Assembly: GCA_024226555.1 (NCBI GenBank)
Contig: JAAELO010000582.1
Span: forward strand, 1 to 44,120
Length of the DNA stretch: 44,120 nt
Reading direction: 5' to 3'
DNA from: Desulfobacterales bacterium
GTDB taxonomy: Bacteria > Desulfobacterota > Desulfobacteria > Desulfobacterales > JAAELO01
Part shown: positions 1 through 44,120 of the stretch, piece after piece
Position numbering within the stretch: the first letter of the stretch is position 1
Layout of the letters: the number at the start of each line of letters is the position of its first letter
The notes under the pieces: generated by a model
Seen by the model: only the letters and a program-made list of their open reading frames with translations
Databases searched by the model: none
Told to the model about the DNA's origin: nothing
Position numbers and translations under genes: made by a program

Positions 1-130
1 AAAAAAAATATTTTTTTTTTAATCGCAAAATATTTCAGTTAAATTACAGGGGACATTAAAAATGGATAAACAGTTTAATGAAAGTTATTAAAATTGTTAC
101 GAAAGGAACTTCTAAAATTGTTTCTAATAC

Positions 131-155
131 AAAATCCCGCATAAAGCGGGATTTT
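131..155. terminator. Bidirectional intrinsic terminator
   Basis: A 10-bp perfect inverted repeat (131-140 with 146-155, 5-nt loop ATAAA) has a GCGGG/CCCGC core flanked by A and T runs on its two sides. It lies about 35 nt past the stop codon of the minus-strand outer-membrane protein gene and would end that transcript. The T run is better on the plus strand, so it may also stop transcription entering from the left edge. Confidence 0.75.
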
Positions 156-189
156 TAATAGTAAATTTATATTTTATAGTTCTATTTTT

Positions 190-1272
190 TTACCATCCGA
201 TTGTTACGTGAGCCATATATCTTCTATCCTCTTTCTGCCCGGCATAAGCTCCAACTTCTTCACCATATGTTGCAGCATCAATTCTTATAATCCAGATATC
301 AACGGTTGCTCCTGCTGTCCAGTATCCCTGATTAAAACCACCTCTAACAGCTAAAAAGTAATTGAATCTGAATTCTGCACCAAGATGAAGTCTTTTACCA
401 ATATCATCATCTTCACCAGCATTAAAAGCAACATCTCTAAAATCTGCTGCTAAAGTGAATTTTGCAAAACTTAGATCTGTAATAAGTGCAATACCTGTAT
501 TTACAACAGTTTTAATATCTTCAGCTTCACCCATATCCATTTCCGGAACGTTTTGAGCTACTGCTGCAAGATTAAGTTTAAAAGTATCTCCCATTGAATA
601 TATAAATCCAATATCTCCGGAAACACCATCTCCCTCTTGCATATATTCGTTTTCAAGTTTGTCCTCAAAACTGTCATCTGCAAGTTCAAATGCATAGAAC
701 TGTCTTATAACAGACTTTCTTGTTATAAACTTTGCAGCAACACCAATTTTAAATGAATCATCTTCCGTTACATCAAAACCTGCACCAACATAGGCACCGT
801 AATCAAGGAAAACTCTCGCATCAAGATATGGATCAGCAAGGTTTCTAACAGCTGCACCAACCTGAGCATTTAGAAAACCACTCATCATTATTCCAACAGT
901 ATCGGTTGTAAATCCAATATATGGAAATAAACCAACCTGAGCATGCTGGTATTTTCCAACAAAATCCCTCATAAACTCTTCAAGTTTTGCAGGGTCATCA
1001 AAAGAATCAAAGTCAGAATTCATCATATCATATGTATTTTTAGATAAACCTGCGATTGGATTAACAAGTCCCATATGAAAAGATTTATTCTGAGCAAGTC
1101 CTGCTGGATTATAATAAAGTGCATTTTCGTCATCAGCAACTGCAGTGAATGCCCCCCCCATACCCATTGGTCTTACACCCCTATATAGTCTGAAATATTC
1201 AGTGGCATTGGCATTTGTGAAAAATAATGACGATAGAACAATTAAGCCAATTATAATTTTAATATATTTCAT
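190..1272 (-). CDS. PorV/UPF0164-like outer-membrane beta-barrel protein
   Basis: A 360-residue exported protein. Residues 1-23 form a signal peptide (basic start, hydrophobic core, ANA cleavage site). The mature N-terminus carries the signature MGGAFTAVADDENALYYNP (residues 38-56), shared by UPF0164 and PorV/PorQ/FadL-like outer-membrane barrels. The rest alternates short polar and hydrophobic stretches, as expected for beta-strands, and ends in an aromatic residue (IGW). I chose the ATG at 1272 because GAAAGGAA sits just upstream; an upstream in-frame start at 1317 would add 15 polar residues before the signal peptide and overlap the preceding gene. It follows the lipoprotein gene by about 35 nt and is probably co-transcribed with it. 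A G8 run (plus-strand C8 at 1152-1159) covers codons 38-41. The transported substrate, if any, is unknown. Confidence 0.75.
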   Translation of the reverse strand: MKYIKIIIGLIVLSSLFFTNANATEYFRLYRGVRPMGMGGAFTAVADDENALYYNPAGLAQNKSFHMGLVNPIAGLSKNTYDMMNSDFDSFDDPAKLEEFMRDFVGKYQHAQVGLFPYIGFTTDTVGIMMSGFLNAQVGAAVRNLADPYLDARVFLDYGAYVGAGFDVTEDDSFKIGVAAKFITRKSVIRQFYAFELADDSFEDKLENEYMQEGDGVSGDIGFIYSMGDTFKLNLAAVAQNVPEMDMGEAEDIKTVVNTGIALITDLSFAKFTLAADFRDVAFNAGEDDDIGKRLHLGAEFRFNYFLAVRGGFNQGYWTAGATVDIWIIRIDAATYGEEVGAYAGQKEDRRYMAHVTIGW

Positions 1273-1306
1273 TGTAATTCCTTTCAAAAAAGATTTCGGC
1301 TTATTT

Positions 1307-2044
1307 TTATGTTCCATTTACAAAGTCAGCAATTTCAACATCTGTTATACCACCTGAATATCCGATATCTGTTAAAAAATCATCGAATCCTTCCCTAAGA
1401 GATGAGCCACCACCACTTAAATCATCTATAGAATCTATATAAGAATTTAATGTATCAACGGAATTGTTAATTTTAGTAACAGATGTAGCATCAAAATTTC
1501 CAGAAACTACAGTAGCAATTCCTGAATCTAAAGACACAGGCCACCCTTGTGTTGTACCTACACGTTCAGCAAGAACAAGAACTGTTCTCGTAACATGTAA
1601 AATGCATAATTGAGCTTTAACAGAATCTGTTAGAGTTAACCCTTCATATAATGAGATTGCTTCTTCAATATCAGATGTTTTGCTTGAAACTTCAGCAGAA
1701 GTTAGATCATTATTACTATCACCTAAAACAAGTCCAACAGTTTCAATGCCATTATTACTTGAATTATCAATAGCAGTTATTAAACTTGGAATATCCAAAC
1801 CAGCCGTACCTGCATAACTCGAAGCTAAAGCTCTTTTAACCTCTTCATCGTTTTGATTTAAAGTTAAAAGGATTGCTTTTGCTGCTGCATAATTACCATC
1901 ATCAAGATACATCAAAGCCTGTTCCATCTGTGCTTCATCTGATGTATCATCAGAATAATCACTGAAAATATTCTCATCACAACCTGAAATTGTTAAAAAG
2001 GTTAATAAAACAAGTATTGTTCCTATAATCCTGAGTGGTCTCAT
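1307..2044 (-). CDS. Lipoprotein with TPR-like helical body
   Basis: A 245-residue predicted lipoprotein. The N-terminus has two arginines, a hydrophobic segment and the lipobox ISGC with Cys22 as the lipidation site. Cys22 is followed by Asp-Glu; in enterobacteria Asp at +2 favours retention in the inner membrane, but that rule may not hold here. Residues 38-75 (EQALMYLDDGNYAAAKAILL) look like one tetratricopeptide-type helical hairpin; the rest is a helical, Ser/Asp/Thr-rich body that I do not recognise. The start at 2044 has a strong ribosome binding site (GAAGGAGGG). It is the first gene of a two-gene unit with the outer-membrane protein, so a role in envelope assembly or as its partner is plausible but inferred. 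Confidence 0.7.
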   Translation of the reverse strand: MRPLRIIGTILVLLTFLTISGCDENIFSDYSDDTSDEAQMEQALMYLDDGNYAAAKAILLTLNQNDEEVKRALASSYAGTAGLDIPSLITAIDNSSNNGIETVGLVLGDSNNDLTSAEVSSKTSDIEEAISLYEGLTLTDSVKAQLCILHVTRTVLVLAERVGTTQGWPVSLDSGIATVVSGNFDATSVTKINNSVDTLNSYIDSIDDLSGGGSSLREGFDDFLTDIGYSGGITDVEIADFVNGT

Positions 2045-2786
2045 AACATTCCCTCCTTCAGGGTTTGTATTTAATCTTAAGGCTTTGAATTAATTATAAT
2101 AATCTTAAAACAAAATTTTAACTTCCAATGTTTTAGATTAGCCTTTAAAGACAGTTTATTGTTATTTAATTGTTTTTAAAATGAAATATATCACACTTCA
2201 GCTATAAAGTACTACAATTAAGGGGTTTTCTTGTTGTAATTTATAATAAAGTTAATATTTAAAATACATAGGGACAGGGGATTACCTGTCAAAGTAGGTA
2301 ATTTAGCATTTAATTTGAAAAAATATTAATAGAAGAATTCATTCAATGATAAATAGATATTATAGCTTTAAAGTCTACTGGGTAGGTTTTTTACTTATAT
2401 TTTGAAAAACGTTCTATAATATTCCCAGGAATGACGACCAGTCTATTTTCAAAATGTGTTTGTTAAACTTTTCAAAAGTTTAGCCTCGCAGAGGACCTTT
2501 TTTTCATTATTCCTTATACGATGCTTTGTCATGAATAAGAAATAAGCAAAAACCTCCTGGATTCCTGATACCTGATTAAGAACAAGGTTTAATCAGGTTC
2601 TGGAATGACAACCACTTGGCACTAATATTTCCAAAGATTAAATCTCAAAATATTTTCACTAAAATAAATAAAATTGATTTATGACACAGCCTATAAAGAA
2701 GTTTCTTGTAGCGTTCTGGAATGACAACCTCTTTTAGGAAATCGCTAATAACTTTCTTTTGATAGAACTACAGCGATAAATTAATA
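2045..2786. repeat. Gene-free region with degraded REP-like palindromic repeats
   Basis: No convincing gene is seen on either strand. A 17-bp direct repeat GTTCTGGAATGACAACC occurs exactly at 2597-2613 and 2713-2729, and a weaker copy (AGGAATGACGACC) is at 2427-2439. The middle copy is the right half of a palindrome: GGATTCC at 2559-2565, then inverted arms 2571-2579 and 2589-2597, then GGAATGAC at 2602-2609. This GGATTCC...GGAATGAC layout is that of a widespread class of dispersed bacterial REP-type intergenic elements. Also present are a perfect 9-bp inverted repeat at 2464-2482 and, directly after it, a short hairpin followed by a run of seven T (2484-2504). The left end should hold the promoter of the lipoprotein gene: a TATAAT on the minus strand at 2093-2098 has no good -35 partner. 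Confidence 0.6.
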
Positions 2787-4214
2787 TTACAAAGGACCAA
2801 AACTTAATAGCATTATGATAGATCTTTTTGCATATTCAACAAAGATTTGAGGAAATACACCTGGCAGGATAATCCCTATTATAAAGAATACAGATAAAAG
2901 TCTGATTGGAAATTGTATTTGTAAGGTTGAACCTTTACTATCCCTCATATATACATTTCGAATTAGTTTTGCGGCATAAATAAAAGATATTACTGAAGAG
3001 AATATATAAACTGCTATAATTCCATAGAACTCCTTTTGGATGGCTGCGTATAAAATCAGAAACTTACCTATAAATCCTGATGTGAAAGGCATTCCTACAA
3101 TTCCTGCTATGCTGACAGAAAAGGTGAATCCCATTAGATTAGATCGTTTATTAAGACCTTTTAAATCGATAATTTTGAGAGCTTCATCCTTTTCAAGAAA
3201 TTTAATTATATATAACAGAGACATAACTATTAATGAAAAGCAGGATACTGAGTATACGCTCGCAATTAGCCCAGTCTCATTGTTGCAAACAACTGAAAGC
3301 AGTAGAAACCCACAATTATTTATTGTTGAAAAAGCTACGAAATTCCTGATTTTATCCTGCGAAATTGTTTTAAAAACACTTAAAACTATGGAAACAACAG
3401 ATATCGTAATTAAAAACCAGGTTAGCTTACTGCTAACATTTCCTGTAATGTTCACTATTTTTATTAAAGCAGCGGTGCTTCCAATTACAAGTACTGTAAT
3501 TATAAATGATGAAGTTATTCCGTTACTTTTTTCTGTAATATCTTCAACGCTGAAGTGAAAAGGAAATACAACAATTTTGAATAGTACTGTGCTTAAAATA
3601 AGAATGAAAGAAACAACAATAAGGGTTGAATCTCCGATCATCATTGGAATTACATTTTTTTTAGCAAGCTCTTTTATCATAATTTTACCGGTAGCTCCCC
3701 ATAATAGGGAAACTCCATAAAGAGCAAGTCCTGATACTACAACACTTATTAAAATATATTTTATACCGGCTTTTGTTGCATCTCCATTACTACCTTTGAA
3801 AAACAGAATTACATATAATGAAAGCGTAGTAACTTCAAGGGACATAAGCATTGTAAAAATATCACCGGAGCTTGCTACAAGATAAAGACCGAAGCTTGCT
3901 ATTGTTAAATTTTGAAAATATTCAAATGGTAATTTCTCTTTTTTTCCAACACTGGTGGACATGTAAACAATTAAAAAATAACCTGCTGCAATCATTACCT
4001 TAAATGTTTGGGAAAAATTGTCGACAACGTATATTTTGTTTAAATATTCACCCGTTTGATCATATGAATAAAGAGCTATGAAAACATTGATAGCTGCAGC
4101 AACCTGAATAATACCATAGATCAACTCGTTATCTTTATTACCTGAAGCTATTATATATATTAGAAAAAACATTAAAATTAATACAATTTCGGGAAGTAGT
4201 GGCTGAATATTCAT
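2787..4214 (-). CDS. nuoN: NuoN-like antiporter subunit of complex I-like enzyme
   Basis: A 475-residue polytopic membrane protein with about 14 hydrophobic segments, of the NuoN/MrpD proton-antiporter family. Of the antiporter-like subunits in this cluster it is the most canonical. Glu127 in LMSLEVTTLSLY matches the essential TM5 glutamate, Lys213 in LFKIVVFPFH matches the TM7 lysine, and Lys384 in GFIGKFLIL matches the TM12 lysine. The usual PDVYEGAP motif after TM7 is degraded, and the lysine normally found in TM8 (PKAA) is not seen. It is the last gene of the cluster, starting 10 nt after nuoM ends. No clear terminator follows; the next 742 bp are gene-free. It probably still moves protons or Na+, unlike some of its partners. 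Confidence 0.85.
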   Translation of the reverse strand: MNIQPLLPEIVLILMFFLIYIIASGNKDNELIYGIIQVAAAINVFIALYSYDQTGEYLNKIYVVDNFSQTFKVMIAAGYFLIVYMSTSVGKKEKLPFEYFQNLTIASFGLYLVASSGDIFTMLMSLEVTTLSLYVILFFKGSNGDATKAGIKYILISVVVSGLALYGVSLLWGATGKIMIKELAKKNVIPMMIGDSTLIVVSFILILSTVLFKIVVFPFHFSVEDITEKSNGITSSFIITVLVIGSTAALIKIVNITGNVSSKLTWFLITISVVSIVLSVFKTISQDKIRNFVAFSTINNCGFLLLSVVCNNETGLIASVYSVSCFSLIVMSLLYIIKFLEKDEALKIIDLKGLNKRSNLMGFTFSVSIAGIVGMPFTSGFIGKFLILYAAIQKEFYGIIAVYIFSSVISFIYAAKLIRNVYMRDSKGSTLQIQFPIRLLSVFFIIGIILPGVFPQIFVEYAKRSIIMLLSFGPL

Positions 4215-4223
4215 ATATTTACT

Positions 4224-5684
4224 CTAAAACATCTTTAAAATTGTTGAAATTTCCGGGTTCATCATATCTATAAATATTTTGGGAAATAATCCATTAATAA
4301 TTATAACGAAAACAAGTATTAACAGTATGATAATCTCGTCTGGTTTAATATCACTTTTCTTTTCTCTTATGAGGTTTAATACATTAATATCAGAGTCACC
4401 CCATATCATTATTCTAGTATAGTTTATTACGTATATAGCTGCTATGATTAACCCAATTATCATTAAAGCACCTAAAAACAGATTTTTCTTAAATCCACCT
4501 GAAATAATTAAAAACTCGGAAATAAAAGTTCCGGTAGCTGGAAACCCTATTAAAGCAAGTGAGAAAAAAATAATAAAAATAGATAATTTGGGCATTTCAA
4601 AGCTGATTACCCTGTTATCATCTAATTTTGCACTATTTGATCTTCTAAACATAAAACCATAGCATATAAAAATACCAGGAATTATAAATCCCATATTAAT
4701 AATATGCATTATACTTCCGGTCACTCCGTCATTGTTAATAAAAAGGGCTCCCACAAATGAAATTGCGGCATGACTTATCATAATGTATGAGAAAAGTTCA
4801 TTGATATATTTTCTTGTAAAAGCAAGTATTGAGCAATAAAAAAAAGATATTAGTGCAAAGGATATAAAAATATACAGAATATAATCATTTACACAAAAAG
4901 GAATACAAAATTTTATAAAGTTATATATACCTATTTTAAAAATTATAGCTGATATTATAATGTTTGTTGAAACATAGTCTGAGTCTGTTTTATGAACTGA
5001 AATTATATGTATTGGAAATATTGAAAACAGAAGTACAACAGACAAATTCATTAGTAAAAAAATCCAGATTTTAGCTTCTTTTGCTATATCTTTAACAATA
5101 TTTACATCGGGATGATAAAAAGATCCTGTATTTGCATAAATCAGAATAGATGATGATAAAAATAGAAGACTGCTTATTAACAGGACCGTTAGAATTATTT
5201 TGCTTCTTAGATTATCCTCAAAAAAAGATACAGAAAGATATAATGATATAATTATTATATTTATGAAAAAAAACATCAGTACTGTGTTTAAACTCGCAAA
5301 ATAACCAATAGCACCGGCTCCTGTGGTTAAAATCAGTATTGATTTCTGTTTAATGTTGTCACTTCTAAATTCATAAAGGAGTAATATAAAAATGATAATT
5401 GATATGGAACCAATAAACACAACTGAGATTCCTGTTAATCCCATAGAGTAATCAAGATTTAGAAAAACAAGCCAATGGCTCAATTCTGTAAATTGTGGTT
5501 TAATTATTGTTATATCAAATTTTATAAGAATATAAAAACATACAAAAATATTAATAATTGAAGAAGTTATTGATATCAATTTTATTGAGTTTTTTCTTTT
5601 TAGACAGCCTATAATAAATATTGATATTAAAGGGTTATATATCAAAAATGGAATTATGTGGTGGCTGATTTCAGATATTTCCAT
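4224..5684 (-). CDS. nuoM: NuoM-like antiporter subunit, divergent
   Basis: A 486-residue polytopic membrane protein of the NuoM family. By hand alignment the TM5 glutamate (FFEAM in typical NuoM) is Asn142 and the TM7 lysine (KxPxFPFH) is Leu219, with FPIH retained at 223-226. The TM8 lysine survives as Lys250 (IFKIGIY) and the TM12 glutamate as Glu390 (GTFISEFLI). So the cytoplasmic-side input pair appears lost while the distal residues remain. Its ATG overlaps the preceding stop codon by one base (TAATG), implying translational coupling. It belongs to the membrane arm of the complex I-like enzyme. Assignment as NuoM rather than another antiporter-type subunit rests on gene order (before nuoN), length and the TM8 and TM12 motifs. 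Confidence 0.8.
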   Translation of the reverse strand: MEISEISHHIIPFLIYNPLISIFIIGCLKRKNSIKLISITSSIINIFVCFYILIKFDITIIKPQFTELSHWLVFLNLDYSMGLTGISVVFIGSISIIIFILLLYEFRSDNIKQKSILILTTGAGAIGYFASLNTVLMFFFINIIIISLYLSVSFFEDNLRSKIILTVLLISSLLFLSSSILIYANTGSFYHPDVNIVKDIAKEAKIWIFLLMNLSVVLLFSIFPIHIISVHKTDSDYVSTNIIISAIIFKIGIYNFIKFCIPFCVNDYILYIFISFALISFFYCSILAFTRKYINELFSYIMISHAAISFVGALFINNDGVTGSIMHIINMGFIIPGIFICYGFMFRRSNSAKLDDNRVISFEMPKLSIFIIFFSLALIGFPATGTFISEFLIISGGFKKNLFLGALMIIGLIIAAIYVINYTRIMIWGDSDINVLNLIREKKSDIKPDEIIILLILVFVIIINGLFPKIFIDMMNPEISTILKMF

Positions 5685-7378
5685 TATAAAATCACCACTA
5701 TAAAAATTAAGAAAGCAATAATCAATATCATTAAGCCGGAATAATATCTGGTTTTAAGACTGTTAATATTATTTAATTCTTTTGAATAAGATTTTATAAG
5801 ACTATTCATATCCTTAAATTTTTCAGTTATCTGTTTTTCAAATATATCAAAATACCTGAAAATTTTCATATCAAATTTTAATTGAGTATTCAGTGCAGAA
5901 TCGAAAGTTTTTTCAGATTTTGTATATGCTGGTTTTACCATTTGATTATTAACATATTTAACAAGATCAATAATTTTCTCTATAGTATAGAAACTACCTT
6001 TTTCAGCCTTGATTATTGTTTTTAAAAAATTAAAAACAATCAGTGAAACTACAAAAACCTGAAAATAATCAGAAAATATTTCATATTTAATATCCTGCTG
6101 CTCAAAAAGTGTAAATTTAAGAACAATATAGAATGCTAATAATAGAAATATACCATAATTAATCTTTTCTTTTTCCCCAACAATTTCATTTTCTTTTAAA
6201 AAGTAGTAAATAATTCTAATTACTGCAATAAATAACAAAGAAAGATATATATATACGAACCCTTTATACCAGAAACTAAAATATTTAAAATTTAGCCTTG
6301 TAACAACCGTTTGAATACTATTGAAATATGATAATACGGGCATACCACTTATAATAACTAAACAGACAACCAGAAAACAAAGATGATATGGCATTATCTG
6401 ATATAATCCCTTACAATCGTCTAAATTTGTAATTTTCCTCTTTTTTATAATATCTGATATGACAAATATCATCATAACTGAACTTATCAGTGAAGCTATA
6501 ATAAAATCATTAACAACATAGATTTCATTAAAAAGGCCTGTAACAGATAAAATAGCAGCAATTTGAGATACAAATAAAAGATTAACTATATATCTTATAT
6601 CATTGTGAATTATAGCAAAAAGTAGTGTATAAATAGCTGTAGAATAACCTGCATAGATCAGAATATCTGAACCAGAGAACTTCTGAATTATTATATATAA
6701 AGTGACAATTGAAACTGTGGTCACATACATAATATAAATATTGTATTCGACCTTAGATATTAAACTTTGGAAAAGAAAGTGTAGCGGAATCACAGATGCT
6801 TTTAAAAGAAGAGGAATAATAATAAAATATTTAATATTATCATTTATTATAAAATTTATTTCTCCTGTGAAATATGAAACGCCTGCTACTAAAAACATGT
6901 CAATAATTAAAGATATTATTAAAAAGGTACTATATTTATTAAAATTCCCATTAATTTTAATTATTGTAAAAAATGGAATGTAACAGATAAAGAAATAAAA
7001 AAAGAAACACTGAATCAAGTTAACTGTTGATATTGAGGCAATAGCTGCAGCTATCATCAGAAAAAACAGCGAGTGCAGCCTATTGTCACTTTTTAAATTT
7101 AAAACAGAAAGAGAAAAACTAATTATCAATATGAGTTTATGGAACAGATCGGTTAGTGTGAAATATCTATTACTATAATCCATTAAACTGAAATCAAAAT
7201 AAAACAGAAAAAAACTGGCTGTTAAAGGCGTTATAATTATTACTATCTTTTTAAAAATCTCATTTTTTATTATTCCAATGAATAAAGATGCTAATAGATA
7301 TGTTAAAACTGCATACATATACTGATTTTTTAAAATTGAGATATTTTTTAGATAATCAAATGTAAAAAAATGTTCCAT
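5684..7378 (-). CDS. MrpD/NuoL-like extra antiporter subunit with cytoplasmic tail
   Basis: A 564-residue membrane protein of the NuoL/MrpD superfamily and an additional antiporter-like subunit beyond NuoL, M and N. Lys193 in LLLKASVIPLH matches the TM7 lysine. The TM5 glutamate is not visible (CFFFYFFICYIPF), and the TM12 segment (GMPVLSYFNSIQTV) has neither Lys nor Glu. After about 13 membrane segments, residues 465-545 form a charged, probably cytoplasmic helical region, followed by a final membrane helix that ends the protein. This recalls the extended C-termini of MrpD-type subunits in Mrp-linked respiratory complexes. The ATG at 7378 overlaps the upstream stop (TGATG); the codon before it, TTG at 7381, is a less likely start. 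It may form an extra ion channel or a structural piston arm. Confidence 0.75.
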   Translation of the reverse strand: MEHFFTFDYLKNISILKNQYMYAVLTYLLASLFIGIIKNEIFKKIVIIITPLTASFFLFYFDFSLMDYSNRYFTLTDLFHKLILIISFSLSVLNLKSDNRLHSLFFLMIAAAIASISTVNLIQCFFFYFFICYIPFFTIIKINGNFNKYSTFLIISLIIDMFLVAGVSYFTGEINFIINDNIKYFIIIPLLLKASVIPLHFLFQSLISKVEYNIYIMYVTTVSIVTLYIIIQKFSGSDILIYAGYSTAIYTLLFAIIHNDIRYIVNLLFVSQIAAILSVTGLFNEIYVVNDFIIASLISSVMMIFVISDIIKKRKITNLDDCKGLYQIMPYHLCFLVVCLVIISGMPVLSYFNSIQTVVTRLNFKYFSFWYKGFVYIYLSLLFIAVIRIIYYFLKENEIVGEKEKINYGIFLLLAFYIVLKFTLFEQQDIKYEIFSDYFQVFVVSLIVFNFLKTIIKAEKGSFYTIEKIIDLVKYVNNQMVKPAYTKSEKTFDSALNTQLKFDMKIFRYFDIFEKQITEKFKDMNSLIKSYSKELNNINSLKTRYYSGLMILIIAFLIFIVVIL

Positions 7379-7605
7379 CAAGCTTCCTTTTTAAAAAAAA
7401 TTACTGAAACTATCTTAAATAGTAGTACTAATAAAAAAGAAGCTGTAAATATAATAGATCCCCAAAAAAATTTGATCTTAAAACCTGTTATATTTTCAGG
7501 CCTTACTACAAAAAAATCTAAACTAATTACTATGATTATTAAAATAATAACCAAATAACTAAGGTATTTTTTATTATTTTTTATGTATTTGATTAAGTCA
7601 CTCAT
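7378..7605 (-). CDS. Small two-helix membrane protein between antiporter genes
   Basis: A 75-residue protein with two predicted membrane helices (about 14-33 and 46-69), a short loop with an ArgProGlu motif (VVRPEN), and Lys-rich ends. It overlaps the nuoL stop by the 4-nt ATGA and the next gene by TGATG, so it is clearly made with the cluster. Small two-helix proteins of about 75 residues, with a -D-(L/F)-(L/V)-V-P/R- turn, accompany MrpD-type genes in some anaerobic bacteria. The resemblance is from memory and not proven. It is probably an accessory membrane-arm subunit. I do not know a named family for it. Confidence 0.65.
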   Translation of the reverse strand: MSDLIKYIKNNKKYLSYLVIILIIIVISLDFFVVRPENITGFKIKFFWGSIIFTASFLLVLLFKIVSVIFFKKEA

Positions 7606-9020
7606 GGAATCACCACTTTTTCAACAATTTCAATTATAAATCTGTGGAAGCCAACAGATGCAAACGTTATCAATACTGAAACATAAGCTACAGATATTAA
7701 ACCTTTACTTTTATGTTCATTATCTGTCTTTACTTTTAAAGAGTTATTCGCATACACCTGAATTATAGAAATTGTACTGAAAAGCATAGCAAGCATAATA
7801 AAAAGGGTAACTACAATTTGATCATTTTCAAATGTCGCCTTTAAAAGGTATGATTTTGCAAGAAAACCTGAAAAAAGCGGAACACCGGCAAAACATAAAC
7901 CATTTATTATAAATGCTGACATATAATAACTGCCTGAATTTCTCCCAAGTTTTTCTCTTAAATCAAGTAATATAAATATAGATATGGATGATAGAACAAA
8001 AATAAATAACTGAAGAATACTTCCAATTACTGCATTTTCACTGAAAATAGTTATACCTGTCAAAATACAGGCAAATTGGCTTAGAAAAAGATATGAAAAC
8101 TTTTTTATCAGATCGTCTTTGTAAAAAGATAAAACAGATGAAAATAGAAGTGAAATCAAAACAATTGTTATCGTAATTTTATCAATACCTGATTTTACGA
8201 TAATCTCATAACCTAAAACAGAGAAGAATATCCTGATTATAGAGAAAACACTGGTTACAGGTATTATTATAAAAAGTATGATATTTACTGTAATACTTTT
8301 TGATATTGTTCTGGTTAACCAATTGTTCATAGGAAGTATGGAAGCATTAGCAACACCTATAAAACTTAGTACATATATTGCAATATAGAGAAAATCACTG
8401 CCTTTATCAAGAATACCATATTGTATGTTATTCATTCTGAAATCTAAATTATTACAATTGATATAAACCAGTATTATTGCTGGTAGAAAAAAGCCTTTAA
8501 AAAACAATATTAAAAAACCAACATATCTTTTTGAGTTTTTTAAACCTTTTTCACTATTGTAAAATGCGGATAATGGCCATGAGGTTATAGATATAATACC
8601 AAAGAAAAAATAGAGTGTTAACAGACTACCAGAAAGAATTACCCCAATAACTCCAAACTCAATCAATAAAAAGCAGAATAAAAAACCACCTTTACTACTA
8701 ACTTTTTCAAATTTAGTAGTAGTAAGATGATACGTTATTACGATTAGAAACGAGAGCGATATAATAAATGATATTAATATACCGAACCAATCCACCTTTA
8801 ATTTAAGGGCAATTCCTTTATAAAAGGTTATTATATTATATGTTAAAACTTCACTTTTAAAACCTGCACTTGCGATTAAAAATAAAGATATAAAGGTCAA
8901 AAATACTGTAATAAAAGTTAAAATATCTTTTGCTTTATTATCATCTTTTTTAAAAGCTACACATATAGCTCCAATTAAAGGAATAAGAACGGGAAATAAT
9001 ATTTTATATGAAATAATCAT
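7602..9020 (-). CDS. nuoL: NuoL-like antiporter subunit, divergent
   Basis: A 472-residue polytopic protein in the NuoL position, shorter than typical NuoL (about 610) because it lacks the long lateral helix. The start is the ATG at 9020, four bases after the nuoK stop and preceded by GGAT; the longer frame to 9083 would overlap nuoK by 59 nt. By hand alignment the TM5 glutamate (FWExMS) is Gly141 (FFGIIS), the TM7 lysine is Asn225 (NASILPMNNWL) and the TM8 His/Lys is absent. KDDLIKKFSY (301-310) and the TM12 Lys389 (SGFLAKSYLL) are kept. The fold is clear from these conserved stretches, but proton entry by the usual route looks impossible. It could instead be an MrpD-type subunit. Confidence 0.78.
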   Translation of the reverse strand: MIISYKILFPVLIPLIGAICVAFKKDDNKAKDILTFITVFLTFISLFLIASAGFKSEVLTYNIITFYKGIALKLKVDWFGILISFIISLSFLIVITYHLTTTKFEKVSSKGGFLFCFLLIEFGVIGVILSGSLLTLYFFFGIISITSWPLSAFYNSEKGLKNSKRYVGFLILFFKGFFLPAIILVYINCNNLDFRMNNIQYGILDKGSDFLYIAIYVLSFIGVANASILPMNNWLTRTISKSITVNIILFIIIPVTSVFSIIRIFFSVLGYEIIVKSGIDKITITIVLISLLFSSVLSFYKDDLIKKFSYLFLSQFACILTGITIFSENAVIGSILQLFIFVLSSISIFILLDLREKLGRNSGSYYMSAFIINGLCFAGVPLFSGFLAKSYLLKATFENDQIVVTLFIMLAMLFSTISIIQVYANNSLKVKTDNEHKSKGLISVAYVSVLITFASVGFHRFIIEIVEKVVIP

Positions 9021-9024
9021 TAAG

Positions 9025-9318
9025 TTATAAATCCGTATCGATATTTCTATTATCCCGATAGTAAGCCAATATAAAAGATGCAATTACAATCATCGAGGAG
9101 ATACTAAAGATAACAATGACAAAAGAGAAAAGATTTCCATCCCCTTTATCCTTAAATATAAAGTGGTTAAATACAGAAAAATTCAGAGCGGCCGCCAGAA
9201 ATATAATTTTGGCTGATAGCAGCATACCAAACAATGAACTTTGTCTGATAACTCCGTAAATACCACATGAAACCATAAAAATGGATAAAACAAGGTATAT
9301 ATGGATCTGGTTATACAA
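9025..9318 (-). CDS. nuoK: NuoK-like subunit lacking both membrane glutamates
   Basis: A 97-residue protein with three membrane helices, the standard NuoK length. YLVLSIFMVSCGIYGVI (8-24) and the LNFSVF region match NuoK well. The two membrane glutamates that are nearly invariant in NuoK are replaced: the MSIE position is Lys37 (LLSAKIIF), and the AAAE position aligns with Ser75. The gene begins with TTG, directly after the nuoJ stop with no gap; GAGGCGA lies about 8 nt upstream and the N-terminus aligns with other NuoK proteins from that point. In canonical complex I these glutamates are part of the central proton path, so their loss is notable. Confidence 0.82.
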   Translation of the reverse strand: MYNQIHIYLVLSIFMVSCGIYGVIRQSSLFGMLLSAKIIFLAAALNFSVFNHFIFKDKGDGNLFSFVIVIFSISSMIVIASFILAYYRDNRNIDTDL

Positions 9319-9804
9319 TTATTCGCCTCGCTTTCTTAAAACAATTACAGATCCTGTAACAGCAATCAATATTGATAGGGCGATTAATTCTAAAAGTAAA
9401 AAATATTTTTCAGTTAACAACTCACCAAATAACTTATAACTGTTCATTTGGTTAATTATTATAAAATCATTTTTTAACAGAATCATAGTCATTACTAAAA
9501 AAAGAATAGTTGCCGATAAAAATCCACAAATTTTTGCAAATCGCTCTTTTGTTTTAATGACTATAACTTGAAAACCACATGCGAATATTCCAAAAGAGAT
9601 TATAAGTACAACAGAAATAGTATGAATAAGAAGTAGAATCAATGCGATAATACCAGCATTAATATAGAACATTATGCCTGTAATTCCTGAAATTACGGCT
9701 ATATATCCAATGCTCATATGGATATGGTTTTTAGAATTTACTACAACAATAGATCCAGCTACTGAAAATAACATATATATAATTATTATAAGGTCATTAT
9801 TCAT
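9319..9804 (-). CDS. nuoJ: NuoJ-like membrane subunit
   Basis: A 161-residue protein with five predicted membrane helices, the normal size and topology of NuoJ. The third helix (NAGIIALILLLIHTISVVLII) occupies the place of the conserved NuoJ helix that usually reads like a-x-x-q-x-LVYVGAI-x-V-LF, but the Tyr-Val-Gly-Ala core is not kept. That core is where the pi-bulge of the coupling mechanism lies in canonical complex I. Identity therefore rests on position between nuoI and nuoK, length and topology more than on motifs. Its ATG overlaps the nuoI stop codon (ATGA). It would sit beside NuoK and NuoH at the base of the membrane arm. Confidence 0.7.
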   Translation of the reverse strand: MNNDLIIIIYMLFSVAGSIVVVNSKNHIHMSIGYIAVISGITGIMFYINAGIIALILLLIHTISVVLIISFGIFACGFQVIVIKTKERFAKICGFLSATILFLVMTMILLKNDFIIINQMNSYKLFGELLTEKYFLLLELIALSILIAVTGSVIVLRKRGE

Positions 9805-10241
9805 AAGGGTTTAGTCCTGAATATTTTTAGGATATCAACAGTTAGTTTATTTTCAAGTAGTTCTGAAGTTTCATATCCACCAGTAAATTCAATAGCATTT
9901 TCATTGCAAATATCTATACATAAGCCGCAATTTGTACAACAAGATATATTATGTTCAAAACTTAAGAGAATAATCTTGCTATGAACTGTCGGAAATTTTT
10001 CAATTTTTATTGCACTGTTTGGACATAATTTTTGACATTCAAGGCAAACAACGCATTGGTGTTTATTTCTATCTTCATTAGGTTTTAGTTTTAAAAAACC
10101 ATACATATCACCATAGTTCTTAACTAAACTCTTTGGATATTGATATGTTTCTACTGTTAAACCAAGATTCCATAATGAATAACTGATATTTTCAAAAAAA
10201 GCCCCTGAGACTTCATATAAATTTTTTATAAAATTTATCAT
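9801..10241 (-). CDS. nuoI: NuoI-like 2x[4Fe-4S] ferredoxin subunit
   Basis: A 146-residue protein of the NuoI/TYKY family. Two CxxCxxCxxxC motifs are complete: Cys63/66/69/73 and Cys102/105/108/112. They would bind clusters N6a and N6b and pass electrons toward NuoB. The proline that normally follows the last cysteine is present in the first motif (CP) but is Asn in the second, and an additional Cys101 sits beside the second motif. Residues 1-45 form an amphipathic membrane-associating arm. It overlaps nuoH and nuoJ by 4 nt each (ATGA). No nuoE, nuoF or nuoG is present in the window, so the electron donor is unknown; a ferredoxin docking here directly, as in other 11-subunit forms, is an inference. 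Confidence 0.9.
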   Translation of the reverse strand: MINFIKNLYEVSGAFFENISYSLWNLGLTVETYQYPKSLVKNYGDMYGFLKLKPNEDRNKHQCVVCLECQKLCPNSAIKIEKFPTVHSKIILLSFEHNISCCTNCGLCIDICNENAIEFTGGYETSELLENKLTVDILKIFRTKPL

Positions 10242-11164
10242 ATCAATAAGAACGTAATTGTGTAATTTAAAATAGAAAGTGGTACTAAAAATTTAAACAA
10301 AAAACCAAATAAATTGTTGAAATTTACAACTGGAATTGAGTTTTTAAATAGTATCATTAAAAACAATAATATATATGTTTTAAAAATGAATATAACTTCT
10401 GCCGGAATAGTAATCATTTTGATAGTGAACTGATGTGCACCGCCAAAATATATAAAAACAATTATAGAGCTGATAACAAATTTCGAAAGGCTTCTCGAAA
10501 GGTCAGAAAAATAAGTTTTAGACCCCTGACTTTCATGTATGCCCTTTAAACCTGGTATATGAATCCTTAAATTTCCAGTTATTACAAGCAAACTTATAAA
10601 ACAAATTATAAAACCAATTGGTTGCTTTAAAATATACCATTGGTGATACTGACTATCTAAAATCACCTTTAAATTGAAGGTCTGTGAGAACTTATAAATA
10701 GCTAAAACAGAGATAATTACTGGTACATAGTATAAAACCTTAATTACAACTTTCATTAAATATGAGTAGGCAATATCTTTTCGGTTTGTAGCCAAGGAAT
10801 TAAGTGTTAGAATTATTTTATCAAATAATAATATTATTAAAATAGCATTTAGATTGATATCAATGCTTAAAAGCCCCATTCTAACCAAATAGAGCTGAAT
10901 TATATTCAGAAGCAAAAGTGTTGATGGAAAAATTAAATAAAGGGGTGTTGAATATAAATGAATAAATTTCTTATCTTTACCAAAATCACGTAGAAATTTA
11001 AAACCTATGTTTCTAAGAAAAATAAATTCATTAATAATACCAAAACGTCTCTCAATTCTTGCAAAAACCTTCAGTTCAAAATATTTAAGAACAAACAAAT
11101 TACCAAATATAAAAATTATGGTTAAAAAAAACATAGATAGATAATATTTTGGATCATATATCAT
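10238..11164 (-). CDS. nuoH: NuoH-like subunit with altered quinone/E-channel residues
   Basis: A 308-residue membrane protein with about eight helices, typical of NuoH. It aligns through YYVP (145-148, the SYEVP position), QPIGF (181-185) and the following loop. Acidic residues that form the quinone-linked E-channel are missing: SYE becomes Tyr146, the glutamate of AETNR becomes Ile195, the aspartate of FDLPE becomes His202, and the following EAE becomes LeuLysGly. The GPNRVGPxGLLQP motif is reduced to FGIINEFIFLRN. Loop polarity and helix count are otherwise normal, and the gene is intact, overlapping its neighbours by ATGA on both sides. It anchors the hydrophilic arm; whether any quinone can enter is doubtful. 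Confidence 0.8.
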   Translation of the reverse strand: MIYDPKYYLSMFFLTIIFIFGNLFVLKYFELKVFARIERRFGIINEFIFLRNIGFKFLRDFGKDKKFIHLYSTPLYLIFPSTLLLLNIIQLYLVRMGLLSIDINLNAILIILLFDKIILTLNSLATNRKDIAYSYLMKVVIKVLYYVPVIISVLAIYKFSQTFNLKVILDSQYHQWYILKQPIGFIICFISLLVITGNLRIHIPGLKGIHESQGSKTYFSDLSRSLSKFVISSIIVFIYFGGAHQFTIKMITIPAEVIFIFKTYILLFLMILFKNSIPVVNFNNLFGFLFKFLVPLSILNYTITFLLI

Positions 11165-12600
11165 TTATCTACCTCTGCCATTGAAAAGCCTAAACTGAAT
11201 AGGTAAAGAGGAAGGTCGCTTAATTTAATGCCTTTTAATTTTTTAAGATAACAAAAACCTGCTATGGAAGGGGTCTCAATTTTAATTTCATATGGAATAA
11301 CACTGTCATTACCTTTTAAATAATAACCCATTCTTCCCCTTGGTGATTCAACAGCAAAATTATAATCTCCATATGGAATTTCAAATGTATTTGTTTCTTC
11401 ATAATATTGACCTGCTTTAATTTTGCTTAAAGCTTTCTCAATAATTCTATAGCTAACAAATATCTCATCAATTTTGAGATTAAATCTACTATATTCGTCT
11501 CCCTTAAGATCTATTGATTGATTATAGTCAAAAAGTCCATATAATCCATAATTGTCCTGTTTTCTTATATCCAGATTCACCCCGGTACTTCTTAACAAAT
11601 GACCAGTCATTCCTGATTTTATAGCATTTTTCTTTGATATAACACAAAAATTCTGTAATTTAGTTTTTATAAAACCATTATCTCTCAACTCATCTAAATC
11701 TTTTAACAGATTTTCAGTTACAGATTTAAAAATAGTATCTAAACCACTTTTAATATCATGCGAAACTCCACCAACTCTATAGTATTCAGTTAATTTTTTT
11801 CCAGCAACAAATTCAATAAGGTCGCTGATTTTTTCACGCATCATTTTAAAAAAAGAACATAAAGCATATAATCCAAGTCCATTTAAAAGCTCAGAAATGT
11901 AATTCAGATTGAAATAAATTCTACTAATTTCGGCTAAAATGATTCTTAAGTATTCGGCTCTTTCAGGTACTCTAACATCCAGTGCTTTTTCAATAACACC
12001 AACAAAACAGTAATTTGAAAAAAAACCAGAATAACTGTCCAGGCGTGAAGATTTTACTATAAATGATTTCCAGTTCGTCGATTTTGCGGAATTCTCTAAA
12101 AATCGTGAGTTATAACCTATATCAGGTATTATGTCTTTTATATATTGGCCACATGTAAGCACATTGAAATAGAAAGGATCTGAACTAAGCAAGTCAAAAT
12201 TATCTGAACTTATAATAAATTCATCTTCTTCTTGTATTAAGAAGTCTTTTATTTCTTCAAATATCAATCCAAATTGTTCATTTACTTCATTTTCATAGAA
12301 TTCAGCATTTGAAAAAACATCGTTAATTGATGGTATTATTATATCTTCAAATAAAACTTCCACTTTAATTTTATGCTTCTTTACAACGCTACTAAAAAAA
12401 TATATTATCTTAAAATTTTCATTATGAATTCCAGTTATAAAGTTTAAACTAAAATCTTTTTGTCTTATTATTTCTGAAAATTCTTTAATTTTAGTATAGT
12501 GAACTTCAAGCATATAATCAAAACCTACTGATGCAAAATTCATTTTCTGAATTTTTGAAACATATTCGAGATCAATTAATTTCTCAAGTTGACTTTTCAT
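11161..12600 (-). CDS. nuoCD: NuoC-NuoD fusion subunit, quinone-site residues replaced
   Basis: A 479-residue fusion of a NuoC-type domain (about 1-125, with AEFYENEVNEQFGL at 99-112 matching ExEVxDxFG) and a NuoD-type domain (about 130-479). NuoD identity is firm from VPERAEYLRIILAEISRI (211-228), YYRVGGVSHDI (273-283) and ESPRGRMGYYL near the C-terminus. The N-terminal GPQHPxxHG loop aligns with residues 133-141 and has no histidine, and the TYLQ tyrosine that hydrogen-bonds quinone aligns with Trp177. The LHRG histidine is Ser165. The CxxC pairs that bind nickel in [NiFe] hydrogenases are also absent, so it is not a hydrogenase large subunit. It overlaps nuoB and nuoH by ATGA. The electron acceptor is therefore unclear. 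Confidence 0.88.
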   Translation of the reverse strand: MKSQLEKLIDLEYVSKIQKMNFASVGFDYMLEVHYTKIKEFSEIIRQKDFSLNFITGIHNENFKIIYFFSSVVKKHKIKVEVLFEDIIIPSINDVFSNAEFYENEVNEQFGLIFEEIKDFLIQEEDEFIISSDNFDLLSSDPFYFNVLTCGQYIKDIIPDIGYNSRFLENSAKSTNWKSFIVKSSRLDSYSGFFSNYCFVGVIEKALDVRVPERAEYLRIILAEISRIYFNLNYISELLNGLGLYALCSFFKMMREKISDLIEFVAGKKLTEYYRVGGVSHDIKSGLDTIFKSVTENLLKDLDELRDNGFIKTKLQNFCVISKKNAIKSGMTGHLLRSTGVNLDIRKQDNYGLYGLFDYNQSIDLKGDEYSRFNLKIDEIFVSYRIIEKALSKIKAGQYYEETNTFEIPYGDYNFAVESPRGRMGYYLKGNDSVIPYEIKIETPSIAGFCYLKKLKGIKLSDLPLYLFSLGFSMAEVDK

Positions 12601-13034
12601 GAGCGCTTAATCAGTTCCTTCAATTTAAGAACTCCGTTTAAAATACCTTCAGGTCTCGGTGGGCAACCAGGAACGTAAATATCTACAGGTATTATCTTAT
12701 TTAACCCTTTTACAATGTCCTCAGAAGTATTATATATTCCACCTGAACATGCACAGTTTCCAACTGCAATAACTCTTTTCGGAGTATTTGCTTTTTCATA
12801 CATATCGGTGATTTTTTCAGCAAATTTGTAATTTATATAGCCACAAATTATGAATAGATCGCAATCTTCCAAACTATCGATTAACCTTATTCCTGTTCTC
12901 TCAATATCATAACGAGCTGTTTTCACAGAATCAAATACAGGTAAGCAGCACCCTGAACCTTTGAAAATTGTATTAATATATTCAGATCTACCGTAATTTA
13001 AAACTCTTTCAAATATTTTTGTTTTAAAAACCAT
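12597..13034 (-). CDS. nuoB: NuoB-like [4Fe-4S] (N2) subunit
   Basis: A 145-residue protein of the NuoB/PSST family. With the start at 13034 the four N2 ligands are present: tandem Cys29-Cys30 (GSGCCLPVF), Cys94 (VGNCACSGG) and Cys124 (VPGCPPRPE). The tandem cysteines are the complex I type, unlike the CxxC seen in [NiFe] hydrogenase small subunits. ATG at 13034 overlaps the nuoA stop (TGATG); a TTG one codon earlier is less likely. The N2 cluster normally hands electrons to quinone at the NuoB-NuoD interface; here NuoD lacks the usual quinone ligands although this half is well kept. The gene overlaps nuoCD by 4 nt. Confidence 0.92.
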   Translation of the reverse strand: MVFKTKIFERVLNYGRSEYINTIFKGSGCCLPVFDSVKTARYDIERTGIRLIDSLEDCDLFIICGYINYKFAEKITDMYEKANTPKRVIAVGNCACSGGIYNTSEDIVKGLNKIIPVDIYVPGCPPRPEGILNGVLKLKELIKRS

Positions 13035-13351
13035 CAATCCCTGCTTTTTAGAACATGAAAGAACGATATGAATATGGTTAACCCAAATAAACCAATAGAA
13101 ATCAATTGTGTGTTTTTTATGCTTTCAATATTTAACATTACACTAACAAATACCGCTATCGATGAAACTAATCCTATCGCTACAAACCCATAAATAACAT
13201 AACTATAATTAAGTATATAATTTTTGTAATTATAACTTTTTTCAGCAACTCCTTTATCACTCTTAACAAGAAACCTTATTAAATAAATGATTAAAACAGA
13301 TGCAATATAAATTATAGTTACGGCAAAGATTTCATAAGAGATTTTAATCAT
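13034..13351 (-). CDS. nuoA: NuoA-position membrane protein, highly divergent
   Basis: A 105-residue protein with three predicted membrane helices (about 7-28, 45-70, 80-98), the length and topology of NuoA, located right before nuoB as in most nuo operons. It does not show the usual NuoA signatures: no YECG in the first loop and no FDVE-x-x-x-x-PWA in the second helix. The first loop is Lys/Tyr/Asn-rich. I chose the ATG at 13351 because it overlaps the upstream stop codon by 8 nt (ATGATTAA) and gives a NuoA-like N-terminus; an upstream start at 13375 would add eight residues. The assignment is by position and topology and could be wrong at the sequence-family level. Confidence 0.6.
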   Translation of the reverse strand: MIKISYEIFAVTIIYIASVLIIYLIRFLVKSDKGVAEKSYNYKNYILNYSYVIYGFVAIGLVSSIAVFVSVMLNIESIKNTQLISIGLFGLTIFISFFHVLKSRD

Positions 13352-13802
13352 TTTCAGTCCCAAAAATTTTACCAAGAAGATCTGTTAGAACCGGGTTTTT
13401 TTGTTCTATTTCAAAAACTCTTTCCAGATTATAAATATTTTCTAAAGTTGGAGCATCTATTATGATTTCGGAATTTCTGCTTATCATCTCAAATATATAT
13501 GAAAGAGAAAGACAACTTAAGTTATCGTAAAGTTCACTTTCATCTCTTTTTCCCCCATCAACTTTTGGATCATAACTGTTCTTGTATTGATATATTTCTG
13601 AATCTGCAGCAAATAAAATCATAGAGTTAATATCACTGAATTTTTCACTTTCAATTTCTTCATCATCATCAGTCATATTGAGCACTTTTATGAAATAGAC
13701 AGCTCCATAATATAATCTTTCTAACCATTCATCACTCAGATTTTGTGGTAATACCTCTGTTGCTCCTTTTGATAGTATCTCTTCAGCAAATTTATTTATC
13801 AT
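13344..13802 (-). CDS. Unknown soluble protein leading the complex I-like cluster
   Basis: A 152-residue acidic, soluble protein with no membrane helix or signal peptide and only one cysteine (Cys97), so no metal cluster. Residues 44-57 are very acidic (DDDEEIESE). I do not recognise a family. The ATG at 13802 is preceded by AGGGCA, 15 nt after rsmE ends, and its stop overlaps the next start, so it is translated with the cluster. It stands where nothing is expected in canonical nuo operons. It might be an assembly factor, a peripheral subunit or a soluble donor-docking protein; nothing in the sequence decides among these. Confidence 0.7.
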   Translation of the reverse strand: MINKFAEEILSKGATEVLPQNLSDEWLERLYYGAVYFIKVLNMTDDDEEIESEKFSDINSMILFAADSEIYQYKNSYDPKVDGGKRDESELYDNLSCLSLSYIFEMISRNSEIIIDAPTLENIYNLERVFEIEQKNPVLTDLLGKIFGTEND

Positions 13803-13817
13803 TATTAGTGCCCTGCC

Positions 13818-14528
13818 CTATCCTATAAATTTCGATAATATATATGGTATTGCTGTTTCTACTTTAAGAACTCTTTCTCCAAATCCAGCAACTTTAAAAC
13901 CAATCTCTTTAAGTTTTTTTATTTCATATTCAATAAATCCACCTTCAGGACCAATTACAATTGTATGTTTCTGATCATTTTTTCTGATTAAATTATCACT
14001 ACCACCTGGATGAGCAACAAATTTTATTGTATCATTTGAAATAATTTCGAGCTCATCTTCCACAAACGGTTTAAAATATTTTTTAATAATTATTTCTGGC
14101 ATTACCGTATCAACAGCTTGTTCCAATCCTAATAAAACTTGTTTATTTATATTCTCAAAACTAATTGCAGGACTTTGCCAGTAACTTTTTTCAACTCGAA
14201 ATGCATTAATTAAAAAAATATTTTTGACACCTATTGAAGTAAGACTCTGAATAATTCTTTTAAATACTTTTGGCCTTGGAAGAGCAAGTACAACATTAAC
14301 AGGTACAGATATTGGAGGTTTTTTTGTTAATTTAACACTCATTTGTATTGAACTTTTCTCAATGATTGTTACTTTTCCATTACCTATATCACCATTTAGA
14401 AGACCAACTTTAAGATTATCTCCGATATTTGGTTTATGGATTTCCTTTATATACTCATATCTTCGATCAGAAATTTTAATTTCATTTCTTTTACAATAAT
14501 CATTTTTAGTAAATATAATCAAATTCAT
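13818..14528 (-). CDS. rsmE: RsmE, 16S rRNA (uracil1498-N3)-methyltransferase
   Basis: A 236-residue SPOUT-class methyltransferase that would methylate U1498 of 16S rRNA using S-adenosylmethionine. Family motifs are visible: an N-terminal PUA-like domain (about 1-70), PRPKVFKRIIQSLTSIGV in the middle, IGPEGGFIEYEI and, near the end, GFGERVLKVETAI, which together form the trefoil-knot SAM pocket. Length is normal. I start it at the ATG at 14528; a TTG at 14540 lies inside the T run of the preceding terminator and is unlikely. It is the first gene of the transcript that continues into the complex I-like cluster, an unusual pairing. Confidence 0.9.
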   Translation of the reverse strand: MNLIIFTKNDYCKRNEIKISDRRYEYIKEIHKPNIGDNLKVGLLNGDIGNGKVTIIEKSSIQMSVKLTKKPPISVPVNVVLALPRPKVFKRIIQSLTSIGVKNIFLINAFRVEKSYWQSPAISFENINKQVLLGLEQAVDTVMPEIIIKKYFKPFVEDELEIISNDTIKFVAHPGGSDNLIRKNDQKHTIVIGPEGGFIEYEIKKLKEIGFKVAGFGERVLKVETAIPYILSKFIG

Positions 14529-14540
14529 TTTTTTTAACAA

Positions 14541-14572
14541 AAAAAAGGCTTAATAAAATTAATTATTAAGCC
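14541..14572 (-). terminator. Intrinsic terminator after ihfA, just before rsmE
   Basis: On the minus strand GGCTTAATAA and TTATTAAGCC (14547-14572) form a hairpin followed by eight T residues. It lies about 20 nt after the IHF-like gene stop and only about 12 nt before the rsmE ATG. It can terminate the ihfA message or act as a leaky attenuator for the operon behind it. The hairpin also has a T-rich sequence on the other side (plus strand). Confidence 0.75.
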
Positions 14573-14593
14573 CTTCTTAATTTTCTTTTTTTT

Positions 14594-14875
14594 TTAATTA
14601 TTTACTTTGTCTCTCAACTTTGATGAGCATTTGAAAGTTACAACCTTTCTTTTATCAAGAATCATCTCTTCATCAGTTGCAGGATTTCGTCCTTTTCTTT
14701 CTTGTTTTTCATTAACACAGAATTTTCCAAATCCACTGATAAGAACATCCTCACCTGATGAGATATTTTCTTTTATAATGTCGAGGAGCTTTTCAACAAC
14801 TCTTGTAGATTCATTTTTACTGTAATTCAATGATTCTTGTATTGCTTCAACAATTTGTATCTTTGTAAGAGCCAT
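14594..14875 (-). CDS. ihfA: IHF/HU-family DNA-binding protein, IHF-alpha-like
   Basis: A 93-residue DNA-bending protein. The N-terminal dimerisation helices (MALTKIQIVEAIQESLNYSK) begin exactly like IHF-alpha. The core has ISGFGKFCV (46-54) and the beta-arm holds KGRNPATDEEM with the intercalating proline, followed by KRKVVTFKCSSKL. Length is standard. MALTK and the arm sequence favour IHF-alpha over HU, but this distinction is not safe outside Proteobacteria. It has its own sigma70-type promoter at 14926-14954 and a terminator behind it, so it is monocistronic. Sigma54 promoters often need IHF to loop DNA, which fits the sigma54 promoter found before glutamine synthetase, though this link is an inference. 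Confidence 0.88.
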   Translation of the reverse strand: MALTKIQIVEAIQESLNYSKNESTRVVEKLLDIIKENISSGEDVLISGFGKFCVNEKQERKGRNPATDEEMILDKRKVVTFKCSSKLRDKVNN

Positions 14876-14925
14876 AAAATTTTATATCCTAATATTTTCT
14901 ATGTGATTATTAATTTTTCATGCAA

Positions 14926-14954
14926 AAAATACGATTTAGTCTAAAATTTGTCAA
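14926..14954 (-). promoter_or_regulatory. Sigma70 promoter of the IHF-like gene
   Basis: On the minus strand TTGACA (14949-14954) is a perfect -35, followed by a 17-nt spacer and TATTTT (14926-14931) as -10. The expected start of transcription is near 14919, giving a leader of about 45 nt before the ATG at 14875. Confidence 0.75.
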
Positions 14955-15141
14955 GAAATTTAGATCTATCAATACTAAAAAAATCAATTTCCCCTTTAAA
15001 AACGAGATTTTAAGGATCATTTACACCCTTTATATTCTTGGTTTTTAATTATTTTTCTAAAAAAATGTCAGATTTGATTTCATATTCAAATAATTTGAAT
15101 CTTTACAATTATTATTAAATAATATAGGTTTTAAAATAATT

Positions 15142-15224
15142 AAGCTAGGGGGGCCCATTAGGGCTGAGAAGGCTGTTTCCGACCCTTTGAACCTGATTCA
15201 GTTAATACTGACGTAGGGAAGCTT
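15142..15224 (+). ncRNA. TPP riboswitch (THI element)
   Basis: The conserved thiamine-pyrophosphate aptamer is nearly intact: P1 from AAGCT (15142-15146) with AGCTT (15220-15224), the P3 hairpin GCCC-ATTA-GGGC (15153-15164), CTGAGA (15164-15169), ACCCTTTGAACCTGAT (15182-15197) and ACGTAGGGAA (15211-15220). It precedes thiS by about 45 nt and should shut the thi operon when TPP is high. A short stretch CAGCCTTTTT (15233-15242) just after it could pair with AAGGCTG (15169-15175) inside the aptamer, which may be the switching element. Confidence 0.95.
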
Positions 15225-15271
15225 CAATATACCAGCCTTTTTACCTCATAAATATTTAGAATGGATAAAAT

Positions 15272-15472
15272 ATGGAAATTATTGTTAATGGTTCTTCAGA
15301 GAACCTGAATAAATCCTGTTCAATTTATGATTACATTACCAACAAAGGTTTAACACCTGAGAAAATTGTAATTGAACATAACTATAATATAATTCCTATG
15401 GACAAATATAAAACTACAATTTTAAATGATAATGATAAAATTGAAGTTTTAAATTTTGTTGGTGGTGGATAG
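15272..15472 (+). CDS. thiS: ThiS, sulfur carrier protein
   Basis: A 66-residue ubiquitin-like sulfur carrier. It starts MEIIVNG, as ThiS proteins do, and ends in GlyGlyGly, providing the C-terminal Gly-Gly that ThiF adenylates and that becomes a thiocarboxylate for thiazole formation by ThiG. The ribosome binding site is weak, which can be normal for a riboswitch-controlled first gene. It is the first gene of the thiamine operon and lies 23 nt before thiG. Confidence 0.95.
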
Positions 15473-15494
15473 TAAAAATAATAGAGTATATAAA

Positions 15495-16262
15495 ATGAAT
15501 GATTTTTTAGAAATAGGAAATATTAAGCTGAAAAGCAGACTTTTCACAGGTTCTGGCAAATATTCTGATGACAGTATTATTCCAGATGTTCTTGAAAGCT
15601 CCGGTTCACAGGTTATTACGGTAGCACTTCGAAGGGTTGATTTTAATGCCAATGAAAATGTAATGACCCACATACCTAAAGATACTGTTCTTCTCCCCAA
15701 TACATCGGGAGCAAGAAATTCTGAAGAAGCAATAAGAATTGCCCGATTAGCACGCTCAGCCGGATGTGGTGACTGGATAAAAATTGAAGTAATACCAGAT
15801 AACAGATACCTCATGCCTGATGGTTATGAAACTGTTAAAGCAACTGAAGTTTTAGCAAATGAAGGTTTTATTGTTCTTCCATATATAAATCCTGATCTGA
15901 TTATAGGAAAACAACTTCATTCAGCAGGTGCAGCAGCAGTAATGCCATTGGGTTCACCAATCGGTTCAAACAGAGGTTTTAGAACTGAAGAGATTGTTAG
16001 AATAATGATTGAAGAGATAGATCTTCCAATAATAGTTGATGCTGGAATTGGTAAACCATCTGATGCAACAAAAGCTATGGAAATGGGAGCTGCTGCCTGT
16101 CTCGTAAATACAGCAATTGCTGTAGCTGATAACCCGGTTTTAATGGGCAGGGCATTTGGAAATGCTGTTAAAAGTGGTAGGGATGGTTTTTTGGCTGGTA
16201 TTGGTGCTCAAAATACAAATGCATCTGCATCATCACCCCTTACTGGATTTTTGGATGAATAA
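15495..16262 (+). CDS. thiG: ThiG, thiazole synthase
   Basis: A 255-residue TIM-barrel enzyme that joins deoxyxylulose-5-phosphate, the ThiS thiocarboxylate and dehydroglycine into thiazole phosphate. Family motifs: [13 protein letters not shown] near the start, [17 protein letters not shown] with the Schiff-base lysine, [16 protein letters not shown] (phosphate binding), and [11 protein letters not shown]. The start is the ATG at 15495, which begins MNDFLEIGN; the frame is open farther upstream but that would overlap thiS. Its stop overlaps the thiH start (TAATG). The glycine-derived partner comes from ThiH here rather than ThiO. Confidence 0.96.
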
Positions 16263-17371
16263 TGAATTTTTATAGCAAAATTTTAAATCTACAGAATTTT
16301 GATTTCAATACATTTTTTAAAAATGTTACTAAATCGCAAATATTTAAGATACTTGAAAAAAATAGGATAGATGAAAATGATTTTTTAGCTCTTCTTTCAC
16401 CAGTGGCTGAAGATTACCTTGAAGATATGGCACAAAAATCAAAAATTCTTACCCAAAATAATTTTGGTAAAACAATATCATTATATACACCACTATACCT
16501 CTCAAATTATTGTAAAAACAGGTGTGTTTATTGTGGTTTTAATACTGAAAGTAAACAATTAAGAAAGCAACTATCTTTTGATGATGTATATAAAGAAGCG
16601 TCTATTATTTCTTCAACAGGATTAAAGCATATTCTTATTCTAACTGGTGATAGTAGGGAAAAGTCCTCTGTACAATACATTAAAAAATGCATTGAAATAC
16701 TAAAAGAGTTTTTTGATTCTATTGCTATTGAAATCTATGCTCTTGAAACAGATGAGTATAAAGAGCTAAATGATGCCGGTGCGGATTCACTAACTATATA
16801 TCAGGAAACTTATAATGAATCTTTGTACAAGGATCTTCACCTTAAGGGTCCTAAAAGGGACTATGAATACAGAATAAATGCTCCTGAAAGAGGTGCTGTT
16901 GCAGGAATGCACTCAATTAATATAGCAGCTCTCCTTGGACTTGATGATTTTAGAAGAGACGCCTTTTTTACAGGTATTCATGCAGACTATCTACAACAAA
17001 AATACCCGGCAGTTGAGATTGGTATATCAATGCCAAGAATCAGACCTGTAGATGGCGGGTTTAAACCCCTACATAATGTTTCTGATAGAAATTTGTTACA
17101 ATTTATAACAGCATTTCGAATTTTTATGCCAAGGTGTGGGATCACTATTTCAACCAGAGAAAATGAGAAATTAAGGGATAACTTACTACCACTTGGTGTA
17201 ACAAAGATGTCAGCAGGCTCAACAACAACTGTTGGAGGTCATTCAGATAGTGAGGATGAATCAAAACAGTTTGAGATATCTGATAAAAGAAGTGTTTCTG
17301 ATATGATGAGTGCTATAAAATCTTTTGGTTATCAACCTGTTTTTAAAGATTGGGAGCAACTTAACCTATGA
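16262..17371 (+). CDS. thiH: ThiH, 2-iminoacetate synthase (tyrosine lyase)
   Basis: A 369-residue radical SAM enzyme that cleaves tyrosine to dehydroglycine (2-iminoacetate) and p-cresol to feed ThiG. The CxxxCxxC motif is at Cys84/88/91 (NYCKNRCVYCGF), followed by a GDS/LTGD-type motif (ILTGDSREK) and a C-terminal SAGSTTTVGGHS as in ThiH. Length is typical. Use of ThiH rather than the oxygen-dependent ThiO fits an anaerobe. It overlaps thiG by one base and thiF by four. Confidence 0.95.
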   Translation: MNFYSKILNLQNFDFNTFFKNVTKSQIFKILEKNRIDENDFLALLSPVAEDYLEDMAQKSKILTQNNFGKTISLYTPLYLSNYCKNRCVYCGFNTESKQLRKQLSFDDVYKEASIISSTGLKHILILTGDSREKSSVQYIKKCIEILKEFFDSIAIEIYALETDEYKELNDAGADSLTIYQETYNESLYKDLHLKGPKRDYEYRINAPERGAVAGMHSINIAALLGLDDFRRDAFFTGIHADYLQQKYPAVEIGISMPRIRPVDGGFKPLHNVSDRNLLQFITAFRIFMPRCGITISTRENEKLRDNLLPLGVTKMSAGSTTTVGGHSDSEDESKQFEISDKRSVSDMMSAIKSFGYQPVFKDWEQLNL

Positions 17372-17976
17372 ATTTTGAGTCTGCCATATCAAGGTATTTA
17401 AATGAAGATCAACTTAAAAGAATAAGATCTTTTACTGTTGGTATTGCAGGTGCTGGGGGATTAGGCTCAAATTGTGCTAATTTACTTGTAAGATCCGGAT
17501 TTAAAAATTTTGTAATAGCAGATTTTGATATTGTTGATCACTCAAATCTGAATAGACAGTTTTTCTTTTCGGATCAACTGGGAATGAATAAAACAGAAAT
17601 GCTTTGTAAAAATCTAATTAAAATTAATAGAAACATTGAGATTAAGCAATTTAGTGAGAAATTAAATTCCAAAAACATTAAGAGCACATTTAAAAATTGT
17701 AATATAATAGTTGAAGCTTTTGATGATCCTTTTATGAAAAAAACTATTACAGAAATATATATTAATTCTGATAAATTTATTGTAGCAGCTTCAGGTATTT
17801 CAGGTTTTAATATGTTTGATAAGATCAAAGCAAAGAAAATAAGGGATAATTTTTACCTTGTGGGCGATGGTATCTCTGAAGTGTCTGTAGATAGTCCACC
17901 TGTTGCTCCTGGTGTAAATATAGCAGCTTCTATTCAGGCAGATATCGTTTTAAGCCATGCTCTTGGTAAACTATGA
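17368..17976 (+). CDS. thiF: ThiF, ThiS adenylyltransferase (short form)
   Basis: A 202-residue E1-like enzyme that activates ThiS with ATP. It has the nucleotide loop VGIAGAGGLGSNCA (24-37) and the adenylation motif DFDIVDHSNLNRQ. It is the short family found with ThiH in anaerobes and lacks the zinc-binding CxxC pairs and the extra C-terminal part of enterobacterial ThiF (about 250 residues). A role in loading ThiS is supported by the operon. It overlaps thiE by ATGA. Confidence 0.92.
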   Translation: MNFESAISRYLNEDQLKRIRSFTVGIAGAGGLGSNCANLLVRSGFKNFVIADFDIVDHSNLNRQFFFSDQLGMNKTEMLCKNLIKINRNIEIKQFSEKLNSKNIKSTFKNCNIIVEAFDDPFMKKTITEIYINSDKFIVAASGISGFNMFDKIKAKKIRDNFYLVGDGISEVSVDSPPVAPGVNIAASIQADIVLSHALGKL

Positions 17977-19028
17977 ATAAGGAATCTATGTTAGATAACT
18001 ATAGAATAATAGATGCAAATATAAATAGAATTTCAGAAGGTTTGAGAGTTCTTGAGGATATTGCAAGGTTTTCAACAAACTCTAATGATATTATTAAATC
18101 ATTAAAGCAATTAAGACACAATATTCGTAAAAATCTACCTGATTCAACAAAATTTATATCCTCAAGAAATACTCTTACTGATGATGGATTTATAAATTCC
18201 CAGAGTTCAGAATTAGACAAAAAATTTACTCATTCTGATCTTATAAATGCAAATTTTAAAAGAGCCCAGGAAGGGCTTAGAGTTGTAGAGGAAATATTTA
18301 ATACTAAAGGAGACTACAAATTATCAAAACTTTATGAAAAGTATCGTTTTGAATCTTATGAACTTGAGAAAAAATTTGTTCTTTTTTTTAATAAATCTAA
18401 ATCTCTAACTAACATCCAAAGTGACATCTATTGCCTGACCGATGAAAATCTATCTAAAGGAAGGAATAATATTCAGGTTGTTAAAGAGATGATTGATGCC
18501 GGAATTAAGGTTATTCAGTACAGAGAAAAAGAGAAGTATTCAATTGATAAGTACAATGAATGTTCAGAAATAAGACGCTTAACAAGTGATAATGATGTTA
18601 CTTTTATCGTAAATGATGATGTAGCGCTCGCTTTATCAGTATCTTCAGATGGCATACATATTGGACAAAAAGACCTTCCCGTTGAAGAGGTACGAAAAAT
18701 AGTTGGTGATAATTATATTATTGGACTATCAACACATTCACCTGATCAGGCAGACAGTGCTGTTGAAAATAACGTCGATTATATAGGTGCTGGTCCTGTC
18801 TTTCATACAAATACCAAAAAGGATGTTTGTGATCCTGTGGGACTTAAATACATAAATTATGTAAATGAAAATATTGATATTCCTTTTGTAGCTATAGGAG
18901 GAATAAAGGAAAGTAACATTAAGGAAGTATATGAAAATGGTGCTTCAACATTTGCATTAGTCAGCGAAATTGTTGGGGCTGAAAATATTTCACAAAAAAT
19001 AAAAGATATTAGAAAAATTATAACATAA
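17973..19028 (+). CDS. thiE: ThiD2-ThiE fusion: HMP-P kinase and thiamine-phosphate synthase
   Basis: A 351-residue two-domain protein. Residues about 5-135 form a helical ThiD2-type domain with two similar repeats, IDANINRISEGLRVLEDIARF (near 13-33) and NANFKRAQEGLRVVEEIF (about 91-108). ThiD2 is a monofunctional HMP-phosphate kinase known as an N-terminal fusion to ThiE in cyanobacteria and some others. Residues about 150-351 are ThiE, with VIQYREKEK, FIVNDDVALA, DGIHIGQKDLP, GLSTHSPDQA, YIGAGPVFHT and IPFVAIGGI. The fused protein would phosphorylate HMP-P to HMP-PP and couple it to thiazole phosphate. No separate thiD is in the operon, which supports this. Domain boundaries are estimates. 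Confidence 0.93.
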   Translation: MNKESMLDNYRIIDANINRISEGLRVLEDIARFSTNSNDIIKSLKQLRHNIRKNLPDSTKFISSRNTLTDDGFINSQSSELDKKFTHSDLINANFKRAQEGLRVVEEIFNTKGDYKLSKLYEKYRFESYELEKKFVLFFNKSKSLTNIQSDIYCLTDENLSKGRNNIQVVKEMIDAGIKVIQYREKEKYSIDKYNECSEIRRLTSDNDVTFIVNDDVALALSVSSDGIHIGQKDLPVEEVRKIVGDNYIIGLSTHSPDQADSAVENNVDYIGAGPVFHTNTKKDVCDPVGLKYINYVNENIDIPFVAIGGIKESNIKEVYENGASTFALVSEIVGAENISQKIKDIRKIIT

Positions 19029-19043
19029 ACAGGAAATATAATT

Positions 19044-20348
19044 ATGAACTATACAACTCAAATGGATGCAGCACGTAAAGATATAATAACAAAAGAGATG
19101 GAAATTGTTGCATTAAAAGAAAAAATGAATGTTCACCAGTTAAAAGATTTAATAGCTGAGGGAAAAGTAGTAATTCCTGCAAATAAGAACCATAAAAACC
19201 TCGACCCTGAAGGTATTGGAGAAGGGTTACGCACAAAAATCAATGTGAATTTAGGTATTTCAAAAGATTGTCATAATATTGAAAAAGAGCTTGAAAAGGT
19301 TAAAGCTGCTATCGATTTTAAAGCCGAAGCAATTATGGATTTGAGTTGTTATGGCAAAACTAGAGAGTTCAGACAAAAACTTGTTGAAATGTCTAAGGTG
19401 ATGATTGGAACAGTACCAATTTATGATGCTGTTGGGTTTTATGATAAAAACATTAATGATATAACTGTTGATGATTTCTTCGAAGTTGTTGAAACTCATG
19501 TTAAAGATGGTGTTGACTTTCTTACAATTCACTGCGGGCTTAATAAAGCTACTGCAGAAAAAATTGATAAGCACGAACGGTTAACAAGTGTAGTGTCCAG
19601 AGGAGGTTCACTTCTTTATGCCTGGATGAAACTAAATAACGCTGAGAATCCATTTTATGAGCATTATGACAGGCTTCTTGATATATGTGCTGAATATGAT
19701 GTTACACTTAGTTTAGGTGATAGTTGCAGGCCTGGTAGTTTGCATGATTCAACAGATGCATGTCAGGTTGAAGAACTTATTGTTCTTGGTGAATTAACAA
19801 AAAAAGCATGGGAAAAAAATATTCAGGTAATGATTGAAGGCCCTGGTCACATGGCAATGAATGAGATCAAAGGTAATATGATGCTTGAAAAAAGATTGTG
19901 TCATGGTGCACCTTTTTATGTACTTGGACCTCTTGTAACCGATGTTGCTCCTGGTTACGATCATATTACAAGTGCTATTGGAGGAGCTATCGCAGCTTCA
20001 AGTGGTGCTGATTTTCTTTGTTATGTTACTCCTGCTGAACATCTGAGATTACCTACTCTTGATGATATGAAAGAGGGTATTATGGCCTCAAGGATTGCAG
20101 CTCATGCTGCTGATATTGCTAAAGGTATTAAGGGAGCAAGGGACTGGGATGATAAAATGAGTAAGGCAAGAGCAGATCTTGATTGGGAAAAAATGTATGA
20201 ACTATCAATTGACCCTGTTAAAGCAAGAGAGTATAGAGAAAGTACATTGACTGAAAATGAAGATACATGCTCAATGTGTGGAAAAATGTGTGCTGTTAGA
20301 AATATGGCAAGGCTAAAAGAGGGAAAAGATATCTCTTTAAATGATTAA
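19044..20348 (+). CDS. thiC: ThiC, HMP-P synthase
   Basis: A 434-residue radical SAM-type enzyme that turns aminoimidazole ribotide into HMP-phosphate. Family motifs include [82 protein letters not shown] and [17 protein letters not shown]. The C-terminal cluster motif reads CSMCGKMC (CxxCxxxC). It is the short form without the N-terminal extension of E. coli ThiC (about 630), common in anaerobes. The start has AGGAAA upstream, 15 nt after thiE. It is the last gene of the operon and is followed by a terminator. Confidence 0.97.
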
Positions 20349-20367
20349 GTATTCATATTGATATAAT

Positions 20368-20396
20368 AAGGAGAGGAATAATTCTCTCCTTATTTT
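20368..20396 (+). terminator. Terminator of the thiamine operon
   Basis: AAGGAGAG (20368-20375) and CTCTCCTT (20384-20391) form an 8-bp stem with an 8-nt loop, followed by TATTTTT. It begins 20 nt after the thiC stop. Confidence 0.88.
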
Positions 20397-20418
20397 TATA
20401 AAAGGATATCTGTTTGTT

Positions 20419-20838
20419 CTATGGAATATATTTTAAAATCTCACCGGTAATACATCTGTAGATCTCTTCATCTGAACCATATATGTCAATAGTATCCGGG
20501 TGATTAATTAGAGTTTCTATTACAAATGCAGTAATAAACAATCCCACTATATTTGGATTATTTACAAGTTTTCTAAATGGTGCACATTGATAATCAATAT
20601 CGAAATCATCTAATTTTGATAATTCTTCACATTTTATCTTAATTTGTTCCTGCAAAGAGTTTTTACTTGTTGTCTCAACCAAATCATTTTCAACAAGTTT
20701 CATAGCAATTTTATTTGCAATCTCATCTGACTTTGTTTTAACAGTTTTTATAGATAATCTTCTTTCTCTTTCAATAGAAGATTCAATTTTTGAAAGAATC
20801 AATGACTCTTTATTGTTTGGTCTGAATACTTTTGACAT
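20419..20838 (-). CDS. Unknown soluble helical protein
   Basis: A 139-residue protein, counting from the ATG at 20838 (MSKVFRPNNKES); the frame extends to 20922, but that part looks unlike a protein start. AAGGAA lies 15 nt upstream, a rather long spacing. Residues 10-80 are charged and probably helical (Glu/Lys/Ser-rich). The C-terminal half has a hydrophobic segment (NIVGLFITAFVIETLI) followed by DIYGSDEEIYRCITGEIL. I do not recognise a family and the function is unknown. It lies downstream of recJ on the same strand with a 40-nt gap or larger and could share its transcript. Confidence 0.6.
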   Translation of the reverse strand: MSKVFRPNNKESLILSKIESSIERERRLSIKTVKTKSDEIANKIAMKLVENDLVETTSKNSLQEQIKIKCEELSKLDDFDIDYQCAPFRKLVNNPNIVGLFITAFVIETLINHPDTIDIYGSDEEIYRCITGEILKYIP

Positions 20839-20962
20839 CTGAATTTTAAATTCCTTAAAATTTTCTGTTTTATTGTAAATACACGAATTTGTGAATATAT
20901 ACTTAATTGCTTTATTATGCAATATTTTATTCTAAAAGTATCGTTAAATTCCATTTATAGTC

Positions 20963-22666
20963 TTACAATTTATAGTCTTCAATTATTATTTGAATAGATC
21001 TTGAACCATTCCAGTAATTCCATCCAACATTATAAACTATACTGCTTATATAATTGATATTATTATTTAAAATATCATCATTGAAGAGAATTGCTTGAAA
21101 ATCACGTTTTGTTCCGGAAGTTTGTCTCAAATTCATTTTTTTATGATTTTTACCTACTGTAACGCAACTAATTACCTCTATATTATCTGACCTAAAAACA
21201 GGTGCTTTGTTTATAGTCCCACAAGGTTCAACAAGATTAAGTTCTTCCATTAACCTTCCATCAATCTCAGAAAATTCAAGATTACAATCAATTTCAATAG
21301 TTGGTTGTAAGTTACTACTTTTAATTATTTTTTCCGCATATTCATCAAACTTTTTACTAAAAATTCCAATGTTTTCAGTTTTAATAGATAAACCAGCCGC
21401 CATCTCATGACCGCCAAAGAGTTCAATCATTTTTTTATTTTCTCTAAACCCTTCATACATATTAATACCCTTTATACTTCTACCAGACCCCTTGCTTATA
21501 TCACCATTTTCTTCTAAGAGAACTACAGGTTTGAAAAATTTAGAAACTATTTTTGATGCTACGATTCCAAGGATGCCTGAATGCCATTTTGGTGAAGATA
21601 GAATAATTGAACTATTGTTAGAGATATTGTTGGTTTTAATTATTTCAAGAATCTCTTTCTCGGTTTCTTTCTCAATACTCTGCCTTTTTGAATTTAAATC
21701 AATCAAGTTATTAGAAATTTCATCAGATCTCTTTGAATCATTAGTTAAGAACAGCTCAACACAAATTTTTCCATGATCCATCCTTCCTGCTGCATTTATT
21801 TTTGGTGCAATTTTGAATCCAATATCATCCGAATTCATTATATTATGCTTTATTTTACAGCTCTTAAGAAGCGATTTGATACCATTTCGTCTCTTTTGAG
21901 AAATAATCTCAAAACCAGTTTTTACTAAAATTCTGTTTTCATTAATCATAGGAACAATATCTGCTACAGTACCTATTGCAACCATGTCGCATGCTTTTTT
22001 AAGATTTGGCTCTTTTATATTTTTATAAAAACCTTTTTCTCTCAAATACTGACGTAGAACTATCAATAAATAATATGTTACACCTACTCCCGCTAAATAA
22101 GTAAGACCAGATTTGCAATCCTTTCTTTTTGGATTTACCACAGCATAAGCATTTGGCATAACTTCAGGAACATCGTGATGGTCGCAAATTATAACATCCA
22201 TACCTTTAATTTTTGCACAATCTACAGCTTCATTACTCGTTACTCCATTATCAACTGTAATGATCAAATCAGCGTCGCATGTTTCTATAAAATCACTTTT
22301 TAAACCATATCCATCTTTTTTTCTGTGGGGAATAAAATAGGAAACTGTTGATTTTGACTCTTTTAAAAATTCATAAAGTATTACAGTTGAAGTGATTCCA
22401 TCTGCATCATAATCACCAAATATTATAATTTTATCGTTATTTATTATAGCTTCGTGTATACGTTTAGAAGCTTTTCTAATATCTTTAATACTATTTGGAT
22501 CTTTTAAGCATGAAAAGGATGGATTGAGAAATCCAAATACATCTTCTGTATTTTTATATCCTCTGTTTACAACTATTTTTGCTACAGTACTGCTGCACCT
22601 TAAAATTCTAACAATATTATCAACAAGATCCTGATCTGTTTCATTAAATATCCATTTTTTTTCCAT
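20963..22666 (-). CDS. recJ: RecJ, single-strand-specific 5'-3' exonuclease
   Basis: A 567-residue DHH/DHHA1 nuclease used in recombination and mismatch repair. Motifs from the N-terminus: IIFGDYDADGITS (motif I), ITVDNGVTSNEA, ICDHHDVPE (DHH), a long linker with PKINAAGRMDH, and the DHHA1 stretch SPKWHSGILGIVASKI with GSGRSIKGINMYEG and ELFGGHEMAAGL. A C-terminal OB-like domain follows. Length is normal. The start could be the ATG at 22666 (MEKKWIF, preferred because it aligns with RecJ proteins) or at 22684; neither has a clear ribosome binding site. Confidence 0.95.
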   Translation of the reverse strand: MEKKWIFNETDQDLVDNIVRILRCSSTVAKIVVNRGYKNTEDVFGFLNPSFSCLKDPNSIKDIRKASKRIHEAIINNDKIIIFGDYDADGITSTVILYEFLKESKSTVSYFIPHRKKDGYGLKSDFIETCDADLIITVDNGVTSNEAVDCAKIKGMDVIICDHHDVPEVMPNAYAVVNPKRKDCKSGLTYLAGVGVTYYLLIVLRQYLREKGFYKNIKEPNLKKACDMVAIGTVADIVPMINENRILVKTGFEIISQKRRNGIKSLLKSCKIKHNIMNSDDIGFKIAPKINAAGRMDHGKICVELFLTNDSKRSDEISNNLIDLNSKRQSIEKETEKEILEIIKTNNISNNSSIILSSPKWHSGILGIVASKIVSKFFKPVVLLEENGDISKGSGRSIKGINMYEGFRENKKMIELFGGHEMAAGLSIKTENIGIFSKKFDEYAEKIIKSSNLQPTIEIDCNLEFSEIDGRLMEELNLVEPCGTINKAPVFRSDNIEVISCVTVGKNHKKMNLRQTSGTKRDFQAILFNDDILNNNINYISSIVYNVGWNYWNGSRSIQIIIEDYKL

Positions 22667-22760
22667 AAAGTTCGTATATAACATTCATGACTAATGAACA
22701 ATTTAAATTGTTTTTTTTGGATTTTTACTTTTAAGAATGTCGTTCTAAGGTTTTTGAAAT

Positions 22761-25700
22761 CTATAGTTCATTGATATTTATTAATTTTCCATTATAGTAT
22801 TTCTCAAATTCTTCTATGGATTTTATTAATGATTCAAAATAGTCTTCACAATTTTTTAAGCTGCTTTCTGTTAATTCACCACTATCAATGTCAATGATAT
22901 TTGATAGTTCCTCTATCTTTAAATTTAGTTCACTCTCTGATTTATTTCCAGAAATTTTCTTAATAGTATTTATAACATTGTTAATAGTTTTAAGATCATT
23001 TTCCTGTAATAAAACATTTAGATAATTCATTTCATTTTTATACTGCTTCTTAAAATTTATCAAAATATCATAATATTTTTTTTCATTTACATTAATTGAT
23101 TTTTCAAAATCTATTTTATTCATATTAACTCTAAATTCAGCTGTAAAACTGAACACGGAACCTGATTTTCTATTTTCGACTGATATATCACCACCCATAA
23201 GTTCAACTATTTCTTTACTTATTGCTAAACCAAGTCCTGTTCCTCCATATTTTTTTGTAACAGATCTTTCTTCCTGAATAAATGGATTAAATATTTTATC
23301 AATAGAAGATTCCTTTATACCAATTCCTGTATCTGATACATCAAATTTTAATACTAAATAATCCTCTTTTTTTTCATTTAAACTAACTGATATCTTTATA
23401 TCACCTTTTTCTGTAAATTTAACTGCATTAGACATTAAATTACCGAGTATTTGTTCTAATCTAAAAGAATCTCCATATACTATTTCAGGTATATTTTTAT
23501 CTACAATTGCTGAAATAATAAGATTTTTCTTTTCTGCTTTTATCTTATATTTAGTTAACATTGTTTCAATTACACTATGTATATTTAACGGTTTTGCAGC
23601 TAATATAGTATTGCCTGATTCAATAGTTGAAAATTCTGAAATTTCGTACAATAGTTCCAGTAAATATTTTGCAGAAACCCGGATATTTTTTAAATAATTA
23701 ATTGTTTTTTCGGAATAATCGTTATCCAGTGCAAGCTCGGTCATACCTAATATTGACTTCATTGGAGTACTTATTTGATGACTAATACTTGCAAGAAATT
23801 CACTTTTATAAGTATTTGCCTTATCTACAGTATTTTTAGCTGATTTTACATCTTTCAAACTTTCCTGCAATTCAATATTTTTGATCGATAACTCTTTAGT
23901 ACGTTCAGCTACTTTTTTCTCAAGAGTACTATTTAAATCTTTCAATTTACTATAAATATATGCATTTTCAATTGATATTGCAGCCTGTGAGGACAATATT
24001 TTAAGCATTTCAACTCTATCTTCAGAAAATGCTCCTTTTACTCTATTATTCTCAAGATACAATACACCTGAAAAACGTGAATTGTATAGAATTGGTATAC
24101 AAATTAAAGATTTTGGTTTTTTTTCACTAATATAGTTATCATAAATGAATGTTCCATCCACAGAAGCATCATCCAAAACAAGATTTTCTCTTGTTCTTAT
24201 AACATAATTAATAACAGCGGCAGATATTTTGTCACAATTTTCAAATCTCATTCCATTTATTATATCGTTATCATCATCAATGTGAGCTGTTATAACAAAT
24301 TTGCCCTTATCCTTTAAAATTAAAAATCCTCTATGGGCCCCTGCATTTTCAATAACTATCGACATTAGCTTATCTATCAGTTTATCAAAAACTATCTCTT
24401 CTGATAGTGTTTGAGTTGCCTTCATCACAGCTACCATGTCTATTGTAATTGAATAATCAGATATAGTCTGATTCTTTATTGCTGAACTAATACTATAATC
24501 TACACTTTCAGTTCCTATTAAACCTGGATATTCTGACTGTAAAATTCTTGTTTTTCTCGAAGCACCCCATTTTGAATAGGCAAAAAAAGCATCATTTATG
24601 TGTAACTTACCGAGATTCATCCTTTTTTGACTTATATAAAACTTTGCTGCCAGTTCATTAGAAATTGCCTCATTTTGTAAGAAATTATTTTTTATCGCAC
24701 TTTCAATAGATTTTTCATAACATTTTTCAGCTTTTTTTATATTACCTGTAATTCGAAATAGCTCAGCTTCTATCAACAAGTATTTGTGAAGATTGTTTTC
24801 TTCACAATTTTTCGTCCAGAGTTTAAGTTTTTTCTGATTTTTTCTTACCCTGCTAATAAAGTTTCGCTTCTCTTTTTTAGTAACTTTATCGTAAAGAGCA
24901 ATTAAATAGAGTGAATTGTAAAAATTGTGCTCAACTATCTGCAATAATCCAAATGTTTCATTTCTAATTTTTTCAGCTTTTTTTATTACTTTATAACCTT
25001 CGTCTATATGTCCCAGTATAAAACATACTTTTATTTTCAATAGATAGTAATAAGATATTACAATTTTGTTTTTTGTTGCCAAATAGCCTTCATGGTCATA
25101 AGTATCATCTTTAAATATTATATTGTTTAAGTCAGGATTAACTAAATTTTCAACAAACTGAATATTGAGATGCATGTTTATATCATTTGAATCCTTAATT
25201 CTTTTTAAAAAATCATTGTAATTTTCACATTGACTTCTAATGTTTTCAAGCATGTCACCTTTTAATACCCTTCCAAACATAATCCAACTTGTTATAAAAC
25301 CAGCAAAAACAAAATCTCCACATTCGAGAGCTAAATTAAAAGCTTTTTGAAGATAATTGTTATTTTCATCAATATGTCTGTTCCAATGTGAAATAAAAGC
25401 TCCAAAAGTACCATACATTCGGCATCTAATCGAAATATCATTATACCTTTTATCAAGTTCAAGAGCTATTGTCGCAAGCTCATATCCATCTTTATACCTT
25501 CCTGAGAAAACCTGAATTAAACTTCCATAAGTTGCATATGCATAGGGTGAAAATTGTGAATTTCCAGAAATTAATGAACTTTTTATAATCTTCAGAATAA
25601 GATGTACCATCAGTTTTTTATTTACAAAATAAGATGAAATGACCATTTTTTGGAAAAAAAGCATTTTTTTCTCAAGTATAGGATCATTAATTTCCTTTTT

Positions 25701-28379
25701 ATTTAATATTTTCTCTTTATTATTCTTAATAAATAATAAACGTACAACTAATGATTGAATTACTAATTTAAAGGGTTTTATTTTTTTTTCTAAATTTACT
25801 CCCATCTCATTAAGGCCTAATATACCAAGCCTGATTACTTCTTTATTCTCTGCAAGACTTCCACAAATATTCATTTTGTACATATAAATATCTGCTCTTT
25901 CATTTCTTGTCCTTGCCTTATTTATTAAAATCTCAAAAAGTCTATCAGCTTCATTGAAGTTACTATTTAGATATTCACATTCAAAAAGCTCCTTATATAT
26001 TGAGAAAACCAGATCGTACTCAAAACCCCAGTCACTTTCTTCAAGTAACGAAATTCCAATCCTGGCATAATTCAGAGCCTGCTCATAGGCTGCTGCCTTT
26101 TTGGCTTTTCGACATGCCAAAAGGTTAAACCTTGATATATCAAGCTTTCTTTCAAAATCATTAATAATAAATCTACTTATATTTAAATGATTTACAATAG
26201 TGAAAACTTCATCTTCTTCAAATTCACTGTTTGAATATAGTTGTTCGCCTATTTTTAGATGTATTCTCTTTTTTTTATTACTATCAAGTAGAAGATTTGC
26301 CGCCTGGTGAATTCTATCATGGAAAAAACGATATGTTATATCAAAATCATCCTCTTCCTCAATGAAGCCGTCTTTAAGATACTCAAGATATTCATCATTA
26401 TTTTCAGGATATAGAAGTCCCTCTTTAATTCCAGAAATAAGAAGTTCCGATGTTTCGATCTTTGACTTTCCTGAAGTTTTTGAAAGAAGAAATAAATTGA
26501 ATCTTGAACCTATGCATGAAGCTGTTTTAATTATTTCCTGAATTTTATCAGGTAATCTCCTGATTTTTTTAATCATTAAATCAACAACATTATCTGTGAT
26601 AGCTTCTTTTTTTATAGTTTCAAGATCCCATGTCCACTCTCCATTTGTATAGTTATAACTAATTAGTTTGTTGTAAAAAAGGTTCTTAAGAAATTCATTA
26701 ACAAAAAATGGATTACCATCCGTTTTATTAAATACAAGCTCTGCAAGATCAAAAGATTCTTTATCAGATGAATTTAGAGTTTCATCTATTATAAGTTTTA
26801 CCTGTTTCTGGTTTAAAGGTTCTAATCTAATATAATTGATCTGTAGCTTTGATCTTTCAAAATCATTAAGCATCATCATTAATGGATGTGCTGAATCCAT
26901 TTCATTGTCTCTATAAGCCCCTAAAAGATAAATATATTTACTTTTTTTATCTAAAAGGTGCATACCAATAAAATTGATTGTTGCTGAATCAACCCATTGT
27001 AAATCATCAATAAATACAACAAGAGGTCGTTCGTTAGTTGCAAAAACTTTTATAAAATTTCTAAAAACCCTCATAAACCGGTTTTTTGAATCAGCAACAG
27101 GAAGTTCTTCAACTTCCGGATATTTTCCTACTATAATTTCAAGTTCTGGTATTACTTCTATCATTAACCTTACATTTTTTTTTAATGATAGTATCAACTC
27201 GTATTTTAAATTATCTATGAGATCATGTTCTTCAGTTAGTATTTGTCTAATCAATTTTCTGAATGCTTGTATTAATGATCCCAAAGGAATATCTCTTTTC
27301 AGCTTGTCTGATTTGCCTGAAACAAAATATCCTCTCTTTTTAACAATACTTTTATGAATTTCATTGACAAGCGAAGTCTTACCAACACCTGAATACCCGG
27401 ATATAAGGGTTATTTCTGTTTTACCACAACTTATCCTTTCAAAGCCATTGGATATTATAGAAATCTCTTTTTCTCTCCCATATAACTTCTGAGGTATTCT
27501 GAATTGGTCCTTTACATCTTCTGATCCCACATAAAATGGTACTATTGAGCTATTTTTTTTCCACTGTTTTAAACAGTTTTTAAGATCTGCGATCAAACCA
27601 TATGAACTTTGATATCTGTCTTCTGCATTCTTTCTCATTAATTTTAAAACAATGTCAGATATAGCCTGGGGTATTGTATTATTTAATTCTGTCGGATTTA
27701 TAGCTTCTTTTGCTATGTGAGCATGTATTTTTCCAACAGTATCAGCAGCAGTAAAAGGAAGTTCTGCAGTTAGGAGTTTATAAAAAGTAACACCGAGTGA
27801 GTAATAATCTGTTCTATAATCAATTCCTCTGTTCATTCGGCCTGTTTGCTCAGGTGATATATAATCTATTGTTCCTTCAAATCTATTGCTGTAATTTATC
27901 TTTTGATTTTCTTTTGAAAAAGATGATGACATACTAAAATCAATAATATTAATAGTTTCATCAATACTTGAGAAAATTATGTTGGATGGGTTGATATCTT
28001 TGTGAATAATATCTTTACTATGTATATAGCCAAGACCTTCTGTTACTAAAATTGCAACTTTTAAAAATGTTTCAATACCTATAATGTTTTTTTCAATATA
28101 ACTATTTAAAGAAATTCCACCTATATCATTGAAAATTGCAACATAGCTATTTCTGTTTTTTTCTATTGAAACAGATTTTATAACATTTTTGTTATTAAAA
28201 GCTTTTGTTACATTATATTCATGCTTTAGTCTGTTAACATTCTCAATATTTGGATAATCGTGGGTGAGTGTTTTTAGAATTACTTTCTTTTGATCAGATT
28301 CTCTTTTAGCTCTGTAAATGGATACTATATCGCTATTGTAAATACTATCGATAACATTATATCCATTTATATTAATCAT
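22761..28379 (-). CDS. Giant Ser/Thr kinase-ATPase-GAF-histidine kinase
   Basis: An 1872-residue signalling protein of the kinase/AAA ATPase/sensor histidine kinase type. Residues 1-270: protein kinase with Lys36, HKDINPSN (126-133) and DFS at 147-149 in place of DFG. Residues 300-600: ATPase with Walker A GYSGVGKTS (328-336) and Walker B LVVFIDDL (453-460). Residues 600-1300: helical TPR-like region. Residues about 1326-1473: GAF domain, then a coiled coil (to about 1520). HisKA near 1530 reads SHQISTPM, with Gln where Glu usually follows the phospho-histidine. HATPase: N-box near 1640, TGIGI near 1681, GTGLGLAI near 1713. The tail (1746-1872) looks like a degenerate Hpt whose expected histidine is Asn. 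There is no membrane segment, so it is cytoplasmic. AGGAC precedes the ATG. The input signal and regulatory targets are unknown. Confidence 0.9.
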   Translation of the reverse strand: MININGYNVIDSIYNSDIVSIYRAKRESDQKKVILKTLTHDYPNIENVNRLKHEYNVTKAFNNKNVIKSVSIEKNRNSYVAIFNDIGGISLNSYIEKNIIGIETFLKVAILVTEGLGYIHSKDIIHKDINPSNIIFSSIDETINIIDFSMSSSFSKENQKINYSNRFEGTIDYISPEQTGRMNRGIDYRTDYYSLGVTFYKLLTAELPFTAADTVGKIHAHIAKEAINPTELNNTIPQAISDIVLKLMRKNAEDRYQSSYGLIADLKNCLKQWKKNSSIVPFYVGSEDVKDQFRIPQKLYGREKEISIISNGFERISCGKTEITLISGYSGVGKTSLVNEIHKSIVKKRGYFVSGKSDKLKRDIPLGSLIQAFRKLIRQILTEEHDLIDNLKYELILSLKKNVRLMIEVIPELEIIVGKYPEVEELPVADSKNRFMRVFRNFIKVFATNERPLVVFIDDLQWVDSATINFIGMHLLDKKSKYIYLLGAYRDNEMDSAHPLMMMLNDFERSKLQINYIRLEPLNQKQVKLIIDETLNSSDKESFDLAELVFNKTDGNPFFVNEFLKNLFYNKLISYNYTNGEWTWDLETIKKEAITDNVVDLMIKKIRRLPDKIQEIIKTASCIGSRFNLFLLSKTSGKSKIETSELLISGIKEGLLYPENNDEYLEYLKDGFIEEEDDFDITYRFFHDRIHQAANLLLDSNKKKRIHLKIGEQLYSNSEFEEDEVFTIVNHLNISRFIINDFERKLDISRFNLLACRKAKKAAAYEQALNYARIGISLLEESDWGFEYDLVFSIYKELFECEYLNSNFNEADRLFEILINKARTRNERADIYMYKMNICGSLAENKEVIRLGILGLNEMGVNLEKKIKPFKLVIQSLVVRLLFIKNNKEKILNKKEINDPILEKKMLFFQKMVISSYFVNKKLMVHLILKIIKSSLISGNSQFSPYAYATYGSLIQVFSGRYKDGYELATIALELDKRYNDISIRCRMYGTFGAFISHWNRHIDENNNYLQKAFNLALECGDFVFAGFITSWIMFGRVLKGDMLENIRSQCENYNDFLKRIKDSNDINMHLNIQFVENLVNPDLNNIIFKDDTYDHEGYLATKNKIVISYYYLLKIKVCFILGHIDEGYKVIKKAEKIRNETFGLLQIVEHNFYNSLYLIALYDKVTKKEKRNFISRVRKNQKKLKLWTKNCEENNLHKYLLIEAELFRITGNIKKAEKCYEKSIESAIKNNFLQNEAISNELAAKFYISQKRMNLGKLHINDAFFAYSKWGASRKTRILQSEYPGLIGTESVDYSISSAIKNQTISDYSITIDMVAVMKATQTLSEEIVFDKLIDKLMSIVIENAGAHRGFLILKDKGKFVITAHIDDDNDIINGMRFENCDKISAAVINYVIRTRENLVLDDASVDGTFIYDNYISEKKPKSLICIPILYNSRFSGVLYLENNRVKGAFSEDRVEMLKILSSQAAISIENAYIYSKLKDLNSTLEKKVAERTKELSIKNIELQESLKDVKSAKNTVDKANTYKSEFLASISHQISTPMKSILGMTELALDNDYSEKTINYLKNIRVSAKYLLELLYEISEFSTIESGNTILAAKPLNIHSVIETMLTKYKIKAEKKNLIISAIVDKNIPEIVYGDSFRLEQILGNLMSNAVKFTEKGDIKISVSLNEKKEDYLVLKFDVSDTGIGIKESSIDKIFNPFIQEERSVTKKYGGTGLGLAISKEIVELMGGDISVENRKSGSVFSFTAEFRVNMNKIDFEKSINVNEKKYYDILINFKKQYKNEMNYLNVLLQENDLKTINNVINTIKKISGNKSESELNLKIEELSNIIDIDSGELTESSLKNCEDYFESLIKSIEEFEKYYNGKLININEL

Positions 28380-28489
28380 AATGTCCTACTTGTTTAATTT
28401 ATGATAAAACATTTTTATACTTTCAATATAAGTTTCACAAAATTATACTATTTTTTTTTATTTTAAAGAATTTTATAGGTAAGCAAAAC

Positions 28490-28514
28490 AGGAAGCTAAA
28501 ATAGCTTCCTATTC
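28490..28514 (-). terminator. Terminator overlapping the end of the YtfJ-like gene
   Basis: AGGAAGCTA (28490-28498) and TAGCTTCCT (28502-28510) form a perfect 9-bp stem with a 3-nt loop. The stop codon of the YtfJ-like gene overlaps the stem, and on the minus strand GTTTTGCTT follows. The T run is short, so termination may be partial. Confidence 0.55.
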
Positions 28515-29036
28515 ATTTTGTAATTTTATAGCTAATTGAACTATCTCATCTGTTTCTTCATCTGACATTTTTTTCTTAAAGATAGCACGACATACTCTGT
28601 TTCTGTCGAGTAATATTATGTTTGAAGCATCTTCTTTTAAATTCCATTGTTTCCTAAGTGATGCATCATAATCAAATAATATAATGGTTTTAAATTTCTT
28701 TGCTTTCTTTCCTGCAACGGATTTAATTATTGAGTTTGGTTTCCAGGTGGCGTCACAATCTACAATACCAATACCTTTATATCCTTCTTTAGTTAGAAAT
28801 CCATCCGTATTTGCTTTCTTCATAGCATCATTTACATGTTCATTTACATCTTTTTCATCAGGATCAACATAATTAATAAAAAGAACTTTGCCCTTCCAGT
28901 TTTCCATTGAAAAAACCTTATTTTCTGAATCCTTAAATTTCCAATCATCAGCTTTTTCTCCAACTTTTAGATCAAGTCCATACGAAACAGAAGCAAATAG
29001 CAGAATAAATAATAAAGAGTTTATGATTTTTTTCAT
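28509..29036 (-). CDS. YtfJ-family periplasmic thioredoxin-fold protein
   Basis: A 175-residue protein with a signal peptide at residues 1-20 (MKKIINSLLFILLFASVSYG). The mature part has a thioredoxin-like fold without a CxxC motif. Resemblance to the YtfJ family is visible in the VGEKADDWKFKDSENK start, in LFDYDASLRKQWNLKEDASNI (about 120-140) and in the following IILLDRNRVCRAIFKKKMSDEE. The family has no defined function. There is a single cysteine in the latter stretch. It lies between the giant kinase and the peptidase gene, with 35 nt to the latter, so it may be read with the peptidase. Confidence 0.7.
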   Translation of the reverse strand: MKKIINSLLFILLFASVSYGLDLKVGEKADDWKFKDSENKVFSMENWKGKVLFINYVDPDEKDVNEHVNDAMKKANTDGFLTKEGYKGIGIVDCDATWKPNSIIKSVAGKKAKKFKTIILFDYDASLRKQWNLKEDASNIILLDRNRVCRAIFKKKMSDEETDEIVQLAIKLQNE

Positions 29037-29071
29037 TTAGTAAGTTCTCCTGATAAGAAAATTTAAATTGT

Positions 29072-30346
29072 CTAACCTTTATTGCCTTTAATCTCTTTTT
29101 TCATATTAGTTAAATAAAATTGTTTTTTCAAAAGCAAAGACTCAACTAATGCAAGCCTGCTTTTTTTGATTTCAATGAAGTTTTTCTTTAGGTGCTTTCT
29201 AATAGGTTTGCTTTTAGATGTGATCATTGTACTTGGATTTACTGGTTTATTTTTATATCTTATTTCATAATGAACATGAGGACCAGTTACTTTTCCTGTT
29301 TTTCCAACTTTGGCGATCATTTGACCCTGCTTAACTTTAGCACCTTTTCTTACTAAAAGCCTGTTACAGTGAGCATAATATGTTTTATATCCATTTGTAT
29401 TTCTAAGAATAATTAGTTTTCCATATCCACTGTTCCGACCTGAAAAACTTACAACTCCATCTGCTGTTGCAAAAATTGGCGTTCCTATAGGGGCACCATA
29501 ATCGATACCTTTATGAGCTTTATATCTTTTATCAACCGGGTGAAACCGTCTGATTGAAAATTTTGAAGTAACCCTTCCAAATTTTAAAGGTAATCTTAGA
29601 AACAATTTTTTAAGAGGTCTTCCTTTTTCATCATAGTAACCCCTTGACTTCCCATTTTTAAAATAAAATGCTGAGAATACTTTATTTTTTGCAATATACT
29701 GAACAGAGAGTATATTTCCATATTTTACAAGTTTTTCACCCTTGTAAAATTTCTCAAACAGTATCTTTATCTTATCTCCTTCTTTAGTATCCAGATAGAA
29801 GTCAATATCCCAGGAGAAAATATTAGCTATTTTATTAACAAGTGTTCCTGTTTCTTTCTGTGATACGATTGAATTATAAAGTGAATTTTTAATTTTGAAG
29901 CTCTTTGCAACTATTTTTTTTGTGAACTCAATATCTTTTTTTAAGACAGTGAATTCATTTCCATCCCTTTCGGCAATATAGCTACTTAAAATATCTTTTT
30001 TATAACTAAATTTTTTAATCTCTTTTAATGGAGTAAGAAAAAAACTATAGGTTTGGTTTTCTCTGACTTTGGTTAGATCACAGACATTTTTAAAGGAACC
30101 TATCAATTTCATGATCTCAGTATGTGCTACTTTTTTTTCAGCAAAAATTTCATAAATTGTTTTTCCAGATCCAATTACTCCTTTAAAACACTTTAATTCA
30201 GGTTTTTTTTTAGTTGTAGATATTTCCGAAACTTTTTCAACCTGCTTATTATTGTAAATAAAATCATCTATGTTAATTAACTCTGCAATGAAGAAGGCAA
30301 TAATAAATACTAAAGATAAAAAGGCTATTTTTTTAAAAAAATGCAC
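29072..30346 (-). CDS. M23-family peptidoglycan endopeptidase
   Basis: A 424-residue cell-wall hydrolase of the LytM/Mep type. Residues 5-24 form a membrane anchor or uncleaved signal. An OapA/LysM-like region follows (about 50-140). The catalytic M23 domain (about 255-375) holds HKGIDYG with zinc ligands His278 and Asp282, and HVH with His357 and His359. The C-terminus is basic (Lys-rich from 375). All ligands are present, so it is probably an active endopeptidase that cuts crosslinks for wall growth, not an EnvC/NlpD-type activator. Upstream, the 347-bp gap leads to the divergently transcribed glutamine synthetase gene. Confidence 0.9.
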   Translation of the reverse strand: MHFFKKIAFLSLVFIIAFFIAELINIDDFIYNNKQVEKVSEISTTKKKPELKCFKGVIGSGKTIYEIFAEKKVAHTEIMKLIGSFKNVCDLTKVRENQTYSFFLTPLKEIKKFSYKKDILSSYIAERDGNEFTVLKKDIEFTKKIVAKSFKIKNSLYNSIVSQKETGTLVNKIANIFSWDIDFYLDTKEGDKIKILFEKFYKGEKLVKYGNILSVQYIAKNKVFSAFYFKNGKSRGYYDEKGRPLKKLFLRLPLKFGRVTSKFSIRRFHPVDKRYKAHKGIDYGAPIGTPIFATADGVVSFSGRNSGYGKLIILRNTNGYKTYYAHCNRLLVRKGAKVKQGQMIAKVGKTGKVTGPHVHYEIRYKNKPVNPSTMITSKSKPIRKHLKKNFIEIKKSRLALVESLLLKKQFYLTNMKKEIKGNKG

Positions 30347-30530
30347 GATATAAACCCTACCATGTTACAATTATTAAATTTTTATGTATTAACTAAATTA
30401 GAATAATTACCTAAATTAAAAATGTGTGTCAACTATTTTGCAAATTATTCAACTATTTGATATTAAATAGAAAAATATTTCAGGTTCTTTATATCAGAAT
30501 TTCAAATATTCACTTAAGAAATATTATAAT

Positions 30531-30561
30531 ACAATTATGTAAGTATATGTTACATAATTGT
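30531..30561. promoter_or_regulatory. 12-bp inverted repeat upstream of sigma54 promoter
   Basis: ACAATTATGTAA (30531-30542) and TTACATAATTGT (30550-30561) are perfect inverted repeats around a 7-nt centre. It lies about 70-100 bp upstream of the -24 element of the glutamine synthetase promoter, the usual range of enhancer-binding protein sites. The core TGTAA-N7-TTACA also fits the GlnR/TnrA consensus TGTNA-N7-TNACA, known from Firmicutes. A protein-binding site is more likely than an RNA hairpin because the position suggests it lies outside the transcript. Confidence 0.6.
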
Positions 30562-30628
30562 GTTTTCCAATATACAAAATTTTATATTAAAATCACTCTT
30601 AAAGCCTTAAACAGTAACTGTTCCTATT

Positions 30629-30645
30629 TGGCATATCTGTTGCAA
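30629..30645 (+). promoter_or_regulatory. Sigma54 (-24/-12) promoter of glutamine synthetase gene
   Basis: The sequence TGGCATATCTGTTGCAA matches the sigma54 consensus TGGCAY-N5-TTGCW. The GG at 30630-30631 and the GC at 30642-30643 are exactly 10 nt apart. Transcription would start near 30655, giving a leader of about 40 nt before the ATG at 30694. RpoN itself is encoded at the right end of this window. Confidence 0.85.
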
Positions 30646-30693
30646 GTAAAATCAATATGTAAATTAATTCAATTTTAATATCGGAGACTAAAA

Positions 30694-32868
30694 ATGAGTA
30701 TTGCACGTAAAGAAGCATTAAAAACTATTTTCAACTATAAACCTATAAAGAAAACAAAAAAGTTTTTTGAGAAACCATCTGGAGAAATATTTGGAAAAAA
30801 CGTATTCAGTCTTAGCGAAATGAAAAAAAGACTTCCTGGTGCAATTTTCAAATCACTTAAAAAAACAATAGAAACCGGATCCACTTTAGATGTTAAAGTT
30901 GCTGATGTTGTTGCAGCTGCGATGAAAGATTGGGCTCTTGAAAAAAAAGCTACTCATTTTGCACATGTATTTTATCCACTAACAGGTTTAACAGCTGAAA
31001 AGCATGATAGTTTTTACACTCCAAGTTCTGATGGGCATGCCATTGCCGAATTTTCAGGAATTCTTTTAGTTCAGGGAGAGCCTGATGCATCTAGTTTCCC
31101 GAATGGAGGAATAAGACAAACTTTTGAAGCAAGAGGTTATACTGCATGGGATGTAACAAGTCCTGCCTATATAATGGAAAATGCAAATGGTAACACACTA
31201 TGTATTCCAACTATATTTATATCATGGTCGGGTGAAGCTTTAGATAAAAAAACACCGGTATTAAGATCTATGCAATCTGTTAACATACATGCACAAAGAA
31301 TTTTAAAACTTTTTGGGAAAACAGATGATAATCTTTTAAACGTAACATGTGGTGCTGAACAGGAATATTTTTTAATTGATAATAATTTTATTAGTTCAAG
31401 ACCAGACATACTTGCATGTGGTAGAACACTCTTTGGTGCAGAATCTCCAAAAGGTCAGCAATTTGATGACCACTATTTTGGTGCGATACAGGATAGAGTT
31501 TTATCATTTATGTTTGATGTTGAGAGAGAACTCTTAAAATTAGGAATACCAGCTAAAACAAGGCATAATGAAGTTGCTCCTGGTCAATTTGAATTAGCAC
31601 CTATATATGAATCTGCAAATCTTGCTACCGACCACCAGCAACTTACTATGGTTACTCTTAAAAAAGTAGCAAAAAAATATGGTATGACATGCCTTTTACA
31701 TGAAAAACCTTTCGCTGGAGTTAACGGATCAGGAAAACATGTTAATTTCTCTATAGGAAACTCAACCCATGGAAACCTATTGGATCCTGGTGATAATCCA
31801 CACGATAATACTCAATTTCTAATTTTTTGTGCTGCGATTATAAGAGCTGTACATAAAAATTCAGAGCTCCTTAGAGCTGTAGTTGCTTCAGCTGGAAATG
31901 ATCATAGATTAGGTGCAAATGAAGCTCCTCCCGCAATTCTTTCAATTTTCCTTGGAAGTGAATTAACAAATGTGTTTGAAAAAATTTCTAATGGAGGTGT
32001 TGCTGATTCATCTGAACATGAATTTTTAAATGTTGATGTTGATACAATACCGCCTCTTCCAAAAGATTCAGGTGATAGAAACAGAACAAGTCCATTTGCT
32101 TTTACAGGAAACAGATTTGAATTTCGCGCGGTTGGATCTGATCAATCTGTTGCAGACCCTATGACCGTAATAAATACGATTATTACAGAATCTCTTGATT
32201 ATATCGCATCATTTCTTGAGGAAAAAGTTAATGATAATCAAGAAAATTTTGACTCAGCGGTACAGGAAATTTTAAAGAAGATTTACCTTGAACATAAAGA
32301 TGTTGTTTTCAATGGGGATGGATATTCAGATGAATGGCAGAAAGAAGCGGAAGAAAGAGGGCTTCCTAACTTAAAAACAACACCAGAAGCTCTGCCAGCT
32401 TTAATCTCTGACAAAGCCATATCAATTTTTGATAAATACAATATTCTAACACCTGTAGAATCTCATAGTAGATATGAAATATTTACTGAACAATATATAA
32501 TGAAAATTGAAGTTGAGGCAAAAACAGCTGTTAACATGGCTGAAACTATAATATACCCTTCCTCTTTAAGTTATCAGGAAGAACTTGCAAATTGTGCTCT
32601 TAAAGTTAGAGAAGCTGGTTTGAGTTTCGATACATCAAGACTTGCTATAATTATCAATTTAACAGATAGTTTAAATGAATCAACAAGTAATCTCAAAGAT
32701 TTGATGGCAATACAAAAAGAAACAATGCAGTCTCAAATGGAATTTAGTTGTAACGAAATTATTCCAGCAATGAATGAAGTCAGAAAATATGCAGATCAGC
32801 TTGAAGAATTAATTTCTGATGATCTATGGACTCTACCTTCATACAAAGAGATGTTATTTATTAGATAA
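30694..32868 (+). CDS. glnN: Glutamine synthetase type III (GSIII)
   Basis: A 724-residue GSIII, which makes glutamine from glutamate, ammonia and ATP. Its size and sequence fit GSIII (about 700-730) and not GSI (about 450-470). Motifs: [13 protein letters not shown] (metal-binding glutamates), [35 protein letters not shown], and [19 protein letters not shown] near the end of the catalytic region. The N-terminal 80 residues and C-terminal 170 residues are the extra GSIII regions. It has a GGAG ribosome binding site. Regulation by sigma54 is indicated by the promoter at 30629-30645. Unlike GSI, GSIII lacks the adenylylation tyrosine loop, so control is likely transcriptional. It is followed by a terminator. 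Confidence 0.96.
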
Positions 32869-32922
32869 TATATTAATTATTCAAAAAAAAGTTTATTTTC
32901 TTTATCTTTGTTAATTACCTGA

Positions 32923-32958
32923 GAAAAGAGTGGGGTTTCCCACTCTTTTCTTTCTTTG
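32923..32958 (+). terminator. Terminator after glutamine synthetase
   Basis: GAAAAGAGTGGG (32923-32934) and CCCACTCTTTTC (32939-32950) form a perfect 12-bp stem with a 4-nt loop, followed by a T-rich tract. It is about 55 nt past the stop codon. Confidence 0.9.
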
Positions 32959-33115
32959 CCACCTAATATTCATTTCTTTTATCCTGTTGTTTTTATTATT
33001 AAAATACAATACAATATTTATAAAAATAAATATCTAATCAAATCTTACCTCATATTTATTTTCAAGTTCATAAAATAGTTTTTCAACATAAATTTAAAAC
33101 ATTTGGAGGTTTATT

Positions 33116-33685
33116 ATGACCAGAAGAATTCTTATTTTTTTGTCGCTATCAACTCTATTTTTGTGTTCATGTAGTAAGGTTTATTTGAAACATCCAGGAA
33201 CAAACCCTGGTATTCACAATGAAGCTGTTTTTAGTACAGCAACAAAGAAGTCACTTGAGAAAGCAAATATGCCGTTTGAGCAACTTGCATCAAGAAAAGT
33301 TTATGTCGAAATCCTATCAAAAAATCCAGGCAGAATTTACGCTCATTTGTCACCAATGTTACAAACAAACGGAATTAAAACAGCTTCAAAAATTGATAAC
33401 GCAAAAATTCTCTTAAGAATATCTGAAAAAATCGGTGGGGTAAATCTTGTACGAAAAAATTACTGGTGGTGGTGGCCTGTTCCTCCGATGTTTTATAATA
33501 ATTGGAGTACATCATCACAAGCAAAATCCGAACTTTTAATAGAGTTTTTTGATCTACGATCTGGAAATTTAATATTTTCCAAATTGAGTTCCTCTGGAAG
33601 AGAGTATTCAGATATTACAAGAGATCGTGATTTCTATTTCCTTATGTTCAAAATCAATTTAGAACATTTCTGGGCAGAGGAATAA
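33116..33685 (+). CDS. Lipoprotein of unknown function with a WWWW motif
   Basis: A 189-residue predicted lipoprotein. The N-terminus (MTRRILIFLSLSTLFLCSCSK) has a lipobox with Cys17 or Cys19 as the lipidation site. The mature part has no recognised domain. A distinctive aromatic/proline stretch, four consecutive Trp at 117-120 followed by PVPPMFYNNW (121-130), may be a membrane- or ligand-contacting loop. The last third (LLIEFFDLRSGNLIFSK) resembles a beta-rich region of small outer-membrane-linked lipoproteins such as DUF4136-type, which is only a suggestion. The start has a strong ribosome binding site (GGAGG). It stands alone between two terminator-like hairpins. Confidence 0.65.
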   Translation: MTRRILIFLSLSTLFLCSCSKVYLKHPGTNPGIHNEAVFSTATKKSLEKANMPFEQLASRKVYVEILSKNPGRIYAHLSPMLQTNGIKTASKIDNAKILLRISEKIGGVNLVRKNYWWWWPVPPMFYNNWSTSSQAKSELLIEFFDLRSGNLIFSKLSSSGREYSDITRDRDFYFLMFKINLEHFWAEE

Positions 33686-33727
33686 AAAATATATATTAAC
33701 AAACCATTAAATCCAATATTAAAAAAA

Positions 33728-33758
33728 GACTGATCATTTGTTCAAATAATGATCAGTC
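33728..33758. terminator. Hairpin between lipoprotein and EF-G-like gene
   Basis: GACTGATCATT (33728-33738) and AATGATCAGTC (33748-33758) form an 11-bp stem with a 9-nt loop, preceded by a run of A. It may end the lipoprotein transcript, though the plus strand lacks a T run; on the minus strand it would have one (seven T). Confidence 0.45.
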
Positions 33759-33965
33759 ATAATTAACTACCTATTCCTTCCTTAATTTCAAACAAAGTTT
33801 TTTTAATCAAATAATTTGAATATTTTCCTTTGACGAAAGATATAATATTGATTATGTGTTTTAAGGTCCTTTTTTTTACAAAAAAGCCTGTTAATCATCA
33901 TTTTTGACTTATGGTAATAGTATTTAAATAGTAATCAGTATTTAAAAATATTATAAGGAGTTTCT

Positions 33966-36035
33966 ATGAATGAATCCATTAGTAAAATAAGAAATATTGC
34001 GATAGCTGGCCATGGGGGTGCGGGCAAGACCTCACTAGCTGAGGTCATGTTATTTAGAACAGGTACTATTAAAAGGCTCGGTCGTGTTGAAGAAGGCAAC
34101 ACATCCATGGATTTTGAGCCAGAAGAAATAAAAAGAACAGCTTCACTATCATGCGGATTTCATCAATATAATACAACCAACTGTTCTGTTACTATTATGG
34201 ATACACCGGGAGATCAGAATTTCTTCTCTTCAACAAAAACAGCTATGCCCTATGCTGATGGTGTTGTTTTAGTTATTGATTCAGTGAGTGGTGTAGAATT
34301 CAGAACTGAACAAGCTTTAGAATTTGCAAAAAAATCAAATCTATCTACAGTAATATTTTTAAATAAACTTGATCATTCAAGATCAGATTTTCAAAAAGCA
34401 TTAGATAGTTGCGCTGAATATTTAGAACCTAAACCCGTTTTGCTACAAATGCCTATTGGCAGTAAAGAAGAATTCAAAGGATTTGTGGATCTTGTTTCAC
34501 AAAAAGCCTATATATATGAAGATGGAAAAACAAAAGCATCAGAAATACCTGCTGATATGGTAGATCTTATTGATACAGAAAGAGAATCATTCATAGAGAA
34601 TATTGTTGAAATGGATGATGACCTTATGGAGAGGTATCTTGAAGGAGAATCAATCACTAATGAAGATCTTTTAGGTGCTATAAAAAAAGGTACTCTTGCA
34701 GGGTCTTTAATTCCTGTATTACTTGGATCAGTAACTGAAAATATTGGCGTTGATAAACTTCAACAATTTATTGATAATTGTATGCCATCCCCACTTGATA
34801 GAGGATCATTCATAGCTGAAGATGAATCTGGTAATGAAGTTGAATGTGAACCAGACCCAAATGCTCCATTTGCAGGGTATGTCTTTAGTACTATAATTGA
34901 CCCTTACGCAGGAAGATTATCACTTTTTAGGGTTATTTCCGGGACTCTGGGAGGTGATGGGACTTTATATAATATAAAGAAAAGATCAAAAGAGAGATTT
35001 ACTCAACTACTAACAATGGCAGGTAAAGAGCAAAAGACAATAGAGGGTGCGGGTCCAGGATCTATTGTAGCAGTTGCAAAACTAAAAGATACAATAACAG
35101 GTGATACTCTTTGTGATGAAAGCAGAAAAATTAGTTTCACACCTGAAGAGCCAATGCCATCTGTAATTTCATTTGCAGTTTCAGCATCTAAAAAAGGTGA
35201 TGAAGATAAAGTATTTACATCTCTTGCCAAGCTTCTGGAAGAGGACATTGCTCTTAAGCTTACAAGAAACATTGAAACTAAGCAGATACTTCTTTCAGGT
35301 AACGGGCTAGTACACATTGAAGCTACCGTTGAAAAACTTAAACGTAAGTTTAATGTTGAAGTTTCAATAGAAAAACCTAAGGTTCCCTATAAGGAAACAA
35401 TTAAAAAGAAAGTAAGGGTTCAGGGTAAACACAAAAAACAATCGGGTGGACATGGACAATTTGGTGACTGCTGGGTTGAGTTTGAACCTAATACAAGGGG
35501 TGCTGGCTTTGAATTTATAGATAAAATTGTTGGTGGTGCAATTCCAAAAACTTATATACCAGCTGTAGAAAAAGGTATTAGTGAAGGGGCTGAAAGAGGT
35601 GTTCTTGCTGGTTATCCCATGGTCGATTTTAAAGCAACACTTGATTTTGGTTCTTTCCATGCAGTTGATTCATCTGAGATGGCTTTTAAAATTGCTGGTT
35701 CTTTAGCTTTTAAAAAAGGAACTCAAGAAGCTATGCCGATTCTTCTGGAACCTATCATGAATGTTGAGATTTTTGCTCCTGATGATTTTATGGGTGACAT
35801 TATGGGTGACCTAAATTCAAGAAGGGGAAGGGTTTTAGGAATGGAAGGTGAAGGAAGAATAAAAACAATTAAAGCCAATGTTCCTCTTTCTGAAGTACTT
35901 TCATACTCACCCGATTTAAGATCAATGACTGGTGGGCGTGGAACTTTTATTATGGAAGAATCACACTATGACGAAGTTCCTCAGGAGTTAACCCAAAAGA
36001 TTATTGATGCTGCAGCAAAAGCAGAAGAGAATTAA
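33966..36035 (+). CDS. EF-G-like translation GTPase (EF-G paralog)
   Basis: A 689-residue five-domain GTPase of the EF-G family. The P-loop GHGGAGKT (15-22) and NKLD (133-136) are intact. Switch II reads DTPGDQNF (79-86), with Asp83 where canonical EF-G and EF-Tu have the catalytic histidine of DTPGH. GHGGAGKTSL instead of AHxDAGKTT marks the EF-G-like (FusA2/EF-G II type) group rather than the housekeeping factor. Domains III-V are present, including GGHGQFGDCWVEFEP and the C-terminal DLNSRRGRVLGMEGEG. A good ribosome binding site (AAGGAG) precedes it. It has no rps or tuf neighbours. Its role in translocation, recycling or stress is not known. Confidence 0.85.
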   Translation: MNESISKIRNIAIAGHGGAGKTSLAEVMLFRTGTIKRLGRVEEGNTSMDFEPEEIKRTASLSCGFHQYNTTNCSVTIMDTPGDQNFFSSTKTAMPYADGVVLVIDSVSGVEFRTEQALEFAKKSNLSTVIFLNKLDHSRSDFQKALDSCAEYLEPKPVLLQMPIGSKEEFKGFVDLVSQKAYIYEDGKTKASEIPADMVDLIDTERESFIENIVEMDDDLMERYLEGESITNEDLLGAIKKGTLAGSLIPVLLGSVTENIGVDKLQQFIDNCMPSPLDRGSFIAEDESGNEVECEPDPNAPFAGYVFSTIIDPYAGRLSLFRVISGTLGGDGTLYNIKKRSKERFTQLLTMAGKEQKTIEGAGPGSIVAVAKLKDTITGDTLCDESRKISFTPEEPMPSVISFAVSASKKGDEDKVFTSLAKLLEEDIALKLTRNIETKQILLSGNGLVHIEATVEKLKRKFNVEVSIEKPKVPYKETIKKKVRVQGKHKKQSGGHGQFGDCWVEFEPNTRGAGFEFIDKIVGGAIPKTYIPAVEKGISEGAERGVLAGYPMVDFKATLDFGSFHAVDSSEMAFKIAGSLAFKKGTQEAMPILLEPIMNVEIFAPDDFMGDIMGDLNSRRGRVLGMEGEGRIKTIKANVPLSEVLSYSPDLRSMTGGRGTFIMEESHYDEVPQELTQKIIDAAAKAEEN

Positions 36036-36041
36036 TTATAT

Positions 36042-36078
36042 AAAAAATCCCCAATTGTTAATCATTTGGGGATTTTTT
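36042..36078. terminator. Bidirectional terminator between EF-G-like gene and uvrC
   Basis: AAAAAATCCCCAA (36042-36054) and TTGGGGATTTTTT (36066-36078) form a 13-bp inverted repeat with T runs on both strands. It lies between the convergent EF-G-like gene (plus) and uvrC (minus) and should serve both. Confidence 0.9.
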
Positions 36079-36190
36079 AGTGAATCTCTAAAAACTGCCT
36101 TTTGTCTAAATTACTGTGTTATAAGAACAGAATAACTGCTGTAAAATCAGTTATTTACATTTTTCTCAGTTCTTGTAATTTTCCAAAAGT

Positions 36191-38005
36191 CTAATTTTTA
36201 GAGTTTCCTCTATTCATTTTTTCAAATACTTTTTCAGAAATTTTCAAATTCATCTCAGGAATGGCATTTATCTCATCAACCGTTGCTTTTTTAATTTTTG
36301 AAATTGATCCGAAATATTTTATCAGTGCTTTTTTTCTTTTTAAGCCCACACCTTCAATACTATCCAGTTCGGAAACAATAGCTTTTTTTCCACGTCTTTT
36401 CCTGTGAAATGTAATAGCAAATCTATGAGATTCATCTCTTATTCGCTCTAATAGCATTAATATATCTTTGTCTTTGCTTAAATTTAAAGGATTTGATCTT
36501 CCTGGAAGAATAATCTTATCCAAATCCTCTCCCTTTTCAACATCCTTTTTTGCTATACCTATTACAGTAAAATCACCAAAAATCCCTAAACTTTCTAAAA
36601 CAGTTGTTGCAATCCCTAATTGCCCTTTTCCTCCATCAACCATTAATATATCAGGATATTCATTGTCTTTTTTTCGAAATCTTCTTGTTAGAACCTCTTT
36701 CATATATGCATAATCATCCTGCTCTTTAACATTTTTAATAATATATTTTCTGTATGAAGATTTATCGGGTTTTCCATTTTTAAATACAACCATTGCTGAA
36801 ACCGGATTAGTACCAGAAATATTTGAGTTATCAAAACATTCTATTCTATTTGGAATTATATCCATTCCAAGTTTCTTAGATAGTCTTTTTAAAAGACCTT
36901 CTCTTTGTTGTTCAGCTTCAAGTAAATTTTTCAATTCTTTTTCTGCATTATTATCTGCCATCTCAATAAGAAGCTTTTTTTCACCTCTGGTAGGACATAA
37001 TATTTTAACTTTTTTTCCCTTAGTTTCAGTAAGCAGGCCTTCGATTATTGCTGAATCTATTTTAATAGGAATTAGAATCTCATTTGGAATAGATTTTGTT
37101 TTATCATAAAATTGATTTATAAAAGTTCTAAAAACTTCCCTTTTGTCCGATATTGTTTGTTTAAATTTAAAGTGTTGGGTTTTGTTAAGAAAACCAGATC
37201 GTATACTTAAAACAGTTATAACTATTTTTTCTAAAGAGAAAGCTCCTGATATAACATCTTTATCTTTAAAATCATTTGAAACTGTAACCTGCCTTTCAAC
37301 AATTTTTTTTAAGGAGAATAGTTTATCTCTTAGAGTTGCAGCTTCTTCAAATTTTTGATTTAAAGCTTCCTCTTTCATCTGTATCTCAATCTTCTTTACA
37401 AGATCATAAGTTTTTCCCTTTAAAAACATCTTTACTTCATCAACAATCTCCATATATGTTTTTTTATCAACTTTTAAACAACATGGCCCAAGACATGTTC
37501 CAATTTGATAGTTTAAACAAGGCCTTGTCCTTGATCTAAAATTTTTTGATCTGCATTTTCTAAGTTTGAACGTTTTGTTAATTATCTTTATTGTTCTTGT
37601 TAGATCTCCACCTGAAGTATAAGGACCAAAATACAAAGCTTTATCATTTTCAATTTTTCTAACAACCTGTATATAAGGATAATCTTCTTTTAGGTCTAAT
37701 TTGAGGATCTTATATCTTTTATCATCTTTCAGAACGATGTTATATTTAGGTTTATGTTTCTTTATTAGAGTAGATTCGAGTAATAAGGCTTCTTGCTCTG
37801 TTTCTGTAATAATGGTTTCAATATCTTTTATCTTATTAACAAGAACATTTGTTTTTATATCTTCATGTTTCTTATTAAAGTAAGATGATACTCTCTTTCT
37901 AAGATTTTTCGCCTTACCTATATAAATATATAAACCACTTGCGCTTTTCATCAAATAAACACCTGGTTTATCTGAGATCTGCTCAATTTTTTCTTTTAAA
38001 CCCAT
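36191..38005 (-). CDS. uvrC: UvrC, excinuclease ABC subunit C
   Basis: A 604-residue nucleotide-excision-repair nuclease that makes both incisions around a lesion with UvrA and UvrB. Domains: GIY-YIG (about 13-90, GVYLMKSASGLYIYIGKAKN), the CLNYQIGTCLGPC cysteine cluster (about 163-176), the UVR/UvrB-binding motif (about 200-235), the RNase H-like C-terminal nuclease (IECFDNSNISGTNPVSAMVVF, about 391-412) and two HhH motifs at the end (LDSIEGVGLKRKKALIKYFG). Length is normal. The start at 38005 has only a weak ribosome binding site. Confidence 0.96.
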   Translation of the reverse strand: MGLKEKIEQISDKPGVYLMKSASGLYIYIGKAKNLRKRVSSYFNKKHEDIKTNVLVNKIKDIETIITETEQEALLLESTLIKKHKPKYNIVLKDDKRYKILKLDLKEDYPYIQVVRKIENDKALYFGPYTSGGDLTRTIKIINKTFKLRKCRSKNFRSRTRPCLNYQIGTCLGPCCLKVDKKTYMEIVDEVKMFLKGKTYDLVKKIEIQMKEEALNQKFEEAATLRDKLFSLKKIVERQVTVSNDFKDKDVISGAFSLEKIVITVLSIRSGFLNKTQHFKFKQTISDKREVFRTFINQFYDKTKSIPNEILIPIKIDSAIIEGLLTETKGKKVKILCPTRGEKKLLIEMADNNAEKELKNLLEAEQQREGLLKRLSKKLGMDIIPNRIECFDNSNISGTNPVSAMVVFKNGKPDKSSYRKYIIKNVKEQDDYAYMKEVLTRRFRKKDNEYPDILMVDGGKGQLGIATTVLESLGIFGDFTVIGIAKKDVEKGEDLDKIILPGRSNPLNLSKDKDILMLLERIRDESHRFAITFHRKRRGKKAIVSELDSIEGVGLKRKKALIKYFGSISKIKKATVDEINAIPEMNLKISEKVFEKMNRGNSKN

Positions 38006-38126
38006 AAGTGAATCCTTTAAATACTTAATCTTTTTTCTAACTTAATTGATAATATAGTATTTGATTAAAGGCAAATCAACCGTGGGATTAGTATATTTTG
38101 ATATTTGTTATAACTATGAAAGGAGA

Positions 38127-38211
38127 TGGTACCGAAGGTGAGATTTGAACTCACACAGGTTGCCCCACACGGCCCTCAACCGTGCGCGTCTACCAATTCC
38201 GCCACTTCGGC
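38127..38211 (-). tRNA. tRNA-Leu (anticodon GAG)
   Basis: The 85-nt minus-strand sequence folds as a class II leucine tRNA. The acceptor stem is GCCGAAG with CTTCGGT, the D-arm has TGGTAGACGC, the anticodon stem CACGG/CCGTG closes the loop TTGAGGG (anticodon GAG, reading CUC and CUU), the variable arm is long, the T-loop GTTCAAATC is standard, and CCA is encoded. It lies 12 nt after the secG stop on the same strand and is probably cut from the tpiA-secG message. Confidence 0.96.
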
Positions 38212-38223
38212 ACATATATATAT

Positions 38224-38520
38224 TTAATTATTAGCTTGTTTTGCTGGTACAGTTGTTTCAACTTTCTTGTCAGGCATTAATGAATCACTTTTATTATTAC
38301 TTGCATACGCAAGATAAAGGGAAGTTACCATAAACATTACAGCTATAAAAGTTGTAATTTTTCCAAGAAAAGAAACAGCACCAGTATTACCTAAAAATGA
38401 TTGTCCACCTCCACCACCACCAAAAGCAGCTCCCATATCACCTTTTCCTGATTGAAGAAGAACTATTAATATAAGTGCAAGAGATCCAAGTACATGTAAA
38501 ACAAGAATAAAATCATTCAT
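38224..38520 (-). CDS. secG: SecG, preprotein translocase subunit
   Basis: A 98-residue membrane protein of the SecYEG channel. Two membrane helices flank a loop with VLLQSGKGDMGAAF followed by a run of Gly (GGGGGG) and SFLG, the SecG signature. The start is directly after tpiA (3-nt gap). Tandem tpiA-secG and a leucine tRNA behind secG is a common bacterial order. Confidence 0.94.
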   Translation of the reverse strand: MNDFILVLHVLGSLALILIVLLQSGKGDMGAAFGGGGGGQSFLGNTGAVSFLGKITTFIAVMFMVTSLYLAYASNNKSDSLMPDKKVETTVPAKQANN

Positions 38521-38523
38521 TTT

Positions 38524-39279
38524 TTAACCTTTAAATTTAACAATCTTACTAAATTCAAGAGGATCTAAGCTAGCTCCTCCAACCAATGCTCCGTCAACAT
38601 CTTCCAAATTCATCAATTCTGATACATTTGAAGGTTTTACGCTACCACCATAAAGAATACGTAACTGCTCTGAAAATTCATTGTGGAACATTTTTGCAAT
38701 AAGATCTCTTAAATAACTATGAACTTCCTGAACAATCTCAATTGTAGCTGTTTTTCCAGTTCCTATTGCCCATACGGGTTCATATGCAATAACAAGATCT
38801 TTTAAATCACTTTCGGAAAAACTTTCTAACCCTTTTCGTACCTGTTTGTCAAGCACAGAAAACGTATTATTCAAATCCCGATCTTTTTCTGTTTCACCAA
38901 TACATAATATAGGTTTTAATCCAACAGATATTGAAGCTTTTATCTTCTCATTTACCAAACTATCGGTATCACCAAAGAACTGTCTCATTTCAGAATGCCC
39001 TATAATTGCATATTTGCATCCGGTTTCAAGAACCATTCCTGGGGATATTTGACCTGTATAAGCACCGTTTTCATTTATATATAAATCCTGTGAACTTAAA
39101 TTTATATTATCGGGGCAATTTTCATTTGCGACATAAAGCGAAGTAAAAGGAGGTGCTAACAATATTTCAACATCATTAACCCCTTTGACAAGCTCTCCAA
39201 ACTTTTTTATATATTCAACAGATTCAGAACAATTTTTATTTAGTTTCCAGTTTCCGGCAATTAATGGTTTTCGATCCAT
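38524..39279 (-). CDS. tpiA: Triosephosphate isomerase
   Basis: A 251-residue TIM-barrel enzyme interconverting dihydroxyacetone phosphate and glyceraldehyde-3-phosphate. Motifs: AGNWKLN (catalytic Lys), IIGHSEMRQFFGDTD (catalytic His), IAYEPVWAIGTGKTA (catalytic Glu) and LYGGSVKPSN. The usual HSERR reads HSEMR, a small change outside the catalytic residues. It is 64 nt downstream of gap on the same strand, a glycolytic pair. Confidence 0.97.
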   Translation of the reverse strand: MDRKPLIAGNWKLNKNCSESVEYIKKFGELVKGVNDVEILLAPPFTSLYVANENCPDNINLSSQDLYINENGAYTGQISPGMVLETGCKYAIIGHSEMRQFFGDTDSLVNEKIKASISVGLKPILCIGETEKDRDLNNTFSVLDKQVRKGLESFSESDLKDLVIAYEPVWAIGTGKTATIEIVQEVHSYLRDLIAKMFHNEFSEQLRILYGGSVKPSNVSELMNLEDVDGALVGGASLDPLEFSKIVKFKG

Positions 39280-39342
39280 CTTAACTCCATAATTTTATAT
39301 AATTAAGTTTAAATCACATTATCAATATCACAGTTCAGATTT

Positions 39343-40347
39343 TTATAAAAGATTTCCCACAAGTGTTATCAACTCAACAAGCCTTTTTGAATACCCGGAT
39401 TCATTATCATACCAGGCAATTATTTTAACTAAATCTCCACAAATATCGGTACTCAGAGCATCAACAGTTGAAGAAAAACTGTTACCTAAATAATCTATTG
39501 ATACAAGCGGTTTATAAGATATATCCAAAATTCCCTTTAGCATTCCTTCCGAGGCTTTTTTGAAGACAGAATTTATCTCATTTATTGTTAAATCTTTTGA
39601 TTTTGTTTTTAATACAAGATCTATTAATGAAACATTTGGTACAGGAACCCTCACAGACATGCCTGTAATTTTCCCTTCAATGTCAGGAAATACTCTCGTT
39701 ACAGCTTTTGCAGCTCCAGTAGTTGTTGGGATCATTGAAAGAGCTCCTGCTCTTGCTCTTCTCAAATCCTTATTAGGATAATCTAAAAGTCTCTGGTCCT
39801 GATTATATGAGTGAATAGTAGTCATCATACCATTTTCAAATCCAAAATTTTCTTTTATAACCTTAATAACAGTAGCAAGACAATTTGTTGTACAAGATGC
39901 ATTGGAAATAATATCATGTTCTTTACAACTATAAAGATCTGTATTTACGCCAAGAACCATAGTTATATCAGGATCATTAGCCGGGCAGGAAACGATGACT
40001 TTTTTAGCACCACTTTCAAGGTGTTTTTTTAATTTCTCTTTATCTTTAAAAAAACCTGTAGATTCAACAACAATATCTATATCAAGCTTGTTCCATGGTA
40101 GTTTTGATATCTCTTTTTCATTTAAAACTTTTATTTTATTATCATTAACTATTATGTTTTTACCATCAACTGATATATTTCCATCAAATGTTCCATGGAG
40201 AGAGTCAAATTGTAGCAAATGAGCCATAGTCTCACTATCATAAAGATCATTTATAGCAATAATTTCTATTTCAGGATTTTCCAGTGCATATCTAAAAACA
40301 AGTTTACCAATTCTTCCAAAACCATTTATTGCTATTCTAATACCCAT
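39343..40347 (-). CDS. gap: Glyceraldehyde-3-phosphate dehydrogenase, type I
   Basis: A 334-residue glycolytic dehydrogenase. NAD-binding GFGRIGKLVFR (9-19) is followed by INDLYD, where Asp favours NAD over NADP. The active-site motif NASCTTNCLA holds the catalytic Cys, and SYNQDQRLLDYPNKDLRRARAG matches the S-loop region. Length is normal. The ATG follows the rimI stop directly with no gap, so the genes are translationally linked. pgk is not in the window. Confidence 0.96.
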   Translation of the reverse strand: MGIRIAINGFGRIGKLVFRYALENPEIEIIAINDLYDSETMAHLLQFDSLHGTFDGNISVDGKNIIVNDNKIKVLNEKEISKLPWNKLDIDIVVESTGFFKDKEKLKKHLESGAKKVIVSCPANDPDITMVLGVNTDLYSCKEHDIISNASCTTNCLATVIKVIKENFGFENGMMTTIHSYNQDQRLLDYPNKDLRRARAGALSMIPTTTGAAKAVTRVFPDIEGKITGMSVRVPVPNVSLIDLVLKTKSKDLTINEINSVFKKASEGMLKGILDISYKPLVSIDYLGNSFSSTVDALSTDICGDLVKIIAWYDNESGYSKRLVELITLVGNLL

Positions 40348-40818
40348 TTATAATTCCTTCTTTAATAAAAGAGCGTCTTCATTCTTATAATACTTAGCTC
40401 TTTCACCGTATCTTTCATATCCATTTTTTATGTAAAAATTAATAGCTTTAAAATTTGTTTTATTTACCTCAAGAAATGCTGTTTCAGCATTTTTTTTTAA
40501 AGCTATTTCATAACATTTGTCCATCATATATGTTGCAACTCCGATTCTTCTATACTCTTTCGAAACCGCAATTTTTAATATTTCCATTTCAGAACAAACA
40601 ATTCTGAATGAGATGTAAGCAATGATGTTATTTATAGGAATTGAGTTAAGTTTTGCAATATAATTATTCGATATTGATTGTGTTATTTCATTTAGAAAAG
40701 ATTTTTTTGACCATGGATTTTCAAAAGATGCTTCTTCAATTCTTAAAACATCTCCAATATTTTCATATTTTAATTCAGATAGAGAAAACAAATGAGACAA
40801 TTTATCCTCTCGACTCAC
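40348..40818 (-). CDS. rimI: RimI-like N-terminal protein acetyltransferase
   Basis: A GNAT-family enzyme of up to 156 residues. RimI features: EASFENPWSKKSF near the N-terminus, EILKIAVSKEYRRIGVATYMM (acetyl-CoA loop) and LEVNKTNFKAINFYIKNGYERYGERAKYY at the C-terminal side. It would acetylate protein N-termini such as ribosomal protein S18. The annotated start is GTG at 40818, overlapping the preceding gene by 17 nt. A TTG at 40800, preceded by GAGAGGA, is an equally good start and would remove six residues. Confidence 0.85.
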   Translation of the reverse strand: MSREDKLSHLFSLSELKYENIGDVLRIEEASFENPWSKKSFLNEITQSISNNYIAKLNSIPINNIIAYISFRIVCSEMEILKIAVSKEYRRIGVATYMMDKCYEIALKKNAETAFLEVNKTNFKAINFYIKNGYERYGERAKYYKNEDALLLKKEL

Positions 40819-41215
40819 CTTTTAGAATTCCACTTGCTAATGAAATACTCCTTTTACCAAAAGTCAGTAAAGTAGATGCACATTCAGAAAGTTCCATTTT
40901 TTTCCGGATGTTAACAGCTTTTAGTAAAATTGGTAAATTTACACCTGAAATAACCTCAACTTGACCATCTTTTAAAAAAGAATAGCTCAAATTTGAAGGT
41001 GTTCCACCAAACATATCAGTTAAAATCAACACGCCTTCATTATTTTTAACTTCTTTAATTTTTTGTGATATTTTTTTTCTAAGATCATCAGCATTTTCAT
41101 TTAAATTAATTGATACTGATTCAACAGATTCCAACTTTTCCCCAATAATAAATTCCACAGTTTCAATTAAAGCATCAGCTAATCTATTATGTGTCGCAAC
41201 TACAATTCCAATCAT
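40802..41215 (-). CDS. PTS mannose-type EIIA domain protein
   Basis: A 137-residue single-domain EIIA of the mannose/sorbose (PTS-IIA-Man, PF03610-type) family. Phospho-acceptor His9 (VVATHNRLADAL) and TDMFGGTPSN with its aspartate are conserved. There is no EIIB, EIIC or EIID in the neighbourhood, so it is likely a regulatory phosphocarrier like the EIIA-Man proteins that sit beside rapZ and ptsN in Proteobacteria. Its partners HPr and EI are not in this window. It overlaps the rimI start. Confidence 0.9.
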   Translation of the reverse strand: MIGIVVATHNRLADALIETVEFIIGEKLESVESVSINLNENADDLRKKISQKIKEVKNNEGVLILTDMFGGTPSNLSYSFLKDGQVEVISGVNLPILLKAVNIRKKMELSECASTLLTFGKRSISLASGILKGESRG

Positions 41216-41366
41216 ATTTCAACCTAATTTTGTTTTCATGAAAAAATTTTAATAATAATCTAATCCAAAAAATAATTTTTTATAGAAAATTATTTATTTT
41301 CGTAAAAATAATCATATTTTTACATTTTTCAATAAACATTTTAAAAATTGTTATTAGAGGTTCCTA
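41216..41366. other. Intergenic AT-rich stretch with inverted repeat
   Basis: This 151-bp gap lies between rapZ and the EIIA gene. AAATAATTTT (41270-41279) and AAAATTATTT (41286-41295) form a 10-bp inverted repeat with a T run on the minus strand. It is a possible weak terminator or promoter region; no consensus promoter is visible. Confidence 0.35.
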
Positions 41367-42224
41367 TTATTGATTAATATCTCTGTGGTTTAATGAAACA
41401 TTAGGTTTTTTTATATGCTCAAACAGATCTCTTGAAACAGCAACACTTCTGTGTCTTCCACCTGTACAACCTATTGCTATAGTCAGATATGACTTACCCT
41501 CATTCTCATAATGGGGTATCAGAAAATCAATCAAATCCTTATATTTCTTAATAAATTCTCTGGTAATATCATCATTGAAGATATAATCAAATACTTCTGA
41601 ATTCTCTCCGGATTTGTTTTTTAGCTCAGGAACAAAGTAAGGGTTTTTTAAAAATCTAACGTCTATTAAAAGGTCAACATTTTGTGGTGGATCATATTTA
41701 AATCCAAAAGACATTATGTTTATCCTCATTGTTTGCGAAGGAACTCTTTTATTCGCTATATCTCTAATTACAGACTTTAGTTTATGAATATTGTAATGGG
41801 ATGTATCAATTATTATATCAGAGTCTTTTCTAAGTAGTGTAAGTTGCTCTTTTTCATTTTTTATAGCATCTGCAAGATTTGAATTATATGATAAAGGATG
41901 CTGCCTTCTACTCTGATTAAATCTTTTAAGAAGGGTTTTCTCATCAGCTTCCAAAAATATTATTTCAAAATTATATCCTTTTTTACCAAGTTCTTCGAAT
42001 GTTGATTGATATCTATATAAAAAACCAGCTTCTCTTAAATCCATAACAAAAACCAACCCGGCTTTTCCATGCATATCCTCAGCAGATATTTCCAAAAATT
42101 TTGGAAGCATAGCAACAGGCATATTATCAACACAAAAAAAACCAGCATCTTCAAATGCTGCCATAGCAGAACTTTTTCCGGATCCTGAAAGACCTGTAAT
42201 TATAATTATTTTATTATATTTCAT
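41367..42224 (-). CDS. rapZ: RapZ, nucleotide-binding RNase adapter
   Basis: A 285-residue P-loop protein. Walker A GLSGSGKSS (11-19) is present, and the C-terminal domain has VDLLIDVRFLKNPY and IGCTGGRHRSVA, the RapZ/YvcJ signature. In E. coli RapZ directs RNase E to the GlmZ small RNA; outside enterobacteria its role is less clear. It follows ptsN without a gap, as in many genomes, and links to PTS-Ntr. Confidence 0.95.
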   Translation of the reverse strand: MKYNKIIIITGLSGSGKSSAMAAFEDAGFFCVDNMPVAMLPKFLEISAEDMHGKAGLVFVMDLREAGFLYRYQSTFEELGKKGYNFEIIFLEADEKTLLKRFNQSRRQHPLSYNSNLADAIKNEKEQLTLLRKDSDIIIDTSHYNIHKLKSVIRDIANKRVPSQTMRINIMSFGFKYDPPQNVDLLIDVRFLKNPYFVPELKNKSGENSEVFDYIFNDDITREFIKKYKDLIDFLIPHYENEGKSYLTIAIGCTGGRHRSVAVSRDLFEHIKKPNVSLNHRDINQ

Positions 42225-42683
42225 TTAGAAATTTTCATCTTCCTGGGCAATAATCTCATAAATTTCATCCACACTCATAGCCTGCTGTAATTTAACTTTA
42301 AAAATATCATTTCTTAACATTTTTGATATTTGTGCAAGCAACTTAAGATGAAGTCCTGTTGAATTCTCAGGTGTCATAATCATAAAAAAAATATGTGTAG
42401 GAAAACCATCTATTGATTCAAAATCAACTCCATTTTTACTTAAGCCGAATCCAATTGTCAACGTTTCCAAATCTTTTAATTTTCCATGTGGAATCCCAAT
42501 ACCACCGCCGATGCCAGTACTACCCAATTGTTCTCTATCAAGTAAGACTTTAACAATCTCATTGTGATTAACATTTGAAACCTTAGCAACAGGTTCTGAA
42601 AGCTCCAACAAAACGCTCTTCTTATCCTGGGACTCAAGAGCTGGAATTATTGTTTCTTTTTGTATAAAATCAGTAATTTTCAT
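42225..42683 (-). CDS. ptsN: PtsN, EIIA-Ntr regulatory phosphoprotein
   Basis: A 152-residue EIIA of the fructose/nitrogen type. His66 in GIGIPHGKLK is the phosphorylation site, and FFMIMTPENSTGLHLKLLA matches PtsN. It sits between rpoN and rapZ, the classical arrangement, and is thought to tie PTS phosphorylation to nitrogen and potassium status. It lies 11 nt downstream of rpoN. Confidence 0.95.
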   Translation of the reverse strand: MKITDFIQKETIIPALESQDKKSVLLELSEPVAKVSNVNHNEIVKVLLDREQLGSTGIGGGIGIPHGKLKDLETLTIGFGLSKNGVDFESIDGFPTHIFFMIMTPENSTGLHLKLLAQISKMLRNDIFKVKLQQAMSVDEIYEIIAQEDENF

Positions 42684-42694
42684 TTTTCACCAGT

Positions 42695-44120
42695 TTAATA
42701 TTGTTTCCGTTTACTTGAAGGTAATATCTTCAAAATTTCACGATACTTAGCAACTGTACGCCTTGCTATATTGACGTTCTCATTTTTTAAGAGTTCGGAT
42801 ATTTTAATATCACTGTAAGGTTTTTTCACATTTTCATTTTCAATAATCTTTTTTATTTTATCCATCACACTTGCAGATGCTATATCAGATCCATGTACTC
42901 TTCTAATTGGACTGTTAAAAAAATATTTTAATTCAAATATTCCTTGTGGTGTGAATGCATATTTATTTGTCGTCACCCTACTTATAGTTGATTCATGCAT
43001 TCCAATATCTTCAGCAACATCTCTTAAAACCATAGGTTTTAAATATGATATACCTTTATTAAAAAAGTCTTTTTGAAAAGCAAGAATACTTTGCATTACG
43101 TTATATATGGTTTTCTGTCTTTGATGTATACTCTTTATCAACCATGCGGCTGATCGCATCTTATCCTGTAAATAATCCTTTGTATCAGGAGATATCTTTT
43201 CACCAGTACTTACAGCTTTCTTATAGTATGGGTTGACTCTTAACTTAGGCATTCCATCGTCATTTAATGAAATTACATATTCCCCCTCAATTCTATGTAC
43301 ATAGATATCAGGTATAATATATTGAGGATTATCATCGTTAAATAGTCTTCCTGGTTTTGGCTCAAACTCCTTAATTATATTAATTGCTTTAATAACTTCT
43401 TTTAAAGATATTTTCAGATCTTTAGAGATAGCTTTTATATTCGTATTTTCTAGGTTTTTTATATGTTTTTTGATAATATTGATCACATTTTCATCATCAA
43501 TATTGAGGTGTTTTGCCTGAATTAAAAGGCACTCACTTAAGGATCTGGCACAAACACCAACAGGATCTAATTTCTGCATCCTGCAAATAACTGATTCTAT
43601 TAAATGCTCAGTTGAATTACATAGAGATGATATCTCTTCAGTTGTAATATCCAGATATCCATCCTGATTGATATTCCCAATAATTATACTTCCTATCTCT
43701 TCTTCTTCCTCTGTAGGTTTCATCATCATTAATTGCCACAAAAGGTGATCATCTAATGATTCTTTTCTGGATATAAATGATTCATATTTTGGGGATTCAC
43801 GACTTTCAGTTTCATACTGGACTTTACCCACTGAGTTATATTCATTTATATAATTATCCCAATCGATATCACCCTGCACAGTTTCATTAATTTCATCTTT
43901 TTGAAGAGAATTTTCATCTTTCTTCTTCTCATTTTTATCATCTGGCAATTTATTCTCATCATTATCAAAAACTTCTTCGAGTGCAGGATTCTCTTCCATC
44001 TCCTGAGAAACCATATCTACAAGCTCTAACCTGTTTAGCTGTAGTAGTTTAATTGCCTGCTGCAACTGTGGTGTCATTACAAGTTGCTGTGAAAGTTTAA
44101 GTTGTTGTTGTATTTCTAAT
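42695..44120 (-). CDS. rpoN: RNA polymerase sigma-54 factor, N-terminus cut by window edge
   Basis: This reads at least 474 residues and continues past the right edge. The frame stays open to 44120, and the visible N-terminal part is LEIQQQLKLSQQLV, then MTPQLQQAIKLLQL, so the ATG at 44077 is internal and only a handful of residues are missing. Region I (Gln/Leu-rich) is followed by an acidic Region II (NDENKLPDDKNEKKKDEN), the core-binding and helix-turn-helix regions, and the RpoN box ARRTVAKYRE near the C-terminus. It directs transcription from -24/-12 promoters, one of which precedes the glutamine synthetase gene here. Confidence 0.96.
   Translation of the reverse strand, partial: LEIQQQLKLSQQLVMTPQLQQAIKLLQLNRLELVDMVSQEMEENPALEEVFDNDENKLPDDKNEKKKDENSLQKDEINETVQGDIDWDNYINEYNSVGKVQYETESRESPKYESFISRKESLDDHLLWQLMMMKPTEEEEEIGSIIIGNINQDGYLDITTEEISSLCNSTEHLIESVICRMQKLDPVGVCARSLSECLLIQAKHLNIDDENVINIIKKHIKNLENTNIKAISKDLKISLKEVIKAINIIKEFEPKPGRLFNDDNPQYIIPDIYVHRIEGEYVISLNDDGMPKLRVNPYYKKAVSTGEKISPDTKDYLQDKMRSAAWLIKSIHQRQKTIYNVMQSILAFQKDFFNKGISYLKPMVLRDVAEDIGMHESTISRVTTNKYAFTPQGIFELKYFFNSPIRRVHGSDIASASVMDKIKKIIENENVKKPYSDIKISELLKNENVNIARRTVAKYREILKILPSSKRKQY

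Follow-up and report, generated by a model that had tools for sequence, protein, structure and literature searches.

Intact Fe–S cysteines and replaced quinone-site and coupling residues in a fast-diverged complex I operon of a Desulfobacterales bacterium

Results

Genes at the locus

The locus is a complex I operon of 12 ORFs on the minus strand, at positions 2787–13375 of the window (the whole 44,120-nt stretch of DNA that was analyzed), with the gene order A-B-CD(fused)-H-I-J-K-L1-S-L2-M-N (Table 1). All 12 frames are open, have the expected lengths, and contain no internal stop. Neighboring genes overlap by 4 nt at seven junctions and by 1 nt at one junction, resembling what is seen in translationally coupled operons. 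These results agree with the coordinates, open frames, and stop/start overlaps given in an earlier note on this DNA, except that the extent given there, 2787–13802, takes in a 152-aa ORF that has no convincing homolog among 105 reference loci (best E 0.14) and is not a recognized complex I subunit. The 75-aa S ORF, the second L-like antiporter, and the largely intact NuoN had been overlooked in that note.

Table 1. Features of the complex I operon and the adjoining ORF (positions in the window)
Feature	Position	Strand	Observations
NuoA-like, 113 aa	13034..13375	−	Place in conserved gene order; 12–21% identity to 21 relatives; conserved TM2 acid lost
NuoB, 146 aa	12597..13037	−	PF01058 5.7e-25; NCBIfam NuoB 3.5e-42; N2 cysteines 4/4
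NuoC–NuoD fusion, 479 aa	11161..12600	−	PF00346, PF00329; quinone-site His, Asp, Tyr replaced; CxxC absent
NuoH-like, 308 aa	10238..11164	−	PF00146 4.7e-21; acidic loop and E-channel residues lost
NuoI, 146 aa	9801..10241	−	Fer4 matches; NuoI TIGR01971 2.7e-16; 8/8 cysteines, two 4Fe–4S clusters
NuoJ-like, 161 aa	9319..9804	−	PF00499 1.5e-9
NuoK-like, 97 aa	9025..9318	−	PF00420 3.1e-10; E36 to K, E72 to S
L1, MrpD-like fourth antiporter subunit	7602..9083	−	PF00361 8.2e-15; best NCBIfam PRK08375.1-1
S, 75-aa membrane ORF	7378..7605	−	Relatives have it at the same place, between L1 and L2
L2, NuoL-like, 565 aa	5684..7381	−	Best NCBIfam PRK12668.1; mean identity 18%
NuoM, 486 aa	4224..5684	−	PF00361 9.4e-25
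NuoN, 475 aa	2787..4214	−	PF00361 2.6e-37; 7/9 checked residues kept
152-aa ORF	13344..13802	−	32-nt overlap with nuoA; matches no family

Complex I profiles gave the best scores for B, D, H, and I of the window. The NuoA-like ORF had no match in Pfam or NCBIfam, and L2 had none in Pfam. As listed, the L1 ORF overlaps nuoK by 59 nt, and its real start is probably downstream of this overlap. No electron-donor gene was recognized in the operon, and no ORF of the window matched E. coli NuoE, NuoF, or the first 555 aa of NuoG (E 1e-5).

Relatives and phylogeny

Among 25 fetched clusters, 22 have the gene order of the window, but with C and D as separate genes; the remaining three (L087, L093, and L094), which contain other gene sets, were set aside. 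A homolog of S lies between L1 and L2 in all 22 reference clusters used, and L1, S, and L2 are all present in 55 of 80 named loci. NuoEFG is absent beside 21 of the 22 reference clusters and beside all 55 named L1-S-L2 loci. The earlier note was right that the window lacks NuoEFG, but this absence was rejected as a sign of novelty because the relatives also lack these genes beside the cluster.

Complex I without NuoEFG and with L1 and S also occurs in Desulfoluna limicola, Desulfobotulus alkaliphilus, other Desulfobacterota, and Verrucomicrobiota. The window resembles this enzyme in its gene order, its Fe–S cysteines, and the top profiles of L1 and L2, which are the same as those of reference cluster L036, with scores (193 and 37 bits) far below the cut-offs (663 and 564). 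It differs in the fusion of C and D, in lower identity, and in the replacement of coupling and quinone residues. A tree of eight concatenated subunits placed the window as sister to the 22 clusters and apart from six other complexes (UFBoot 100); a place with ordinary complex I, combined with high dN/dS, had been named in the earlier note as speaking against its own reading, and the first half of this was observed. Gene order, the extra antiporter, the small ORF, the L1 and L2 profiles, and the concatenated tree all point to a widespread complex I cluster rather than to the “new type” of oxidoreductase that had been suggested.

The tree of NuoD alone prefers a position for the window outside the same-family clusters, which may reflect long-branch attraction or an older origin. 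AU tests with NuoD did not reject a grouping of the window with seven references (L088 being free; p = 0.080) or with a wider group including L088, L199, and L157 (p = 0.185); forcing the window together with eight references including L088 gave p = 0.0024. In the free tree, L088 pairs with the non-family sequence L199, and a group of these eight references alone, from which the window was left out, was itself rejected (p = 0.047).

Residues of the peripheral arm

Residues were surveyed in 61 to 65 relatives per subunit, using E. coli MG1655 numbering taken from the alignment; hits with less than 70% coverage and identical proteins were left out, near-duplicates may remain between sets, and the survey table covered the subunits other than L1, S, and C. 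As previously noted, all 12 cysteine ligands of the Fe–S clusters N2, N6a, and N6b are present (NuoB, 4/4; NuoI, 8/8). In NuoD, H220 is replaced by D, H224 by S, Y273 by S, and D325 by G, each of these residues being found in 65 of 65 relatives, which bears out the claim that quinone-site positions of NuoD (H224, D325, and Y273) are altered. The NuoCD fusion contains five cysteines and, as had also been read, no CxxC motif, so that it does not qualify as a group 4 [NiFe] hydrogenase large subunit. In the AlphaFold2 single-chain model of NuoCD, pLDDT is at least 90 at 238 of the 479 residues, which are located in the D domain.

Residues of the membrane arm

The predicted single-chain structure of NuoH resembles NuoH/ND1 chains, and the hydropathy profiles of the seven membrane subunits track those of relatives (r = 0.66–0.93), the poorest agreement being that of NuoH (r = 0.66, versus 0.92 for E. 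coli). The loss of NuoH residues, described in the earlier note for the E-channel, holds for ten positions (D63, N139, R148, E157, R209, D213, E216, E218, E220, and E241; each 65/65 in relatives), but E36 is kept and E228 depends on the alignment, one reading Y and another placing E211 of the window there.

The changes reported for NuoA, NuoJ, and NuoK were also found. The K in place of NuoK E36 contrasts with E in 64 of 64 relatives and the S in place of E72 with 63 E and 1 D among 64; the E81 position of NuoA (D/E in 61/61 relatives) is S, Y59 of NuoJ (62/64) is H, and NuoA D79 is V, although D79 is found in only 40 of 61 relatives. No charged residue lies between K51 and E84 in NuoA; K37 is the sole charge between R25 and H52 of NuoK, the D60–R88 stretch of which is uncharged; and only H61 lies between H29 and K84 in NuoJ. 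Because charges are absent from the relevant stretches, the losses in these three subunits are independent of the alignment, and a shift of the residues, which had been considered as an alternative source of the apparent losses, is ruled out for them.

For the antiporter subunits, the claim that proton residues are replaced stands for L2 and only in part for NuoM. L2 has lost all five residues checked, namely E144, H334, K342, K399 (each 65/65 in relatives), and H338 (63/65); it has K where E. coli has K229 (TM7), a position occupied by N in 64 of 65 relatives. NuoM has lost E144, K234, and H348 but retains four of seven (H241, K265, H322, and E407), all seven being found in 62 of 62 relatives. 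NuoN keeps E104, E133, K158, K217, H224, D229, and K395 and loses K247 and H305.

Divergence and constraint

Mean identity of the window to its relatives is 16–39% per subunit, compared with 42–72% among the relatives; the split L1 of L097 and the 50-aa NuoA of L098 were excluded from this comparison. In all 13 subunit alignments, the window-to-relatives distance is 1.8–7.0 times the relative-to-relative distance, whereas the ratio for UvrC, encoded on the same contig, is 0.90. For UvrC, 20 of the 22 reference genomes were searched and 19 entered the comparison (G056 was fragmented); the subunit trees draw on these 19 genomes or on a subset of them. L2 has the longest branch (3.74 substitutions per site), and invariant residues are lost in every subunit. 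Genome-wide fast evolution is unsupported, since UvrC evolves at an ordinary rate, a judgment that rests on one housekeeping gene.

Constraint on the two arms is unequal. In the peripheral arm, universal invariants are retained preferentially (100/167, 60%) over local ones (19/67, 28%; p = 1.3e-5), whereas the membrane arm retains 114 of 348 universal (33%) and 95 of 318 local invariants (30%; p = 0.45). All seven control complexes retain 75–93% of the universal membrane-arm set and prefer it over the local set; L157 lacks NuoC, L186 lacks NuoN, and NuoM of L093 is split, in which case the larger piece was taken. One control, L199, does not favor universal invariants in its peripheral arm (p = 0.78). 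The window has lost 40% of the universal peripheral-arm invariants, compared with 6–13% in the controls, so electron transfer is not assured.

The 12 window genes contain no stops, whereas approximately 196 were expected in a crude neutral simulation that started from the window genes and introduced only substitutions, at 72% AT and with 10 runs for each gene. Codon-position composition did not separate the competing hypotheses. No close relative for dN/dS was found across 58, 395, and 291 genomes (overlapping sets, each including the genome of the window), the best identity being 35%; E limits were 1e-50 for the 395 and 1e-40 for the 291 genomes. By alignment, the 395-genome scan yielded 80 loci at 26–35% identity, and a single-protein search of genome contigs likewise gave no close relative.

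Other systems in the genome

The genome, that of an uncultured sulfate reducer, is 97.95% complete. Following the suggestion to look for a canonical complex I elsewhere, we found PF00346 only at the window locus and at an Ech-type locus, and no second, canonical complex I that might serve as backup was found. The Ech-type cluster, found in this PF00346 search, and a [NiFe] hydrogenase pair were both read by eye, and the genome further contains three RnfD/NqrB-family genes and DsrA/DsrB-type genes. It also carries two MqnA/MqnD-family genes (menaquinone, futalosine route) and UbiA prenyltransferases; hence, loss of menaquinone is unsupported as a cause, and the residue changes are not explained by it.

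Discussion

Intact frames and Fe–S wiring, combined with the loss of most residues held responsible for quinone reduction and proton pumping, suggest either an electron wire uncoupled from the usual pump or an as yet unbroken relic. The explanation we prefer, which we put at close to an even chance, is that the operon encodes a fast-diverged, still maintained, decoupled derivative of the NuoEFG-less complex I common in Desulfobacterota. The complex would assemble, and its peripheral arm (NuoB, NuoCD, and NuoI) would receive electrons from a soluble donor of low potential, with ferredoxin as the probable candidate, and pass them through N6a and N6b to N2. Electron flow, if any, would probably be uncoupled from the standard quinone-driven pump because the complex has lost the quinone-protonating pair, the E-channel, and much of its charged axis. 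Such a loss of coupling could be tolerated, since the cell has Rnf/Nqr-type complexes and an Ech-type hydrogenase as other entry points. As NuoN and half of NuoM look intact, partial pumping is conceivable. A bolder reading, held tentatively and rather unlikely in our view, is that selection produced a “wire without the pump,” the redox arm and the membrane scaffold being kept and the coupling machinery discarded. Under this reading, N2 might deliver electrons to a non-quinone acceptor, or electron flow might serve a non-pumping use.

The operon could also be a redundant relic under relaxed selection, with all subunits drifting, catalysis gone, and stops still pending or a residual structural role. 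The elevated distances in all 13 alignments against an ordinary UvrC, the loss of invariants from every subunit, and the presence of other systems that may make the complex redundant (Ech-type, RnfD/NqrB-family) are consistent with decay. The absence of stops, the unbroken overlapping junctions, the complete set of cysteines, and the preferential retention of universal invariants in the peripheral arm argue against it, and we consider a relic unlikely.

Improbable, in our judgment, is a rewired pump, in which redox chemistry would still be coupled to proton or sodium movement via NuoN, part of NuoM, and substitute residues. It accords with the residues kept in NuoN (7/9) and NuoM (4/7) and with the K of L2 at the K229 position; however, the E-channel residues have been lost together with the proton pair of NuoD, so that a link between the redox site and the antiporters is not apparent, and the membrane arm does not preferentially retain universal residues. 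Candidates for a substitute residue are the Lys in TM2 of NuoK and the TM7 Lys of L2.

The idea of the earlier note, a new oxidoreductase in which N2 would reduce a non-quinone acceptor at a remodeled NuoD/NuoB cavity, fits the intact wire, the replaced quinone pair and Tyr, the confidently predicted D-domain fold, and the presence of menaquinone and prenyltransferase genes, but no acceptor module was recognized, the single sequence shows no conserved new motif, and the hydrogenase CxxC is absent; we judge this reading improbable as well. A new electron donor or acceptor is conceivable, but no sign of one was seen.

The B, D, H, I, and antiporter subunits have homologs in group 4 [NiFe] hydrogenases (Ech/Mbh) and Ehr-type relatives. 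The D subunit of the window differs from theirs in lacking CxxC, and the NuoD tree alone leaves the placement between complex I and hydrogenases open. For the preferred reading, that of a decoupled complex I derivative, another comparison is the 11-subunit enzyme of Desulfitobacterium, for which ferredoxin has been proposed as the feeder and which the title of the source describes as conditionally essential (PMC11238625). As far as that enzyme is described there, both it and the window lack the NADH module, a likeness of description and not of sequence; unlike it, the window has the extra L1 and S and has lost coupling residues.

What is abnormal here is the residue losses; the architecture itself is already known, and among the titles listed by literature searches none concerned a complex I that has lost such residues. 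How quinone chemistry powers the distant antiporters of complex I is still debated, as discussed in PMC10212512. If the preferred reading is true, the operon would be a natural separation-of-function experiment on complex I, which would reveal the residues that assembly and electron flow can do without and would tell whether the membrane arm serves a function when it does not pump.

Gene arrangement in the window and in relatives

The window spans a complete contig of 44,120 bases from a 7.69-Mb genome in 904 contigs (97.95% complete), and no other genome of its family was present among the relatives listed. The complex I-like operon has 4-nt overlaps at seven gene junctions and carries L1 (an MrpD-like antiporter), S (a 75-residue membrane ORF), and L2 (an L-like antiporter) between nuoK and nuoM. 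Elsewhere on the contig, a 1872-residue ORF looks by eye like a fusion of serine/threonine kinase, ATPase, GAF, and histidine kinase.

Coordinates of the features discussed in the text
Feature	Sequence	Coordinates	Strand	Content
Complex I-like operon	window	13375 down to 2787	minus	12 genes: nuoA, nuoB, fused nuoCD, nuoH, nuoI, nuoJ, nuoK, L1, S, L2, nuoM, nuoN
S	window	7378-7605		75-aa membrane ORF
S	reference L036	11891-12139
Fusion ORF	window	22761-28379		1872 aa
L094 cluster	G506:C99	36600-55600		L1-S-L2 cluster with D, H, I, J, K, M, N

Among 25 clusters from the order and phylum, fetched around strong NuoD matches, 22 show the order A-B-C-D-H-I-J-K-L1-S-L2-M-N (L097 has a split L1 and L098 a short NuoA). 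L1, S, and L2 occur together in 55 of 80 named loci found by NuoD alignment, including Desulfuromonadales, Desulfobulbaceae, and Verrucomicrobiota as judged by record titles, and all thirteen genes in 44 of the 80. Using E. coli queries, relatives of NuoE, NuoF, and NuoG were sought in the window and the fetched stretches; none were found in the window, beside 21 of the 22 reference clusters, or in the 55 L1-S-L2 loci, the sole exception among the references being a NuoF-like ORF at L088 (G576). Hence the missing NuoEFG that the earlier note pointed out is not distinctive. Because these features are common to the reference clusters, and because L1 and L2 have the same top NCBIfam profiles in the window as in reference L036, we regard the lack of NuoEFG and the additional antiporter as family traits. 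The operon has a known arrangement, and its novelty is that of a variant within a complex I type whose gene order, L1-S-L2 set, and lack of NuoEFG are shared by relatives.

S lies between L1 and L2 and is conserved across the L1-S-L2 family; it matches nothing in NCBIfam and nothing in Pfam above the cut-off, and is possibly an unrecognised small subunit. In L097 and L183 (Desulfobacteraceae bacterium Eth-SRB2), L1 occupies two ORFs (256 and 118 residues in L097), reflecting a frameshift or sequencing error, and L167 has an extra partial L1-S-L2 set before its full cluster. At L094, the 3.2 kb retrieved ahead of D yielded no A, B, or C; this stretch and the opposite end carry large ferredoxin-like proteins (630, 259, and 403 residues) as well as NuoE-, NuoF-, and NuoG-like ORFs, which marks a variant with a different electron-input end.

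Divergence and phylogenetic placement

Mean identity between the window and the references is 16–39% per subunit, compared with 42–72% among the references. In all 13 subunit trees the window tip measures 1.6–3.7 substitutions per site, other tips averaging 0.12–0.41 (largest 1.56, in NuoC), and the ratio of mean window-to-reference to reference-to-reference distance is 1.8–7.0. For the control UvrC, encoded on the same contig and compared across the same 19 genomes, the ratio is 0.90 and the window tip 0.60 (others: mean 0.34, largest 0.80), with 48–54% identity to 14 same-order genomes having a full-length match. Judged by these alignments, what is unusual about the operon is its sequence, not its arrangement.

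In a concatenated tree of eight subunits, the window grouped with the 22 clusters to the exclusion of six other complexes (UFBoot 100). Since the 22 clusters held together without the window (93), the window is their sister in this tree, on a branch of 3.17. With ten subunits, 46 L1-S-L2 clusters, and no outgroup, the window attached between subgroups (SH-like 0.945) with a tip of 2.83, the longest other tip being 0.51. NuoD alone preferred a position between complex I and the hydrogenases, and grouping with seven 13-gene references was not rejected (AU p 0.080). Long-branch attraction likely affects the placement. It is also possible that the operon came from a divergent lineage missing from the sampling; the acceleration would then have taken place elsewhere.

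The NuoD of L088 pairs with that of L199, from outside the L1-S-L2 family (UFBoot 79). Six same-order genomes (L029–L034) have weak NuoD homologues (458–592 residues), none with the CGIC or DPCxxC hydrogenase motifs and five without any CxxC (the exception, L031, carries one close to the start). A tree of five of them, omitting L030, places these beside an Ech protein, apart from complex I, and they resemble Ehr-type complexes.

Residues lost and retained

A review passage names NuoD His228–Asp329 as the quinone-protonating pair (PMC10212512); we took these as H224 and D325 in the 596-residue numbering used here. Compared with 61–65 relatives, the window has lost both, together with NuoD Tyr273, ten NuoH positions each present in 65/65 relatives (whether an eleventh, E228, is lost varies with the alignment), both NuoK glutamates, the acid at NuoA E81, all five fixed or near-fixed residues checked in L2, and three of seven checked in NuoM. 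Seven of nine checked residues remain in NuoN, and NuoB and NuoI retain all 12 of their Fe-S cysteines. At the position of E. coli K229, the window L2 has Lys and 64/65 relatives have Asn. The pattern described earlier, with Fe-S cysteines kept, quinone and coupling residues replaced, and frames open, is thus real.

Columns invariant in the reference clusters were divided into universal (residue shared by E. coli) and local (E. coli differs); L1 and S, without E. coli counterparts, stand outside the membrane-arm count. Of the peripheral-arm columns (B, C, D, I), 100/167 universal and 19/67 local ones are intact in the window (p 1.3e-5); for the membrane arm (A, H, J, K, L2, M, N) the counts are 114/348 and 95/318 (p 0.45). 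The controls were seven other complexes, six of which lack the L1-S-L2 set; they keep 75–93% of universal membrane-arm columns, with universal columns preferred in 7/7 (p at most 5.8e-5), and show the peripheral-arm preference in 6/7. Poor alignment does not easily explain the membrane-arm loss, because local retention in the window (30%) falls within the range of the controls (27–83%, four of seven at 27–33%). By subunit, universal columns are retained as follows: NuoI 14/17, NuoB 31/47, NuoC 8/13, and NuoD 47/90 in the peripheral arm; NuoK 8/16, NuoN 27/57, NuoM 37/115, NuoH 19/63, NuoJ 4/14, L2 18/68, and NuoA 1/15 in the membrane arm. As far as residue conservation can indicate, the trace of function is strongest along the Fe-S wire (N6a, N6b, N2).

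Maintenance or decay

The main rival reading, less probable but plausible given that even in the peripheral arm 40% of universal columns are gone, is that the operon is a relic. Against it, there is no stop in about 3,500 codons, compared with about 196 expected from a crude neutral simulation run to equal amino-acid divergence. The ORFs cover the aligned length of relatives, and hydropathy profiles track theirs (r 0.66–0.93, NuoH lowest; E. coli NuoH 0.92). AlphaFold2 modelled NuoCD with a confident D domain (pLDDT of at least 90 for 238/479 residues) but a poor C domain, where the input alignment had no rows, and gave a middling NuoH (mean 75.1), with residues 207–216 of the acidic-loop region below 50. 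For both models the best PDB matches are complex I chains, the input alignments having contained canonical relatives that bias the fold toward the canonical one. Open frames, ORF lengths, hydropathy, and models speak for selection on the frames, and the likeliest reading of the operon is that it derives from a known type of complex I and is decoupled yet still maintained.

Physiology of the host

The genome contains adjacent DsrA/DsrB-type genes with a [NiFe] hydrogenase pair nearby (read by eye), an Ech-type group 4 cluster (also read by eye), three RnfD/NqrB-family genes, two MqnA/MqnD-family genes, and UbiA-family prenyltransferases. Based on the Dsr, Ech, RnfD/NqrB, MqnA/MqnD, and UbiA content, the host is probably a sulfate reducer that uses menaquinone and has further energy-converting entry points; these could make coupling by complex I unnecessary.
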